Source: Desulfuromonadales bacterium (GTDB lineage: Bacteria > Desulfobacterota > Desulfuromonadia > Geobacterales > Pseudopelobacteraceae). Taken from it: 64,000 nt of DNA. Where the stretch lies: positions 62,001 through 126,000 of the forward strand of contig DUZX01000003.1 in assembly GCA_013349325.1 (NCBI GenBank). Reading direction: 5' to 3'. The notes beneath the pieces were generated by a model. The model saw nothing but the letters and a program-made list of their open reading frames with translations, did no database searches and was not told where the DNA came from. The translations under genes were made by a program, and so were the position numbers. Shown piece by piece: positions 1 through 64,000 of the stretch. How positions within the stretch are numbered: the stretch's first letter is position 1; every line of letters starts with the position of its first letter.

Positions 1-1137
1 CTGCAGTTACAGGGGAATATCACTGCTACCTGTGCGGCGGCAGGAAGTGATGATTCCGGCTGTACAATTCAGTTCAATTCCCTCGGTCTCGGCTTCCACG
101 CCCCGACTCTGCTGGATACCTACACCGTGGGCCTGCCTCCCGAGTGCAATGTGCTGACCGGATGTAACCCGACGCTGGTGACAACCGCAGCGGATACCAA
201 CGGCGTTGATACACATATCGTACATAGTGGCGTAAACGGTAAAACAACTCTGGACAGTAAAGTCGCTATTCCCGGAATGGGCGAACTCAACGATCCGAAG
301 GGGAAGATTGTCGTCAGCAACGATCCGCTCTGCGTGATCAAGAATACGGTTCCAGAGGATCTTGTGGCTGTGAACCCGGGAGACCCGATAACCTACAGTC
401 TCACGGTTGTTAACAATACTGCGGCCAGTTATTTTGATGTCTCGGTTGTGGATGAACTGCGTTATTGCGGTGCGGTGCAACGCCTGAAAACGCTCCACTT
501 CGGAGCAATGGAAAGCGGCGCATATTCTCAATTAACCTATACTGAAGTAGCACCTTCGACAGCAACGGTGCTGACCAATTCCGGTATCAGCATCGATACA
601 TTGCCGGGAGGATCAATAACCGGCATCCAGCAGTTTGCTCAGGCCATGACATCGGTCTGTTTACCACCCAACTGTCCGACCACGGTAACGAACATCATAC
701 CCCCTTGGCTTTGCGCTCCACTGCCGATGATCAACGAAGTGATTGTCGAGCCTCAGGCAGGCAGCGTGGATCAGTTTATCGAGTTCTATACCAACACCGG
801 TACCGCGGATGAACTGCGTAACTGGACTCTGGAGTATACCGACAAACTCGGTACAACGAAGAAGCTCACCCTTGTCCCTTCAGATCTCACCATGCATGGT
901 CGCTACGCGGTTCTTAAAAATCCTCCTGGCGGGATACTTGCTACCAGTGTTCTGACGCTGCGCGACACGGTTCACACGATTAATGACAAAGTTGATCTCG
1001 GAGCTATTCAGGCGGTAACCGGTTTTGCAACCGGGGTAAGCGACGAAGCGCTGGCCCGTATTCCGGATTCAATTAATACACTCAATATAACGGACTTCAA
1101 GCGTCGGCCTTCGACAATCGGGTCAATCAACCAATAA
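1..1137 (+). CDS. Exported protein with DUF11-like and lamin-tail-like domains (5' end outside window)
   Basis: The frame is open from the first base, so this is the 3' part of a longer gene. About 378 codons are visible. Around nt 315-480 is a segment typical of DUF11/conserved-repeat domains, where a proline/glycine lead-in is followed by 'ITYSLTVVNNT'. From about nt 720 to the stop the pattern 'INEVIVEPQ...QFIEFYTNTG...WTLEY' fits a lamin-tail domain (LTD), a beta-sandwich common on secreted bacterial proteins. Several Cys residues suggest an oxidised extracytoplasmic compartment. It lies 27 nt upstream of the giant exported protein, so the two probably share a transcript. The full function cannot be told from this fragment. 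Confidence 0.8.
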   Translation: MQLQGNITATCAAAGSDDSGCTIQFNSLGLGFHAPTLLDTYTVGLPPECNVLTGCNPTLVTTAADTNGVDTHIVHSGVNGKTTLDSKVAIPGMGELNDPKGKIVVSNDPLCVIKNTVPEDLVAVNPGDPITYSLTVVNNTAASYFDVSVVDELRYCGAVQRLKTLHFGAMESGAYSQLTYTEVAPSTATVLTNSGISIDTLPGGSITGIQQFAQAMTSVCLPPNCPTTVTNIIPPWLCAPLPMINEVIVEPQAGSVDQFIEFYTNTGTADELRNWTLEYTDKLGTTKKLTLVPSDLTMHGRYAVLKNPPGGILATSVLTLRDTVHTINDKVDLGAIQAVTGFATGVSDEALARIPDSINTLNITDFKRRPSTIGSINQ

Positions 1138-1164
1138 TTTACGAGACTTTTTATAGGTGGCGTC

Positions 1165-4100
1165 ATGAATTACGGGAAATTATCGATGAATATAAAAACT
1201 CTGATCCGCACTCTGGCGCTGCTCATTGTTGTAACCGGTACGGCAGGAACCGCCCAGGCCTACGAGGGGCGTTTCCTGGCTCATGAGGATATCATCCTCT
1301 ACGGCATGGGGCTCAAGGTGGAGCCGGCCCGGCAGGTGGTACCGAAAAACATCGCTACTATTGTCAGCAGTTATACGCAGGTGCCGACGCTCCCCAACGC
1401 CGAGATTCCGCCACTGGCGGCTGATGCGCTGGTCAAGGGAACTCTGCGTGGTCCGGGATTGGAAACACCGTTGGAACTGACTGCCAGAGCCAATACCCCC
1501 TTCAACATCCCGCCGCTGACCGTGCCGGGTATCTACTCCCTGGACAACATCCGCCTGGAGAGTGGCGGCGAGGTTCTCTTGCGCGGCACCCCCGAGAGCG
1601 TCACCATCGAGATCATTGAAAAACTGCTGGTTTCCCAGATTACCGCCCGCCCTTTGACCGCCCAGGAGATCAAGGACAAGGGTATTGTCTTCGATAAAAC
1701 CAACTTCCAGGCCTACAATTTTACCGCCGCCTTTGCCATCGGCAGCGGTGATCCGGTCAAGATCAACATGCCGGTAATTCTGCCGAATCTGGCCGGAGCT
1801 ACTGATGTCAATGTCAGTGAGGCAGGAATTGGCTCCACGATTCCTGAACCGCAGCTCAAAGATGTACGCACGATCATCCCGGATTCTCTCAAACTGGCCC
1901 AGACGAAGGTTCCCAACCTGAGTGTAAAAAGTTTCAGTCTCAAGGCGCTTGACTACAAGGGCAACTCGTTCGACGTACCCCCTATTCCGGGGGTGATCGT
2001 CATTCCGGGTGACATCGGCTTCCTGAACCAGTATTTCAGTGTCATGCTGATGGTCGGCAATGTTGCGCCCGAATATTCAAATCTGGTGGTGAAGGATATT
2101 ACTGCCACAATCCTGCTTCCAGCCGGTAATGACAAGGTTGTCGGCACCAGCGACGATCCGCTGGCCATGGCAAACACGACCAAGGGGCCATCTCCCAAAC
2201 TGCAGGCGGTGGTGCAACCAGGCCCGGACGGCAAACTGGGGACTGCCGACGACATCGTCAGTCTGGCTCCGGGAGAGAGCGGTAACGCCGAGTTTCTGGT
2301 GGAAGGGCGCCGTGAGGGGAGCCACACGATTGAGATGGAGATTACCGGCACGCTGGTCGGATTGCCGATTGGCCCGGTTACCGTGCGCGGACGTGCCATG
2401 GGTACGGTACTTGTGCGCAACCCGAACTTTACCCTGACCTTTACTCATCCGGACGTCGTCAATGCGGGTGAAGCATATACCCTCGATGTGACGGTTACCA
2501 ACACCTCCCAGTCACCGGCCAACTTTGTCAGCGTCAATCTGCACCAGCAGCAGATCAGCGGCGCCGACCTGATCGGGGAGGGGAGCAAGCAGATCGAGAC
2601 GATCCCTCCGGGTGATTCAGCCACGGTCAGTTTTGATCTTCGCTCCAAAGTCAGCGGCACTATCTTCGCCGCCACCCTTGATGCCGACGACCATGTATCC
2701 GGCCGGTTTCAGCTGAAGACTTCCGTTGGTGAGCTGGGCATACCGCTCTCACCTGATTCGCTGGTGCTTCCCAAAGAAGCGGGAAGTCTCCCCAAATCAC
2801 TGCGTGACGCCGCCATCGGCGTGCTTGGCAAGGCCTACGCCGTGGCCACCGCACCCGATGCGGCTCTGCCGAAAGATATTCAGCGTTTCGGCAAGAAGAT
2901 TGTGTGGGATCGCGGCATCGAAGTGGCTCAGGCAGGTTTCCGCTATACCCTCCACGAACCGCTGCCGGATAGTGCAGAACAGCTGCTGCTCGATTTCATG
3001 GGGAGCAACTATACCCGCCTGGCAGAAACCAACCCGTTACCGGCTGATCGCGCCAACGCCGAAAGTGATTACAACGGATTCGATGACCTGCGCCGCCGTT
3101 CCGTTCGCGGCGATGTGCTGGCTGATGCCGTGGCCAACCTGTTGAAGCCGGATCTGACCGCCAAAGGGGGCGCCGATTTCCAGCGTGACCTGGCGAGCAA
3201 GATCGCCTATCGGCCGGAACATATCTCGGTTATGCTGGATTCTGGCAGCGCCCCGTTACCGGTCACCCTGACACTGATCGACAGTACCGGCCGCAAACTG
3301 GGCGGCGTTGGCGACAAAGGAAAGATTGTCAAAGAGATCCCCTACAGCGATTACCTGATTTTTAAAGATCAGACCGTAACCAGCGGACAACTGGCGATGG
3401 TTTCCGTTCCAACTCTCGGAGCATTCCGCATCAGGGTGGAACGGCTGCCCGGTGCCGATCCTGCAGCACCGTTCAACCTGGCAATCGTTGCGCCAGACGC
3501 CGCCGGTGTCCTGCAGCAGCGGAGCTTCAGTGCCCTTACCACTGCAACACTGCCGACGGTTGACCTGACATCACCCTACAGTTTCACGGTAGAATTGTAC
3601 GCCGACGGCGTTCCGCTGGCCGGTGCTCCGCAAACGGCAACCATTACCCGTGCGATTCCGGATATCGCACCCTCAATCATCAGTGTAGTACAGCAACCGG
3701 ATGCCGACGTGTTCAAAAATGATTGCGGAATCTGGCGCTTTGGCAGGGTTGTGGCTGCGCTTTTCAGTGAAGAGGTGACTGCAGCTTCAGTGCAGGACAA
3801 GCTGGCCCGTACTCTGATCAGCAACTATACCCTGGATGGAAATCAGGTGGTTGGCGTTGCCCTGCAACCGGGCAATCGTATCGCCTTTCTGGCCTTGCGT
3901 GATCCGGTCGGTCCGTTTGTTCCGCGCAGCATAACCTTTGACAATATCTCTGACCGGCGTGGCCACCAGCTGGCCAGCCAGAGCGTTCCCATCGAGGCAA
4001 CCATCGAGGATGCCGGCGCCGTGGTTTCCGGTAAAGTCCTGCAACCGGACGGAAATCTGCTGTCCGGTGCCGAAGTACGCCTGTTTACCCAGGTTCAGGT

Positions 4101-7100
4101 TGGACTTGAATGCACCAATTTCTGGTACGGGGTCAGTTCCAAAACTACCGGTGCAGATGCCGCGTTCGGCTGGGATTATGTTCTCAAGCAGACCAACAAG
4201 ATCGTCGCACTCAATCCGGATGACGGCGAATTCCGGGCGCTCCCCTTTTCGGTAGCCCGCAATGGCCAGCGGCTGAACGTCAATGTTGTCTTTCTCGGAC
4301 GCGGCACCCTGACCGGCAAGGTGCTTGGCGAAGACGGCATGACCCCGCTCAAGGATGCCCAGATCCGCGTCACCAGCCTGACCGATAACAGCCAGTTTGC
4401 CTTTACGACCGACAGCAGCGGTACCTACGCAATTGCCAAAATTCCGGTAGGGAACCTCATCGTCGAAGCGGTGCATCTCGGAACCAACTCTAAAATCACC
4501 CAGAGCAGTTACATCGGAGCGGCAGGTTCCAGCGTGGAACTGAATCTGGTCCTGCTGACCGAAACGGTCCGCAAGATTACCGTCAAATACGGTGCCATTA
4601 CTGGTCACGTGCTGCATACCGATGGAGCATCCGCAGTTCCGGGTGTACCGGTCTACGGCTTTTACCAGGATAACAGCCAGGACGGCGTCCGCTGCCCGGC
4701 CGATTCCGAAGGGAGACGTCCACCGGAGTGCGCCGTGGCGTCAGCACTGACCTCATCAGTCGGCGCATACAACTTTACGGATGTGCCCTCCGGCGATTAC
4801 CGCATCTACACCTTTGATCAGGCCGCGTCCCAGGAAGGGAACGCCCGGATTACCCTGGCGCCGGACGGTACTATCTCCGCCAATATTCTCCTGAATGGCG
4901 GTTTTGGAACCATCAAAGGCATTGTCAAGGGTGCGGACGGTGTTCCGGTGGCCGATGCCGAGGTCGGAGGGGGATTATCGTTAACCAGAACCGACGCCAA
5001 CGGCCTCTTTACCCTGACCGATGTTCCGGTCGGCTCGCGAACGATCGTGGCCGTATCCCAGGCGCTGCTTGCCAAAGGGCAGGTAACAGTTGATGTTTCC
5101 ACGCCGGGAGTCGAGTACGGAGCGACTATCGTGCTGCAGTCCCAGGGGGGGATTTACGGCACCATTCTCAAAGCTGATAATTCATTGGCCAGTGGAATCA
5201 AGGTGTATCTGCTTCAGGATGGTGACGGCGGAAAGGCCATGGTGGCCAGCACGGTAAGCAACAGCACCGGCGCTTACCAGTTTGCCAACGTTCCGGTGAG
5301 TGGCGGTCAGTACTATGTTTCTGCGTTCCTGCCGGACCTCTCTGACGGCAATATCGGTATCACCTCCATCCGCTTCCAGGGGCAGCGGGTGCGGCTTGAC
5401 CTGACCTTCAAAGGGAAGGGAACCGTTACCGGAGGAATATTCGATGCGAACGGCACAACACCGCTGGTGGGCAAGGTCAGCGTCTCAGCCCTGCGGGTCG
5501 TTGCAGCACAATCCGGTCAGGAGCTGATCGGCCTTAGTTTCGAATACACCCCTCATCTGCAGATCATTGACACCACCTTTGCAAGCAACCGCTTCAGTTT
5601 CGGCAACGTATTTGTCGGTGATTTTGTGATTACGGCTGCCGGGGCGTTCAGCCCCGACCCGGTAACTTTCAAGGGTGAAATCAAGACCAATGGCGAAACC
5701 CAGGATCTTTTGATCAAGCTGACCGCAACCAGTGTTGTTACCGGCACGGTATACGGACCTGACGGTGTTACGGTCTCGAAAAACGCCCTGATTACGTATA
5801 AATCCGACGAATTCAAGACCATCTGCTCTGAAAGCGGTGGTGAATCCAGCTGTACCGCACTCCCGCAGGGAATCCAGAGTGAGACCGCCGTCAGCGATGA
5901 ATTCGGTAAATTCACCCTGCCGCTGGTGAACGCCGGTAAATTTACCCTGACGGTTGAGGAACGGGACTCGGCCGGCAACCCGACCGGCCGGATCGGCAAA
6001 CTGAGCGGGCTGGTACGCGCCGGGCAAACGTCAGATGTGGCGGTACGGCTCCAGGCGCGTGCACCGGTAAAAGTTACTGTTTTCACTCACAACTCAACCA
6101 CCCCGGTGCCTAATGCCTGGGTGACAGTCGAGGAAGCAACCAATATCGGCAATACCACCCGGAAGTATACAACTGATGCCAACGGCGTGGTGACGTTCAG
6201 TGGAGCGGATGCTCTTAATGAAGGTTCTTTTACGGTTAAAGCGGAAAGTAATGACGGTTTTGTCGGTCGCGCATCCGGGAAGATTGTCACCGACGGCACT
6301 GAGGTCGTAGTCAACGTCTACCTCTTCGACCATACGGTTACCGTCAAGGGAGTGGTGTATCGTCCCGACGGCATCACCCCGGTTGCCAACGCCGAAGTCA
6401 GCATCTCCAACGCCTCCGGTGACCTGGCCTTTGCAGTGACTAACTCTGCCGGGGAATATAGTCAGGATTTTATTCCGTTGGGAGATTTCCGGGCAGAGGT
6501 TTTCGAGGCCGCTACCGGCCGGCGCGGTTTTGCCACTGCCACAGCATATCTGTCGATTCCGACGGTCACCGTCAACATCTCTGAAATGGCCATCGGCCAG
6601 GTGCAGGGCGCCCTCTTCCAGAGCGGCGCACTGACACCGCTCTCCCGCTGGCAGATAACCCTGTCGCAGACATCTCCGTCCGGCCGCAGCATGTATCTCG
6701 TAGTAACCTCCGGTCTGGATGGCCGCTTTGTCTTCCCCGGTGTACCGGTCGGTGAGTTCCGTATATCGGCATACAGCGCCGGACAAAATCAGGTCTTCGC
6801 CCAGGGGTACCTCACCCGCGAAGGTGAGATCGTCGATATTCCGATGGTAGCCAATCTGGTCAAGCCGGCCCTCGGCTCCATCAATGGCTGGGTCTATCAT
6901 CCTGATGGAAAGCCGGCTGCTGATGCGACCGTCTGTCTGCTCAGTGATTATTCCGGACAATGTGCACGGATTACTACCGCCGACAGTGACGGCCTCTTCA
7001 ACTTTGTCGATGTCGGTTTAGGTCGCTTCACGATTCGGGCCGGATCGCAGGTTACCCGTGAATCAGGAATGGGTTATGGCGATCTGCCGTATGCCGGTGC

Positions 7101-10100
7101 CACCAGTTACGTCAAAGTCGTTCTGGCCGGGCTCGGCACGATCGGTGGTACGGTGCTTGATAGCGGAACTGTTATGACAGGGGCCGAAGTAGTTCTGGAG
7201 AAATTCCCGGATGCCGGCTGTGGTGCTTCTAAATGCACGAATTTTTCCGACCCCACGACCGGTCGCTTCACTTTCCCGAATGTCCCGGCCGGACCATTTA
7301 CGGTGTATGCGAAAGATCCGGTCAATCCCCTCAAGAACGGTTCAGCCGGCGGCATACTCAATCCGGGTGCGACGGCTGAGGTTACCGTCGCTTTTGCCGA
7401 TACCGGTTCGTTGAAGGTCAAGGTGATCTTCGTCAATGGCAATCCGGCTGTCGGAATTGTGGCCGAACTGCGACGTACGGATGGATTTACCCTCTATCAT
7501 GACAGTGACGGCAGTGGCTTGGTGACGTTCATCGGCGTACCCAAGGGAGATTACCTGCTAATACTGCAGGATCCGGCCGGACTCGGTCTGGCTAAAAAAT
7601 CGCTGCAGATTGTTGCAGATCTTGATCTGACGAACTCACCGATCATGCTTGATGAAGCACCTCCGGCGGTCACATCGTCCAGTCCGTTGCCGGGTCAGAT
7701 CCGCGTTGCGCTGGCAACTCCGATCGTGATTACCTTCACAGAGCCGGTACAGCCGGGCAGCATCAGCCCCGCTTCGCTCAGTGTGACCTCAGCGGTCGGA
7801 CCGGTCGAAGGATTCCGTGAAATGTCCGTCAATGATACGGTCGTCACGTTTACCCCGACTCAGCCGCTCAAAGATGAAACGACCTATTCCATCCGGGTTT
7901 CCGGTGTCAAAGACCGGGTTGATCGATCGATGCTGCAGGATTTTGTAGCCAAATTCACGACGGTTGATATCACCCCACCGCGTATTGTCTCGTTTGGTCC
8001 GGATAAGAGCTCCAGCGGTGCTCCGCTGGAAAGTGTGATCAGGATCATGTTCAGTGAACCGGTCAACCCGGCCGCCTTTAGCGGCACCGCTATCACCGTT
8101 AGTGATGGCACCGCTCTGCTGGCTGGCCGTGTGGATATGGTTTTCGGCAACACCGGCATGGTCTTCACACCGACTTATCCGCTTAAAGAAAACACGCTCT
8201 ACACAGTGACACTGCTGCCGGCCAGCGATCTGTCCGGCAATCAGCAGAGCGCCGAACCACCGTACACATTCCGGTCGCTTGACCGGACTCCACCGGTTAT
8301 CAGCAGCCTTACGACACCAGCCACCGTTATAGAGAATGCTGTCGTTACGGTGACGCCGGTGTTTGGTAACGCTGCCGATATCGCGGTGGTTGACTGGTAT
8401 CTGAACGGTGCTCCGGCCGGAGCGGTCCGTGTGGCGCAGAGCCCGACCTACAGTTTCAGTTTTCAGGCGTTGCCCTCGCTGGGCATACCGAACGGCACGC
8501 CGATCAAAGTCAGCGCTATTGCTACCGATACTTCCGGAAATCGTGCTCTGATAGGGACAGAAACGTCCATCTCAGTTATCGCCGATACTCCGCCGACCGC
8601 GACAATTACACTGCCGGCTGGTGGCGCCGTTGTTCGCACCGGCGACAGAGTGGTGGTGCGGGTTGTTGCGCAGGATGATATGGGCATTGTCAGAATCGCC
8701 TATCAGGCCAATGGCGGTCAGTTCCCGGCTTCCGACACCGTTGCCGTAACGCCGACGGCGCTGTCGGCGCAGAAAGATTTTGCCTTTTACGTGCCGCTGG
8801 ATGCCCTGCCGGGTAGTCAGATTGTAATCAATGCCACTGTCGTCGACAGCAAAGGGCAGAGCGGCACGGCTGTTCCGGTAAGTATTACCGTTAGCGATGC
8901 TACACCGCCGGTCGTTCTTTTTGCCGGGCTTTCCAGTGGTGCGGTCGTTCGAACCGGACAGAAGATTACGGCGGTTGTCACCGCCAACGACCTGGGTGGA
9001 ATCAAGCAGGTCAGCTTCCGTGTCAACGGAGGAACGCCTGAAGTTCGTGACATCACGCCGCCCCAGAATTCCGTGGCTGCCACGTTCAGCTACACCGTAC
9101 CGGCCAACTTTACCTCGCAGGACACCGTCCACCTGGAAGCAACGGCCATTGATGTGGCTAACAACAGTGCCGCTGCCCCGGCGGTGGTGCTGTCGGTTGC
9201 CGATACCACCGCGCCGCAGGTCACACTGCATACGGTCGGTAATACGAGTTTTATCGTGCCGGGACATACGGTGACAATCGTCGTCGATGCCCAGGATGAT
9301 ACCGAAGTGACCGGCATAACGCTCAGCGGTAGCGGTGCCTTTTCCTACAGCAATTCTGCCGTGCTGACGCCGGCCGGAACGGTCCAGAGCAGTTTTGTCA
9401 TTAACATACCGGCCAACCTGGCAGAGGGGACGATCCTGAATCTGACCGCCACAGCCGGTGATGCCTCCGGGAACGTCGGCACTTCGACCACCCTCAATCT
9501 TACCGCCCGCTCTTTGACGACGCTGCAACTGCCAGCGTCACAGTTACTGGCTGCCGGCGAAACGGTGCAACTGGCTATCACACTCGACCAGCCGGCACCG
9601 TCGACCGGCATGCAGCTTGATCTGACACCCTCTTCTGCAGCTCTTCAGCTGCAGCCGGCCAGTCTGGTTTTTGCTGCCGGAGAAACCGTCAAAAACTTTA
9701 CGCTGAGTGCCATGAGCGGCGGCACTAACTCGTTTGATGTTGCCAGTCAGGGCATATCACTGGGCCGGGTTTCTGTTACCATCCGGGGCGGGATTGTCAC
9801 CGGCAAAGTTGTGACGGTCACCAACCAACCGGTAGCGTCTGCTCAGGTTGTCGTCAACGGCGTCACCACTACGTCCGCAGCCGATGGAACCTTCCTGGTG
9901 GAAGGGATTGCCGGACAGCCGACGGCAAATTCCGGGCCTGCAACGGCTGTCACAATCAAAGCCTATGATACGCCCAATAAGCTGCAGGGGGCGGCCAGCG
10001 GAGTCATGAACGCTCCCAATGGTTTCCTGCGTGGCGTAACGGTCATCGTAACCGAGGCCGGTTCGGTCACCGGTAGTGTCAAACGTGCCGATCAGACCGT

Positions 10101-13100
10101 GGTAGCCGCAGGAGTCCAGGTTGACCTGCTTGATCCTCAAAATCTGACCGCTCCTCTGTTTACCGCTTTTACGGCAGCGGATGGCAGCTACTCCTTCCCG
10201 CAGGTGCCGCTTGGCACCTACACGGTCGAGGCTCATGATACCACCGGCAACCGTGGCCGTTCCAGCGCTTATCTGACTGTCAGCGGCGCACAGGTTGTCG
10301 TGCCGGTCGTCTTCCTCGGCAACGGAACGGTAACCGGGACGGTGCTCGATTCCAGTAAAACCGGCATCAGCGGCTTGACGGTAACCATGCAGAACGGCAG
10401 CATGTTCGGCCTTGTCAGCCGTACGGTGACAACTGACAGCAGCGGGAGTTTTACCTTCGCAGACGTTTCTGTGGGGAATTTCTTTATTTCAACCAAAGAC
10501 CCGGTTACCGACCTGGGAGCGAACACGTCCGGCAGCATCGCCACTAATGGCCAGACCGTTACCGCCAATCTCAATCTGGCCGCCTGGGCCTCGCTGGAGG
10601 GGCATGTGTACCGTGTTGATGGCGTTACACCGGCCGCCGGAGTCACCGTACAGGCCGGAGGTCACACTACCACTACCGACAGCCTGGGAAGCTATCGTTT
10701 TGAGGTCATGGCGCTGAGTTACTACACACTGACTGCGCAGGACTCGGCAGCTCGCACCAAGGGATCAGTTTCCGTCAGTCTGCAGGTATACAAGGAAAAC
10801 AGAGTCCAGGACGTTACCCTGAACGGCAGCAGCAGTATGATTGTCACGGTTGTCGACAGCTCCTCAACTCCTGTCCCGGGGGCCAGAGTGTCGCTCACCG
10901 ATGGTTTTGGTAACCTTTACGGAAGCAGTGATGCTCTTGGTACGTTGACGTTAGAGCATATTTATTCGGGAAATTACACGCTGGCGTCATCCTCAGGAAG
11001 GCTGCACGGTTCTCTTAAAGGGAGTATCGCAGCCGGTCCGCCGGTATCGGTCTTTATCACCATTGCCGCTGACCCGAGCGCTACTATCAGCGGTACCATT
11101 TTTGCTCCGGATGGACAGACCCCGGCCGGTGGTGTCACGGTCTATGCCAGGTCGTCAAAATACTCCGGCAGAATGACGACTGCCGGTGACGGCACTTATT
11201 TGTTTTCCACGTTGCCGCTGGATACTTACGATCTGACCGTCTACGGGGCAAATGGACAGTTACGGGCCAAAGCCGGCTCTATTGTGCTGACCGCTGACGG
11301 TGAGATCGCCACCCGCATTATGACCATGGTCGGCCTCGGCACCGTCAACGGCCGGGTTCTGGAACCGAACAGCAGTACCGGTTCACCGAATATGCCGGTC
11401 ACCGTCCGCGCGCTCAATCCTGACTTTGGCCGTTCATACTCGATGCGCACCAATGCCGCCGGATTCTATCAGGTTGATCAGGTACCGGTGGGTGGTATCG
11501 GCGTCAGTGCCGGTGACGGCAGTGTGCAGAAACTGGGTGATGCCGTCGGAACGCTGTCTGGTGACGGCGCCGTGTTGACCCTGGATGTGGCGCTGCAGAG
11601 CAATGCCGTGGCGTTGCCTCAAACCCTCTATGACGGTAATTACCTCGACTTCCCGGTTCCGGGCAATGGTTCCCTTTCCAGTACCGTCTTTGGAAATACC
11701 GGCGGCGCACTCCTGACGGTGACCCCGACCGGCGGCACTCCGGTCAATTTTGCAGCGGTGAACGCAGGTACCCAGGAACAGCAGGGTCGCGAAATTGCCC
11801 TGCGCCAACCGGATGTGGGTGGACTGTCCGTTACCCGCAAGATCTATGTGCCGCAGGATGGGTATTTTGCCCGCTATCTGGAAATTTTCGATAATCTGAC
11901 CGGTCTCGACAAGGGTGTGACGGTTGGAGTGAAAAACGGCTTTTACAGTGAGCGAGATCCTAACTACTATTTCTTTATTAACTCTACGTCCAGTGGCGAC
12001 ACGGTGCTACAGACCGGTGGGACGATTCCCGATTACTGGGGGGTATTCGACAATTATTACGGTCCTAATTCGTTATGGGGCGGTTACTCAAAAACCGCCA
12101 TGATCTGGGGTGGCCCCGGTGCTGCAACAGCAGTCACCCAAATTGCCGCGACTCCGACGAATATATGGACTAAAAGTGGGTTCAACGCCGCTTGGGATGT
12201 AACCGTACCGGCCAATGGCCGGGTGGCGATCATGCATTTTGTGGTGCAGAATTCCAGCGTCAGCGGTGCCACAGCGTCGGCCGAACGCCTTGTTCAGCTG
12301 CCGCCCGAAGCGCTTTCGGGCCTCAGCCAGGACGAATTGTTGGCAATCCGCAACTTTGCTGTACCGGTGGATGGCAGCAGTCCGCACAGTGCGCTGCCAC
12401 CTTTGACCGGCTCTGTAACCGTTACTGTTCAGGATGCTCTCGGGGCAATACCTTCCGGCGCCCTCGTCAAGGTCGATTTGCAGAGTGCCTCTCCGATCTT
12501 TAACCGGATCTATACGGCCAGCATGAACAGCGGCACCGGTCAGGCCGTATTTACCTCCAATATGAACAACCCCAATCAGGGGCCGCAGATTGCCCTTCCG
12601 GTCGGCCCTTATACGGTTACTGCCAAGAGGACGTTCGGCCCTAACTATTTCGGTACAATTCCAACGCCGGTTACGATTTCCACACAGGGTGGTTTTGCCA
12701 TTGGTTCCACCCAGGCCGTCAACACACTGAGCTTCACCAATTCGGGCAATATCAATGGTGTGGTGCGCAAGAGTACCGGGGAATCACTTACCAACGGGGC
12801 CATCACATATGGTTCTGGCACTGAACTGGTTACTTCGCCCGCCAGCGACGGCAGCTATTCGTTCAATATTTTGAATCCGGGTGACAGTTATATAAACGTC
12901 AGTGTTCCCTCGCTGGATGGCGGCACCCCGGTTACGGTTCAGCAAAAGGTGACTGTCATCGCCGGCCAGACGGTAACGGCCGACATTACCCTGCCGCCGC
13001 TCGGCACGGTCACCGGGCAGCTGCTGTCATGGAATGGTAATCCTCAGCCCGGTTTTTCAGTGACTCTGACCGGTGTCAGTAGCGGAATGACCCGCACGAA

Positions 13101-16100
13101 AACTACCGATACGGGCAGTAATTTCACCTTCAGCATGGTGCCGCCAGGTGCGTACAAACTCTCGTCCACCGATCCGACTACCGGGCTGGTGATCACTGGT
13201 GCTGAGTTCACCATGATGGGCGGGGAGACGCTGACCCAGAATCTGCAGCTCAAAAAGAGCGGCAGAGTTGCTGCCAGTCTGTTCTATGCAGATGGTCTCA
13301 CCGCTCCGTCATATAATTATTATGCTCAGGATGTGAATTTGCAGGTTCTGGATATGGCAGGAACGGTTTTAAGCACCAATCCAAATGTGTATAACGGCAA
13401 TCCGCAGAGCAGCAGGGTCTTTGCCAGTGACGAGGCCCAGTTCAAGGTGCGCATGACTTACAACTATTCTCAACCGGGGGGTACACGTTTGACTTCGGCT
13501 GGTGAAACGACAATGAATGGTTTCACCAGTACCAGCAGCACACCACTGCCGGTCAGCGTCATCCTGCCGCTCAACTGGGGCAATGTCACTGTGCAGCTGA
13601 AGAACTCGAGCGGTGCCAACTACTCCGGCAGCGCCATTCCGATTGAGCTGCGCGATCCGACCGGTACGACGGTATGGGCGTATGGCAGCAGTGACCCGAC
13701 GACGGGAAAATGTACCATCAACAACCTGATAGTCGGCTCAGACGGTTTTGCGGTCAAGGTGGTTATGAACAATGTTGTTATCGCCGAAACCACAGCATTC
13801 ATGACCACAACCGGCCAGACCCAGACGGTTGATCTGCAGCTTGCCTATGATCCGGTCGCATTCCCGAAAACCCTGTATGACGGCAATGCCTTCCTCTATG
13901 ACATCTATGGTGATGGTTCGCTGCATAACGGCAGGGATGGTGTGTTCTATTATTATAGTGGTCCTGGTGCCATCGTTCTGGATGTGAACAGGCAGAACTT
14001 TACCGGTTCCAGCACTGGCATGGCCGAAGATCAGGGTCGTGTGCTTTCAACCACTCAAGCAGGTTTGGCAGGCCTGAATGTCAATCGTAAGATATATGTT
14101 CCGAAAGATGGTTATTTTGCCCGTTATCTTGATGTCTTTACCAATCCGGGTGCCGATCCGGTCACGGTCAACCTCGGGTTGACCACCAACTTCTACTATT
14201 ATTATGACACGTTTGCCGTTCGGGCTGCTTCCAACGGCATCAGCGATACCGTCCCGACCAATCAGGATTTGACCGGTGCCACCTGGGCCGTCGTAAGAGA
14301 AAATACGGATGTCGATCCGTTCCTGGGAAGTACCCGACCGGCCGTTGCCATGATCTGGGGGGGGGAAAGCGGAGCTTCGCTGATTTCTGACGCCAGTTTT
14401 GGTACAAAACAGACTTACAACCATGCCTATCTGAAAAGCGGATATCAGTCGGTGGTCATACCGGCTGGACAATCAGTGGCGCTGATGAGCTTCCTGGTTC
14501 AGCAGACAACGGTTGCATCGGCCAAAGCCTCTGCCGAACGCCTGGTGCAGCTACCTCCCGAGGCACTGAGCGGGCTTTCCAAGCCGGAAGTGGACATGAT
14601 TGCCAATTTCAAGATGCCTGCCAACGGGACCAGCACCCTGGCAGCGTTGCCGCCTGCCACCGGAACAGTGAACGGTGCATTCAAAACCTATGACAGCTTG
14701 TCTTCCAGCCTGGTATCAGGTAATTCCGTTTTCCTGCAGAGCAGCAGTCCGTATTTCACTCGTGTGTACAAAGTATACGCAGATAACAGCGGTGTTTTTA
14801 CGTTTAACGGAACACCCAACGGCGACACCACTGCCATGACAATTCCTCTGACCGGATTCACCCTGTCTGGCGTCATCAATAACTTTGCCTACAGTATCAC
14901 ATCGCCAGCGGTCAGCGGCTCTTTTGCCGATGGCTCCAGCACGACAACTCAGGATATCATTTTCAGCAATTCCGGCCGCATCAAGGCCAGAGTTCTCTAT
15001 GCCGACGGTACGACGCCGGTAACCAACGCTGTCGTGCGGGCATCATTTGGTACCAACTGTCAGACGTCATATTGCAGCACTACGTACAATTTTTTGCATG
15101 TGGGCGATTCATATCTGCTCGATTTTGCCCAGGCCGGGCAGCACAACCTTACGGTTGCGATTCCGCCTCCGACGGCTATCAGTTCTGGCGGTGCTTCTCT
15201 GACGCTATCCGGTACGGTGACTGCGGTAACAGGAAGTGACAATCTGATTGAACTGCGTCTGCCGCTGTTAGGAAAAATATCCGGGACGATCAAAAACCGG
15301 GCCGGCAACGTGGTTCCCGGCGCCACGATCTATTTGAGATCGGCCAGTGGTTTCAACCGTTATCTCACCACGTATGACGGTACAAACGGCGGCCCGGCCG
15401 GCAGTTTTACGTTTGCCGAACTTCCGGCAGATACCTATACGCTGGAAGTTGATGATACCAGCATCTACGGAGTCGTACATCGCTACACTGTTGTCCTGGC
15501 AGCCGGGGGAGATGTTAGCGGGACGTATCAATACGGAATGTCCGGCACCGTGACCGGTAAGGTCAGTTTCCGTTCGTCCGTAAATGATGCTACCTATTTC
15601 CCTACCAGCGTTTCCATCGATGTTATGGATCCGGACACCGGTGCTGTACTGACAACGGCTTATATCAATTACAACAGCGCCAACAGCAGTTTTACCACGC
15701 CGCGTTTCGCCGGCAACGGAAAACCAGTCACGGTAAAGGCGAGCTATCGTTTCTCTGTCGGTGATGGGACGTATCGCACCTACAGTGCTACGACCACTGT
15801 TGCCAGCTTTACCAGCGATAACCAGCAACTTTCGGCAAATCTGACCCTGCCTGCAGACCGGGGTAATGTGCAGGTGCTGGTGATGGATTCAAACAATGCT
15901 GCGCTGCTGAAACCGGTCATGTTCGAATTGCACGATACGACCGGCCAAGTTGCATCCAGCAGCTACACGTATAGTAATGGGCAATATACCTTCACGGGGA
16001 TCTATTCGGATCAAACAACATTGACCGCTAGGGCCGTCTATATGGGGCACAATTATGATCTGCCGGTCACGTTTATTGTGAACGGCACGGCGACCGTCAC

Positions 16101-18144
16101 TATCACAATTCCGCACGCCACGCTGAGCGGCAGCGTCTTTGCCGGTGACGGAGCAACCCCGATCGGAAGTTTCACCTATTCGCTGACCAGTGCCGACGGT
16201 ACGTTTACGTATCCCTGCGGCGGCCAGGAAACCGGCTATTACAACTCTGTCTATGTCACTGGAATTGGGAATGTCTATCGTATGACACTGTCTGATATTT
16301 ATACGTGCAGCAGCTCAAACGGTTTATGGGCCTTGACACAGTTGGCCTATAATGATCCACCCAATGCCGGATATAACTATGCGCATAATGTACCTCGCCT
16401 GATCCCACTTCAGAACGGCGACCAGCTCGCGCTGCGTATAACGTCTTCGACGTTCGGTACCTTTACCTACAATTTCACCTATACGGGTAATTCTACGGTG
16501 GATGCTACATTGCCGATCTTTGTAGCCAAGGGGGCGGTAACACGCGCTGACGGCAGTGCGGTCAGCAACGCTTCGGTCACCATGGTAGTTACGGATAACG
16601 CCACACCGCCGGTACCGCATACATACGCCGGTACAACGGACCTATCCGGCAACTTTGCAATTCTTGCTGGAACGACGACCGGTACGTACAGCCTCAACGC
16701 CCAGACGACGTGGGGCAGTACGGGGAGTTATGCCGGAAGCGGGATTATTGACGGAACACAGTGGGTTACTCGTGGCCTTGACATAACATTGGAGCCGTCT
16801 GGGACGATTACCGGCACGGTTATGCGGGCCGGGTTGCCTCTGGCGAATGCATCTTTGACGCTCACGTTGACAGATCGCTCATTCTCTCAGCGGTTCTCTA
16901 GTGATTCTCAAGGACAATTTACCGCTCTGGATGTACCGTTCGCACCGTTCACGGTGTCAGCTTCTGCGTATGATAGTTTTGCTGATGGGGACATGTACTC
17001 CAATACGGTCAGCGGCACATTAACCGCCCTGGCTCCGACTGCTGATGTCCAACTGGTATTCGATCTGGATCCGGGGACGGTGTATGGTACCGTGCATTTC
17101 CAATCCGGCTCTGTTGCCGGTTCCTATAATTCTGTCACACTGACGAGAGTAAGTACGGGAGAACTCTTTTATCCTTCAATCGACGGCAGCGGTAACGGCT
17201 TTTATGAAGAGAGAAACCTGCCGGCTGATGGGTATCTGGCGCAAGCCACCCTTACTCCAAGTGTTGTCTCACCAGATGTTGGTGTAGCGGAGACCGGCAG
17301 CAGCTACGGTATTCTGACTAACACCGGGACGCTCAGACTTGATCTTAATCTACGGCCGGAAGTTTCACTGCAGGGGACAACGACGACAGAACTTCTCGAC
17401 AGCACGAGCGGATTTAAATACGGTATCGGCGTCGGTGGAGTACTTGCCTACGGCGGTGGCACAACCAGCGCTTACAGTAGTCCGTTCAATGGTTCTTACC
17501 TGTTCTATGAAGATAGTGCTGCATCGGACTTTACGGCAACAAGTGGCTGGTTCGACCCGACCGTAAGCGGATTGTTCTACCTGAAACCTGCCGTTTCCGG
17601 CGGAATGGTACTCAGCCGGAAACTGTACCTGCCACCCGCCGGAGGTTATTTGCGCTATCTGGAGATCATTGACAATCCGTCAGCCAGCCCGGTTTCGATT
17701 TGGCCTCGTCTATACGGCCCCCTGGCGACTCCGGCCAGCGGTGCTTGGAGCTTCAATGCTGACCCTGCAACCACCGGTTACGCCCTTGAGCAGGCTGCTG
17801 GCGATCCTCTCATGCCGCAGGTGGGGATGGTACTGCAGGGGGTAGACTCTTCAGTTTCTCCGCTTCCTTTGCAGTTTTATGCAGATTCGGCAGCAACAGC
17901 GGACGTTCCCAACTGGTACTGGTTCGGCTCTGTTCCAGCTGGCGGCAGGTCTTGCGTAGTGCATTATATCTTCCAGTCCGGCCCCCTTGATACTGTGACT
18001 GACCTCGAAGCTCGCGCCAAAGCCTTGCAAAGCCTGGATGGCGCGGCGTTAGGAGCCCTCGGTTTCTCAGCCGATCCGCTCTTTGGTCTGACAGCTGATG
18101 AACGGACCTGTATCATGAATTTCAACGTGCCGCCGGCACCGTAA
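1165..18144 (+). CDS. Giant secreted multidomain protein (5659 residues, carboxypeptidase-regulatory-like and Ig-like repeats)
   Basis: One uninterrupted 17-kb frame. The start at 1165 follows AGGTGG; ATG 1186 is an alternative. Residues 1-32 are a Sec signal peptide (KTLIRTLALLIVV core, cleavage after AQA). A CARDB-like segment lies near 422-510. Many carboxypeptidase-regulatory/CNA-B-like repeats ('G.V...DG.P...A.V...T...G.F.F..VP.G') run from about 953 to 2165 and again from 2870 on. Two Big_5-like domains ('ITFTEPV', 'IMFSEPV') lie at 2166-2371 and Ig-like domains starting D.TPP/TAP at 2372-2780. Three copies of a roughly 265-residue module occur at about 3482, 4229 and 5397. I see no catalytic motif, LPXTG, PEP-CTERM, autotransporter or T1SS end, so the route past the outer membrane is unknown. 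A surface or matrix role is inference. The frame is intact over 5659 codons, which argues for selection. Confidence 0.93.
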   Translation: MNYGKLSMNIKTLIRTLALLIVVTGTAGTAQAYEGRFLAHEDIILYGMGLKVEPARQVVPKNIATIVSSYTQVPTLPNAEIPPLAADALVKGTLRGPGLETPLELTARANTPFNIPPLTVPGIYSLDNIRLESGGEVLLRGTPESVTIEIIEKLLVSQITARPLTAQEIKDKGIVFDKTNFQAYNFTAAFAIGSGDPVKINMPVILPNLAGATDVNVSEAGIGSTIPEPQLKDVRTIIPDSLKLAQTKVPNLSVKSFSLKALDYKGNSFDVPPIPGVIVIPGDIGFLNQYFSVMLMVGNVAPEYSNLVVKDITATILLPAGNDKVVGTSDDPLAMANTTKGPSPKLQAVVQPGPDGKLGTADDIVSLAPGESGNAEFLVEGRREGSHTIEMEITGTLVGLPIGPVTVRGRAMGTVLVRNPNFTLTFTHPDVVNAGEAYTLDVTVTNTSQSPANFVSVNLHQQQISGADLIGEGSKQIETIPPGDSATVSFDLRSKVSGTIFAATLDADDHVSGRFQLKTSVGELGIPLSPDSLVLPKEAGSLPKSLRDAAIGVLGKAYAVATAPDAALPKDIQRFGKKIVWDRGIEVAQAGFRYTLHEPLPDSAEQLLLDFMGSNYTRLAETNPLPADRANAESDYNGFDDLRRRSVRGDVLADAVANLLKPDLTAKGGADFQRDLASKIAYRPEHISVMLDSGSAPLPVTLTLIDSTGRKLGGVGDKGKIVKEIPYSDYLIFKDQTVTSGQLAMVSVPTLGAFRIRVERLPGADPAAPFNLAIVAPDAAGVLQQRSFSALTTATLPTVDLTSPYSFTVELYADGVPLAGAPQTATITRAIPDIAPSIISVVQQPDADVFKNDCGIWRFGRVVAALFSEEVTAASVQDKLARTLISNYTLDGNQVVGVALQPGNRIAFLALRDPVGPFVPRSITFDNISDRRGHQLASQSVPIEATIEDAGAVVSGKVLQPDGNLLSGAEVRLFTQVQVGLECTNFWYGVSSKTTGADAAFGWDYVLKQTNKIVALNPDDGEFRALPFSVARNGQRLNVNVVFLGRGTLTGKVLGEDGMTPLKDAQIRVTSLTDNSQFAFTTDSSGTYAIAKIPVGNLIVEAVHLGTNSKITQSSYIGAAGSSVELNLVLLTETVRKITVKYGAITGHVLHTDGASAVPGVPVYGFYQDNSQDGVRCPADSEGRRPPECAVASALTSSVGAYNFTDVPSGDYRIYTFDQAASQEGNARITLAPDGTISANILLNGGFGTIKGIVKGADGVPVADAEVGGGLSLTRTDANGLFTLTDVPVGSRTIVAVSQALLAKGQVTVDVSTPGVEYGATIVLQSQGGIYGTILKADNSLASGIKVYLLQDGDGGKAMVASTVSNSTGAYQFANVPVSGGQYYVSAFLPDLSDGNIGITSIRFQGQRVRLDLTFKGKGTVTGGIFDANGTTPLVGKVSVSALRVVAAQSGQELIGLSFEYTPHLQIIDTTFASNRFSFGNVFVGDFVITAAGAFSPDPVTFKGEIKTNGETQDLLIKLTATSVVTGTVYGPDGVTVSKNALITYKSDEFKTICSESGGESSCTALPQGIQSETAVSDEFGKFTLPLVNAGKFTLTVEERDSAGNPTGRIGKLSGLVRAGQTSDVAVRLQARAPVKVTVFTHNSTTPVPNAWVTVEEATNIGNTTRKYTTDANGVVTFSGADALNEGSFTVKAESNDGFVGRASGKIVTDGTEVVVNVYLFDHTVTVKGVVYRPDGITPVANAEVSISNASGDLAFAVTNSAGEYSQDFIPLGDFRAEVFEAATGRRGFATATAYLSIPTVTVNISEMAIGQVQGALFQSGALTPLSRWQITLSQTSPSGRSMYLVVTSGLDGRFVFPGVPVGEFRISAYSAGQNQVFAQGYLTREGEIVDIPMVANLVKPALGSINGWVYHPDGKPAADATVCLLSDYSGQCARITTADSDGLFNFVDVGLGRFTIRAGSQVTRESGMGYGDLPYAGATSYVKVVLAGLGTIGGTVLDSGTVMTGAEVVLEKFPDAGCGASKCTNFSDPTTGRFTFPNVPAGPFTVYAKDPVNPLKNGSAGGILNPGATAEVTVAFADTGSLKVKVIFVNGNPAVGIVAELRRTDGFTLYHDSDGSGLVTFIGVPKGDYLLILQDPAGLGLAKKSLQIVADLDLTNSPIMLDEAPPAVTSSSPLPGQIRVALATPIVITFTEPVQPGSISPASLSVTSAVGPVEGFREMSVNDTVVTFTPTQPLKDETTYSIRVSGVKDRVDRSMLQDFVAKFTTVDITPPRIVSFGPDKSSSGAPLESVIRIMFSEPVNPAAFSGTAITVSDGTALLAGRVDMVFGNTGMVFTPTYPLKENTLYTVTLLPASDLSGNQQSAEPPYTFRSLDRTPPVISSLTTPATVIENAVVTVTPVFGNAADIAVVDWYLNGAPAGAVRVAQSPTYSFSFQALPSLGIPNGTPIKVSAIATDTSGNRALIGTETSISVIADTPPTATITLPAGGAVVRTGDRVVVRVVAQDDMGIVRIAYQANGGQFPASDTVAVTPTALSAQKDFAFYVPLDALPGSQIVINATVVDSKGQSGTAVPVSITVSDATPPVVLFAGLSSGAVVRTGQKITAVVTANDLGGIKQVSFRVNGGTPEVRDITPPQNSVAATFSYTVPANFTSQDTVHLEATAIDVANNSAAAPAVVLSVADTTAPQVTLHTVGNTSFIVPGHTVTIVVDAQDDTEVTGITLSGSGAFSYSNSAVLTPAGTVQSSFVINIPANLAEGTILNLTATAGDASGNVGTSTTLNLTARSLTTLQLPASQLLAAGETVQLAITLDQPAPSTGMQLDLTPSSAALQLQPASLVFAAGETVKNFTLSAMSGGTNSFDVASQGISLGRVSVTIRGGIVTGKVVTVTNQPVASAQVVVNGVTTTSAADGTFLVEGIAGQPTANSGPATAVTIKAYDTPNKLQGAASGVMNAPNGFLRGVTVIVTEAGSVTGSVKRADQTVVAAGVQVDLLDPQNLTAPLFTAFTAADGSYSFPQVPLGTYTVEAHDTTGNRGRSSAYLTVSGAQVVVPVVFLGNGTVTGTVLDSSKTGISGLTVTMQNGSMFGLVSRTVTTDSSGSFTFADVSVGNFFISTKDPVTDLGANTSGSIATNGQTVTANLNLAAWASLEGHVYRVDGVTPAAGVTVQAGGHTTTTDSLGSYRFEVMALSYYTLTAQDSAARTKGSVSVSLQVYKENRVQDVTLNGSSSMIVTVVDSSSTPVPGARVSLTDGFGNLYGSSDALGTLTLEHIYSGNYTLASSSGRLHGSLKGSIAAGPPVSVFITIAADPSATISGTIFAPDGQTPAGGVTVYARSSKYSGRMTTAGDGTYLFSTLPLDTYDLTVYGANGQLRAKAGSIVLTADGEIATRIMTMVGLGTVNGRVLEPNSSTGSPNMPVTVRALNPDFGRSYSMRTNAAGFYQVDQVPVGGIGVSAGDGSVQKLGDAVGTLSGDGAVLTLDVALQSNAVALPQTLYDGNYLDFPVPGNGSLSSTVFGNTGGALLTVTPTGGTPVNFAAVNAGTQEQQGREIALRQPDVGGLSVTRKIYVPQDGYFARYLEIFDNLTGLDKGVTVGVKNGFYSERDPNYYFFINSTSSGDTVLQTGGTIPDYWGVFDNYYGPNSLWGGYSKTAMIWGGPGAATAVTQIAATPTNIWTKSGFNAAWDVTVPANGRVAIMHFVVQNSSVSGATASAERLVQLPPEALSGLSQDELLAIRNFAVPVDGSSPHSALPPLTGSVTVTVQDALGAIPSGALVKVDLQSASPIFNRIYTASMNSGTGQAVFTSNMNNPNQGPQIALPVGPYTVTAKRTFGPNYFGTIPTPVTISTQGGFAIGSTQAVNTLSFTNSGNINGVVRKSTGESLTNGAITYGSGTELVTSPASDGSYSFNILNPGDSYINVSVPSLDGGTPVTVQQKVTVIAGQTVTADITLPPLGTVTGQLLSWNGNPQPGFSVTLTGVSSGMTRTKTTDTGSNFTFSMVPPGAYKLSSTDPTTGLVITGAEFTMMGGETLTQNLQLKKSGRVAASLFYADGLTAPSYNYYAQDVNLQVLDMAGTVLSTNPNVYNGNPQSSRVFASDEAQFKVRMTYNYSQPGGTRLTSAGETTMNGFTSTSSTPLPVSVILPLNWGNVTVQLKNSSGANYSGSAIPIELRDPTGTTVWAYGSSDPTTGKCTINNLIVGSDGFAVKVVMNNVVIAETTAFMTTTGQTQTVDLQLAYDPVAFPKTLYDGNAFLYDIYGDGSLHNGRDGVFYYYSGPGAIVLDVNRQNFTGSSTGMAEDQGRVLSTTQAGLAGLNVNRKIYVPKDGYFARYLDVFTNPGADPVTVNLGLTTNFYYYYDTFAVRAASNGISDTVPTNQDLTGATWAVVRENTDVDPFLGSTRPAVAMIWGGESGASLISDASFGTKQTYNHAYLKSGYQSVVIPAGQSVALMSFLVQQTTVASAKASAERLVQLPPEALSGLSKPEVDMIANFKMPANGTSTLAALPPATGTVNGAFKTYDSLSSSLVSGNSVFLQSSSPYFTRVYKVYADNSGVFTFNGTPNGDTTAMTIPLTGFTLSGVINNFAYSITSPAVSGSFADGSSTTTQDIIFSNSGRIKARVLYADGTTPVTNAVVRASFGTNCQTSYCSTTYNFLHVGDSYLLDFAQAGQHNLTVAIPPPTAISSGGASLTLSGTVTAVTGSDNLIELRLPLLGKISGTIKNRAGNVVPGATIYLRSASGFNRYLTTYDGTNGGPAGSFTFAELPADTYTLEVDDTSIYGVVHRYTVVLAAGGDVSGTYQYGMSGTVTGKVSFRSSVNDATYFPTSVSIDVMDPDTGAVLTTAYINYNSANSSFTTPRFAGNGKPVTVKASYRFSVGDGTYRTYSATTTVASFTSDNQQLSANLTLPADRGNVQVLVMDSNNAALLKPVMFELHDTTGQVASSSYTYSNGQYTFTGIYSDQTTLTARAVYMGHNYDLPVTFIVNGTATVTITIPHATLSGSVFAGDGATPIGSFTYSLTSADGTFTYPCGGQETGYYNSVYVTGIGNVYRMTLSDIYTCSSSNGLWALTQLAYNDPPNAGYNYAHNVPRLIPLQNGDQLALRITSSTFGTFTYNFTYTGNSTVDATLPIFVAKGAVTRADGSAVSNASVTMVVTDNATPPVPHTYAGTTDLSGNFAILAGTTTGTYSLNAQTTWGSTGSYAGSGIIDGTQWVTRGLDITLEPSGTITGTVMRAGLPLANASLTLTLTDRSFSQRFSSDSQGQFTALDVPFAPFTVSASAYDSFADGDMYSNTVSGTLTALAPTADVQLVFDLDPGTVYGTVHFQSGSVAGSYNSVTLTRVSTGELFYPSIDGSGNGFYEERNLPADGYLAQATLTPSVVSPDVGVAETGSSYGILTNTGTLRLDLNLRPEVSLQGTTTTELLDSTSGFKYGIGVGGVLAYGGGTTSAYSSPFNGSYLFYEDSAASDFTATSGWFDPTVSGLFYLKPAVSGGMVLSRKLYLPPAGGYLRYLEIIDNPSASPVSIWPRLYGPLATPASGAWSFNADPATTGYALEQAAGDPLMPQVGMVLQGVDSSVSPLPLQFYADSAATADVPNWYWFGSVPAGGRSCVVHYIFQSGPLDTVTDLEARAKALQSLDGAALGALGFSADPLFGLTADERTCIMNFNVPPAP
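11608..12408 (+). repeat. Module A of a three-copy ~265-residue unit in the giant protein
   Basis: Residues about 3482-3748. It begins 'LPQTLYDGN', has a core 'RKIYVPQDGYFARYLEIFDN', and closes 'AERLVQLPPEAL' then 'NFAVP'. It aligns by eye with modules B and C. I do not recognise it as a named domain. Confidence 0.75.
13849..14668 (+). repeat. Module B of the three-copy unit in the giant protein
   Basis: Residues about 4229-4501. It begins 'FPKTLYDGN', has the core 'RKIYVPKDGYFARYLDVF', and closes 'AERLVQLPPEALSGLS'. The sequence after it ('PPATGTVNG...LQSSSPYFTRVY') also resembles the sequence after module A ('PPLTGSVTV...LQSASPIFNRIY'), so the duplicated unit is larger than the module, about 747 residues from A to B. 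Confidence 0.75.
17353..18141 (+). repeat. Module C of the three-copy unit, forming the C-terminus of the giant protein
   Basis: Residues about 5397-5659. It is the most diverged copy. The core reads 'RKLYLPPAGGYLRYLEIIDN' and the end 'LTADERTCIMNFNVPPAP' matches the closing 'NF..P' of A and B. Its position at the very C-terminus suggests that the module is a folding or assembly cap; this is inference. Confidence 0.65.
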
Positions 18145-18160
18145 TGTGAGGAATCAAGCT

Positions 18161-18643
18161 ATGAATCGTTCGATTTTAATTATTATGATGCTACTGCTGA
18201 TGGCGATGCCCTGCCGTGCTGAAAGTACGGTTCTGACTGATTTTACCGGTGTGACATTGACGACGCCGGGCGGAGAGCCTTTTGTTGCCGATCTGATTGG
18301 CAAGGATCTGCGTGTGCTGGTGGTTCTGATCAGTGCTGGCAATCCGGGCGGCATTAAACTGCTCGATTTTCTGGCAAGTTTGAAGCCGCAGTTTCCTGCG
18401 GAGCGATTGCTGATGGTCATATCAGGGGCTGATGAGCGCGTGTTCAAGGTGATTGCTGACAAGTATCCCCAGTTGACCGCCAGCTGGTATCGCGATCCGG
18501 AAAATGCTCTGGCAAAGAAGCTGCAACTGAGCGTGACTCCGGCAATTCTCGGTGTGCATAATGCAAATGTGGCCTGGAATCAGTTCGGGATTTCCGACAA
18601 GAAGCTCTTGGAAAAAACCATGCGCGGCTGGTTGAATCGTTGA
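18161..18643 (+). CDS. Small exported protein, thioredoxin/peroxiredoxin-like fold without CXXC
   Basis: 160 residues from ATG 18161, chosen because GAGGAA (18148-18153) sits 7 nt upstream; an in-frame GTG at 18146 has no site. The N-terminus 'ILIIMMLLLMAMPCRA' is a signal peptide. The mature part has the AhpC/TlpA-like pattern: 'FTGVTLTTPGGE', a beta strand 'LRVLVVLISA', then helix and strand segments and a 'VTPAILGV' cis-proline-type turn. The position where TlpA-like proteins carry CXXC reads 'SAGNPGG', so thiol-disulfide exchange is not expected. It lies 16 nt after the giant gene and ends in a terminator, so it is probably co-expressed with it, perhaps as a chaperone-like partner (inference). 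Confidence 0.75.
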   Translation: MNRSILIIMMLLLMAMPCRAESTVLTDFTGVTLTTPGGEPFVADLIGKDLRVLVVLISAGNPGGIKLLDFLASLKPQFPAERLLMVISGADERVFKVIADKYPQLTASWYRDPENALAKKLQLSVTPAILGVHNANVAWNQFGISDKKLLEKTMRGWLNR

Positions 18644-18679
18644 ACTTTCACTCATAATCCGTTACAACGTACTCACGAC

Positions 18680-18713
18680 AGAGAAGGCTGCGCAATCAAG
18701 CGCAGCCTTCTCT
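18680..18713 (+). terminator. Rho-independent-type hairpin after the giant-protein operon
   Basis: Perfect 14-bp inverted repeat (18680-18693 with 18700-18713) around a 6-nt AATCAA loop, 36 nt after the stop codon. Only a short T-rich tail follows. It separates the exported-protein cluster from recC. Confidence 0.8.
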
Positions 18714-18748
18714 ATTCCCGTCAAAAATTATTAACCTATAAAAAGCAT

Positions 18749-18890
18749 TTGAAACACAGAGCAACAAAGCAACAGAGCAAAAACAAAGAACAATTCAGGT
18801 TAAAATCAGAAAAAATATTCACCATTTTGGTTATGCCTGCAATTGATGTAACTGTCTGATTTCTCTGTTTCTCAGTTGCTCTGTGGTTCG
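18749..18890. repeat. Inverted pair of 'cacagagcaac' dispersed-type repeats
   Basis: CACAGAGCAAC at 18755-18765 is matched by its reverse complement GTTGCTCTGTG at 18875-18885. Similarity continues imperfectly over about 28 bp of each arm (further 'aacagag' units). About 109 bp of AT-rich sequence lies between. The motif resembles the short 'aaccacagag' repeats seen in many Geobacter-type genomes (general recollection, not checked). The right arm ends about 40 nt before recC, so it may affect recC transcription. Confidence 0.6.
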
Positions 18891-18927
18891 TAAACGGCCG
18901 TTTTTAGGATTAATCCAGGAACCACGT

Positions 18928-21900
18928 ATGCCTCTTCGAATCTATACCAGTAACCGCATGGAAAACCTGGTCGCGGCTCTGGCCGGGGTTGTTGCCGAAC
19001 CGCTGGCATCTCCCTTTACGCCTGAAGTGATCGTGGTGCAGAGCAAGGGGATGCAGCGCTGGCTGTCGATGGAGCTGGCCACAAAGCTCGGCATCTGGGC
19101 CAACTGCACGTATCCCTTTCCGAATGCGATGGTCTGGGATGTTTTTCGGCTCGCATTCAAGGAGCTTCCGGATCTCTCGGTTTTTTCTCCGGAAGTTATG
19201 ACCTGGAAAATTATGGCGGCCTTGCCGGCATATCTGAACAACGAGGAGTTCGCGCCGCTGAAGTTTTATCTTGAAGCGGATAGTGATGGCCTCAAACGTT
19301 TTCAGTTGGCAGGTAAGATCGCAGATTCCTTCGACCAGTACACACTCTTTCGCCCTGAGATGATCTGTGAATGGGATCAGGGGGGCGGGGCGGACTGGCA
19401 GGCTGTTCTCTGGCGACATCTGACCTCGTCTGACACCGGACAGCATCGCGCCCGGCTCAAGCAGGATTTCCCGGCTGCTCTTGCCGGATTCCAGGCGGGG
19501 CCTGTCAATCTGCCGGAACGGATTACGGTCTTCGGCATCTCCTATCTGCCCGGCTACCATCTGGATATCCTCACCGAAATAGCACGCACTACAGACGTGA
19601 ACCTGTTTCTGCTGAGCCCGTGCCGCGAATACTGGGGCGACATCGTCAGCGCCCGGGAAAAGCTGCGCCGGAACCTGGACGAGCGCACCTACCTGGAAGA
19701 GGGCAACCCGCTTCTGGCTTCACTCGGCAAGCTTGCGCGGGATTTTTCAAACATGGTCATCAACAGCAGCGGCGACCTGGTTGCTGACCTGGACCTGTAC
19801 GCAGACCCGGAAGCGGGGGAATCAGGAAACCTGCTCACATCGATCCAGTCCGATATCCTCAACCTGCGCGGTGCCAATGAACAGCGGCCACACTGTCTGA
19901 TAGCCAGCGATGATCAATCGGTACAGATTCATTCCTGCCATAATCCGCTGCGGGAGATCGAGGTGCTCCACGACAACCTGCTGGCGCTTCTGGAGCGCGA
20001 CAGAGAGCTGGCTCCGCGCGATATCGTCGTTATGACTCCCGATATCGAGAACTACGCCCCCTACATCTCGATGGTATTTGAAGGCTGCCAGGATCCGGCC
20101 GGAAAAATCCCATATTCGATCGCCGACCGTAACCTCGCCCGAGAGGGAACCGTTGCGGCGGTGCTTCTGAAATTGCTTGCCATTCCGGGCAGCCGGCTGA
20201 CAGCTGCCAGCGTCTTTGACATTCTGGAATCGCAGCCTGTCAGCAGGCGTTTTGGTCTCGATGCAGCGGAACTTGAAACAGTTCGCAGCTGGATCGAAGA
20301 GACGCGCATCAGGTGGGGGGCTGACGAAAAACATCGGGTTGATTGTGGTCTCCCTTCCTATCGTGAAAACAGCTGGGGGGCCGGACTTGACCGCTTGCTG
20401 CTCGGTTTTGCCATGCCGGAAGAGGGGGAAAAGCTCTTCAACGGCCTGCTCCCGTTTGACGAGATGGAGGGGAGCGTTACGCAGACGCTCGGAACGTTTT
20501 CCGATTTTGTCCGCAATATTATGCGCGTGAAAGATGAGCTGGCCCATTCCCGGACAGTGGGAGAGTGGCGCACGGTGATCCGTGCCCTGATGGCCGATTT
20601 TATCACGACGGACGACGACTCGGCCTTTGAGCTGGCAACGGTCGTTGAGGTGGTGGAGGCGCTTGATACGGTGGCCGGCAAAGCACAATTTTACGAAAAC
20701 GTCTCTCTCGTGCTGGTCCGCAGCTGGCTTTCTGCGCGTCTTGATGCCGAACAGAAGGGTTTCGGGTTCATGACCGGCGGAGTTACCTTCTGCGCCATGC
20801 TCCCGATGCGCAGCATCCCGTTTCGTGTGGTGGCGCTGATCGGCATGAACGATAACGCGTTTCCCCGGCAGAGCCGCCCGCCCGGTTTCGATCTGATCGC
20901 CCGCAACCCGCGCCCTGGAGACCGCTCACTGCGTGACGAGGATCGCTACCTGTTTCTGGAATCGCTGCTGTCGGCCAGAGACTATTTCTACATCAGTTAC
21001 GTCGGCCAGAGCATCAAGGATAACAGTGTCATTCCCCCTTCGGTGCTGGTCAGTGAATTCCTCGACTGTGTCGAGCGCAGCTTTTCCGTCGATGGGTCCG
21101 GCGTGGAAGAGCGGCTTGTGACCAGGCATCGTCTGCAGGCTTTCAGCAGAAGCTATTTTAGCGGTGATTCACGCTATTTCAGCTATTCACGTGAGAACTG
21201 TACGGCGCTGCAGGAAGCCATGCAGGGGCGTCAGTTGCAGCCACCGTTTATTGCGATACCGTTGAATGAGCCAGCGCCGGAGCTACGTGACGTCAGCCTG
21301 ATGCAGCTGATCCGTTTTTATGCGAATCCGGCCCGGTATATCCTTGAAAACAGGCTTCAGATCAGGCTCGAAGAGCTTTCAATACCGCTGGATGAGCGTG
21401 AGCCGTTTGCGGTTGAAGGGCTTGATGCGTATAGCCTGAATCAGGAGCTGTTGGAACGTCGCTTACGGGGAGCGAACGACGTCGATTTTCGTGCGATTGC
21501 GCAGTGCCGGGGTCTGCTACCGCCAGCCCGGCATGGAGAGGCGCTTTTTGCGGCGGCTGTCACGGAAGTCGATGGGCTGGTTGCCAGGGTACTCAAGGAA
21601 ACAAACGGTCTCCCGTCACGAGAGCCGTTCATTTTTGATCAGTCGGTGGGGGAATTCAGGCTGTCCGGCCAACTGGACGGTATCTGGCTGGATAAAAAGA
21701 TACTCTGTCGCTCTGCGCAGCTGAAGGCAAAAGACGAAATTCGCTGCTGGATCGAACACCTGGCACTGAACGCGTGTGCGCCGGATGAGTACCCACGCGA
21801 GAGCCGTCTGATCATGAAGGGGAGCTCCGTGAGTTACAAGCCCGTAGACAACGCCGCTGACATCTTGGCGACGCTTCTCTCCCGCTACTGGCAGGGGCTG

Positions 21901-22137
21901 CAGATGCCGCTCCGCTTTTTTCCGGCCACCTCCCTGGAATTTGTCGTGAGCAACGGCAATCTCGAAAAAGCGCGTAAAAAGTGGGCCAGCGGTTATAAGT
22001 ACAACGGCGAGCAAGAGGACCCGTATTTACGGCTCTGTTTCGGTGGGGAAGATGATCCGCTCACGGCTGATTTTGAACAGATTGCCGTGGAACTGCTGGC
22101 GCCACTTATTGCGTACCGGGTAAAGGAGACGGCATGA
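18928..22137 (+). CDS. recC: Exodeoxyribonuclease V gamma subunit RecC
   Basis: 1069 residues from ATG 18928, preceded by AGGA at 7 nt. The frame is open to GTG 18883, but that lies in the repeat and lacks a ribosome site. RecC is the inactive-helicase/nuclease scaffold of RecBCD that recognises Chi and splits the DNA strands. The start 'MPLRIYTSNRMENL' and the early 'VVQSKGMQRWLSMELA' are typical of RecC N-termini, and the length is close to the E. coli protein (about 1120). The stop overlaps the recB start (ATGA), indicating translational coupling within recC-recB-recD. No Walker motif is visible, as expected. Confidence 0.92.
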   Translation: MPLRIYTSNRMENLVAALAGVVAEPLASPFTPEVIVVQSKGMQRWLSMELATKLGIWANCTYPFPNAMVWDVFRLAFKELPDLSVFSPEVMTWKIMAALPAYLNNEEFAPLKFYLEADSDGLKRFQLAGKIADSFDQYTLFRPEMICEWDQGGGADWQAVLWRHLTSSDTGQHRARLKQDFPAALAGFQAGPVNLPERITVFGISYLPGYHLDILTEIARTTDVNLFLLSPCREYWGDIVSAREKLRRNLDERTYLEEGNPLLASLGKLARDFSNMVINSSGDLVADLDLYADPEAGESGNLLTSIQSDILNLRGANEQRPHCLIASDDQSVQIHSCHNPLREIEVLHDNLLALLERDRELAPRDIVVMTPDIENYAPYISMVFEGCQDPAGKIPYSIADRNLAREGTVAAVLLKLLAIPGSRLTAASVFDILESQPVSRRFGLDAAELETVRSWIEETRIRWGADEKHRVDCGLPSYRENSWGAGLDRLLLGFAMPEEGEKLFNGLLPFDEMEGSVTQTLGTFSDFVRNIMRVKDELAHSRTVGEWRTVIRALMADFITTDDDSAFELATVVEVVEALDTVAGKAQFYENVSLVLVRSWLSARLDAEQKGFGFMTGGVTFCAMLPMRSIPFRVVALIGMNDNAFPRQSRPPGFDLIARNPRPGDRSLRDEDRYLFLESLLSARDYFYISYVGQSIKDNSVIPPSVLVSEFLDCVERSFSVDGSGVEERLVTRHRLQAFSRSYFSGDSRYFSYSRENCTALQEAMQGRQLQPPFIAIPLNEPAPELRDVSLMQLIRFYANPARYILENRLQIRLEELSIPLDEREPFAVEGLDAYSLNQELLERRLRGANDVDFRAIAQCRGLLPPARHGEALFAAAVTEVDGLVARVLKETNGLPSREPFIFDQSVGEFRLSGQLDGIWLDKKILCRSAQLKAKDEIRCWIEHLALNACAPDEYPRESRLIMKGSSVSYKPVDNAADILATLLSRYWQGLQMPLRFFPATSLEFVVSNGNLEKARKKWASGYKYNGEQEDPYLRLCFGGEDDPLTADFEQIAVELLAPLIAYRVKETA

Positions 22138-25100
22138 ACGAACTGGAGCATCTGTCCGTTGATCTGACCGGCCGCAATCTGATCGAAGCCAGTGCCGGCA
22201 CCGGAAAAACCTACGCCATTGCCTGCTTGTATCTGCGTCTGCTGGTAGAACGCAATCTTTCGCCGGAACAGATCCTGGTGGTGACCTATACCGAGGCGGC
22301 CACCGAAGAGCTGCGCGGGCGGATCCGCAGTCGTATCCGTGAGGCGCTGGATGTCTTTGAGGGGGGCGAGCCCAAGGACGCCTTTATTTCGGGGCTGGTG
22401 ACCAATATCAACGGCACAGGTCCTGATCGAGCAGAAGCGCAGGATCGACTAGAGCGGGCGCTGACATCGTTTGATCTCGCGTCGATATTTACCATTCATG
22501 GTTTTTGCCTGCGAGCGCTACAGGATAACGCTTTTGAAAGTGGTTTTCTCTCCGACACGGAGTTGGTCACCGACCAGTCCGCCCTGATTCAGGAGGTCGT
22601 GGACGATTTCTGGCGCAGGCACTTCTTTGCCGAATACGCACCACTGCTCGGCTATGCCCTGCGCCACAAACTGACACCCGACTACATGACCGGCTTTCTC
22701 AAGGGGATGCTCGGAAACCCGAAGCTGCAGATTCTGCCTGATTTCGACCTTGATCAGCTCACGACGCTCGGGCAGGAGTGTCAGCGGGCTTTCGAAGCCG
22801 TGAAATCGATGTGGCAGGAGCGTAGCGCAGAGATCAGGGATCTTATCGTCAACAATAAGGGGCTCTCCCGCAGTCTGGACTATTACAAACCGGAAAAGCT
22901 TCCCGATCTCTTTGCTGCGATGGAGAGCTATTGTGCCGTCGGGAATCCCTATGACCTCTTCGCAGAGTTTGAAAAACTCACCGCTTCCGGCATTCTGGCC
23001 GGCAAGAAGCCTACCGGGGAGGCTCTCCGTGACCCGTTCTTTGATCTCTGTGAAATAATGCAACAGCTGGTAGTCAGACGCTTCCTGGCGTTTCGCTCCG
23101 AGCTGATCGCCTTTGCCCGCACGCGAATGGCGTCCCGCAAGCGTGAGCTCAACATCCGCTTCTTTGACGATCTGTTGACTGACCTGTACGCTGCCCTGTA
23201 CGGGGCGCGTGGCGATGAGCTGGCGGCCAGTCTCAGCCAAAAATACCGGGCGGCGTTGATCGATGAGTTTCAGGACACCGATCCGGTGCAGTACGACATT
23301 TTCCGCCAAATATATGCAGACCCGGCCTGCCCGCTGTTTCTGATCGGTGACCCGAAACAGGCCATCTACAGTTTCCGCGGGGCGGATATTTTTGCCTACC
23401 TGCAGGCCGCTGCCGGTGTGGACGACCCCACGCGGAGTTTTACACTCACCGATAACTGGCGCTCAACGCCGGGACTTCTGAGCGCTTTCAATACACTCTT
23501 CAGAGATGATATCGCTCCCTTTGTATTCAATCACATAACCTATCACCAGGTTACATCCGGCAAGGGTGACGGCTATGACCCTTTGTCCCTGAAAGATGCC
23601 GATGACGCTCCGCTGCAGGTTTGGTACCTGCCGGCCGGCTTGGACGGCAAGGATAGTAACGTCGGTCGGGCCAACCGGGAGATACCGATAGCCGTTGCTG
23701 CCGAGATAGCCCGTTTGCTGGAGGATGGCCGGGAGGGAAGGGCGCATATTGATGATCGCCCGCTGGCTCCCGAAGATATCGCCGTCATCGTCCGGAGCCA
23801 TCGCCAGGCCGCTTCGATCCAGGATGCCCTGCGCAAGCTTGGGATACCGAGCGTTATGCGAAGCGATAAGAGTATTTTTAGCACGGACGAAGCCCGTGAA
23901 GTCTGTACGCTGCTGGCTGCCCTGGCCGACCCCGGTAGTGAAACGCGAATCAGGGCGGCGCTTGTCACCCGTCTCCTCGGTCTGAGCGGGAATGATATCG
24001 CCACCCTTCTGGACGATGAGCCGCTCTGGGAAGAGTGGCTGATAAAATTCCGCGACTATCATCACATCTGGCTGGAGCATGGCTTTATGGTCATGGTGCA
24101 GACGCTGCTTGCGCGTGAAGGGGTGCGCGGCCGTCTCCTGCGGCATCCGGATGGAGAACGTGCTCTGACAAATGTGTTGCACTGCTGCGAGATTCTTCAC
24201 GCTGCCTGTCACGCGCGGGGATTGGGGGCTGCGGGTGTCGTAACCTGGTTCAGTGAACGCGTCAGCGGAGAAGAAGCTGCCGACGAATATCAGATCCGGC
24301 TGGAAACGGATGAAAAGGCGGTCAAGATACTGACCGTTCATGTCAGCAAAGGGCTGGAATTTCCGATCGTATTTTGCCCTTACCTCTGGGTGGGGGTACG
24401 GTCCGATGACGAGATCGTGACTTTTCATGATGAGAATCGAACGCTTATCAAGGATTTCGGCTCTGTCGACAAGAAGAACCACGCGCTTATCGCCCGGAAA
24501 GAAGCGCTGGCCGAGAACCTGCGGCTGCTCTATGTCGCCCTGACCAGAGCCAAGCTGCGCTGTTACCTGGTGGCCGGGAAGATCACGGACAGTACCGGCA
24601 GAAACAGGCCGGAGACGTCAGCACTGGCCTATCTGTTCCACGCTTCGAAAGAGGTGCGGGGAGCCGATGATCTGGTCGCTGCGCTGGCTCAAGAGGTCAA
24701 GAAACTGCCGGCAGAAACGATGGTGGCTCAGCTGCAGGAGCTGGCGGCGCGCGACGAGGGTACCATCAGCGTCTCGGCGATGCCTGCGGAAGAGGATGCG
24801 CCGCACTATCTGCCGATGTATGCCGACGGAGCGCAGCTTGCCTGTAGAACCTTCAGTGGTTCCATTGATCGCAGCTGGCGGATTTCAAGCTTCACGTCCT
24901 TTGCTGCTCATGACACTGCCACCGTGGAGTTGCCGGACCGTGACGAAGCCGACTCCGGTGAGAGTGCTCTCGCAGCGGCTGCAGCTGATCAGACGTCACA
25001 GGTGAAGAGTATCTTTACCTTTCCGCGCGGAGCACACGCCGGTATCTTCCTGCACGAGCTCTTCGAGAAACTCGACTTTACGGATATGTCATCAGCTGAA

Positions 25101-25754
25101 AACAGAAAGCTGCTGACTATCTGCTTGCAAAAGCATGGCTTTAACACGGAATGGCACCCGCACATCACGGCCATGGTTGAGAATGTTGTTACGACGCGAT
25201 TGGCAGCGCCGGAAGGCTCTTTTTCCCTGTCAGAGCTGAAAAAGGGGAGCTGGATTACGGAGCTGGAATTTTTCTTTCCGCTTAGATTCATCACCTCCGC
25301 CACGCTACAGGATACCTTTCGCTGCTGGAGCGGTCAGCATACAACGGTGGATCTGATGGCTCTCAGCCGGGCTCTGAAATTCAAACCGGCTGAGGGGATG
25401 GTCAGGGGTTTTATTGATATGGTCTTTGAGCAGAATGGCAGATTCTATCTGGCGGACTGGAAATCGAATCACCTCGGGTACCGGATTGAAGAGTATGGCA
25501 GGGATCAGCTCAGAGCGGCCATGGTGAAAAAACTGTATTCGCTTCAGTATCTGCTCTATACCGTGGCGTTGAACCGATATCTCTCCCTGCGAATCAAAGG
25601 GTATGACTACACCAGGCACTTTGGCGGCGTGCTGTTCGTCTTTCTGCGCGGGGCCAATCAGAAGCGGGGTGAAGAATTCGGTTTTTTCCGGGACCTGCCA
25701 CCGCTGGAATTGATCAACGAATTGACGAATTGCCTGATTCAGGCCGGAGGGTAG
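22134..25754 (+). CDS. recB: Exodeoxyribonuclease V beta subunit RecB (helicase-nuclease)
   Basis: 1206 residues. UvrD/Rep-type superfamily 1 helicase with all motifs: Walker A 'ASAGTGKT' (about 20-27), Walker B 'LIDEFQDTDP' (about 375), motif III 'GDPKQAIYSFRGAD', 'TDNWRS', motif V 'VHVSKGLEFPIV' and motif VI 'LLYVALTRAK'. The C-terminal nuclease carries D1095 (RGFIDMVF), D1108 and K1110 (ADWKSN). This spacing equals that of E. coli D1067, D1080 and K1082, so the nuclease should be active. It resects double-strand breaks with RecC and RecD and loads RecA. It overlaps recC by 4 nt and lies 1 nt before the recD start. Confidence 0.95.
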   Translation: MNELEHLSVDLTGRNLIEASAGTGKTYAIACLYLRLLVERNLSPEQILVVTYTEAATEELRGRIRSRIREALDVFEGGEPKDAFISGLVTNINGTGPDRAEAQDRLERALTSFDLASIFTIHGFCLRALQDNAFESGFLSDTELVTDQSALIQEVVDDFWRRHFFAEYAPLLGYALRHKLTPDYMTGFLKGMLGNPKLQILPDFDLDQLTTLGQECQRAFEAVKSMWQERSAEIRDLIVNNKGLSRSLDYYKPEKLPDLFAAMESYCAVGNPYDLFAEFEKLTASGILAGKKPTGEALRDPFFDLCEIMQQLVVRRFLAFRSELIAFARTRMASRKRELNIRFFDDLLTDLYAALYGARGDELAASLSQKYRAALIDEFQDTDPVQYDIFRQIYADPACPLFLIGDPKQAIYSFRGADIFAYLQAAAGVDDPTRSFTLTDNWRSTPGLLSAFNTLFRDDIAPFVFNHITYHQVTSGKGDGYDPLSLKDADDAPLQVWYLPAGLDGKDSNVGRANREIPIAVAAEIARLLEDGREGRAHIDDRPLAPEDIAVIVRSHRQAASIQDALRKLGIPSVMRSDKSIFSTDEAREVCTLLAALADPGSETRIRAALVTRLLGLSGNDIATLLDDEPLWEEWLIKFRDYHHIWLEHGFMVMVQTLLAREGVRGRLLRHPDGERALTNVLHCCEILHAACHARGLGAAGVVTWFSERVSGEEAADEYQIRLETDEKAVKILTVHVSKGLEFPIVFCPYLWVGVRSDDEIVTFHDENRTLIKDFGSVDKKNHALIARKEALAENLRLLYVALTRAKLRCYLVAGKITDSTGRNRPETSALAYLFHASKEVRGADDLVAALAQEVKKLPAETMVAQLQELAARDEGTISVSAMPAEEDAPHYLPMYADGAQLACRTFSGSIDRSWRISSFTSFAAHDTATVELPDRDEADSGESALAAAAADQTSQVKSIFTFPRGAHAGIFLHELFEKLDFTDMSSAENRKLLTICLQKHGFNTEWHPHITAMVENVVTTRLAAPEGSFSLSELKKGSWITELEFFFPLRFITSATLQDTFRCWSGQHTTVDLMALSRALKFKPAEGMVRGFIDMVFEQNGRFYLADWKSNHLGYRIEEYGRDQLRAAMVKKLYSLQYLLYTVALNRYLSLRIKGYDYTRHFGGVLFVFLRGANQKRGEEFGFFRDLPPLELINELTNCLIQAGG

Positions 25755-25755
25755 C

Positions 25756-27579
25756 GTGGCGAAGATCTCGTATGAACTGACGGCGCTCGATCGCCATTTT
25801 GCCGCATTCATCAGGCGCGAAGCGGCTCATGCTCCGGCATGCCTGGAGCTGGTCGCTGCACTGGTGAGCCATGCTGTCGGGAATGGCAACATCTGTCTGA
25901 ATCTGTCTGAATGTGCCGCTGCCGAATTAACGCTGGATGATCATGATTATCAGTTACCTGAGTTGAAAGAGATGCTGGAACAGCTGGCTGCAAGCGGGGT
26001 TGTCGGGTTTCCGGGTGAGTTCAAGCCGCTGGTTCTGGATGCTGATGGCCGTCTGTATCTCTATCGTTATTGGAAATACGAGAGCGATCTGGCGCGTATT
26101 ATTCAGGATAAGAGCGCTATTCCCGTCTGCGATCTGGATGAAAATCTGCTTGCTCGCGCCGTGCGGCGGCTTTTTCCCGTTACTGCTGATGACGGGATCG
26201 ACTGGCAGCAGGTCGCCGCATTAGCCGCGCTGAAAAAAAAGTTCTGTGTGATTTCCGGAGGGCCGGGAACCGGTAAAACTTCGACGGTTGTAAAGATTCT
26301 GGCACTGCTGCTGGAACAGGCACCCGGAAGCAGGCTGCGCATCGCCCTGGCGGCCCCGACCGGTAAAGCGGCTGCACGGCTCAAAGAATCGATCCGCCGC
26401 ATGAAAGATGCCCTGGAGTGCAGTGCTGGCATCAAAGCTCAGATTCCTGAAGATGTTACGACCATCCACCGGCTTCTCGGTGTCCGTTCCGGCTCGGTTC
26501 GATTCCGGCATACTGCGGATAATCAGCTGCCGCATGATGTTGTCATCATCGATGAGGCGTCAATGGTGGCGCTGCCTCTGATGGCAAAGCTGGTTGTAGC
26601 GATCAGAAACGATGCACGCCTGATTTTGCTCGGAGACCGGGATCAACTCGCTTCGGTCGAAGCCGGAGCAGTGCTCGGAGATATCTGTGGCACCGGTCGC
26701 TCAACGCGGTATTCACAAGGCTTTGCAGACTTTGTTTCACGGGTGACCGGTTATACTGTTGCAGACAGAGCAGATTGTGGCGATAGCGGCCACCTTTCCG
26801 ATGCGCTGGTTGTGCTGCAGCGCACCTATCGCTTTGGCGCTGACAGCAGTATCGGGGCGATCTCCCGGGCGGTCAACGCAGGAGAGGGGCGACAGGCCTG
26901 TGCCATACTGAAAGATGAGAGCTGCAGCGGCAGCAGATGGCAGGTTATCCCCCGGCCGGACAGACTCAAAAATGCGCTGGCGGAAATAATTGTCACCGGG
27001 TATGGGCGCTATCTCTCTGCCGGGTCACCAGTCGAGGCGCTCAGGCTCTTCGACAGTTTCAGAATCCTCTGTGCCCTGCGTCAGGGGCCGTACGGTGTCT
27101 CCGGAATGAATGCGCTGGTTGAGGACGTGCTGGCTGCAAAGGGACTCATCGATCACCATACGCGCTGGTATCCGGGCAGGCCGGTTATGATCACGGTTAA
27201 TGACTATACGATGAAGCTTTTCAATGGTGACATCGGTATTGTCATGCCCGACCCTGAACATGACGATACGCCGCGCGTCTGGTTTCCCGCTGTAGAGGGG
27301 GGCGTGCGAAGCGTGTCGCCGGTTCGTGTGCCGGCGCATGAGACGGTCTACGCCATGACGGTGCATAAGAGCCAGGGATCAGAATTTGAACGGGTTCTGT
27401 TGCTCCTGCCGGATCACGATTCAGATGCATTGGCGCGGGAGTTGATCTATACCGGAATTACACGGGCGAAACAGGACGTGGAGGTCTGGGCGGATGAGGA
27501 GGTTTTTGTGGCGGCAGTGTCACGAAGAGTTGACCGGAAATCAGGACTTGCTGCTGCACTCTGGGGGGATGTGACATAG
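25756..27579 (+). CDS. recD: Exodeoxyribonuclease V alpha subunit RecD (5'-3' helicase)
   Basis: 607 residues, starting GTG 25756 one base after the recB stop, with GGAGGG (25746-25751) inside the end of recB. Superfamily 1B helicase: Walker A 'GGPGTGKTS' near residues 168-176, Walker B 'VVIIDEASMV', 'LLGDRDQLASVEAG', then the UvrD-like C-terminal 'TVHKSQGSEF' and 'YTGITRAK'. The length matches E. coli RecD (608). It completes the RecBCD enzyme. The neighbouring ptrA gene of enterobacteria is absent. Confidence 0.95.
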   Translation: MAKISYELTALDRHFAAFIRREAAHAPACLELVAALVSHAVGNGNICLNLSECAAAELTLDDHDYQLPELKEMLEQLAASGVVGFPGEFKPLVLDADGRLYLYRYWKYESDLARIIQDKSAIPVCDLDENLLARAVRRLFPVTADDGIDWQQVAALAALKKKFCVISGGPGTGKTSTVVKILALLLEQAPGSRLRIALAAPTGKAAARLKESIRRMKDALECSAGIKAQIPEDVTTIHRLLGVRSGSVRFRHTADNQLPHDVVIIDEASMVALPLMAKLVVAIRNDARLILLGDRDQLASVEAGAVLGDICGTGRSTRYSQGFADFVSRVTGYTVADRADCGDSGHLSDALVVLQRTYRFGADSSIGAISRAVNAGEGRQACAILKDESCSGSRWQVIPRPDRLKNALAEIIVTGYGRYLSAGSPVEALRLFDSFRILCALRQGPYGVSGMNALVEDVLAAKGLIDHHTRWYPGRPVMITVNDYTMKLFNGDIGIVMPDPEHDDTPRVWFPAVEGGVRSVSPVRVPAHETVYAMTVHKSQGSEFERVLLLLPDHDSDALARELIYTGITRAKQDVEVWADEEVFVAAVSRRVDRKSGLAAALWGDVT

Positions 27580-27621
27580 ATTTGCTACGTCACATCGTAC
27601 AATTACCGCTTGAAGCAGACG

Positions 27622-28302
27622 TTATTTCATCATCAGTCTGGTAACACCCATGACCAGACCGCTCTGCGGTCCGGCCAACAGCTGAACTCCCAGATGAAGG
27701 AATGGCGAGATGACATAGGTGAACATATTGGTGAAGAACACCAGCACGATAATGATAATCATGCCGTATGGTTCCAGCCGTGACAGAGCTGCCGCCTGAC
27801 GCGGTGGCAGCAGGCCGACCATAACGCGGCCGCCATCAAGTGGCGGCACCGGAATCATATTGAAAATTGCCAGCAACAGGTTGATGTATACGGAGAAGGC
27901 CAGCATCAGAACCAGCGGTTCGATCAGCATGGCAAGTGCAGAACCTGACACGGCCGGATTGCTGACGGATACCAGACCACGCAGCAGAAAAGCCGAGATG
28001 GTGGCCAGAATCATATTGGTAATCGGTCCGACGGCCGCAACCCAGATCATGTCGCGTTTGGGGTTGCGCAGATTTTCAAACACAACCGGCACCGGTTTGG
28101 CCCAGCCGATTCCGATAAAGAAAATCATCAGTGTACCAATTATATCAATATGTTTTATCGGATTAAGCGTCAGGCGGCCTAACATCCTGGCGGTTGGATC
28201 ACCAAAACGCCAGGCCATATATCCATGTGAAACTTCATGGCAGACAATAGCCAGCATGCCCGGCACCAACATTACAGAAAGTTTGAGGAAGAATCCTTCC
28301 AT
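27622..28302 (-). CDS. Site-2-protease family (M50) membrane peptidase
   Basis: 226 residues, on the opposite strand to recD. AAAGGAAA lies about 10 nt before the ATG. The zinc-binding HExxH motif is present as 'HEVSHGYMAWRFGD' in the first membrane helix, and the second active-site element appears as 'PPLDGGRVM' in a later helix. About four to five hydrophobic segments are seen. This short architecture without PDZ domains is the common rhomboid-length M50 family rather than RseP. Substrate is unknown. No operon partner: the next gene upstream on the strand is the decayed integrase. Confidence 0.88.
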   Translation of the reverse strand: MEGFFLKLSVMLVPGMLAIVCHEVSHGYMAWRFGDPTARMLGRLTLNPIKHIDIIGTLMIFFIGIGWAKPVPVVFENLRNPKRDMIWVAAVGPITNMILATISAFLLRGLVSVSNPAVSGSALAMLIEPLVLMLAFSVYINLLLAIFNMIPVPPLDGGRVMVGLLPPRQAAALSRLEPYGMIIIIVLVFFTNMFTYVISPFLHLGVQLLAGPQSGLVMGVTRLMMK

Positions 28303-28356
28303 GTTTGAAATTTCCTTTATATATTAAGCGCTTTCATTTTTATTGCGTTGTCAGCG

Positions 28357-28852
28357 TTAATCGCTTTGAAAGACGTAGCCGCAAGATTCGGCGTTTTCAG
28401 TAAACCGCTTGTGCAAAGATCCAAGAATATAAACTATGTCCTGTGGGCCGTCTACTATTTCCTTTATCCGGATACGGTCGCCCTTCAGGTCGATATCTTC
28501 CCATTTGATATTTCGAGCTTCATTCCAGCGCAGACCAGTTCTGGTCAAGATCCTTCACCCGATACGCACCAAAGAACGGCATTACGTATTTTAATAACCG
28601 GCGATGTTTCGCCTCATACGTCACCGCTGACAATTCTTTTTTACACATCAGCAGATAATCTTCGACTACATCATTTAGGCGGGGGTGAGTTGCTTTTTGA
28701 GGGGTTGTCTTATGCTTGCTCAATGCGTCCTGAAACTGTGACGCAGCTTCATAACTGGGGAACGCCTCTCGCTCTCGTTTACCTTTCCGACCGTCCGGAT
28801 AATGGTCTACTACGTACCAACCGGGGTGTGATCGGTGTGGACGTACACTCAT
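28357..28852 (-). pseudogene. Decayed tyrosine recombinase (phage-type integrase) remnant
   Basis: Two frames together resemble an integrase. The first (28852 to 28520) starts 'HPGWYVVDHYPDGRKGK' and contains a SAM-like core-binding domain ending 'GAYRVKDL'. The second frame (to 28357) continues with 'TRTGLRWNEARNIKWEDID', which holds the first catalytic Arg of the family. About 100 residues normally found between them are missing and the frame shifts at the junction. The stretch after the Arg box ends before the HxxR and Tyr boxes. It is therefore inactive, the result of an internal deletion plus C-terminal loss. Its start lies inside the 3' end of hicB. Confidence 0.8.
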
Positions 28853-29186
28853 GCATGCCCGTGGTCTGATCCTTCAGTACGTCCAACACCCATGCATTGA
28901 TACTCTTGCCGTGGGCGGCGGCTTGTGTAGCCAATCTCTCATGCAGATCAGGCGGCACCCTCAGATTGAACTTTCCTGAAAAATGCTTGCGTGGCTCAAT
29001 CCCTCGCGCTTGGCAAGCGTCCAGAAAGACCCGCAGAGAGATTTCACCCTCTTTACGCAGACCGGAAATATCTGATGCATAGAAATCAGCCCCGCCGTTA
29101 AGCCCTACGAACTCCCCGCGAAACATATCAATCTCTTCGTCGTATGCAACGACTGCATTATGTCCGTTAATTGTCATCGTGTTCAT
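28779..29186 (-). CDS. hicB: HicB-family antitoxin
   Basis: 135 residues. The N-terminal half matches the HicB partial RNase-H-like fold ('AVVAYDEEIDMFRGEFVGLNG', then 'EISLRVFLDACQARG'). Residues about 70-105 form a ribbon-helix-helix/HicB-type DNA-binding region ('FNLRVPPDLHERLATQAAAHGKSINAWV'). It overlaps hicA by 4 nt (ATGA), toxin first, as usual for hicAB. The last about 25 residues (after 'LKDQTTGM') run into the integrase remnant and look unlike the family, so the C-terminus may be a readthrough tail. It would neutralise HicA and autoregulate the operon. Confidence 0.8.
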   Translation of the reverse strand: MNTMTINGHNAVVAYDEEIDMFRGEFVGLNGGADFYASDISGLRKEGEISLRVFLDACQARGIEPRKHFSGKFNLRVPPDLHERLATQAAAHGKSINAWVLDVLKDQTTGMHECTSTPITPRLVRSRPLSGRSER

Positions 29187-29437
29187 GGTATCACCCCGTT
29201 TTCTTCAAGCCATTTTCTGATTGACGATACAGCACCTTTGTCCGTGTCCGGCGATGGATGAGGCCGATGAAACACCTTCACCACACCAAATAGGTATATC
29301 TCCAGGCGGTACCCTTCGCGCTCTATCGTTTCAGCTCCAAGCGAGATCAGAAACGCTTCGATCTCTTTCCATTTTATGTTGCCGGATACAGGCCGGTGAA
29401 AAATCAGTTCCAGAGTCTTTGAGTATTTGCGTTTCAT
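29183..29437 (-). CDS. hicA: HicA-family mRNA interferase toxin
   Basis: 84 residues with a small dsRBD-like fold: helix 'WKEIEAFLISLGAE', strands 'GYRLEIYLFGVVKVFHRPHP' with His residues in the usual catalytic region, and a C-terminal helix 'AVSSIRKWLEENGV'. HicA cleaves mRNA when not bound by HicB. There is no Shine-Dalgarno upstream of the ATG, and the predicted promoter places transcription start at about the ATG, so a leaderless message is possible. It belongs to the same mobile-element scar as the integrase remnant. Confidence 0.78.
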   Translation of the reverse strand: MKRKYSKTLELIFHRPVSGNIKWKEIEAFLISLGAETIEREGYRLEIYLFGVVKVFHRPHPSPDTDKGAVSSIRKWLEENGVIP

Positions 29438-29443
29438 ATGGAT

Positions 29444-29471
29444 ATAGTACCGTTTTTTAGTACCATGTCAA
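29444..29471 (-). promoter_or_regulatory. hicAB promoter with direct-repeat operator
   Basis: On the minus strand TTGACA (29466-29471) is followed after 16 nt by TACTAT (29444-29449). Two identical 7-bp direct repeats (plus-strand TAGTACC at 29445-29451 and 29458-29464, 13 bp apart) overlap the -10 region and spacer, a likely HicB binding site. Confidence 0.6.
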
Positions 29472-29650
29472 GAGGAATGCCAGAATTGTTTGATGATGAA
29501 GGGTGGGAGCGGATGTTCATGAGTTGTTTTCTTCTTCGAGCATACGAAAAGCAATATTTTCAGGTGAAGCATTTTCAAGCGACCTGAAAGTCCAATTCCG
29601 ACTGAGGCGGAACAACCCGCTAAAGTCAATTTCGCAAACTTCCACAACGC

Positions 29651-29683
29651 ACAAAAGGCGGGAAGATCGCTCCCGCCTTTTGT
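29651..29683 (-). terminator. Hairpin terminator after glnA
   Basis: 13-bp perfect stem ACAAAAGGCGGGA / TCCCGCCTTTTGT with a 7-nt loop, 26 nt beyond the glnA stop. T-rich on both sides of the GC core, so it could work in both directions. The flanking stretch 29472-29650 shows no supported gene. Confidence 0.8.
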
Positions 29684-29709
29684 GATGCATATAAATATTT
29701 GATCCTGAT

Positions 29710-31122
29710 TTATACGTCGTAGTACAGTGCAAATTCAAGTGGTACCGGACGCATACGGACCGGGTTGACTTCAGCTTCAGTTTTGTATTCAATCCATTTT
29801 TCAATGACGTCCGGGGTAAATACATCACCCTTGAGCAGGAATTCGTAGTCGGCTTTCAGGCAGCCAAGTGCTTCTTCCAGGGTACCCGGTGCTGACGGAA
29901 TGTCTTTCAGCTCTTCAGGGGAAAGGCCGTAGATATCCTTGTCAAGCGGCTGGCCGGGATCGATCTTGTTTTCGATACCGTCGAGACCTGCCATCAGCAT
30001 GGCGGCAAATGCCAGGTATCCATTGGCTGCCGGGTCGGGCGTACGATATTCGATACGTTTGGCCTTCGGATTTGATGAGAACATCGGGATACGCAGCGAT
30101 GCAGAACGGTTACGGCTGGAATACGCCATATTTACCGGTGCTTCGAAGCCGGGTACCAGTCGTTTGTAAGAGTTGGTAGTCGGGTTCGTAAATGCGCACA
30201 GAGCCTTGGAATGCTTGATGATGCCGCCGATGTACCAGAGCGCCATCTGTGAGAGTCCACCGTATTTTTCGCCGGCAAACAGATTGACGCCATCTCTCCA
30301 GATTGACTGATGGCAGTGCATACCGGAACCGTTATCGCCATAAAGTGGTTTCGGCATGAAGGTGGCCGTTTTGCCGTTACGATTGGCAACGTTTTTGACA
30401 ATGTATTTGAACCACTGCAGGTCATCGGCCATAGCAACCAATGAGTTGAAGCGCATATCGATTTCTGCCTGGCCACCGGTTGCAACTTCGTGATGCTGAC
30501 ATTCTACGCGGATGCCGACTTTCTGCATTTCCATAACCATCTCGTTACGCAGATCGTTCTGTGAGTCAGTCGGGGAAACCGGGAAGTAGCCTTCTTTGTG
30601 GCGTGGCTTGTATCCCAGGTTAGGGAACTCTTCACGACCGCTGTTCCAGGTGCCTTCGGATGAATCGACAGCATAGAAAGACTGATTGGCGCTGGAGTCA
30701 TAGCGTACATCGTCAAAAATAAAAAACTCGGCTTCAGGTCCGAAGTAAGCGGTATCACCGATGCCGCTTGATTTCAGATAAGCTTCAGCTTTGATGGCGA
30801 TATTACGCGGATCGCGTGAATACCCTTCCTTGGTAATCGGATCAAAGATGTTACAGATCAGCGAGAGGGTCGGAACAGCAACAAAGGGATCGATCTTTGC
30901 GGTGTTCGGATCGGGAATGATGATCATGTCGGATGCATGGATCGGCTGCCAGCCACGAATTGAAGAGCCGTCAAAGCCCTGTCCCTCTTCAAACGTGTCC
31001 TCGCCAAACTCGCTCATCGGTACGGTGAAATGCTGCCAGATACCGACAAAGTCCATGAATTTGAAATCGACCATCAGGACGCCGTTTTCTTTTGCAAACT
31101 CTACTACTTGTTGTGGGGTCAT
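29710..31122 (-). CDS. glnA: Glutamine synthetase, type I-beta
   Basis: 470 residues. It makes glutamine from glutamate and ammonia with ATP; dodecameric and cytoplasmic. Family signatures: 'FDGSSIRGW', the ATP/glutamate region '[10 protein letters not shown]', and '[18 protein letters not shown]'. Y398 in '[11 protein letters not shown]' is the equivalent of the adenylylated Tyr397, so activity is probably controlled by GlnE/PII. AAAGGAG stands 7 nt before the ATG. It lies 34 nt after glnB on the same strand, so the order is glnB-glnA with a shared sigma-54-type promoter. Confidence 0.97.
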
Positions 31123-31156
31123 CAGTTACTCCTTTCAGGGGGATATAATGTTCTAC

Positions 31157-31528
<372 letters not shown>

Positions 31529-31578
31529 TCAAGATCATGTATAAATAGTTAAAAACATGCGATGCTGTTGAGACTTTT

Positions 31579-31594
31579 GCAAACATCCTGCCAA
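31579..31594 (-). promoter_or_regulatory. Sigma-54 (RpoN) promoter upstream of glnB
   Basis: Reading the minus strand, TTGGCAGGATGTTTGC has GG and GC exactly 12 nt apart, matching the -24/-12 consensus (TGGCAC-N5-TTGC). It is about 84 nt upstream of the glnB ATG. The AT-rich sequence to 31737 behind it is where an NtrC-type activator would bind; I found no clear dyad there. Confidence 0.75.
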
Positions 31595-31737
31595 ATAATA
31601 ATCGTAAAAATTGATACTTATATATCGAGTGGTTATAAGAATTAATCCCGTACCTAGATATGATGGGTCTGTCTAATAAATAATCAGCCTGAAAATAGTG
31701 CTTAAAAAAAAGGCTCTACAGGTAAATGGTGTCGGAT

Positions 31738-32445
31738 TTACAGATTTTTTAATTCCCTGATGATCTCAACCTGGCGCTGGTTAATGAAGTGAGCCAGTTG
31801 CTGCTGGGAGTGCTTTTCGATATGAAACTCCAGGATACAGGTACATGGGGTTTCTTCACTGGTTGCTTTGACAACGGTAGCATTCAAGGATGTCTCCACC
31901 ACGGTCGTGCTGGTGAGATCGGGCAGTTTAAGATACAGGTTGATTTCCGTGCCGGTTAGCAACGATCCGCAAGACGGGAGCTCCAGAGCAGCCCCTCCCA
32001 GAGACATCACCTTGATGTACCCTTTCAGGACTTCGTCGTCGCAGACCAGATCCGCTTCAACCGGTTTGTCAAGCTGTACGCGTACAAAACGCCGCATACC
32101 GGCCAGATTGTTTGCATACCAGAACTTGCACAAAATAGCCCGTTTTTTGATCGCACTGACATAAAAAGCTTCTCCGACAATGTCTTCACGGAAGGGGCTT
32201 TTTGCATGAGCTCGAATCAGTGCTTTTCGCTCTCTTTCGATCGCTTTGGACTGATATTCGTGGATCGCAAATTCGGCCATCTGATTTTCAACGTTTAAAA
32301 GAACCGCATCAAAAGAAACGGGAATCTGCTTGAAATAATTCAGTAAACTGAAGCGCTGACCAACCATGCCTTTTAAAAACTGGAGAATAACCCTGGTATC
32401 CTCCAGCTCGGTACCTTTTATAACGTGAACATAGTGTGTAGACAC
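31738..32445 (-). CDS. PilZ-domain protein with an altered second motif
   Basis: 235 residues from GTG 32445, with GGAG about 8 nt upstream. The N-terminal about 110 residues resemble the YcgR-like flavin-reductase-type domain that precedes PilZ. The PilZ part starts at the RxxxR motif R118-R122 ('RRFVR'). The second c-di-GMP motif, normally D/NxSxxG, reads V146-M-S-L-G-G, so the first residue is changed. Binding may therefore be weak or lost. No flagellar genes are near. It is divergent to the M23 peptidase gene. Role: probable cyclic-dinucleotide effector or a degenerate homologue. Confidence 0.75.
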   Translation of the reverse strand: MSTHYVHVIKGTELEDTRVILQFLKGMVGQRFSLLNYFKQIPVSFDAVLLNVENQMAEFAIHEYQSKAIERERKALIRAHAKSPFREDIVGEAFYVSAIKKRAILCKFWYANNLAGMRRFVRVQLDKPVEADLVCDDEVLKGYIKVMSLGGAALELPSCGSLLTGTEINLYLKLPDLTSTTVVETSLNATVVKATSEETPCTCILEFHIEKHSQQQLAHFINQRQVEIIRELKNL

Positions 32446-32507
32446 TCAAGTTACTCCAGGGAGAGGATAAATTGATCTTTTTACCCGGATACTGTATAAG
32501 GTTACGG

Positions 32508-33389
32508 ATGCAGTTACCTATCAGAAAAAATCCCTTACGACAAGTATTAATCATGGATAGCGATTCTATCGTCCCATTCCGTTTTCTTTATAGAGCGGCC
32601 TTTGTCCTTATTGCCGGACTTATGCAGCTTTGTATTTTTCCGTCCCAGGGTGTAGCCGATATTTATCGCTTCGTCACGGTTGATGGTGTCGAGACTTTTA
32701 CCGATGCTCCCCGGGTAAAAGAGGCCAAAATGATCATCAAGGATCGTCCGGCGCCTTCTTCGAAGCGTCGTGGCGGCCAGCAACCCCGAAAATCGCAGAA
32801 AGTACACGATATTTCACTTGAAGAGATCGTCCAGAAAACAGTCCTCGCGGCTTCCAATCCGAACGCTACGTCGCCGGAACCTTTCGAGCCGCATCTGCCC
32901 GGTGTCGGTGGCACGGTTACTTCGCTGGTTGGCATGCGCATTGACCCGATAGATGGCGTCTGGAGACAGCATAACGGTGTTGATATAGCCATTCCTACCG
33001 GTACCGCCGTCATGCCGGTTGCAGCAGGCGTGGTCATTTATTGCGGTGCCCGCTCCGGGTACGGCAATACCGTAATCGTTGAACATGACAACGGTATCGT
33101 GACGCTGTACGCCCACAACAGCCAGATTCTGGTATCACAGGGACAGCCTGTTACCGCAGGCAGCACGCTGGCTCTTTCCGGTTCAACGGGACGCTCCACC
33201 GGTCCGCATCTTCATTTTGAAGCCTGGCAGGCCGGCACCAATATTACCGATGCCTTTGTACCGGGCAGCACGCGTAAACTGTCTGATCTTAGACTGGTTG
33301 CCGCCACTCAGCGCTCGTCCCGTTTCCGCAGTGAAGTTCTCTCGGACGGTTCCGTACTGTTTACCAATCTTCCCGCCTCTCGCCCCTGA
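32508..33389 (+). CDS. Exported M23 (LytM-type) metallopeptidase with N-terminal DUF4124-like segment
   Basis: Three starts are possible: ATG 32508 (AAGG 7 nt upstream, chosen), ATG 32553 (best signal-peptide length, no ribosome site) and TTG 32472 (after GAGAGG). A hydrophobic export segment 'AAFVLIAGLMQLCIF' is followed by 'DIYRFVTVDGVETFTDAP', typical of DUF4124. The peptidase domain has HxxxD ('QHNGVDIAIP') and HxH ('GPHLHFE'), the full zinc-ligand set, so it should cut peptidoglycan peptides. The stop overlaps the start of the aldolase-like gene by 1 nt. Confidence 0.85.
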   Translation: MQLPIRKNPLRQVLIMDSDSIVPFRFLYRAAFVLIAGLMQLCIFPSQGVADIYRFVTVDGVETFTDAPRVKEAKMIIKDRPAPSSKRRGGQQPRKSQKVHDISLEEIVQKTVLAASNPNATSPEPFEPHLPGVGGTVTSLVGMRIDPIDGVWRQHNGVDIAIPTGTAVMPVAAGVVIYCGARSGYGNTVIVEHDNGIVTLYAHNSQILVSQGQPVTAGSTLALSGSTGRSTGPHLHFEAWQAGTNITDAFVPGSTRKLSDLRLVAATQRSSRFRSEVLSDGSVLFTNLPASRP

Positions 33390-34573
33390 TGCTCGATCAG
33401 ATTACAAAATACAGCGATAAACTGGTTGCAGACCGCTCTGCACTCCCCGAACTGATTGCGTTTGCAGCCCAGGATGACAGCATCATTTCGGCCGGTAATC
33501 CTGAACTGGCTGCATTGGCAGCAGATATCCTGAGCCACCTGGATTGCCTGGCCCTGACCGTTGCCCGATCGGCACTCCCCTTTGCCGATTTCCTGTTGCG
33601 GCGGAGTGACCCTGCTGAACAGGCGATCATCCCGCGCGATACCGAAACCCGAACCTTTCTGCACGACATTCCGATTCTGCGGCACACCGGATTCGGACCC
33701 GACCCGGCGCGAACAATCGCGGCACTGCTGGGTAATCGAAAGGGGATCGTGGTCGAAGGGGTCGGTATCATCGCCAGCGGTACCGTAACGGTCGAGCAGG
33801 CCTATATTAACTGGTCATCGGTCTTTCATTCGACCTACATCAAATATCTTGAAGATCTGCTGGAGACCGGCTTTATTCTGCCGGAAGAAGCCGAGGCTTT
33901 CGCCGGATTCAGGACAACCTGGCTGCTGCCGCTTTCAGCGGAGGGGCTGGCGTTTCGTCAGGGGCCGCTGACCGAGCACACCCATATCCTTGACGAGCTT
34001 GTTCACGTCGGTCGCTATACGGTCCAGCGCGGCCTGGTAGATTCGTTCTTCGGCAATATATCCTGCTCACATGACCGGCTGATCTACATTTCACAAACCG
34101 CTTCCAGTCTGGATGAACTCTCTGCCTGCATTGATCCGGTCCCTTTCACGAATACTTCGACCGTCGGTATTACCGCCTCCAGTGAACTTGTGGCACATCG
34201 CAGCATCTACGAGACAACCGGTTGTCACGTTATTCTGCATGGACACCCGCGCTTTGCGGTGATTATGAGTATGCTCTGCCAGGATCAGGAGAACTGTGAT
34301 GTAGCGGATTGCTGGAAGGAATGCCGGAAAGTTCGCTATCTCGGTGACACGCCGGTTGTGGCCGGTGAGATCGGGGCCGGTGGTCTGGCAAAAAACGTCC
34401 CTCCCGTTATCGGCGCGACGGGGAGGGCGATTGTCTACGGGCATGGTGTCTTCAGTATCGGAATGACCGGTTTTCGTGAAGCCTTCCAGGGTCTGGTAGA
34501 CGTTGAAAACTGGTGCCGTGACGAATATTTCAGACGCTTCGATGAAAAATTAATGGAACGCTCAGGCAGCTGA
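33389..34573 (+). CDS. Class II aldolase/adducin-family protein
   Basis: 394 residues. The C-terminal half (about 195-385) carries the family pattern: 'FFGNISCSHD', the metal-binding 'HGHP' and 'VYGHGVFSIG'. The N-terminal half also looks aldolase-like near its end ('VEGVGIIASGTVTVEQAYIN', parallel to the C-terminal 'YGHGVFSIGMTGFREAFQ') but lacks the His pair, so the protein may be a tandem duplication with one inactive half. Substrate is unknown. It overlaps the M23 gene start/stop by 1 nt, and its 3' end overlaps the convergent membrane-protein gene by 12 nt. Confidence 0.75.
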   Translation: MLDQITKYSDKLVADRSALPELIAFAAQDDSIISAGNPELAALAADILSHLDCLALTVARSALPFADFLLRRSDPAEQAIIPRDTETRTFLHDIPILRHTGFGPDPARTIAALLGNRKGIVVEGVGIIASGTVTVEQAYINWSSVFHSTYIKYLEDLLETGFILPEEAEAFAGFRTTWLLPLSAEGLAFRQGPLTEHTHILDELVHVGRYTVQRGLVDSFFGNISCSHDRLIYISQTASSLDELSACIDPVPFTNTSTVGITASSELVAHRSIYETTGCHVILHGHPRFAVIMSMLCQDQENCDVADCWKECRKVRYLGDTPVVAGEIGAGGLAKNVPPVIGATGRAIVYGHGVFSIGMTGFREAFQGLVDVENWCRDEYFRRFDEKLMERSGS

Positions 34574-35416
34574 CTTGAGTATCTCCGAAGCAAGCCGGAT
34601 CTGATCATCCTCCACGGCAACGGCATGAGCGCTATGTTCAATCAGCTCGTAGAGCCGCTGAAAGCGCTCGACATTGACCGGCTGGCCGGTTTTCCTGCCG
34701 AAATATATTCCTGACTGCGGGAATACCTCCGTGGCGATCTGATCATCATAGATGGCGAAATCGTAGGAGCTGTTGGTATCTCTCCCGCTCAGATTGTTGG
34801 CCGTTGTGGGAAGTTCATCCCGAAAGGCAATCCGCACTTCGATATCGTCTGTGTGCTGTATCATCAGTATTTTTTGCACATCAGGATCGCTCAGCTCTTC
34901 GCGATTCATGACAAAAATACGCGTAATGGCAACACCACGATCCAGCGCTCGCAGGTTGGATTGATAAAAGTTGACCATGGCTCCGCGCGAAAGCCAGCCG
35001 GTGGTAATCGGATCGACCGCCTTGATACGATGCTGCGTCATATCAGAACATTTCGCACCTTCCAGATAGAATTCAGTCTCATCCAGCGGAATAAATCCCT
35101 GTTGTAGCATCAAAATCGTACGTTTGTTACCCGCCAGAAGCTCCTGCGCCCGCACCTGGCACTCCGGATCGCTGATCTGCGCCAGGGCGAAGGTCAGTTC
35201 ATGCGCCTGGTGGTATTGGTCCACCAGAACCCGTCGTGTTTTTTCAATATCCTCCCGTAACAGATACGTAGCCAGTGACAGCAGAATGCCAATGCCGAAA
35301 ATACTGTAGGCCACCTGGGGATTGTGCAGCACGGCGTGGAAAAAAATCGCCAGACCGGCACTGGCCAGAAATTCTATAAAGACGGCCATTTCCTGGATTT
35401 TTTTACTCAACTTCAT
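34562..35416 (-). CDS. Two-helix inner-membrane protein under riboswitch control, function unknown
   Basis: 284 residues from ATG 35416, chosen because GAGGAG lies 8 nt upstream; the longer frame to 35551 runs into the riboswitch terminator and is not coding. Two membrane helices ('AVFIEFLASAGLAIFFHAVL' and 'YSIFGIGILLSLATYLL') are followed by a short helical linker and a cytoplasmic domain of about 200 residues with 'RGVAITRIFVMNREEL' and 'DFAIYDD', which I do not recognise. It is similar in layout to membrane-tethered sensory domains. Its leader has a GEMM-I riboswitch, so output should depend on a cyclic dinucleotide. Confidence 0.75.
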   Translation of the reverse strand: MKLSKKIQEMAVFIEFLASAGLAIFFHAVLHNPQVAYSIFGIGILLSLATYLLREDIEKTRRVLVDQYHQAHELTFALAQISDPECQVRAQELLAGNKRTILMLQQGFIPLDETEFYLEGAKCSDMTQHRIKAVDPITTGWLSRGAMVNFYQSNLRALDRGVAITRIFVMNREELSDPDVQKILMIQHTDDIEVRIAFRDELPTTANNLSGRDTNSSYDFAIYDDQIATEVFPQSGIYFGRKTGQPVNVERFQRLYELIEHSAHAVAVEDDQIRLASEILKSAA

Positions 35417-35463
35417 ATTGTGTGTCTCCTCGTTGATTTTTTTATACAGGATTGCGCAGGCAT

Positions 35464-35517
35464 AAAAAAGCCGGCTCGCTGGTTCTATCAACTGATTGAT
35501 AGTTCGGCGACCCGGCT
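35464..35517 (-). terminator. Riboswitch-controlled intrinsic terminator
   Basis: On the minus strand AGCCGG pairs with CCGGCT, TCGC with GCGA, and the inner CTATCAA with TTGATAG, followed by six T's. The 5' half of this stem is made of conserved 3' sequence of the aptamer, so aptamer and terminator exclude each other. Confidence 0.85.
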
Positions 35518-35582
35518 GTCTGCATGAGACCCTGTGAGCTTTCCGTCCCACCCTCGCGGGCGGTTTAGTAGTATCGTCTATC
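35498..35582 (-). ncRNA. GEMM-I riboswitch aptamer (c-di-GMP or cyclic AMP-GMP)
   Basis: Minus-strand leader. P1 is GATAG (35578-35582) with CTATC (35498-35502). P2 is CCGCCC-GCGA-GGGTGG, a 6-bp stem with a GNRA tetraloop, preceded by the conserved TAAACC and followed by 'GGGACGGAAAGC', nearly the GEMM-I consensus GGGACGCAAAGC. P3 includes GTCT-CATGC-AGAC and then 'GCCGGGTCGCCGA'. Because ligand-stabilised P1 and the terminator compete for CTATC, I infer an ON switch (antitermination). By ungapped alignment with the Vibrio Vc2 RNA, the base at the ligand-discriminating position (G20 for c-di-GMP) is not G, so the ligand cannot be assigned by reading. Confidence 0.85.
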
Positions 35583-35609
35583 TGAAACTGATCTTTCTGT
35601 AAGGCGGCT

Positions 35610-35639
35610 CACGGTACCCGATGGGTGTGTGTCTGTCAA
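35610..35639 (-). promoter_or_regulatory. Promoter of the riboswitch transcript
   Basis: Minus-strand TTGACA (35634-35639) is a perfect -35 box. After 17 nt comes TACCGT, a weak -10. Transcription would start just before the aptamer, about 15 nt beyond the end of the preceding gene. Confidence 0.5.
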
Positions 35640-35653
35640 GGGGATTAGAAAAA

Positions 35654-37630
35654 TTACCAGATATATTCAGCAGCTATCTGCCGTTTGTCCTTGCCGGCCA
35701 GGATGTGCAGTATGCGCAGCTGTTTCAACTTGTGTGGCGATAGCGAGCCCAGTGAAATGTAGACAATCGTGCGATCTCGGCGCGCGGCGATCTGTTTGAA
35801 GATGCTGCGGGGCGGTTTGGCAGCCACGTAGACGACATTTTTTTCGGTCGAGTAATCCAGTGCAGCCATCAGCAGAACTTCGGACCCGGTTGCAGCGCTC
35901 TGATAATCAGGATCTTGCCAGACATCCAGCATCCGCCGCGGGGGGAATGAGAGCAGAAACCCCCCGTATTCAGAACGGCAGATGCCCGGCCCGACGATGT
36001 TTTCAGTAGGATCGGTCGCGTAAAAGGCCATATCAGACTCCTGATCATGCTCCCCCAGCCAGGTCATGCGATACGGGTAGCGTCCGGTGCGGCGATCTTC
36101 ATCAAAAATCATCACCAGACTTCCAACGCCACCTTTGGCGCGCTGCTGCTCCCTGACAAAAATCGCCCCGTCGTGAATGTTGCGGATCGTCTCGCGCATG
36201 TCGATGCCATCCAGGAGTGATGAGCTGAATTTTTCCGTTCGACTCAGCTCTTCAGAAAGCTGAAGTTCCCCTTTTCGCTTCAGAAACCGTCCGTACTCTT
36301 CAATGGCGATATCCTCCTGAGGCCAGGAGCAGACCGAAGGATCGTCGAAGCCTTCCAGCCACTCACCGGGACGCTTTTCCCGTTTTCGCTTGAGCAGCCC
36401 GATCCGGGAAAGTCCCTTACTCCGTTTCTGGCGTGGACGAAAGCGTATCTGGCGACTGCCGCCCCACAGCTCTTCCGGCGAGATGCTGATCGTGGCCAGG
36501 TCGCTGCTTTCCGACTGCCAGGGATAACAGGTCGCCAGTCGACAGAATGCGTAGGCAAAATTGTCGTCAACACAGCCACGGGCCGCTGCCAGGAGCTGGA
36601 AGAGATCTGGCAGCAGCATGCCGCTTTGCAGGGCATAGTTTCGGGAGAAGCGGAAAAATGCCCGTTTCTGCCAGAGCTGCAGAATCTCACCGGTCTCCTG
36701 ACGATACTGCCGGGCGGCCTCGCAGAAGAGGCGGTAGATGACGCGCTGCCGGTCGGAAAAACTCCCCTCGCGTCCCGTATGACGGGCAGTTCTACGGATG
36801 GCATTGTCCAGCAGCTGTTCTTCCGGCAGTTCCTGTCTGCCGCCACGGATCAGTTCCAGCGCATGAAAACGTTTGCGCAAGCCGCTACCGGCCTCGACCG
36901 GCTCTTCGGGGAGCGGACCACGGCGGTACTCGTAGACCGCCGAAAGGAACGGAAATTCGGCCAGGATTTCGCGGCAGGAGTCGGGGTGCAGGTTCCAGAT
37001 GCTGACGCCGTCACGCCGCATCCGCTCTAACGGTGCTGCCTGCGGGGTTGCGAAGCTGCACTTGACCCGTTCGAGGTGCGCCATTCCGCAGACGAACAGA
37101 ATGCGCTGATGTTTCTGTGCCAGCTGCTGCAGATGAAAGGCCATGCCCTGTTCCCGGCGCGTATCCTCGCGGCAGGGGGGCTCTCCGTCACAGAATTTCA
37201 GATATTCCCGGTAATAGGCTTCCAGTCCGATACGACAGATGCTGTAGGAATCAGGAAGCCGGTCATGGTGGCGGGGATACCGGTCGGTATCGATATCGAC
37301 GAAATACAGCGGCAGATTCAGCTCAAGCGCCCTGCGTGCCGCCTCTACCAGCGGGTCGGCCGGTTCCACCAGCAGATAGACGGTTTCCCCCTCAACCGGT
37401 TTCCCCCCTTTTTTCGTATTTCTCCGGTAGCTGAGTACCGAAATCTGCGGCAGTCGACGTACGGCGCGTAGAAAAAGAGGTTCAAGGGTGGGGGGGAGTT
37501 CGATCGCGACGGCGTCCGGTCGGACCCGCGCGCAGGCCATGCGCACCAGGTGGGCGAATTCAAGGCGGTAATGCAGTATCGGCAGGGCGTGAATCGGGCC
37601 GAAGTTTTCAAGGTGGAGACGCTGCGGCAT
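35654..37630 (-). CDS. Large protein with TraB/TIKI-like N-terminal domain
   Basis: 658 residues. The first about 200 residues have the TraB/TIKI (PrgY, GumN-related) pattern: a GxxH motif at the start ('FGPIHALP'), 'DAVAIELPP', a conserved 'DTRREQGMAFHLQQL' like the family's R...MA helix, and a second GxxH in 'FVCGMAHLERV'. Eukaryotic TIKI homologues are putative metalloproteases. The remaining about 450 residues match nothing I know, although the set-up recalls DUF5682 proteins, which are encoded with MoxR ATPases. No signal peptide or membrane helix. It starts 3 nt after the AAA+ gene stop without a clear ribosome site, so it is translationally coupled to it. Confidence 0.65.
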   Translation of the reverse strand: MPQRLHLENFGPIHALPILHYRLEFAHLVRMACARVRPDAVAIELPPTLEPLFLRAVRRLPQISVLSYRRNTKKGGKPVEGETVYLLVEPADPLVEAARRALELNLPLYFVDIDTDRYPRHHDRLPDSYSICRIGLEAYYREYLKFCDGEPPCREDTRREQGMAFHLQQLAQKHQRILFVCGMAHLERVKCSFATPQAAPLERMRRDGVSIWNLHPDSCREILAEFPFLSAVYEYRRGPLPEEPVEAGSGLRKRFHALELIRGGRQELPEEQLLDNAIRRTARHTGREGSFSDRQRVIYRLFCEAARQYRQETGEILQLWQKRAFFRFSRNYALQSGMLLPDLFQLLAAARGCVDDNFAYAFCRLATCYPWQSESSDLATISISPEELWGGSRQIRFRPRQKRSKGLSRIGLLKRKREKRPGEWLEGFDDPSVCSWPQEDIAIEEYGRFLKRKGELQLSEELSRTEKFSSSLLDGIDMRETIRNIHDGAIFVREQQRAKGGVGSLVMIFDEDRRTGRYPYRMTWLGEHDQESDMAFYATDPTENIVGPGICRSEYGGFLLSFPPRRMLDVWQDPDYQSAATGSEVLLMAALDYSTEKNVVYVAAKPPRSIFKQIAARRDRTIVYISLGSLSPHKLKQLRILHILAGKDKRQIAAEYIW

Positions 37631-37633
37631 GGG

Positions 37634-38452
37634 TCAGTCGAGATACGGGAGCGCTTCGTTGCCGAGGATGCGGGCTACGGAAAGCCGCAGAAAGTCGAGC
37701 GGCGGGGCAGCGCCGGTCATCGACATTTTAAGCGCATAGCGGGCGATATTGATGCCGTCCCGCACGGAATAGAGCTCGTCATTCTTATGGGCACGCTGCA
37801 GAAACTTCACGACATAGGTGAGGATTTCACTCTCGGCAAAGGGGAGGTTTTCGCTGAGGATGGCCAACTCCTCATCGGCCTCCGGAAAGTCGATGTATAT
37901 CTGGGGCTGTAGTCGCGAATGGATATATTCCGGAATCTCAAAGGTCGAAGAATCTTCGTTCATCGTGACCACAATCCGAAAATCACGCCCGGCCTGGATC
38001 CGCAAACCGGTAATTATCGATTCGACATAACGGCGGTCGTCCAGCAGCGGGGCCAGAGACGCCCACGCTTTCTCACTCATCCGGTTGCCTTCATCCAGAA
38101 TAAGTATGCCGCCGGTGAGCATGGCAGATACCAGTGCTGAAGCCGCATACTGAATGGTACCATCCGGGCCGATTACCGGGGTGATGATCAGGTCTTCGGG
38201 GCGGGTGTCCATGGTGGCCTGAAACAGGTAGACCGGTCGCCCCAGACGCTTGGCCGCCGCATAGGCCAGGGTCGTTTTCCCGACGCCGGGCTTGCCGATC
38301 AGGCGGGGATTAAAGGGTATGTCGCGCTGGTCAATAACCATCCAGGCCGCCAGCAGCTGCAAAATCAGCTCATCCTGTCCAACCCATTGCAGGTTGAGTG
38401 TTACCGGTCGTGCCAGCGAAAGCGAAATTCCGTCGATTGTCATCTTGTTCAC
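37634..38452 (-). CDS. MoxR/AAA_5-type AAA+ ATPase
   Basis: 272 residues from GTG 38452, with GGGGAG 7 nt upstream; ATG 38443 would lie too far. Walker A 'GKPGVGKTT' at 53-61, Walker B 'ILILDEGNRM' with D120-E121, sensor 1 'VVTMNED' with N165, and 'SRLQPQIYIDFP' as the arginine-finger region. MoxR ATPases remodel or activate partner proteins, usually encoded next to them. Here the partner is the TraB/TIKI-like protein; there is no VWA-domain gene. The gene is divergent to pepA across 164 bp. Confidence 0.85.
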   Translation of the reverse strand: MNKMTIDGISLSLARPVTLNLQWVGQDELILQLLAAWMVIDQRDIPFNPRLIGKPGVGKTTLAYAAAKRLGRPVYLFQATMDTRPEDLIITPVIGPDGTIQYAASALVSAMLTGGILILDEGNRMSEKAWASLAPLLDDRRYVESIITGLRIQAGRDFRIVVTMNEDSSTFEIPEYIHSRLQPQIYIDFPEADEELAILSENLPFAESEILTYVVKFLQRAHKNDELYSVRDGINIARYALKMSMTGAAPPLDFLRLSVARILGNEALPYLD

Positions 38453-38616
38453 GTTATGGCTCCCCGGTCGTGCGGCACGATGCTGTGCCGTTCCAAAGTA
38501 GTTGCAATATGATAAGTATTCTGAGATACAACGTAACCGCTGCAGCTGTACGGCATGTATAGCGTAGGAGAGCTTTTAAATCCATCTGTTAAATTTGAAA
38601 ACGAGGTCGTGAAACA

Positions 38617-40095
38617 ATGAAGATCGATATCAGTGCTGTCAATCCGCTTACCTGCGCTTCCCCTGCTCTGGTTATTGGCTGTTGTGAAGATGAGACGGAC
38701 GAAATTTTCTCGGCCTGTAACGCAGCTCTGGATGGCTGCCTGGAACGGATGAAGGCCAGCGGCGAATTTACCGGCAAAGAAAAGAGCTCGCGCCTGATAC
38801 ACACACTTGGGAAGCTGCCGGCCGAACGCCTGCTGCTGGTGGGTCTTGGTAAGAAATCTGAACTGAATGAAGAACGTTTGCGTCAGGCCGCCGGGAATGC
38901 GGTTCAGGCGCTTCGCGGGGCACGGGTAGGTTCGTTTGCATCAGTAGTGCATCGTGCCGGAAATTTGAACGCTGCGTTGGAAGCGGTCTGTGAGGGGACG
39001 CTACTGGGGAGCTACAGCTTTGAGCAGTATAAAACCAGGGACAATGAGGCGCGTTTTTCTTTTCAGGAGATGACCCTGCTGATACCTGCGGATGCCGACA
39101 AGCAGAAATGCCGGACCAGAGTCGAGCAGGCAACATGTATCTGCGGCGGGGTCAGTCTCGCTCGCGACCTGGTATCGCATCCGGGAAATATAGTTACCAC
39201 CGGTTATCTGGCTGAAACAGCCCGCGAGCTGGCGGCACGTCATCACATGAAATGCGAGATCCTCGAGAGAGATGAGTTGGAACGATTGGGGATGAATGCG
39301 CTGCTGGCGGTCGGCAGAGGCTCGGTAGAGCCACAACGCCTGATCGTGCTTGAATACCGGGGTGGCGGGAAAAATGATCATCCCGTTGTGCTGGTCGGGA
39401 AGGGGATCACCTTTGATTCCGGCGGTATCTCGATCAAGCCGGGTGCCGGGATGGAGGAGATGAAGACCGACATGGCCGGTAGTGCCGCCGTGCTGGGGAC
39501 CCTGTCGGCAGCAGCCGGATTACAGCTGCCGGTCAATCTGATTGGCATTATTCCCACGGCAGAGAACATGCCTGATGGCACGGCGTACAAGCCTGGCGAT
39601 GTGATTACGTCAATGTCAGGACTTACCATCGAGATAACCAATACCGATGCCGAAGGACGCCTGATCCTCTGTGACGCCTTGCACTACGCGCTCACCTGCA
39701 AACCGTCGGTTATGATCGACCTGGCGACCCTGACCGGAGCCTGTGTCGTGGCTCTTGGTCATGAGGCCAGCGGTCTGATGGGTAACGACCAGCGCCTGGT
39801 GAACGCGCTCAAAAAGGCGGGTGAGATTTGTGGTGAGCGCTTGTGGGAACTGCCGCTCTGGGACTGCTATGGCGAGGGGATGAAGAGTGATATCGCCGAT
39901 CTGAAAAACGCAGGAACCCGCGATGGCGGCAGTATAACGGCGGGTTGGTTTTTGAAACAGTTTGTCGGAAAAACACGCTGGGCACATCTGGATATTGCCG
40001 GTACTGCCTGGGGAAGTACGGCCCGTCCCTACTCCCCGAAAGGGGCTACCGGGGTTGGCGTTCGGTTACTGATTGAATATCTGAAGGGAATATAG
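38617..40095 (+). CDS. pepA: Leucyl aminopeptidase (M17)
   Basis: 492 residues, usual length. Cytoplasmic di-zinc aminopeptidase that removes N-terminal residues from peptides. The metal and catalytic signature is present: 'GKGITFDSGGISIKP', 'KTDMAGSAAV' and 'NTDAEGRLIL'. The N-terminal macro-like domain takes the first about 170 residues. A GAGGT site lies about 9 nt before the ATG. In E. coli the same protein also binds DNA at cer/carAB; that role is not testable here. Confidence 0.95.
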   Translation: MKIDISAVNPLTCASPALVIGCCEDETDEIFSACNAALDGCLERMKASGEFTGKEKSSRLIHTLGKLPAERLLLVGLGKKSELNEERLRQAAGNAVQALRGARVGSFASVVHRAGNLNAALEAVCEGTLLGSYSFEQYKTRDNEARFSFQEMTLLIPADADKQKCRTRVEQATCICGGVSLARDLVSHPGNIVTTGYLAETARELAARHHMKCEILERDELERLGMNALLAVGRGSVEPQRLIVLEYRGGGKNDHPVVLVGKGITFDSGGISIKPGAGMEEMKTDMAGSAAVLGTLSAAAGLQLPVNLIGIIPTAENMPDGTAYKPGDVITSMSGLTIEITNTDAEGRLILCDALHYALTCKPSVMIDLATLTGACVVALGHEASGLMGNDQRLVNALKKAGEICGERLWELPLWDCYGEGMKSDIADLKNAGTRDGGSITAGWFLKQFVGKTRWAHLDIAGTAWGSTARPYSPKGATGVGVRLLIEYLKGI

Positions 40096-40211
40096 TCGCC
40101 TGATACCAAATGCAGAGACGCTTTGCTTGAGGGTAGACGGCTGCTTCGAATTACTATATATAAGCTGTCTAAAATTATGCTGGAGTCAAATCCTGACTGA
40201 GGTGCGTTATC

Positions 40212-40715
40212 ATGTCCGAATCATGTAATCCTGAAATAGAATATGAACACGAAGATTTCGAGTTTGTAACTATCGAAGAGGAGCTTCAGGTTAATGAGCG
40301 CTGCCAGCAGCTGCTCAAACATTTTTATCTGTATCTTCAGCAGCAGGGCATGTCTGCCGAACAGGCATCGGAACTTGCTTTTAGTGCCGATCTTTATCTG
40401 CGGGATTATCTGCTTGATTTCGGTCGCCAGAATGTTGTGCAGCCGCAACCGGGCATTATCAAAAAATTTGCTGCTTCCTGGTTTATTACGCATACACTCG
40501 ATCCGGAAATGAGTCAGCTGGAGCAGCATCTGACGGCTATTGCAGCGTTGTACCGCTATCTGCGCGTACAACATTTCATCACTCTCCAGGAACTGGCCGT
40601 TCTTGAAGCTGAGGCGGCTGAGCTGGAGTATTACAAAGAGCGCATTGCTACTTTTCTGGCGCTGAGCGGCGATGGTTTTGCGGCATGGGATGCCGAGTGC
40701 CCGGCAAAATTCTGA
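40212..40715 (+). CDS. Conserved-looking helical protein of unknown function
   Basis: 167 residues, preceded by GAGGTG 7 nt upstream of ATG. Very acidic start ('YEHEDFEFVTIEEELQ') followed by an all-helical body rich in Leu, Gln and Tyr ('LLKHFYLYLQQQGMSAEQA', 'LEAEAAELEYYKERIATFL'). No signal peptide, membrane helix or known motif. It stands at the head of a run with the Cys-tailed protein and the DUF815 ATPase (21 and 9 nt gaps), so these three are probably one operon. Confidence 0.75.
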   Translation: MSESCNPEIEYEHEDFEFVTIEEELQVNERCQQLLKHFYLYLQQQGMSAEQASELAFSADLYLRDYLLDFGRQNVVQPQPGIIKKFAASWFITHTLDPEMSQLEQHLTAIAALYRYLRVQHFITLQELAVLEAEAAELEYYKERIATFLALSGDGFAAWDAECPAKF

Positions 40716-40736
40716 TCTCGTTCAGGAGCAGGTTCC

Positions 40737-41138
40737 ATGGCTGCAAAAAAATATAAACAGCTTACTCTGACACTTCTATCGCTGGAGCATAACAGGCCGG
40801 ACTGGTATGTCGATTTTGACGAAGCGACTTTCCGAGACTATTGCCAAATGCTGATCGCTGATATGCGGAAAATGGGCGTTGCGCTCGAAATTGTTCGGAA
40901 TACCGAGAGTGTCATTACGGTAAACAGTTACGTTGATCTCCTCAATGCGATTAAAATATCCTCTGTCGAGGGTGGGCATAGTAACAGATGTGTCGGTCAT
41001 GTCATCGGCATGAGCCCCCATCTGGATATTCGTGAAGATATTGCCGCTGCGGTACGCCGGATCGCCTTTGCACCGGAAACGGTCGTTCCGAGTAACGAAT
41101 TTAAAAAAGTCTGTCACAATTGCGGTTGCGGCTGCTAG
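40737..41138 (+). CDS. Small protein with Cys-rich tail, unknown function
   Basis: 133 residues; AGGAG at 40724-40728, 8 nt before ATG. The body is an alpha/beta domain ('LTLTLLSLEHNRPDWYVDFDEATFRDYC') with no family I recognise. The last residues are 'CHNCGCGC', four Cys and one His in eight positions, which would bind a metal or be redox-active. No signal peptide, so this tail is cytoplasmic. It lies 9 nt ahead of the DUF815 ATPase. Confidence 0.75.
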   Translation: MAAKKYKQLTLTLLSLEHNRPDWYVDFDEATFRDYCQMLIADMRKMGVALEIVRNTESVITVNSYVDLLNAIKISSVEGGHSNRCVGHVIGMSPHLDIREDIAAAVRRIAFAPETVVPSNEFKKVCHNCGCGC

Positions 41139-41147
41139 GTCACTACA

Positions 41148-42005
41148 ATGGAAAGCTCTGCTGTTACAGCTGAAGATATACTCCACAAAATAGGGCTTCT
41201 GGTTGATCGGCTGATGCCGCCTGAACAGATCAAACCTGATTTTGCCGCCCATCTGGCGTTTCGCTGGGAGCGGACCGGAGAAACGGGGCAGCTGCGTGCC
41301 GTCTTGCATCCGCATCTGTTCGAGCTGGACGATCTGGTCGGAGTTGACGATATTCGCGATGCGGTTCTTCGTAATACGATGCAGTTCGTTAAAGGGGTGC
41401 CGGCCAACAACGTCTTGTTGTGGGGAGCACGGGGGTGTGGTAAATCGTCACTTGTCAAGGGTCTCTTGAAACCGTTTGCCCCGCACGGTTTGCGGATCGT
41501 CGAGCTGAAACGGTGGGATATCCTGTCGTTGCCGCACATTATCGCGCAACTGCGGGATGTTCCCTATCGGTTCATCCTGTTTTGTGATGATCTCTCCTTT
41601 GATGAAGGGGAGGGCGATTTTCGGGCGCTGAAAACCCTGCTGGATGGCGATATTGAAGAGCGCCCTGCTAATATTCTGATTTATGCCACGTCGAACCGCC
41701 GTCATCTGATGCCGGAGCGCATGGAAGATAACGTTGGCGGCGGCGAGATACATCCCGATGAATCAGTCGGCGAAAAACTGGCGTTGTCGGACCGGTTCGG
41801 GCTCTCGCTCGGTTTTTATGAACTCGATCAGGACGAATATCTGGCGGTTATCCGTTCGTATGCCGCCCTGAGGAATCTTGGTATTACAGATGATGAAGTC
41901 TGTCGTAAAGCGTTGCAATGGGCCCGATCCACCGGCAGAAGAAGTGGTCGTGCTGCCAGACAGTTCGTGGATGATCTTGAAGGGGCGATTCTGCTGCTAA
42001 AATGA
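41148..42005 (+). CDS. DUF815-family AAA-type ATPase
   Basis: 285 residues. Walker A 'LWGARGCGKSSLVKGLL' is in the mid-N-terminal part, Walker B-like 'FILFCDDLSFDEGE' follows, then 'ILIYATSNRRHLMPERM' as the sensor region and 'LSDRFGLSLGFYELDQDEYL'. These blocks are characteristic of DUF815 ATPases, which are widely conserved but poorly characterised. AGGT lies 7 nt before the ATG. Its stop codon overlaps a possible early start of the HDOD gene (ATGA at 42002). Confidence 0.88.
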   Translation: MESSAVTAEDILHKIGLLVDRLMPPEQIKPDFAAHLAFRWERTGETGQLRAVLHPHLFELDDLVGVDDIRDAVLRNTMQFVKGVPANNVLLWGARGCGKSSLVKGLLKPFAPHGLRIVELKRWDILSLPHIIAQLRDVPYRFILFCDDLSFDEGEGDFRALKTLLDGDIEERPANILIYATSNRRHLMPERMEDNVGGGEIHPDESVGEKLALSDRFGLSLGFYELDQDEYLAVIRSYAALRNLGITDDEVCRKALQWARSTGRRSGRAARQFVDDLEGAILLLK

Positions 42006-42040
42006 GTTCGATTTTTACCATGTGCCGAGGAGAACAGATC

Positions 42041-42887
42041 ATGTCATCAACCAGCATTCCTGAAACCGTACGCAAGCTTCTGGCATCACAACCGATTGAA
42101 TTGCCAATTTTCCACCCGGTAGCGCTTAAGCTGCAGAAGATGCTCTCGGATTACGATTTTACGGTGGATGAGGTCTCCCGGGTTGCCAATGAAGATATTT
42201 CATTGGCCAGCCAAATGCTGAAAATCGCCAACTCGCCGATGTATATGGGGAGATCCAAGGTCGCCACCATCAATGAAGCGGTGATCCGGTTGGGTGCACA
42301 GCAGGTCATAAACCTCGTAATTGCCGCCTCCCAGGCATCAGCTCACTCTTCAAGCAATCCGGCGTTGTCCCATTATATGAAAGAGATGTGGCTGCATAGT
42401 CACGGCTCAGCTCTGGGGGGGGCGCTGGCTGGCACTTTCCTGCGGTATGCGCGGGGTGGCGGACGAAACGTATCTGGCGGCCATGCTGCATGATATCGGC
42501 AAACTCTACCTGCTGAAATCCATTGAACGCCTGGTTGATGCCGGGGTGATAAATTCTCTGTATGACGACGAGTTGATCCGGCAAATTTTTGACGAGATGC
42601 ACGTTGAGCAGGGCTATCGGTTGATACAGCACTGGAATTTTCCGACCATGTATTGTGACATAATCCAGAGCCACCATACCGAACAGTGGGATACCGTCAA
42701 CAAGATGCTGGCGATAGTCCGGTTTGTCAACATGGCCTGCCATCGCATCGGTCTGGGGTTGATTCACGAACCGGATCTGGATCTGGCTGCTACGCATGAA
42801 GCCGAAGTGCTTGATATTAACGAAACCCAGATTGAGGAGCTTGAAGCGCTGCTGGAAGAGTCGCGCGAGGCGGTTTCGCGAGAGTAG
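42041..42887 (+). pseudogene. HDOD-domain signalling protein split by a frameshift at an 8-G tract
   Basis: The N-terminal frame from ATG 42041 (GAGGAG upstream) has the HDOD start 'IELPIFHPVALKLQKML' and 'ANEDISLASQMLKIANSP'. It breaks after 'HSHGSALG'. The rest ('RWLALSCGMRGVADETYLAAMLHDIGKLYLLK' in two pieces, with HDIGK) is in another frame and runs to 42887. Removing one G from 42415-42422 restores a single frame of about 281 residues. It is either a real mutation, a phase-variable or slippery tract, or a sequence error. HDOD proteins act in bacterial signalling without fixed enzyme activity. Confidence 0.85.
42415..42422 (+). repeat. Poly-G tract (8 G) at the HDOD frameshift
   Basis: Eight consecutive Gs, preceded by CTCT and followed by CGCTGG. 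Seven Gs would give the codons CTG GGG GGG CGC TGG and an open HDOD frame. Confidence 0.9.
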
Positions 42888-42924
42888 TGCTTCTGAATTT
42901 GCCCACGAAAAGAGAGGAACTTTA

Positions 42925-43998
42925 ATGTCATTTGTACCTTCATCAATTCTGGTTACGGGTGGGGCCGGATTTATCGGCTCCAATTTTATACACTCATTCA
43001 TGGCGGGAAATCCTGACTGTACGGTTATCAACCTCGATTGTCTGACCTATGCTGGTAATCTCAAAAATCTGGTCGGTGTGGAACAGAGTCTCCGTTATCG
43101 TTTTGTCAAGGGTGATATCGGTGATGCCGCTCTGGTAGCCGGTTTGCTGGAGAATGAGCGCGTAGATGCCGTGGTTCATTTTGCAGCCGAATCACACGTT
43201 GATCGCTCGATTACCGGCCCTGAAATATTCGTGCGCACCAACGTACTCGGCACCCAGATCCTGCTGGAAGAGAGCCGCAAGCATTGGCAATCCGGAAGAG
43301 TCTCCGATTTCCGTTATCTGCAGATATCGACCGATGAAGTCTATGGCAGCCTCGGTGAGACCGGCTTTTTTACGGAAGAAACCCCGCTGACCGCCAATTC
43401 ACCCTATTCGGCCAGCAAGGCCGGAGCCGACCTGCTGGTGCGGGCCTACCATGAAACCTTCGGAATGCCGACCCTGAATACTCGCTGTTCCAATAATTAC
43501 GGCCCCTATCATTTTCCTGAAAAGCTGATTCCGCTGCTGATCCATAACATCATCAACCGGAAACCGTTACCGGTCTATGGTGACGGGTTGAACGTGCGTG
43601 ACTGGCTGCATGTGCGCGATCATGGTGCGGCTGTCGAAACGGTACTGAAAAAGGCCGTTCCCGGCTCCGTCTATAATATCGGAGGTAATAACGAGTGGCG
43701 TAATATCGATATCGTCAATCTGGTCTGTGACCTGCTGGATGAGCGCCTGCAGCGTGCTGCCGGTGAAAACCGTACCCTGATTACGTTTGTAAAGGATCGA
43801 CTCGGCCACGACCGGCGCTACGCCATCGATGCCTCAAAACTCAAGCAGGATCTCGGCTGGAGCCCGGCTTACACCTTTGAACAGGGTATCGCCGAGACGA
43901 TCGACTGGTATCTTGCCAATCAGGAATGGGTAACCGAAGTAACTTCGGGCTCCTATCGCGAATATTATCAGCAGCAGTACGGCGGAGGTGCCCGATGA
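42925..43998 (+). CDS. rfbB: dTDP-glucose 4,6-dehydratase
   Basis: 357 residues from ATG 42925 (AGAGAGGA upstream; the longer open frame overlaps the HDOD gene and is not typical). SDR Rossmann motif 'TGGAGFIGSN' at 11-20, 'STDEVYG' and the catalytic Y161xxxK165 ('YSASK'), plus 'DWLHVRDH'. It makes dTDP-4-keto-6-deoxyglucose, the second step to dTDP-rhamnose. It overlaps rfbD by 4 nt. rfbA and rfbC are not in the window. Confidence 0.95.
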   Translation: MSFVPSSILVTGGAGFIGSNFIHSFMAGNPDCTVINLDCLTYAGNLKNLVGVEQSLRYRFVKGDIGDAALVAGLLENERVDAVVHFAAESHVDRSITGPEIFVRTNVLGTQILLEESRKHWQSGRVSDFRYLQISTDEVYGSLGETGFFTEETPLTANSPYSASKAGADLLVRAYHETFGMPTLNTRCSNNYGPYHFPEKLIPLLIHNIINRKPLPVYGDGLNVRDWLHVRDHGAAVETVLKKAVPGSVYNIGGNNEWRNIDIVNLVCDLLDERLQRAAGENRTLITFVKDRLGHDRRYAIDASKLKQDLGWSPAYTFEQGIAETIDWYLANQEWVTEVTSGSYREYYQQQYGGGAR

Positions 43999-44837
43999 TT
44001 CTGGTTGTGGGAGCCAACGGCATGCTGGGGCGCGACCTGATGTCACTTCTGGGGGAGCGGGCGCAGGGTATCGATATCGGAGAGATCGATATCACATCGC
44101 TGGAATCTGTCCTTCAGGTTGTCGGAGCCTTAAAACCGGACGTCGTGATCAATTGTGCCGCCTATACCGACGTGGATGGCTGCGAGACCAACAGCGAGAC
44201 CGCCATGGCGGTCAATGCCGAAGGTGTGGCCCATCTGGCCTTTGTCTGTCGGGAACTCGGAGCGTTGCTGGTGCAGATCAGCACCGACTACGTTTTTGAC
44301 GGTGGCAAGGGGACTCCGTACATTGAAGACGATTATCCGCATCCGCTCAGTGTCTATGGGGAGTCAAAGCTGGGTGGCGAGATGAATGCCGTCTTCAGTC
44401 AGGAACATCTGATTGTGCGTACACAATGGCTCTACGGGCTGCATGGCAAAAACTTTGTCGAAACCATGCTGCGACTGGGGGCCGAGAAAGACACGCTTTC
44501 GGTGGTGGACGACCAGATCGGTTCACCAACCTGGACCGTCGACCTCGGCAAAGCGATCATTGCTCTGATCGATAGCGGCTGTCGTGGCATTTATCACGCT
44601 GCCAACGCCGAATTCTGCTCATGGAACGGTTTTGCACAGGAAATATTTAAACAGGCCGGACTTTCCGTGACCGTCACAGCGATGACAACCGAAGAGCTGA
44701 ACCGTCCGGCACGACGCCCGCTCTATTCGACACTGGAGTGCGGCAAATTGACTGCCGACGCCGGATTTCAGCCGCCGTCGTGGCGTTCGGCATTACAGCA
44801 GTATCTGCAGTTGCGCACACAAACTCACACCACCTGA
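43995..44837 (+). CDS. rfbD: dTDP-4-dehydrorhamnose reductase
   Basis: 280 residues from ATG 43995; GGAGG at 43984-43988 lies in the end of rfbB. SDR fold with 'VVGANGMLGRDL' nucleotide motif, 'STDYVFDG', the catalytic Y121xxxK125 ('YGESK') and 'RTQWLYG'. It is the last step of dTDP-L-rhamnose synthesis. It precedes mannose-sugar genes, so the cluster serves surface polysaccharide. Confidence 0.93.
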   Translation: MILVVGANGMLGRDLMSLLGERAQGIDIGEIDITSLESVLQVVGALKPDVVINCAAYTDVDGCETNSETAMAVNAEGVAHLAFVCRELGALLVQISTDYVFDGGKGTPYIEDDYPHPLSVYGESKLGGEMNAVFSQEHLIVRTQWLYGLHGKNFVETMLRLGAEKDTLSVVDDQIGSPTWTVDLGKAIIALIDSGCRGIYHAANAEFCSWNGFAQEIFKQAGLSVTVTAMTTEELNRPARRPLYSTLECGKLTADAGFQPPSWRSALQQYLQLRTQTHTT

Positions 44838-44850
44838 AAAAGGAGCTGAC

Positions 44851-45204
44851 ATGGAACGTGGAGAACGCCCCTGGGGCACCTATACGGTACTCGATGAGAA
44901 TAGCAGCTATAAGATAAAACGGATTGAAGTTATGCCCGGCCAGCGTCTGTCGCTGCAGAAGCACCATCACCGCAGTGAACACTGGATTGTCGTGTCCGGT
45001 ACGGCACTGGTGACCTGCGGGAAAGAGCTGCTGACCATCAATGTCAATGAATCAACCTTTATTCCGATCGGCTACAACCACCGCCTGGAAAATCCCGGAA
45101 AAATACCGCTCGTAATTATCGAAGTTCAGAGTGGTGAGTATCTGGGGGAAGATGATATCGTCCGTTTTGATGACGACTATAACCGCTGTGGAGACCAGTC
45201 TTAA
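44851..45204 (+). CDS. Stand-alone mannose-6-phosphate isomerase type II cupin
   Basis: 117 residues, AAAGGAG upstream. It matches the C-terminal cupin domain of bifunctional ManC/AlgA: 'RPWGTYTVLDE', 'KRIEVMPGQRLSLQKHHHRSEHW', 'VVSGTALV' and 'STFIPIGYNHRLENPG'. The His-rich metal site is complete. It interconverts mannose-6-P and fructose-6-P. The ManC partner without this domain is two genes downstream, so the two activities are split here. Confidence 0.88.
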   Translation: MERGERPWGTYTVLDENSSYKIKRIEVMPGQRLSLQKHHHRSEHWIVVSGTALVTCGKELLTINVNESTFIPIGYNHRLENPGKIPLVIIEVQSGEYLGEDDIVRFDDDYNRCGDQS

Positions 45205-45734
45205 TGGTGTTCTCTCTTCGCCGCCTGCAGGTTATCTCTCTTGTACTCGGGTTCTCACTCCTGCTGCTGTTATCCGGTTGTGCCGCCAGTTCGACGACAA
45301 TTGTTGACGAAGAGGTGGTCACCAATCCCAAGCCGATGTACACCTATAAATCGCTGCTGATTCGGGATTTCGAACTCAAGCGTGATTTGTACAGCGATGC
45401 AGGCAGTGAAAAATTGAGCAGCCGTGAACATCGTTACTCCCAGATTCCGGGCGAACTATCCGGACATATCGAACGTTATGTCCGTTCGCGCCGTACCTAT
45501 CATACGATTTCCCGCGATGCCAAACCGGATGCAACCACTCTGGTGGTTACCGGAAGATTTACGCGGGTAGGGCGCTTCAAAATTTCAGTGGTTGTGACGC
45601 TGCTGGATGGCGCCAGCGGTCAGGAGGTTGCTTACTTCCGCCAGACACTCTGGGATGTGCTGGACACAACTGAAGCCATCAGTGGTCTGGGACGTGAAGT
45701 TGCCGACTTTATAGACCGTATCCAGTACAAATAA
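45204..45734 (+). CDS. Lipoprotein, DUF4410-like
   Basis: 176 residues. The lipoprotein signal is 'LGFSLLLLLSGC' with lipobox LSGC. The mature part has 'IRDFELK', 'LSGHIERYVRSRRTYHTI' and 'TTLVVTGRFTRVG', similar to DUF4410 lipoproteins. It starts on the last base of the cupin gene stop and sits between two mannose-pathway genes, suggesting an envelope role linked to polysaccharide (inference). Confidence 0.7.
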   Translation: MVFSLRRLQVISLVLGFSLLLLLSGCAASSTTIVDEEVVTNPKPMYTYKSLLIRDFELKRDLYSDAGSEKLSSREHRYSQIPGELSGHIERYVRSRRTYHTISRDAKPDATTLVVTGRFTRVGRFKISVVVTLLDGASGQEVAYFRQTLWDVLDTTEAISGLGREVADFIDRIQYK

Positions 45735-45745
45735 GGAGGGATGGG

Positions 45746-46825
45746 ATGTATATAGTTATTCTGGCAGGAGGGTCCGGCACTCGCTTCTGGCCGCTTTCGC
45801 GGGTGAGCATGCCAAAGCAGCTGATCTCGATCACGGGTGACCGCTCCATGCTGCAACGCACCGTGGAGCGTGTTCTACCGCTGAAACCGAAACGGATTTT
45901 GATAATTACCAACTCTTTACAGGCGGAAGAAACCGAGCGTCAGGTTCAGCGCTATCACCGCACCGTGCCGGTGGACGTGATCGCGGAACCGGTCGGCAGA
46001 AATACCGCTCCGGCTATCGGGCTGGCGGCCGCCATCATTTCAATGCGTGATCCGTCTGCTGTTATGACCGTTCTGCCGGCGGACCATTTTATCAAAGACG
46101 AAGTAGCCCTGTGTGATACGCTGCTGGCCGCTGCCGCGGCGGCGCAAAAAGAGTATCTGGTAACGCTCGGAATCATGCCGTCCCGTCCCGAGACCGGCTA
46201 CGGCTATATTGAAGCCGATATGGACCTGCGTGGCGAGGGTCCATTCCCGGTGCGTCGTTTTGTTGAGAAACCACCGCTGGAAGTGGCGCTGCGCTATCTG
46301 GAAGAGGGCAACTTCTTCTGGAACAGCGGCATGTTTATCTGGCGGGCCGATACTATTCTCAAAGAGATGGAAATGCATATTCCAGGACTTCATCGTTCTC
46401 TGAAACGACTCTCAATCACGAATGATATCTGGGATCTGTCAGACCTCGATGAGCAGATACAGTCGATTTATGATGAAGTTGCCAGTGTCTCGATTGATTA
46501 TGCCGTCATGGAAAAATCGCAGAAAGTCCTGATGCTGCCGGTTGAAATGGGGTGGAGTGATGTCGGCAGCTGGAGTGCGCTACCGGAGGTTGTCGCGCCG
46601 GACGCCGAGAATACCGTCTGTATCAATGCAGCGGGACATGTCGCGATAGACACCTCCGATTGCCTGATTTACGCCGGTGGCACAATGGTGGCAACCGTGG
46701 GCGTACACAACCTGGTGATAGTCTCCACCCCGGATGCAATTTTAGTCTGTGATCGTGATCGTTGTCAGGATGTGAAAAAAGTCGTAGAACGGATTTCCGA
46801 GGCGGGATTGAACTCCTACCTGTAG
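45746..46825 (+). CDS. manC: Mannose-1-phosphate guanylyltransferase
   Basis: 359 residues, AAGGAGG just upstream. It makes GDP-mannose from GTP and mannose-1-P. 'ILAGGSGTRFWPLSR' and 'PKQL' are the nucleotidyltransferase signature, followed by 'EPVGRNTAPAIGLAA' and 'FVEKPPLEVA'. The usual C-terminal isomerase cupin is absent, and a separate cupin gene is in the same run. A terminator follows. Confidence 0.93.
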   Translation: MYIVILAGGSGTRFWPLSRVSMPKQLISITGDRSMLQRTVERVLPLKPKRILIITNSLQAEETERQVQRYHRTVPVDVIAEPVGRNTAPAIGLAAAIISMRDPSAVMTVLPADHFIKDEVALCDTLLAAAAAAQKEYLVTLGIMPSRPETGYGYIEADMDLRGEGPFPVRRFVEKPPLEVALRYLEEGNFFWNSGMFIWRADTILKEMEMHIPGLHRSLKRLSITNDIWDLSDLDEQIQSIYDEVASVSIDYAVMEKSQKVLMLPVEMGWSDVGSWSALPEVVAPDAENTVCINAAGHVAIDTSDCLIYAGGTMVATVGVHNLVIVSTPDAILVCDRDRCQDVKKVVERISEAGLNSYL

Positions 46826-46837
46826 TGACGCACCATA

Positions 46838-46863
46838 AACCCCACTTTCGAATGGGGTTCTTT
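46838..46863 (+). terminator. Hairpin terminator after manC
   Basis: AACCCCA (46838-46844) and TGGGGTT (46853-46859) form a 7-bp stem with an 8-nt loop, followed by CTTT, 12 nt after the manC stop. Confidence 0.7.
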
Positions 46864-46873
46864 AATCGCTCCA

Positions 46874-46907
46874 TTGTCAACCGGAAGGGTGATTGTGTGG
46901 TTGACCA
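46874..46907 (+). promoter_or_regulatory. BirA-type biotin operator upstream of bioF
   Basis: TTGTCAACC (46874-46882), 16-nt spacer, GGTTGACCA (46899-46907). The 9-N16-9 form and half sites match the E. coli bio operator (TTGTAAACC-N16-GGTTTACAA). It ends 15 nt before the bioF ATG, so bound BirA would block transcription when biotin is plentiful. Confidence 0.85.
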
Positions 46908-46922
46908 TTGGTGAGGAAAGCC

Positions 46923-48095
46923 ATGAAACATTCAATACATGAAGAGTTGGATGAAATCAGAAGCCGGGGTCTTTTCAGGAGTACCCGGCTGATCAGTAGC
47001 CGACAATCGGCTCGTGTCAATTGTAACGGGTGTGATCAACTGCTGCTCTGTTCCAACAACTACCTGGGGCTCGCTGATCATCCGGCTCTTGCAGCCGCTT
47101 CGATACGTGCGATTGAAGGCTACGGAACCTCCAGTGGGGCTTCGCGTCTGGTATCCGGTACGATGGAGCTGCATGAGGAGCTGGAGCAGGCTGTAGCCGC
47201 TTTTAAAGGGCGGGAGGCGGCATTGACCTTCAATAGCGGTCACGCTGCCAATACCGGTATAATTCCTGCTCTGGTCGGTCGCGGTGATCTGGTCTTTTCG
47301 GATCGCTTGAACCATGCCAGTATCGTGGATGGCATTCTGCTCTCAGGTGCCCGTATGCTGCGCTATCCGCATAACGATTTCGAACAGCTGGGGCGTTTGC
47401 TGGAGAAACATTCCGGGAGACGCCGTCTGATTGTTACGGATGGCGTGTTCAGTATGGATGGCGATCTGGCGCCGCTTGCGGAGCTGGTTGAGCTTAAAAA
47501 ACAGCACCAGGCACTGCTGATGGTCGACGATGCCCATGGCAGCGGCGTTATGGGTGCGCAGGGGCGGGGGAGTGCCGAGCTGCTGGGTGTCGGCAGCGAT
47601 GTTGATATTCAGATGGGAACGTTCGGCAAGGCTTTGGGCAGTTTTGGTGCCTACGCGGCCGTTTCGGAAGAGATCCGCTCTCTGCTGGTCAACCGGGCGC
47701 GCAGTTTTATCTTTTCGACATCACTGCCACCGGCGGTGCTGGCAGCCTCGCTGGCCGCAGTTACACTGGTTCAGAGTACCGAAGGTGATCTGCTGCGGGA
47801 ACGACTGGCGGGTAATACCCGGCTCTTCAGGCAGGGACTCCATGATGCCGGGTTCATTATGCCGGAAGGAAGCACCCAGATCGTGCCGGTCATAACCGGT
47901 TCGGCCGAGATAACCATGCGTTTTTCTGAGGCGCTGCTGAGTGAGGGGATCTTTGCCCAGGGTATTCGTCCTCCGACCGTTCCGGCTGGAACCAGTCGTC
48001 TCCGTTTCACCCTGATGGCTACGCATGACCCGGCAGATCTGACCTGGTCCGTGGAGCGCATCAGCGCTATCGGCAGGCGTCTGGGGGTGCTGTAA
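46923..48095 (+). CDS. bioF: 8-amino-7-oxononanoate synthase
   Basis: 390 residues from ATG 46923 (GAGGAAAG upstream; an upstream GTG would include the ribosome site). PLP enzyme of the alpha-oxoamine synthase family joining pimeloyl thioester and alanine. '[15 protein letters not shown]' and '[11 protein letters not shown]' are the family motifs, and K236 in '[11 protein letters not shown]' is the PLP lysine. It overlaps bioH by 1 nt. Probably repressed by BirA at the dyad just upstream. Confidence 0.96.
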
Positions 48096-48922
48096 TGCCG
48101 TTTTTTGAAAATCGCCACCATGAAGCGCTCTGGTATGAAGATACCGGTGCCGGTATACCGCTCGTCTTTCTGCATGGCTGGTGCATGTCATCCTCCGTCT
48201 GGGTCGAGCAGCTCAAACGCCTGGCTGACGGGTTCAGAGTGATAACGCCGGATTTACGTGGTCATGGTCGTTCGCGTGCCGTTACAGAACGGCTTGACTT
48301 TGAAGCATGTGCCGCCGACCTGGCTGATCTGTTCAATTATCTCAATCTCGAGCGGGCGCTGCTGGTCGGCTGGTCACTGGGGGGCCAGGTTGCACTACAG
48401 GCCTGCAACCGTCTGGCCGACCGCCTGGCCGGGCTGGTGCTGGTATCGGCGACCCCCCGTTTTACGGCAACGGAAGATTTTGCGTTCGGCTTGCTGGCTA
48501 AGGATGTCATCGGTATGCGACTTAAGGTTGAGCGGAACATGCAGCGTGCCATGGACGGCTTTAACAACCGTATGTTTGCTGAGGGTGAGCTGGAAGATCA
48601 CGCGCAGGGCGGTGAAATCCGGGCCCTGCTGGCCGGGATCGACCCCCCGGATCGCGATGCAGCGCGGGCTGCCCTAATGTCTCTGGCAGAAGCCGATATG
48701 CGACCACTGCTCGGTTGTATCCGTCTGCCGGTGCTGATAGTCAACGGAGATTCCGATCGGATCTGCCTGCCGGAGGCGTCACACTATCTCGCCACGCAGA
48801 TCAGGGGCGCGCGACAGATAGTTTTTAAAGGGTGTGGCCATGCTCTCTTCATGACACAGCCTGAACAGTTTAATCACATAATTGACCAGTTTACACGGAG
48901 TGCCAGTGAACAGTATGCCTGA
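48095..48922 (+). CDS. bioH: Alpha/beta-hydrolase, probable pimeloyl-ACP methyl ester carboxylesterase BioH
   Basis: 275 residues. Nucleophile elbow 'VGWSLGGQ', catalytic 'GDSDRICLP' Asp and 'GCGHALF' His; oxyanion 'HGWCMSSSVW'. Between bioF and bioC, it is very likely the BioH-type enzyme that removes the methyl group BioC added to the pimeloyl chain. The alpha/beta-hydrolase family is large, so the name rests on context. Overlaps bioF by 1 nt and bioC by 17. Confidence 0.85.
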   Translation: MPFFENRHHEALWYEDTGAGIPLVFLHGWCMSSSVWVEQLKRLADGFRVITPDLRGHGRSRAVTERLDFEACAADLADLFNYLNLERALLVGWSLGGQVALQACNRLADRLAGLVLVSATPRFTATEDFAFGLLAKDVIGMRLKVERNMQRAMDGFNNRMFAEGELEDHAQGGEIRALLAGIDPPDRDAARAALMSLAEADMRPLLGCIRLPVLIVNGDSDRICLPEASHYLATQIRGARQIVFKGCGHALFMTQPEQFNHIIDQFTRSASEQYA

Positions 48923-49727
48923 TACAACACGAGTTGCCGCTGCCTTCCATCGTCAGGCGTCCGAATATGACCGTACCGTTCTCGTTCAGAGGCGGGTCGT
49001 GGATTCTCTCGCGCACACGATAGAATCACTGTGCCATTCGGCACCGCAGCAGATCCTGGATGTCGGTTGCGGAACCGGTCTCCTGCTGGCTCGACTGCAT
49101 GCGCTCTATCCGCAGACCGCACTTGTCGGAGTTGATCTGGCCTACAACATGTGTCGGCACACTGCCGACAAGCTGGGAGACGCCTGTCGCGTCATACAGG
49201 GAGATGCTGCGCAGCTTGCTCTCAAGGACGGGTCGTGTGATCTGATAGTTTCAAGTTCGGTGCTGCAGTGGGTCAGCGATCTGTGTGCTGTCCTGCATGA
49301 GCTGCGCCGGGTGCTGCAACCGGGTGGCAGGCTCTGCCTGGCGTTTTTTTGTGAAGGCACGCTGCATGAGCTGCAGAGCTGTTATCGTGATGCCGTCACC
49401 TCAACTGTAGACCATAACTCCGGACAGACGTCCCGTCTTCACAGTTTTCGTAGCGTAGATGAGGTGCTCTTAATTCTGAGCGGAATGGAATTTGAGCAGT
49501 ATATTGTCACCAGTGAAATCGAAACAGATTGGTATGATGATCTGACGTCACTCTTGCGTTCCATTAAAAACATTGGTGCCGGAACGGTAAGCGGGGGGAG
49601 TGTCAGTGGACTTGGGTGGCGGGGGATACTGAATGAAACCTACCGGCTCTATCGGGAACGGTACGCCGTGGATGGCAGGATACCGGCCAGCTATACTGTG
49701 CTCTACCTGACAGCCAAAGTACCATGA
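48906..49727 (+). CDS. bioC: Malonyl-ACP O-methyltransferase
   Basis: 273 residues from GTG 48906, with GGAG 5 nt upstream (48897-48900); ATG 48915 is an alternative. The class I SAM motif is 'LDVGCGTGLLLARL', with 'GVDLAYNM' and 'LSSSVLQWVSDL'-type blocks of BioC ('SSSVLQWV'). It starts biotin synthesis by methylating malonyl-ACP. The order bioF-bioH-bioC gives the BioC-BioH pathway; bioA, bioD and bioB must be elsewhere. Confidence 0.92.
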   Translation: MNSMPDTTRVAAAFHRQASEYDRTVLVQRRVVDSLAHTIESLCHSAPQQILDVGCGTGLLLARLHALYPQTALVGVDLAYNMCRHTADKLGDACRVIQGDAAQLALKDGSCDLIVSSSVLQWVSDLCAVLHELRRVLQPGGRLCLAFFCEGTLHELQSCYRDAVTSTVDHNSGQTSRLHSFRSVDEVLLILSGMEFEQYIVTSEIETDWYDDLTSLLRSIKNIGAGTVSGGSVSGLGWRGILNETYRLYRERYAVDGRIPASYTVLYLTAKVP

Positions 49728-49735
49728 GTGCTGAA

Positions 49736-50008
49736 TCAGAGTGAATCGATGATTTTTTTTGCGAGCGGATTGATAACGCTGTAGTGCACCTCGACTCCTT
49801 CCCGTTTTCCCTCGATGATTCCCTTGTTCTTCAGAAGTGCCAGGTGCTGGGACACGGTTGCCTGAGGCAGTCCCAGGCATTCCCAGATATGTTTGACGTT
49901 GCATTCACGAGTACACAGTCCCGCCACAATTTTGAGCCGGATCGGATGCCCGAGGACTTTCAGAACCTCAGATTCTGCCTGGAACTGCTTGTTTTTGTCG
50001 AATGCCAT
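49736..50008 (-). CDS. ArsR-family transcriptional regulator
   Basis: 90 residues, winged helix: 'LKVLGHPIRLKIVAGL', recognition helix 'LPQATVSQHLALLKNKGIIEGKREG', then 'VHYSVINP'. Cys32, Cys36 and Cys44 lie at and after the helix 3 region ('CTRECNVKHIWEC') and could bind a metal, or sense thiols. It has its own strong promoter with a palindrome over the -10 box, indicating autoregulation. It ends 8 nt from the convergent bioC end. Confidence 0.88.
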   Translation of the reverse strand: MAFDKNKQFQAESEVLKVLGHPIRLKIVAGLCTRECNVKHIWECLGLPQATVSQHLALLKNKGIIEGKREGVEVHYSVINPLAKKIIDSL

Positions 50009-50035
50009 TTGTGTGCCCCATAATGATTTTTGAAT

Positions 50036-50064
50036 ATCATATATATGGATTATAGTTTAGTCAA
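50036..50064 (-). promoter_or_regulatory. Promoter and likely operator of the ArsR gene
   Basis: Minus-strand TTGACT (50059-50064), 17-nt spacer, TATGAT (50036-50041), a near-consensus promoter. The 10-bp palindrome CATATATATG (50038-50047) covers the -10 box, where the ArsR protein may bind. Confidence 0.75.
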
Positions 50065-50106
50065 CCGGAATGCGGAATTTGTCTAACGCTGTTTGTCTTT
50101 TGCTGC

Positions 50107-51081
50107 TCAGCCGTAAAGTTGCGTGCTGAAATGACATGCAGACGTGTGGTTGGGGGCATATTCGACTAATGGTGGCGGGGTGTGGTGACAGATATCTTCA
50201 GCGTGGCGGCAACGGGGGTGAAATCGACAGCCGGACGGGATTGCCAGTGCAGAGGGTATGTCGTCGCTTAAACGCTCCGTAGTGGCGCCTGCCGGAGTTG
50301 CCAATCCGGGTATGGCAGCGATCAGCGCCTCGGTATACGGATGGCGGCAGCGGCGGAACAGAGACGCAGCCGGGGCTGATTCTACGATGGCGCCGAGATA
50401 CATGACCATAATACGGTCGCAGATATGATGCAGCACCAGCAGATTGTGCGAGATGATCATCATCGAAAGGTTCAGGTCGGACTTCATCTGTAGCAGCAGG
50501 TTGATAATCTGGGCCTGGATGGAAATGTCGAGCGATGAAACCGGTTCATCGGCAATCAGGATCTCCGGTCTGGCAGCCAGGGCTCTGGCGATGCCGATCC
50601 GTTGGCGCTGGCCGCCGGAGAACTCATCGGGGAACCGGTTGCTTGCTTCTCTGTTCAGGCCGACGATATTCATGAGGCGGGCAACTTCTGCGCGCTGACC
50701 GTCAGGAGGTATGTCAGCAATCTGCAACGGTTCCGCAATACTGTCTCCAATCCGCAGGCGAGGATTCAACGATGAAAAGGGATCCTGAAAGATCATTTGG
50801 GTGCTGCGCCGGAAGATCGTGTGCTCTTCTCGGGAAAGTTGTTTCAGGTTGCCACCCCGATAGCTTACCTCTCCGCTATCGGGCTCCATCAGACCGCACA
50901 TTACCTTTGCCAGCGTCGATTTACCACAGCCGGATTCTCCGGCAATACCGACGGTCTCTCCGACGGTAACCTGGATGCTGACACGATCGAGAGCGGTCAG
51001 TACCTGGGCCGCTGAACTTCGTTGTGATGTCCGGAATGTTTTGACGAGATTGGTGCCGCTCAGCAGTGTCGTATCGTTCAT
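50107..51081 (-). CDS. Oligopeptide/dipeptide-type ABC transporter ATP-binding protein (OppF-like)
   Basis: 324 residues from ATG 51081, overlapping the OppD-like stop (ATGA). Walker A 'GESGCGKSTL', signature 'FSGGQRQRIGIARAL' and Walker B 'EILIADEPVSSLDI', with the oligo_HPY C-terminal Cys cluster ('GCRFHPRCRHAEDIC'). It pairs with the next gene upstream on the strand. No permease or substrate-binding gene is near, so the partner membrane complex lies elsewhere or is missing. Confidence 0.85.
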   Translation of the reverse strand: MNDTTLLSGTNLVKTFRTSQRSSAAQVLTALDRVSIQVTVGETVGIAGESGCGKSTLAKVMCGLMEPDSGEVSYRGGNLKQLSREEHTIFRRSTQMIFQDPFSSLNPRLRIGDSIAEPLQIADIPPDGQRAEVARLMNIVGLNREASNRFPDEFSGGQRQRIGIARALAARPEILIADEPVSSLDISIQAQIINLLLQMKSDLNLSMMIISHNLLVLHHICDRIMVMYLGAIVESAPAASLFRRCRHPYTEALIAAIPGLATPAGATTERLSDDIPSALAIPSGCRFHPRCRHAEDICHHTPPPLVEYAPNHTSACHFSTQLYG

Positions 51082-52040
51082 ATACTCTTCCAGCAACGTA
51101 CAGAATGTGATGGTGTCACGTCGATCAGGGTCTGAGCGGTTGTGTGACAGGAGGGGGCGACGAGCGGACAGCGTTCTGCAAAACAGCAGCCGGCAGAGGC
51201 GATGGCGGCGCCGGAGAGTTGACCGGCCAATGTCGGCAATGGTTTGCCCGGTTCGGCATATTGCGGCAGCGAAGCCAGCAGAGCCTGTGTATAGGGGTGG
51301 CGCGGATTCGCGAGCAGTTCTCCGGTAGGGGCGAATTCAACGATCTGTCCGGCATACATGACGGCGGTATGGTCGGCACGTTCGGCCACGATTCCCAGGT
51401 CGTGCGTAATCAGCAAGAGTGCCAATCCGGAACTCTTGCGCAGACCGTCCAGCAGCTCGAGAATCTGAGCCTGGATGGTGACATCAAGCGCCGTGGTCGG
51501 CTCATCAGCAATCAGCAAGGCCGGATGACAGGCCAGCGCCATGGCGATCATAACCCGCTGTCGCATACCACCGCTCAATTGATGCGGATAGGTGCGCATG
51601 CGCTCACCGGGTGACGGAATGCCGACTTCCGCCAGCAGCGCTTCACATCTTTGCAGCGCGTCAGAGCGGGTCAGCTTTTCATGCAGTATGAGCGGCTCAC
51701 AGACCTGATCAGCGATTCGCAGCACCGGATTCAATGAGGTCATCGGCTCCTGGAAAACCATGGATATTCTGCGACCACGAATCGCACGCATAGCGTCATC
51801 GGAGAGGGTCGTCAGGTTTTCGCCATCAAAGAAGATCTCACCGGAACTGATACGGCCAGAGGGGGGGAGCAACCGCATAATCGACAGAGCTGTCAGGGTT
51901 TTGCCGGAGCCGGACTCGCCGACCAGCGCCACGGTAGCGCCTGATTCCAGTGACAGAGAAACATCACGGACCGGATGAAACAAGTCACCGGACTGTGTGA
52001 AGGATATCCGTAGATTATGTAGTTTCAGCAGTTTAGTCAC
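51078..52040 (-). CDS. Oligopeptide/dipeptide-type ABC transporter ATP-binding protein (OppD-like)
   Basis: 320 residues, starting GTG 52040. Walker A 'GESGSGKTLTAL', signature 'QLSGGMRQRVMIAMAL', Walker B 'ALLIADEPTTALDV', 'QEPMTSLNPVLRI' and the C-terminal oligo_HPY Cys set ('CCFAERCPLVAPSC'). It lies between the OppF-like gene and the HD-GYP sensor gene. Substrate class (peptide, nickel or other) cannot be told without the permease. Confidence 0.85.
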   Translation of the reverse strand: MTKLLKLHNLRISFTQSGDLFHPVRDVSLSLESGATVALVGESGSGKTLTALSIMRLLPPSGRISSGEIFFDGENLTTLSDDAMRAIRGRRISMVFQEPMTSLNPVLRIADQVCEPLILHEKLTRSDALQRCEALLAEVGIPSPGERMRTYPHQLSGGMRQRVMIAMALACHPALLIADEPTTALDVTIQAQILELLDGLRKSSGLALLLITHDLGIVAERADHTAVMYAGQIVEFAPTGELLANPRHPYTQALLASLPQYAEPGKPLPTLAGQLSGAAIASAGCCFAERCPLVAPSCHTTAQTLIDVTPSHSVRCWKSI

Positions 52041-52075
52041 AGATACTCATTTCGGTTCGCACAATTTGAGATACG

Positions 52076-54166
52076 TTACGAGCGGGTCACTCGTTGATAG
52101 GGTAGTGAAAAATCGGTGAATCGCGCACTGAAGATTGACTCTTCTTCGAAAATGGCCGTAAAAATTTCGATAATTGCCGGATCAAACTGGGTGCCCGAAT
52201 TTTCGATCAGCTCTGCAATGGCAGCATCAACGGCCAGTGCCTTTCGATAGGGGCGGTCGGATGTCATCGCATCAAAAGCGTCGGCGACCGAAATTATACG
52301 CGCTTCAAACAGCTGATCACTGTATTTGATACGTTGCGGATATCCTAAGCCGTCATAGCGCTCATGATGCTGTCCGATACAGGTGCGAACATCTTTAAGA
52401 AACGCAATCGGTTCCAGAATCTTCATGCCGATTTTCGGGTGCTGCTGCAGATCATGGATATCTTGTGCTGAAAGCTTGCCCGCTTTATGCAGAAGGCTCA
52501 GATCAATTCCGATTTTGCCGATATCATGCAGGATGGCAGCCCGTTCCAGAATCTGCAAGCGATCACTAGGGAGCTGGAGACGGTGTCCGACTTCAACACT
52601 GTATCGTGTGACCCGTTCGGAATGACCGCGTGTATAACTGTCACTGGCTTCGATCGCAGAGACCAGCGCCTGAATGGTGTTCAGATAGGTCTGCTGCTGT
52701 TCTTCATACATGGTTGCGTTCTTGATGGCAATAGCCGCCTGCGCGGCGATGGTGGTCAGCATTTCCAGCTCTTCAGAACTGAAGCGCGAATCATCCCCCT
52801 TGTTAACGACACTGATGGTGCCGATAATTTCATCTTTGATTATGAGTGGTGTACAGATCAGGGTTTTGCGTTCGTATCCCAGATCACTGAAACGGTCAAA
52901 CTGGGGAGTCTGGTCAATGTCTTCTATCAGGAGCGGCTTGCCATTGTTGATGACCCAGGCGGAAACGCTGGTCTCTTTCATCGGAAGCGATGTCCGGGGT
53001 GAAATCAGTTTTCCTCCACCGATCAGATTGGTTACGTTCAGGGTTTGCCGCTCTTTGTCGTAGAGGATGATGTAGCCGATTTGGGCATTCAGCGTTGAAA
53101 TCGTGCTGCGGACGATCAGATTGAAGAGCCGGTCGATATCCATGGTCGAATTGATCGCCAGGCCGATGGTATAGATTGTTGACAGGCGCTCAATGGCATT
53201 TTCCAGATTTGCATTTTTCTGTTTGAGTTCTGTGGCCAGGTTGGCGATCGTAAGGCTGGCCTGTTCAACCTCTTCAATGCGCTCTTCCAGCGAAATATTA
53301 AGATTTTCGATTTCGATGAGCTGTTCGGCGAGTTTCAGGTTCATCAGGTGGGTATCCTGATGGTGCTTGAGCGCTTCTTCAGCCCGGGCCAGTTCACGCT
53401 CGTTTGTGACGGTTGTCTCCATCAGCTCCTGAAGTCGTGTCGTCATATCATTGAAGTTGTGTGAAAGTGTATTCATTTCAAATGAGCTTTCCACGCAGGC
53501 TACGGTAACAAATTCTCCCTCTTTAACACGCTGCATGGATGCAATCAACGTGCGAACCGGTCGATCGACGTACAGCACCAGAAACATGAAAAGGGCCCCG
53601 ATGATCAGTGCGATCATAACGGAGGAAGAGATGATGGCATTCTTCTTTTCCAGATCGATGTAGTGGGTCAGGTCGTTAAGCGCTATCTCTGTCTCGATGT
53701 TTGCAATGAACAGTTTTCTGGCATCGTGACAGCCATGGCAGTCGGGAGTGTTGGCTATACGCGTGATGGAACTGAATTCATTTTTGTGGTTTGAAAAGTA
53801 AAAGTGATCCTTTTGATTGCCGAGCAAGCGGCCGCGAACATCGTCGGGAAGCTGGCGGCCGATATCGCGCTTGTCAGCTGAATGCAGAATTATGCCGGCA
53901 TCGTCTACGATGCGGAGCGTTGAAACCGTATCATGTTTTCGAACGTCATGCAGGATCGCGTCAATCGCGGTGGTATGGCCGCTCTTCATGGCGCTCTGGA
54001 TGTTTGCAACTACACTGTCGATCAACAGTACGGAACTCTTCTCGGTGATGAGCTCAATAATAGCTTTCTGCTCATGGTAATGTCGCCATGACGCGAGCGA
54101 TATGACGGCGATGACAATCAGCGCGACCAGTCCGACTAATTTTACTTTTAGGGAGTTAAATACCAC
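52076..54166 (-). CDS. Membrane HD-GYP phosphodiesterase with periplasmic heme c motif, HAMP and GAF
   Basis: 696 residues from GTG 54166 (AAAGGT upstream). TM1 is at about 7-27. The periplasmic loop 28-177 contains C143-H-G-C146-H147, a c-type heme CXXCH. TM2 is at about 178-200, HAMP at 200-250, a coiled coil to about 330 and a GAF domain at about 340-495. The C-terminal HD-GYP domain has 'LHDIGKIG' and 'HHERYDGLGYP', the complete metal and GYP motifs. It should hydrolyse c-di-GMP in response to a heme-sensed signal such as redox or gas ligands. Divergent from the SpoIID gene. Confidence 0.9.
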   Translation of the reverse strand: MVFNSLKVKLVGLVALIVIAVISLASWRHYHEQKAIIELITEKSSVLLIDSVVANIQSAMKSGHTTAIDAILHDVRKHDTVSTLRIVDDAGIILHSADKRDIGRQLPDDVRGRLLGNQKDHFYFSNHKNEFSSITRIANTPDCHGCHDARKLFIANIETEIALNDLTHYIDLEKKNAIISSSVMIALIIGALFMFLVLYVDRPVRTLIASMQRVKEGEFVTVACVESSFEMNTLSHNFNDMTTRLQELMETTVTNERELARAEEALKHHQDTHLMNLKLAEQLIEIENLNISLEERIEEVEQASLTIANLATELKQKNANLENAIERLSTIYTIGLAINSTMDIDRLFNLIVRSTISTLNAQIGYIILYDKERQTLNVTNLIGGGKLISPRTSLPMKETSVSAWVINNGKPLLIEDIDQTPQFDRFSDLGYERKTLICTPLIIKDEIIGTISVVNKGDDSRFSSEELEMLTTIAAQAAIAIKNATMYEEQQQTYLNTIQALVSAIEASDSYTRGHSERVTRYSVEVGHRLQLPSDRLQILERAAILHDIGKIGIDLSLLHKAGKLSAQDIHDLQQHPKIGMKILEPIAFLKDVRTCIGQHHERYDGLGYPQRIKYSDQLFEARIISVADAFDAMTSDRPYRKALAVDAAIAELIENSGTQFDPAIIEIFTAIFEEESIFSARFTDFSLPYQRVTRS

Positions 54167-54237
54167 AGAGACCTTTCGCTGGATTGAATGTTACTGGCCG
54201 GAGCAGCGATCATCATGAACGGCAGAAATCAAAAAAA

Positions 54238-54266
54238 TTGACAGAGTAGCTGTTGTATGGTTTTAT
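54238..54266 (+). promoter_or_regulatory. Promoter of the SpoIID-like gene
   Basis: TTGACA (54238-54243) followed after 17 nt by TTTTAT (54261-54266), a perfect -35 with a weak -10. Transcription would start only a few nt before the proposed TTG start. Confidence 0.5.
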
Positions 54267-54275
54267 CTTCAGGTT

Positions 54276-55418
54276 TTGCGCCTCTCAATTCCCATATGCA
54301 TATGCTGTCTCCTGATGCTGGTTCCGGCACTCCTGCCGCTCCCCGGATCCGTCCGGGCCGCAGCAGTAGTTCCGGATGACTCAGTCAGGATAGCTATTCT
54401 CAAGTCAGCCCCTGATGTGACACTGAGTGGTGAGGGGCTGTTGGTGACGGGTGATGATGGGCAGGCGATTTCTCTGCAACTCCCTGTTATGGTCAAACCT
54501 CTTAAAAATGGTCTGGGAGTGAACGGGAAGTTTTTTCGACGCCTGACCTTTGTTTCTTCAGCAGCGGTGTATGTCAACAGCAAACCTTACCGCGGAGTAA
54601 CAGAGCTTTCATTCGCTGAAAAAGGAATTTTGGTAGTCAATCAACTGCCCCTTGAAGAATATCTGGTGGGACTGATTAACTGCGAAATTTCATCCGCCTG
54701 GCCGATTGAGTCGGTTAAGGCACAGGCTGTGATTGCGCGGACATATGCCATGAATCGAAAGGCTGCCCGCCAGAGCGCCCCGTATCATCTTGAATCATCC
54801 GTAATGGATCAGGTCTATGATGGCTGTCTGATCGAGGATAGTCGGGCACTTCGAGCCGTTAATGAAACCAAGGGGGAGATACTGACATATAGTGGCGCCC
54901 TGATTCAAGCCTTTTATCACTCAAATTGCGGTGGTAAGACCGAGGCCGCCGAAAATGTCTGGGGTATGTCGGTTCCGTATCTGAAAGGAGTTGACTGTAT
55001 CTACTGTCTGACAGCGTTGCCTGCCGCCGCGTGGGAATGCAAGCTGTCACTGGATGATATCGAAAGTCGATTGCGGTCATCCGGCTACAAGTTGTCAGGT
55101 TTGTCCGGTATCAAGGCGGGAGTAAACAATAAAAGTGGTCGGATGCAGGATGTCACCGTCGTCGCGGCAAAAGGAGGAGTCACCATGAACGGTAACCAGT
55201 TTCGCAAGGTGATTGGCTTCGGCGTCATCAAAAGCACCCGTTTCACGGTCAAGATTCAGCAAAATGAAGTGCTCTTTTCAGGGGTTGGTAATGGGCATGG
55301 CGTGGGACTGTGCCAGTGGGGCGCCAAGCAGCGCGCTCTTGACGGATTCGAATATCGGGAAATCCTTTCGTATTACTACCCCGGTACACGGCTGCAAAAG
55401 CTCTCTGAAATCCGGTAG
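54276..55418 (+). CDS. Exported SpoIID/LytB-domain protein
   Basis: 380 residues from TTG 54276, the only start in frame that leaves a complete signal peptide ('ICICCLLMLVPALLPLPGSVRA'). The SpoIID domain has 'LPLEEYLVGLINCEISSAWPIESVKAQAVIARTYA' split here into 'LPLEEYLVG' and 'ESVKAQAVIARTYA', 'AFYHSNCGGKTEAAENVWG' and 'GHGVGLCQWGAKQRA'. SpoIID-type enzymes are lytic transglycosylases acting on denuded glycan strands; in non-sporulating bacteria the role is cell-wall remodelling. It precedes queA by 9 nt. The start codon is uncertain. Confidence 0.85.
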   Translation: MRLSIPICICCLLMLVPALLPLPGSVRAAAVVPDDSVRIAILKSAPDVTLSGEGLLVTGDDGQAISLQLPVMVKPLKNGLGVNGKFFRRLTFVSSAAVYVNSKPYRGVTELSFAEKGILVVNQLPLEEYLVGLINCEISSAWPIESVKAQAVIARTYAMNRKAARQSAPYHLESSVMDQVYDGCLIEDSRALRAVNETKGEILTYSGALIQAFYHSNCGGKTEAAENVWGMSVPYLKGVDCIYCLTALPAAAWECKLSLDDIESRLRSSGYKLSGLSGIKAGVNNKSGRMQDVTVVAAKGGVTMNGNQFRKVIGFGVIKSTRFTVKIQQNEVLFSGVGNGHGVGLCQWGAKQRALDGFEYREILSYYYPGTRLQKLSEIR

Positions 55419-55427
55419 CAGGAACGT

Positions 55428-57598
<2,171 letters not shown>

Positions 57599-57925
57599 AT
57601 GTTTGGATTAGCGTTTGCGATGTCGGGCCCGCCGGGTGGGGCAGGGGGAGCAGCTTCTGGTGGAATGGCTGCCTTTCAACAAGTCATACCGCTGGTGTTC
57701 ATGTTTGCTATTTTTTATTTTCTGTTGATCCGTCCGCAGCAGAAAAAAGCCAAAGAACACAAGGCGCTTTTGGATTCAATGAAAAAGGGTGACAACGTTA
57801 TTACTGCCGGTGGTGTGCATGGCAAGATCGTCGCAGTAGATGATGCCATTGTGACGCTTGAAGTTGCAAATAATGTTAACGTAAAAATAACCAAAAGTTT
57901 TATAGCAGCAATCAAGAAAGACTAG
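57599..57925 (+). CDS. yajC: Preprotein translocase subunit YajC
   Basis: 108 residues. Start ATG 57599 with AAGGAGG at 57584-57590, inside tgt. One membrane helix 'VFMFAIFYFLLIRPQQ' followed by a short SH3-like cytoplasmic domain ('GDNVITAGGVHGKIV'). A Gly/Ala-rich N-terminal segment precedes the helix. It associates with SecDF and precedes secD by 35 nt. Confidence 0.95.
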   Translation: MFGLAFAMSGPPGGAGGAASGGMAAFQQVIPLVFMFAIFYFLLIRPQQKKAKEHKALLDSMKKGDNVITAGGVHGKIVAVDDAIVTLEVANNVNVKITKSFIAAIKKD

Positions 57926-57960
57926 CTGACTACTACTGTACTGAGGGAGGACCACGCCTT

Positions 57961-59553
57961 ATGCCAAAAGGAACTGGCTGGAGGATTAGCTTGATATGCG
58001 CCTTTGCGGTGCTGTCGTTTCTGTATCTGACTCCGACTCTGGTTGCGAAACTGCCTGCCTGGTGGAATGGTTTGTTGCCCAAGGACAAGATCCATCTCGG
58101 ACTTGACTTACAGGGGGGTACACATCTCGTCATGGAGGTTGACACTCTGAAGGCGCTTGAAGGAACGCTGGAACTGGTGGCAACCGATCTCGAAGATACA
58201 CTCAACAACAAGAATTTACGCTTCAAACGCATATCACGGACAGCTGCCGACAAAGTATCGCTGGTGTTATATGAAAAAGGTACCGCCGACGCGGTACAGA
58301 AGCTGATCAAAGACAAATATCCCGGCTATGAACTGAGTCCGACCTTTGATGAAGGCGGTTTTGTGGCTCTGACGATGCGCATCAATGAAAAAGATGCTCA
58401 GGATCGTAAAGACAAAGCGGTTCAGCAGGCGCTGGAAACCATCCGAAACCGTATTGACCAGTTCGGTGTGTCAGAGCCGACTATTCAGCGTGAGGGGATC
58501 AACCATATTGTTGTCCAGTTACCCGGCATCAAGGATCCTCAGCGTGCAATTGAATTGATTGGCCGTACCGCCCGGCTGGAGTTCAAGATGGTGCGCGAAG
58601 ATATATCACCCTCATCAGCTACGATTCCTGAAGATGCTGAACTGCTGAAGGAAAAATCGGTTGATCCGACGACCGGAGCGGTGTCGGAAATCCCGATCGT
58701 CGTTATGAAAAAATCTATGATCACCGGAGACCTGCTGACCGATGCCCAGGTCAGAATCGATTCGCAATTCAACCAGCCCTACGTTGCTATTGAATTTAAT
58801 TCATTGGGAGCCAAGCTGTTTGACCAGGTCACGGCGGCAAATGTGGGAAAACGTTTTGCCATTGTTCTGGATAGCAATATACATTCAGCGCCGGTCATCC
58901 GCGAACGTATCTCGGGCGGCAGCGCCCAGATTTCGGGCAATTTCACCGAAAAAACTGCTGCCGACCTGGCGATCGTTCTGCGTGCCGGAGCACTGCCCGC
59001 CCCGGTCAAGATCATCCAGAACGTCACCGTCGGCCCGTCTTTGGGACAGGACTCCATTAACAAAGGTCTGTTTTCCGGTATGGTCGGTATCCTGCTGGTC
59101 GTGGTCTTCATGGCGATCTACTACAAATTGTGCGGTATGGTTGCCAATCTGGGTATGATCCTTAACGTGATCTATCTGATGGGAGCACTGGCGGCGCTGG
59201 GTGCCACCCTGACACTACCAGGTATTGCCGCGATCGTACTCCTGATCGGTATGTCAGTTGACTCGAACGTCATTATTTTCGAGCGTATCCGTGAAGAGCT
59301 CAAACTTGGGAAATCGCCCAAAGCTGCTCTGGATGCCGGTTATGACAAGGCATTTCTCACGATCATGGATTCACATATCACCACACTGATAACGGCAGCC
59401 GTGCTGTTTCAATTCGGCACCGGACCGGTTAAGGGCTTTGCCGTTTCTCTGAGTCTGGGTGTTATCATCAACCTGTTCACCTCGCTGATCGGTACCAAGG
59501 TGACCTTTGATCTGTTCCTGCACAAAGGGACAGCCAAAAAAATGAGCATATAG
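57961..59553 (+). CDS. secD: Protein-export membrane protein SecD
   Basis: 530 residues, GGAGG upstream. One N-terminal helix, a long periplasmic head starting 'LGLDLQGGTHLVMEVD' and containing 'ETIRNRIDQFGVSEP', then five C-terminal helices with 'GMSVDSNVIIFERIREEL' in the fourth, the conserved proton-relay region. SecDF uses the proton gradient to pull proteins out of SecYEG. secF follows 15 nt later. Confidence 0.97.
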   Translation: MPKGTGWRISLICAFAVLSFLYLTPTLVAKLPAWWNGLLPKDKIHLGLDLQGGTHLVMEVDTLKALEGTLELVATDLEDTLNNKNLRFKRISRTAADKVSLVLYEKGTADAVQKLIKDKYPGYELSPTFDEGGFVALTMRINEKDAQDRKDKAVQQALETIRNRIDQFGVSEPTIQREGINHIVVQLPGIKDPQRAIELIGRTARLEFKMVREDISPSSATIPEDAELLKEKSVDPTTGAVSEIPIVVMKKSMITGDLLTDAQVRIDSQFNQPYVAIEFNSLGAKLFDQVTAANVGKRFAIVLDSNIHSAPVIRERISGGSAQISGNFTEKTAADLAIVLRAGALPAPVKIIQNVTVGPSLGQDSINKGLFSGMVGILLVVVFMAIYYKLCGMVANLGMILNVIYLMGALAALGATLTLPGIAAIVLLIGMSVDSNVIIFERIREELKLGKSPKAALDAGYDKAFLTIMDSHITTLITAAVLFQFGTGPVKGFAVSLSLGVIINLFTSLIGTKVTFDLFLHKGTAKKMSI

Positions 59554-59568
59554 GGGGGAACGCCGTTC

Positions 59569-60480
59569 ATGGAACTTCTTGGCAAAACCAACATAGATTT
59601 TATCGGTAAGCGCACTATTTCTTTCATCATTTCGGCAATCATATCGATTGTCGGTATCATCGGGATCGTGCAGATCGGTCGCGGCGCGGCCAACATGGGC
59701 ATCGACTTTTCGGGCGGCACCTCCATGCAGTTGAAGTTCGCCAAACCGCTTGCAATTGCTGATGCCCGTACAACACTTCACAAAAGCGGCATAGACAAAG
59801 TCGACCTGCAGGAAATCAAGGATGGTAATAAACTGCTGGTCAAGATTGCCGGTGCAGCAGTTGGCAAACAGTCAGATATTGTACAGGCGGCCTTTAAAAA
59901 GGAATTTGCCGACAATGCCTTTACGGTAGAAAGTTCAACCGAGATCGGTCCTTCAATCGGGGACAAACTGCGTAAAGACACCCTGATAGCGGTTGCACTT
60001 TCGCTACTTGGGATTATCCTCTACATCGCCTGGCGCTTCGATTTTAAGTTTGGAATTGGTGCGACAGTTGCGACTCTGCATGATGTACTGGCAATAATTG
60101 CCGTATTCTTTGTGATGGGTAAAGAGGTTAACCTGTTGCTGATTACGGCGGTTTTAACGGTCGCCGGATATTCTCTGACCGATACGGTAGTCGTTTTTGA
60201 CCGTATTCGTGAAAACCTGCATAAAAATATGAAAAGTGCCATGAATACGATTTTTAACAATAGCATCAATGAGGTTCTTTCCCGAACCATCATTACCTCA
60301 TTGACAACATTTCTGGCCTCTGCAGCGCTCTTTTTCCTGGGTGGTGAGGTTATCCACGATTTTTCATTTGCATTAATGATCGGTATTGCTGTCGGTACAT
60401 ATTCATCTGTTTTTGTAGCCAGTCCAATTGTTGTGCTGCTTGAAGAACGGGCCGCTGCCAAACAGACCGGCGCAGCCTGA
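59569..60480 (+). CDS. secF: Protein-export membrane protein SecF
   Basis: 303 residues, GGGGGA upstream. N-terminal helix, 'GIDFSGGTSMQLKF', and the C-terminal helices with 'LTDTVVVFDRIRENL' and 'ALMIGIAVGTYSSVFVA'. Partner of SecD. The TPR protein gene starts 30 nt later with its own ribosome site. Confidence 0.97.
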   Translation: MELLGKTNIDFIGKRTISFIISAIISIVGIIGIVQIGRGAANMGIDFSGGTSMQLKFAKPLAIADARTTLHKSGIDKVDLQEIKDGNKLLVKIAGAAVGKQSDIVQAAFKKEFADNAFTVESSTEIGPSIGDKLRKDTLIAVALSLLGIILYIAWRFDFKFGIGATVATLHDVLAIIAVFFVMGKEVNLLLITAVLTVAGYSLTDTVVVFDRIRENLHKNMKSAMNTIFNNSINEVLSRTIITSLTTFLASAALFFLGGEVIHDFSFALMIGIAVGTYSSVFVASPIVVLLEERAAAKQTGAA

Positions 60481-60510
60481 TATTTTTAACGTTTATTTGA
60501 GAGGTGAATA

Positions 60511-61077
60511 ATGAAAAAAGAAACTATCCTGTTAGCAGCGGTTGCACTGATTGTCGGTTTTTTGGGCGGTTATCTGATCTTCAGTATCAGCAACGCAGGT
60601 AAGAGTCAGCAACCAGCTATCCCGGTTGGTTCCGGTTCGCCGACTGACTACACGCAGCGTATTGCCCAGGCGGAGAAAATTGTTGCCCAGAATCCAAAGG
60701 ATGTAAATGCCTGGATTTCACTTGGTAATGATTATTTTGACACGGAGCAGAGTCAGAAGTCGATCGATGCGTATGCCAAGGCTCTGGAGATTAATCCCAA
60801 CAACCCGAATGTTCTTACAGATCAAGGTGTTATGTACAAAAAAATCGGCTGGTTTGACAAGGCGCTCGCTAATTTCGAAAAAGCTCAGAAAATTGATCCC
60901 AATCACGTACAAAGCCTCTTTAATTCAGGAGTTGTCTATGCGGTTGATTTAAAGGATCATGTCAAGGCTCGTCCTTACTGGAAAAAAATCCTAGAAATCG
61001 ATCCGAACAGTGCAACTGCCATGCAGGTCAAAAGCATGATGGGAGGGGGCGGCGGGACACCTCCTGCAGGCAAATAA
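60511..61077 (+). CDS. Membrane-anchored TPR protein
   Basis: 188 residues, GAGGTG upstream. One N-terminal membrane helix ('LLAAVALIVGFLGGYLIFSI') with the rest periplasmic. At least three TPR units ('AWISLGNDYFDTEQSQKSIDAYAKALEINPNN', shown in part, and two following) and a Gly-rich tail. It could be a scaffold for envelope assembly; location behind secF suggests coupling to export, but no specific function can be assigned. Confidence 0.8.
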   Translation: MKKETILLAAVALIVGFLGGYLIFSISNAGKSQQPAIPVGSGSPTDYTQRIAQAEKIVAQNPKDVNAWISLGNDYFDTEQSQKSIDAYAKALEINPNNPNVLTDQGVMYKKIGWFDKALANFEKAQKIDPNHVQSLFNSGVVYAVDLKDHVKARPYWKKILEIDPNSATAMQVKSMMGGGGGTPPAGK

Positions 61078-61084
61078 AACTGAT

Positions 61085-61113
61085 AAATCCCCCGCCTGTC
61101 GGGGGATTTTTTT
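61085..61113 (+). terminator. Rho-independent terminator after the TPR gene
   Basis: AATCCCCCG (61086-61094) and CGGGGGATT (61100-61108), loop CCTGT, followed by a run of seven T (61107-61113). It ends the queA-to-TPR transcript immediately before recJ. Confidence 0.92.
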
Positions 61114-61128
61114 ATGGGACCTACACGC

Positions 61129-62838
61129 ATGCGGAAAATATGGCGGTGCAAAGAGGTTGATGCTGCGGTTGTTGAAGCACTTTCCCTGTCTCTGGGGATT
61201 GGTTCTGCAATAGCTTGTCTCTTGGCGGGACGGGGCATCTCCTCGCGTGAAGAAGGGCAATTATTTCTCGCCCCATCGTTTTCAGCTATGCCTGATCCCG
61301 GCTTGCTCGCCGGGATGGATTCAGCCGTACAGCGCATACTAAAGGCTCGCACTAACGGCGAGACGGTCTGTGTGTATGGTGATTACGATGTTGACGGTAT
61401 CAGTAGCACCGCGCTGCTGATCTCATTTTTTCGCCGTGTCGGCCTGGCCTGCAGATATTTCATTCCCAACCGTTTTGATGACGGCTATGGCCTCAACCGT
61501 GAATCGCTGGCTTTGATCATAGCATCAGGCGCAACAGTTATCATTTCTGTTGATTGCGGCATTACCTCATCCGATGAAGCCGACTTCTGTCAAGGTCAGG
61601 GCGTCGACCTGATCATTACCGATCATCATTCCCCCAAAGAAACCATCCCGCATGCCTGCGCTGTCATCAATCCGCATCAGCCTGGCTGCCGGTACCCTTT
61701 TAAATTATTGGCCGGTGTTGGTGTGGCTTTTAACATGCTGATCGCTCTGCGCAGCGCACTGCGACAGCAGGGTGCCTTCCAGAAATGTACTGAACCGGAT
61801 CTGCGTGAATGGCTGGATCTGGTGGCCCTGGGGACGATTGCTGATGTGGTGCCACTGGTTGGTCAGAATCGGATCTACAGCTCCTTTGGTCTGAAACAGC
61901 TGGATGCCTCGCTCAGGCCGGGGGTGACGGCGCTGAAGCGGGTCGCAGGTGTCAAGGGAGCGGTATCGTGCGGTCAGGTCGGCTTCAGGTTGGCGCCGAG
62001 ACTCAACGCTGCCGGACGCATGGAAAGTGCTGTGCCGGGGGTTGATCTGCTGCTCAGCTCGAACGTGGCTGAGTGCACCGTGATCGCCGATGACCTTGAC
62101 GCTGCCAATGCCGAACGTCAGTCGGTGGAACGTGCCATACTGGATGAGGCGATAGCGGCGGTAGAAGCGGCTGGTGATTATCCGGCGCGGCGCAGTATCG
62201 TTCTGGCCTCACCTGCCTGGCATCAGGGGGTGGTCGGCATCGTTGCATCACGAATTGCCGAGCGTTATTATCGCCCGACAATCTTGATTGCGCTCAACGA
62301 AGATGGCAGCGGCAAAGGTTCAGGCCGCAGTATTCCCGGCTTTCACCTGCTGGATGCCCTGTCTGCCTGCTCTGAACATCTGGACCGTTTTGGCGGCCAT
62401 CGGCATGCGGTCGGCGTGGCGCTGTCAGCTTCAAATTTATCTGAATTTTCTGCAGCTTTTGAGCGTGAAGCGGCCAGGGTCTTTGCGGATAACGAGTTGA
62501 TTCCGACACTGGAGATTGACGCCGAACTTAATCCGGCAGATATTACGGTTACTCTGGTCAATGATCTGAAGCGACTGGAGCCGTTTGGCGCCGGTAATCC
62601 GGAACCGAATCTGCTGCTGCGCGGGGTAACGGTTGTCGATCGCCGTACGGTCGGTGAAGACCATCTCAAATTGCGGGTGACGGTTGCTGGTTATAGTTTC
62701 AGTGCCATTGCTTTCAGGCAGGCAGATCGCCCGACGGACGGGCTCCTCGATCTGGTCTGTATTCCGGAGCTGAACAGCTGGAACAATAGTTCAACGATTC
62801 AACTCCGAATCAAGGATATGCGCAGTGCGGAGGAATAA
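61129..62838 (+). CDS. recJ: Single-stranded-DNA-specific exonuclease RecJ
   Basis: 569 residues from ATG 61129. ATG 61114 is also possible, but it directly abuts the terminator T-tract and its only ribosome site would be the terminator stem. DHH-family 5'-3' ssDNA exonuclease: 'CVYGDYDVDGISS', 'SVDCGITS', 'LIITDHHSPKE' (DHH motif), then DHHA1 'GSGRSIPGFHLLDAL' and 'RFGGHRHAVG', and a C-terminal OB-like domain. Metal residues look complete. It acts in RecF-type repair and mismatch repair. It overlaps the CDF gene by 1 nt. Confidence 0.94.
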   Translation: MRKIWRCKEVDAAVVEALSLSLGIGSAIACLLAGRGISSREEGQLFLAPSFSAMPDPGLLAGMDSAVQRILKARTNGETVCVYGDYDVDGISSTALLISFFRRVGLACRYFIPNRFDDGYGLNRESLALIIASGATVIISVDCGITSSDEADFCQGQGVDLIITDHHSPKETIPHACAVINPHQPGCRYPFKLLAGVGVAFNMLIALRSALRQQGAFQKCTEPDLREWLDLVALGTIADVVPLVGQNRIYSSFGLKQLDASLRPGVTALKRVAGVKGAVSCGQVGFRLAPRLNAAGRMESAVPGVDLLLSSNVAECTVIADDLDAANAERQSVERAILDEAIAAVEAAGDYPARRSIVLASPAWHQGVVGIVASRIAERYYRPTILIALNEDGSGKGSGRSIPGFHLLDALSACSEHLDRFGGHRHAVGVALSASNLSEFSAAFEREAARVFADNELIPTLEIDAELNPADITVTLVNDLKRLEPFGAGNPEPNLLLRGVTVVDRRTVGEDHLKLRVTVAGYSFSAIAFRQADRPTDGLLDLVCIPELNSWNNSSTIQLRIKDMRSAEE

Positions 62839-63737
62839 TGTTACGGAGTGACCGATTTGACCAGGCCGACAGAATCATCAAGATCGGTTTTTGGATAAAT
62901 GCCATACTCATGATTCTCAAACTGTCAGCCGGTTACTGGGGGCATTCGGATGCCGTGTTTGCCGATGGTATCGAAAGCGCCTGTGATTTTGTGGCGATCT
63001 TTGCGACCATGATGGCACTAAAGTTGGGGCGTCAGCCCTTTGATGCCAATCATCCCTACGGCCATGGACGCGCCGAGAGCCTGGCAGCATTGCTGGTGTC
63101 GCTGGTTATATTTGCTACCGGAAGCTGGATTCTGTACGAGTCGGTGCTGGCGGTAATTAACCATGACTTCAAATCACCCGGCTGGGTTGCCGTGGCCGCC
63201 GCTTTCATGACGATCATCATCAAGGAGTGGCTGCACCGCTTCACCCTTATGACGGGAAAACGGCTGGAAAGCCCGTCGCTGCTGGCGATAGCGAAAGATC
63301 ACCGTAAGGATGCGATTACGTCAATTTCTACGCTGGCCGGAGTCGTGGGTGCCTTTTTCGGATTCGGGATATTGGATCCTCTTGCGGCGGCGCTGACGGC
63401 ATTTTTTATCCTGTATGTCGGTTACCAGACCTTCCGCGAAGCTGCTCACGATCTGATGGACGGCAACGCACCGGCTGACTTCATCAACGCGATACAAGAT
63501 CTGGCTGAGAGTGTGGCATGCGTTGACCATGTCCATGAAATCCGCGCACGCCGGTCTGGTCAGTACATGATTGTCGATCTCAAGCTGGAGATGGACCCGG
63601 ACATGACCGTCAAGCAGTCACATGATATCGCCACTCGGGTTAAAAAACTGATCTTCGAGCACTATCCGGGAGTTGGTGACGTCATGATTCACATCAACCC
63701 GCACGATGAAGAGCATGAGGATCTGATCAGGCTATGA
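62838..63737 (+). CDS. Cation diffusion facilitator (CDF) metal exporter
   Basis: 299 residues, six membrane helices and a C-terminal cytoplasmic ferredoxin-like domain ('VDHVHEIRARRSGQYMIVDL'). The transport site is E46xxxD50 in TM2 ('GIESACD') and D154xxxD158 in TM5 ('KDHRKDAITS'). Zinc CDFs usually have HxxxD in TM5, while DxxxD is typical of the manganese/iron branch, so Mn or Fe export is more likely than Zn (inference). It overlaps recJ and the next gene, forming a recJ-CDF-membrane protein run. Confidence 0.9.
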   Translation: MLRSDRFDQADRIIKIGFWINAILMILKLSAGYWGHSDAVFADGIESACDFVAIFATMMALKLGRQPFDANHPYGHGRAESLAALLVSLVIFATGSWILYESVLAVINHDFKSPGWVAVAAAFMTIIIKEWLHRFTLMTGKRLESPSLLAIAKDHRKDAITSISTLAGVVGAFFGFGILDPLAAALTAFFILYVGYQTFREAAHDLMDGNAPADFINAIQDLAESVACVDHVHEIRARRSGQYMIVDLKLEMDPDMTVKQSHDIATRVKKLIFEHYPGVGDVMIHINPHDEEHEDLIRL

Positions 63738-64000
63738 AAATCTGGCGCTTTCTGATTTCTCTTGAACTCTGTCTGCTCCTCTTGGGCCTTTTGTGCGCAA
63801 TTATGGGGGCGGGATCGTTTCTGCTGACGGGGCAATACGCCGCCGCTATCAACGCCATGCCGCTGCTGGTCTGGCTGCGAGCCGTTCCGGTCGGCATCAG
63901 CTGGTGGCTCTGGCTGACACTTGTGCTGATTTTTGGAATTGCGATCAACACGCTGTTTTGCTCATCAGAAACGATCTGGTCTCGCTGGAACAGGGGCAAT
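63734..64000 (+). CDS. Integral membrane protein, start only (ResB-like?)
   Basis: ATG 63734 overlaps the CDF stop (ATGA). 89 residues are seen before the window ends. Two hydrophobic helices ('LCLLLLGLLCAIMGAGSFLL' and 'WWLWLTLVLIFGIAINTLF') with 'SSETIWSRW' between TM2 and what follows. The layout of a first helix, a loop with a Trp and a second helix resembles the start of ResB/cytochrome c biogenesis-type proteins, but this is a guess from too little sequence. Confidence 0.6.
   Translation, partial: MKIWRFLISLELCLLLLGLLCAIMGAGSFLLTGQYAAAINAMPLLVWLRAVPVGISWWLWLTLVLIFGIAINTLFCSSETIWSRWNRGN

Follow-up and report, generated by a model that had tools for sequence, protein, structure and literature searches.

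A MoxR-type ATPase gene paired with a gene for a TraB/TIKI-like protein in a Desulfuromonadales bacterium

MoxR ATPases generally work with VWA adaptors. What, then, could be the role of a MoxR-type ATPase whose gene is coupled to one for a large protein of a different kind? This question is raised by a locus in the Desulfuromonadales bacterium contig DUZX01000003.1, of which a window, the whole stretch of 64,000 nucleotides from position 62,001 to 126,000, was analysed. A sequence-only reading had described two frames lying 3 nt apart, with no VWA gene nearby. Both frames are indeed open on the minus strand (Table 1), and none of the window neighbours that were scanned is a VWA gene. A crude hydropathy scan of the two window proteins detects no hydrophobic N-terminal segment in the ATPase or in the partner. 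Nothing on the pair was found in the open-licence literature.

Table 1. Features of the two-gene locus (positions within the window)
Feature	Positions	Strand	Description
MoxR-clade AAA+ ATPase gene	37634-38452	-	272 aa, GTG start, open frame
Intergenic gap ATPase/partner	37631-37633	.	3 nt, read directly
Partner gene	35654-37630	-	658 aa, ATG start, open frame
N-terminal TraB/TIKI/ChaN-like domain (predicted)	37022-37603	-	residues 10-203; DUF5682 profile match, structural matches, conservation
Helical middle region	36446-36763	-	residues 290-395; predicted helices
C-terminal domain	35657-36343	-	residues 430-658 (~230); conserved signature

The ATPase and the domains of its partner

The ATPase matches the Pfam family AAA_5 with 72.6 bits (cut-off 22) over residues 51-180, and its nearest solved relatives in a PDB sequence search are midasin, NorQ and CbbQ. 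It contains the motifs GKPGVGKT (53), ILILDEG (116), VTMNE (162) and SRLQP (179), the first three of which we take to be Walker A, Walker B and a sensor-1-like motif, respectively. The claim of a MoxR ATPase with Walker and sensor residues is borne out by the AAA_5 match and by the presence of the P-loop, Walker B and sensor motifs. According to excerpts of PMC13036017, the definition of the MoxR clade includes a beta-hairpin insert in helix 2.

For the partner, sequence searches of Pfam, NCBIfam and PDB give nothing at E<=1; this holds for DUF5682 (PF18934, curated cut-off 26 bits), and PF01963 (TraB_PrgY_gumN) does not match the protein either. Of the alignments used, one comprises 31 of the homologues found, and the others cover 50 and 79 of 81 loci, plus the window. 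Among the 31 members, PF01963 is found at E<=1 in four (best E 0.027, the curated cut-off not being reached) and TIGR00261 traB in three (best E 0.013). The DUF5682 cut-off is exceeded by three of the 22 members scanned singly (L075, 28.0 bits; L076, 31.5; L078, 38.8). When the parts are compared separately by hhalign, the N-terminal domain aligns to the N-terminus of DUF5682 with a probability of 98.0 (E 2.2e-13), the middle region alone with 0.7 and the C-terminal domain with at most 0.24, and 20 column-shuffled controls of the whole profile stay at or below 2.1. The whole-profile alignment to the 727-position DUF5682 model extends into the middle region, to position 454. Judged by profile comparison, the N-terminal domain is a distant relative of DUF5682, the family of E. 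coli YehM.

The predicted structure of the N-terminal domain points in a similar direction. It aligns with chains of Tetrahymena complex IV at Z 10.3-11.0 (at Z 11.0, with 180 residues aligned and an rmsd of 4.7), with ChaN (Z 7.8, 154 aligned, rmsd 5.0), with HopBA1 (Z 7.4, 143 aligned, rmsd 3.7) and with EreC (Z 6.8, 146 aligned, rmsd 3.9). In the aligner's own benchmark the background lies at Z 7-8, and values below 8 may reflect a mere common arrangement; therefore, only the Tetrahymena chains stand clear among these fold matches. The Tetrahymena complex IV paper, in the part available, names a TraB-family accessory subunit, which is presumably the matched chain. Foldseek with the whole partner gives no match at E<=0.001, the lowest E not being below 0.2. 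As modelled, the domain has a TraB-like fold and shares the alpha/beta core of TraB, TIKI and ChaN proteins. The TraB/TIKI-like nature proposed earlier is thus retained for the predicted fold, but not at the level of the curated PF01963 cut-off. The partner resembles the TraB/TIKI/PrgY-ChaN-EreA superfamily in the fold of residues 1-198 and in its conserved His and Glu residues, whereas its large new C-terminal domain and its tie to an ATPase set it apart.

Between the two domains, a helical block is predicted with pLDDT 81-94 over residues 291-390. The C-terminal domain carries a near-invariant signature (CSxPPED, DGIDxRETxR, WxGEHxQESDMA, GPGI, YGG, PPxR, H642 and R650), in which C434, R479, E527, Q530-M534, R566, H642 and R650 are identical in 105 out of 105 distinct sequences. 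For this count, 110 rows were reduced to 107 by merging identical ones and to 105 by removing two doubled places; L117 and L120, both truncated by a contig end, were omitted throughout, and L118 lacks the N-terminus. In the phylum set, G139 and G255 each break the signature at one residue, and G226 is without the C-terminal part. Searches of Pfam, NCBIfam and PDB yield no significant match to this domain. Predicted alone, it reaches pLDDT 79.3 and pTM 0.77, with 60-67 for the other four models. Foldseek finds nothing at E<=0.001 in PDB or among viral models, and a second structural comparison with PDB gives Z 2.5 at most. Several of the 14 weak structural rows, all below significance and of use as a lead only, are RuvX, Argonaute and RNase H domains, with RNase H-like or nuclease folds. 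The DxSxS motif, the MIDAS motif of VWA domains, is not found by sequence scan in the window partner, and no VWA family is among the Pfam matches of the 31 members; a profile-profile VWA test failed its positive control.

Distribution of the pair and alternative explanations

Of 297 phylum genomes, 50 contain the ATPase, and the very same 50 contain the partner; one of them (G244) has a distant version only. Homologues of the ATPase were accepted at E<=1e-25 in this set and at E<=1e-40 among relatives. Of 117 relatives, 86 contain the partner and 84 the ATPase, the discordant cases being fragments at contig ends (an 88-residue ATPase piece in G029 and a 130-residue partner piece in G057). The ATPase gene lies directly upstream of the partner gene, within 1.5 kb, in 41 of the 50 phylum genomes; seven of the other nine have enough upstream sequence to establish non-adjacency, and G192 and G312 may have an adjacent gene concealed by a contig end. 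At 71 of 80 named loci the ATPase gene is on the same strand, 63 times within 300 nt upstream, and three of the nine loci without it have fewer than 200 bases upstream. The pair is missing from 21 of 94 good-quality close genomes and can therefore be lost. Since identity falls with kinship, the sequences suggest that it descends vertically. A viral_contigs search returned a single contig, L021 (the same as L186). The proposed check on conservation thus turned out in favour of the pair, which is widely kept across relatives and phylum genomes.

The distribution of candidate catalytic residues bears on the earlier proposal, tenable but rather doubtful, of an ATP-dependent proteolytic pair, in which the ATPase would feed or switch the partner, a putative metalloprotease or other active hydrolase of the TIKI/TraB type. 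Two GxxH motifs, GPIH (residues 11-14) and GMAH (182-185), and an R...MA helix (REQGMA, 159-164) had been singled out beforehand. All are present, but two GxxH motifs are weak evidence alone, because 1263 of 5000 composition shuffles of the partner have at least two. Moreover, GPIH provides the wrong first histidine, as H14 is kept in only 73 of the 105 distinct sequences, against 101 for H20 (motif LPxLH) and 102 for H185. The conserved residues of the domain are H20, E44, R159-E160 and H185. Of the distinct sequences, 104 can be evaluated for the set H20, E44, E160 and H185, and 101 of these have all four residues; of the phylum genomes, 48 can be evaluated (G192 and G312 cannot), and 42 have the full set. 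Like the fold matches, this is in line with a putative enzyme. TIKI-superfamily enzymes have a His/Glu set of similar order, as described in excerpts of PMC6254334; the residues are equated with those of a studied enzyme from their order and spacing alone, and of that enzyme's four residues one has no counterpart at the corresponding place in the partner. The set is lost in six of the 48 genomes, five of one genus and G215, all of which keep the ATPase and an intact C-terminal signature. Catalysis can therefore not be the general core function. Because these two lineages lose the His/Glu set yet keep the ATPase and the signature, it may be the C-terminal domain that the partner cannot do without.

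It is improbable that the locus is an ordinary YehL-YehM-YehP (MoxR-DUF5682-VWA) operon from which the VWA and SWIM genes have been lost. Both the E. coli YehL-YehM-YehP-YehQ system (MoxR-DUF5682-VWA-SWIM) and the DUF5691-MoxR-DUF5682-VWA operons have, like the window, a MoxR-type gene followed by one for a protein with a homologous N-terminal domain (hhalign probability 97-98). In E. coli and in all six plasmid loci with gene tables, an AAA gene precedes a DUF5682 gene, and the members above the DUF5682 cut-off also speak for a relationship. On the other hand, the YehL profile scores the window ATPase at -0.8 bits and a different MoxR-like protein encoded by the host at 25.7, and blastp with YehL gives E 0.046; by sequence, the ATPase appears to belong to a subfamily other than YehL. 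Furthermore, the middle region, when compared alone, and the C-terminal domain are not found in DUF5682, to whose own C-terminal part the latter is unrelated, none of 58 relatives has a DUF5682 match, and no adjoining VWA, SWIM or DUF5691 gene was seen. In 17 loci, genes flanking the pair or lying between its members were inspected visually for a third operon member. The suspected DUF5682 link is therefore distant and concerns the N-terminal domain, the partner probably not being an ordinary DUF5682 protein in a YehL-type operon. The host genome encodes a CoxE-type VWA protein elsewhere, next to a MoxR-like gene of its own, and this protein may help the window ATPase in trans.

Among 123 fetched loci, which include doubled places (L062/L148, L021/L186 and others), neighbours were counted for ferrochelatase, uroporphyrinogen decarboxylase, SelB and SNF2 helicase only. 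In 28 loci the ATPase gene shares its strand with a ferrochelatase gene at a distance of 199 to 1461 bases, and in one family the pair comes after that gene. A uroporphyrinogen decarboxylase gene is present in 11 loci; a SelB gene is found in 16, adjoining the partner in most. The ferrochelatase and uroporphyrinogen decarboxylase counts would suit a haem or tetrapyrrole factor, with the pair acting on a haem protein or on an enzyme of the haem pathway. So would the fold match to ChaN, a haem-binding protein, and the insertion of metal cofactors by MoxR pairs such as NorQ-NorD (excerpts of PMC13036017). Such a role seems quite improbable, however, for the ferrochelatase link is lacking in the window and in distant lineages. 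All 28 loci belong to a single part of the tree, with partners 62-72% identical to that of the window, and the link may therefore be inherited gene order.

The least probable reading is that the pair serves phage defence or conflict. In its favour, L066, a distant version of the pair, has a DUF4062-STAND gene and a cREC-domain gene in its vicinity, a copy is found on a Neochlamydia plasmid, and in L128 and L129 an SNF2 helicase gene sits between the two genes. Against it, the distant version is seldom met, with a single clear relative among 395 genomes, the helicase occurs in 2 of 123 loci only, and 50,697 phage records contain no match. The helicase of L128 matches the DpdE and ZorD models strongly, presumably in the helicase part common to SNF2 proteins. 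By eye, this 1166-residue protein of L128 and L129 had been taken for Mfd; Pfam shows an SNF2 helicase. In PADLOC the partner has no match and the ATPase weak AAA matches only (best E 0.0011, 16.4 bits). Ten neighbour genes from other loci were compared with PADLOC as well: at E<=1e-5 eight of them remain without a match, a methyltransferase gives a weak match, and the SNF2 helicase matches defence helicases. Otherwise, the scanned neighbours encode ferrochelatase, URO-D, SelB, transporters, a peptidase, an RNA methyltransferase, elongation factor G and similar proteins. The earlier suggestion of a role in defence or envelope stress thus finds no backing in PADLOC components, in hydrophobic N-terminal segments or in the neighbouring genes scanned.

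A possible remodelling machine

Across the sampled phylum genomes the two genes are retained or lost jointly; this points more to a housekeeping machine, as yet uncharacterised, than to defence against viruses. The reading that we favour, to which we assign a probability of roughly 45%, is that the pair constitutes one cytosolic MoxR-type remodelling machine with the C-terminal domain in place of a VWA adaptor. By analogy with its family, the ATPase would form a ring, with the 658-residue protein as its dedicated co-factor. The C-terminal domain of the partner, including the C-terminal end, would replace the VWA adaptor of NorQ-NorD, RavA-ViaA and YehL-YehP; it could dock on the ring and transmit force. 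The N-terminal domain would be a hydrolase-like client module, not always catalytic, of which the His/Glu set could cleave or bind a client in most species. Physical contact between the two proteins would be expected by analogy: in NorD, the C-terminus contacts the post-sensor-1 loop of NorQ (excerpts of PMC13036017).

In comparison with known systems, NorQ-NorD and CbbQ-CbbO likewise combine an AAA_5-type MoxR ATPase of about 270 residues with one dedicated co-factor, and the CbbO co-factor carries a VWA domain. NorD also carries a VWA domain (excerpts of PMC13036017), whereas the partner consists of a TraB-like domain, as predicted, and a new C-terminal domain. The MoxR-vWA ternary conflict systems share the combination of MoxR with a further dedicated component, but they include a vWA gene, which the window pair lacks (Kaur et al. 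2020, PMC7159879, in part); TraB, TIKI, YehM and DUF5682 do not appear in the main text of that paper. What endures of the initial interpretation is the consistent pairing, with no VWA gene adjoining, of a MoxR ATPase with a protein of predicted TraB/TIKI-like fold, and not the role in defence or envelope stress. It could even be imagined, though this is speculative and on balance unlikely, that the remodelling machine represents an undescribed MoxR class, in which the VWA adaptor has given way to a new C-terminal domain joined to a hydrolase fold of the TraB/TIKI type, and which acts as an ATP-driven processing enzyme in most lineages and as a pure remodelling factor in at least two, after loss of the active site.

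Inherited together, with a different co-factor and no VWA gene alongside, the pair offers a simple two-protein system in which to ask what an adaptor must do. It also offers a way to assign DUF5682/YehM, a family whose function is unknown, to a mechanism. Finally, the lineages without the residues of the TraB domain separate catalysis from remodelling naturally, with no need for engineering.

The ATPase gene and its partner

The pair described by the sequence-only reading is real: both genes are open, separated by 3 nt, and lie in an assembly of 3.58 Mb (72 contigs, completeness 99.96), with Geobacteraceae, Desulfuromonadaceae and Pelobacter-type MAGs as the named genomes close to the host among the matches listed. 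In a Pfam profile search the ATPase scores higher against AAA_5 (72.6 bits, cut-off 22) than against AAA_3 (29.9 bits). The PDB sequences closest to it are those of midasin, NorQ and CbbQ, and its top NCBIfam match is GvpN, with a score far under the GvpN cut-off. Searches of Pfam, NCBIfam, PADLOC and PDB sequences with the partner gave nothing at E<=1. A crude hydropathy scan showed no hydrophobic N-terminal segment in either window protein, which fits the cytosol.

Coordinates of the pair, its relatives and other features (L, fetched loci with homologues)
Feature	Location	Strand	Description
ATPase gene	window 37634-38452	minus	272 aa; open frame; AAA_5 match
Partner gene	window 35654-37630	minus	658 aa; open frame, 3 nt after ATPase gene
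Distant version, L066	L066:2616-11837		AAA (307 aa), 786-aa protein, TPR gene
Distant version, L090	L090:6052-10311		AAA (317 aa), 782-aa protein, TPR gene
Ferrochelatase locus	L128:1239-11899		
SNF2 helicase gene	L128:4475-7975		between ATPase and partner
SNF2 helicase gene	L129:4406-7915		between ATPase and partner
Plasmid pS13 pair	L175:8108-10821		41% identical
Large ORF	window 1165-18144		5659 aa
Aldolase-domain gene	window 33389-34573		residues 203-377 form a class II aldolase domain
Small gene	window 40212-40715		no Pfam match at E<=1
Small gene	window 40737-41138		no Pfam match at E<=1
DUF815 AAA ATPase	window 41148-42005		339 bits; downstream of the two small genes

Of 117 close genomes, 86 encode a relative of the partner, as do 50 of 297 genomes sampled from the phylum. 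Under strict limits, the ATPase was found in 84 of the close genomes (E<=1e-40) and in 50 of the phylum genomes (E<=1e-25); these 50 are the same genomes as those with the partner, including G244, which has only a diverged, distant version of the pair. The gap between 86 and 84 is made up of two genomes lacking a full ATPase match, one with 88 ATPase residues at a contig end (G029) and one in which the partner is itself a 130-residue piece at a contig end (G057). In 41 of the 50 phylum genomes the ATPase gene immediately precedes the partner gene in the same orientation, no more than 1.5 kb away, and in two it is 7 and 10 kb off on the same contig. The genes are on different contigs in the remaining seven; in two of these (G192, G312) the partner is too close to a contig end for adjacency to be judged, while in the other five the upstream sequence is long enough to rule it out. 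Linkage has therefore been lost in at least seven genomes that retain both genes. When 84,980 species genomes were scanned, relatives were encoded in 376 stretches, and the best 80 of these were taken. The ATPase is on the same strand in 71 of 80 named loci, within 300 nt upstream in 63 of these, and three of the other nine loci are cut off. Among the 94 close genomes of good quality, 21 lack the partner, which argues against a strictly essential role.

Neochlamydia sp. S13 also carries the pair, on its plasmid pS13, in the order TtcA-family gene, pair, hypothetical gene and SurE, probably as a result of horizontal transfer. The sole viral-contig relative found, a 41% identical homologue at the very end of an IMG/VR contig (L021), may come from a mis-binned bacterial contig. 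In one locus (L068, from genome G041) the ATPase gene beside the partner has one in-frame TGA; the copy may be broken, or the assembly may be wrong at this point.

As for other features of the window, the large ORF has repeated carboxypeptidase-regulatory-like, Big_5 and SdrD_B domains in the first 4666 residues, which were scanned, and perhaps encodes a giant surface protein; about 200 residues ahead of the class II aldolase domain have no Pfam match.

Domains of the partner and comparison with DUF5682

By profile alignment, the N-domain (about residues 10-203) matches DUF5682, represented by 11 sequences ranging from YehM of E. coli to those of Deinococcus, with a probability of 98.0 (E 2.2e-13), against at most 2.1 for 20 column-shuffled and one reversed control of the whole profile. 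Some DUF5682 match at E<=1 is seen in 20 of 31 members; 3 of 22 members scanned singly pass the cut-off, with matches confined to roughly the first 80 positions. The predicted structure has a mean pLDDT of 75, and up to residue 200 most blocks of 10 residues lie above 80. A search by Foldseek on its own yielded nothing significant. Residues 1-198 of the model align with a Tetrahymena complex IV chain (Z 11.0, 180 residues, rmsd 4.7), ChaN (Z 7.8, 154, 5.0), HopBA1 (Z 7.4, 143, 3.7) and EreC (Z 6.8, 146, 3.9). Since the aligner's own background for the best Z is 7 to 8, weight is placed on the Tetrahymena match, and the others are consistent with it. A TraB-family accessory subunit is among those listed for this complex in PMC10060162, and we infer it to be the chain matched here; ChaN and HopBA1 are among the TIKI-superfamily structures named in PMC6254334.

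The latter source describes a catalytic His/Glu set in TIKI enzymes. Of the candidate residues in the partner, H20 is present in 101, E44 in 102, E160 in 104 and H185 in 102 of 105 distinct sequences including the window, and the full set in 101 of 104 that could be judged. The histidine of the GPIH motif, which the sequence-only reading pointed out, occurs in 73 of the 105. Among the 50 phylum genomes, 42 have all four residues, two are not judgeable and six have lost some or all: five of one genus (genomes of 1.6-1.8 Mb) and G215. All six retain the ATPase and the C-terminal signature; the losses fall in two lineages, represented by the fetched loci L084, L085, L204, L205, L206 and L086. G244 is the reverse, with the four residues present and differing signature residues. 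The interpretation given by the sequence-only reading is partly supported. The label "metalloprotease" is not a safe one, because one studied TIKI member is metal-independent (PMC6254334).

In distant lineages, residues 430-658 are more conserved than the N-domain (for example, 44-46% versus 27-29% in L084-L086). C434, R479, E527, Q530 to M534, R566, H642 and R650 are invariant in all 105 sequences; in the separate phylum set, G139 and G255 show single exceptions, in addition to G244. Modelled alone, this domain gave no convincing fold match.

In DUF5682 systems of E. coli and plasmids, such as yehLMPQ, the DUF5682 gene follows a MoxR-type AAA gene and often precedes a VWA gene, which is annotated in four of six plasmid loci having gene tables. 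The proposed link to DUF5682 survives as a distant match of the N-domain; it extends neither to the C-terminal domain (probability at most 0.24 by profile alignment) nor to the ATPase, which is of another type. The profile of the window ATPase family scores YehL at -0.8 bits, plasmid homologues at 10.4 at most, and the two other MoxR-like proteins of the host tested at 25.7 and 18.5, compared with 127-174 for the ATPases of the distant version. In that version, which is rare, the 786/782-aa protein has a TraB-like N-domain, and L066 has in addition a cREC-domain gene and a DUF4062-STAND gene. None of 58 relatives had a DUF5682 match. The host genome contains one CoxE-type VWA gene, adjoining its own MoxR-like gene, and one sub-threshold VWA_2 match.

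Gene neighbours and a possible mechanism

Apart from one recurrent arrangement, the neighbours differ between loci. Of 123 fetched loci, which include a few places fetched twice, 28 (among them L128, L064 and L060) have a ferrochelatase gene at a distance of 199 to 1461 bases from the ATPase gene and on its strand; a uroporphyrinogen decarboxylase gene is found in 11, one of these without ferrochelatase. It is possible that the pair has a haem-related client, in line with this neighbourhood and the ChaN-like fold predicted for the N-domain, or that mere gene order has been inherited. The ferrochelatase loci fall within one part of the tree, with partners 62-72% identical to that of the window; the arrangement was not seen in the window or in distant lineages, and this, together with the pair on a chlamydial plasmid, would call for caution. 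SelB is encoded in 16 of the 123 loci, mostly just past the partner on the opposite strand. The SNF2 helicase insert was found in L128 and L129 and in no other of the 123; in PADLOC the L128 protein matches DpdE and ZorD strongly, and one CxC...CxH stretch at its residue 81 resembles a SWIM zinc finger. Other scanned neighbours encode transporters, a peptidase, an RNA methyltransferase, a radical SAM protein, elongation factor G, an alpha-amylase-like protein and inositol monophosphatase.

The best reading is that of a two-protein remodelling machine, which would be made up of a ring ATPase and a dedicated co-factor. The conserved C-terminal domain would stand in for VWA, while the TraB-like domain would engage a client and, in most species, perhaps cleave it. 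The closest mechanistic parallel is NorQ-NorD, in which the NorD C-terminus docks on NorQ (PMC13036017); a similar docking may occur in the pair. The pair is a real, conserved variant of the theme of MoxR with a co-factor, undescribed as far as literature searches reached.
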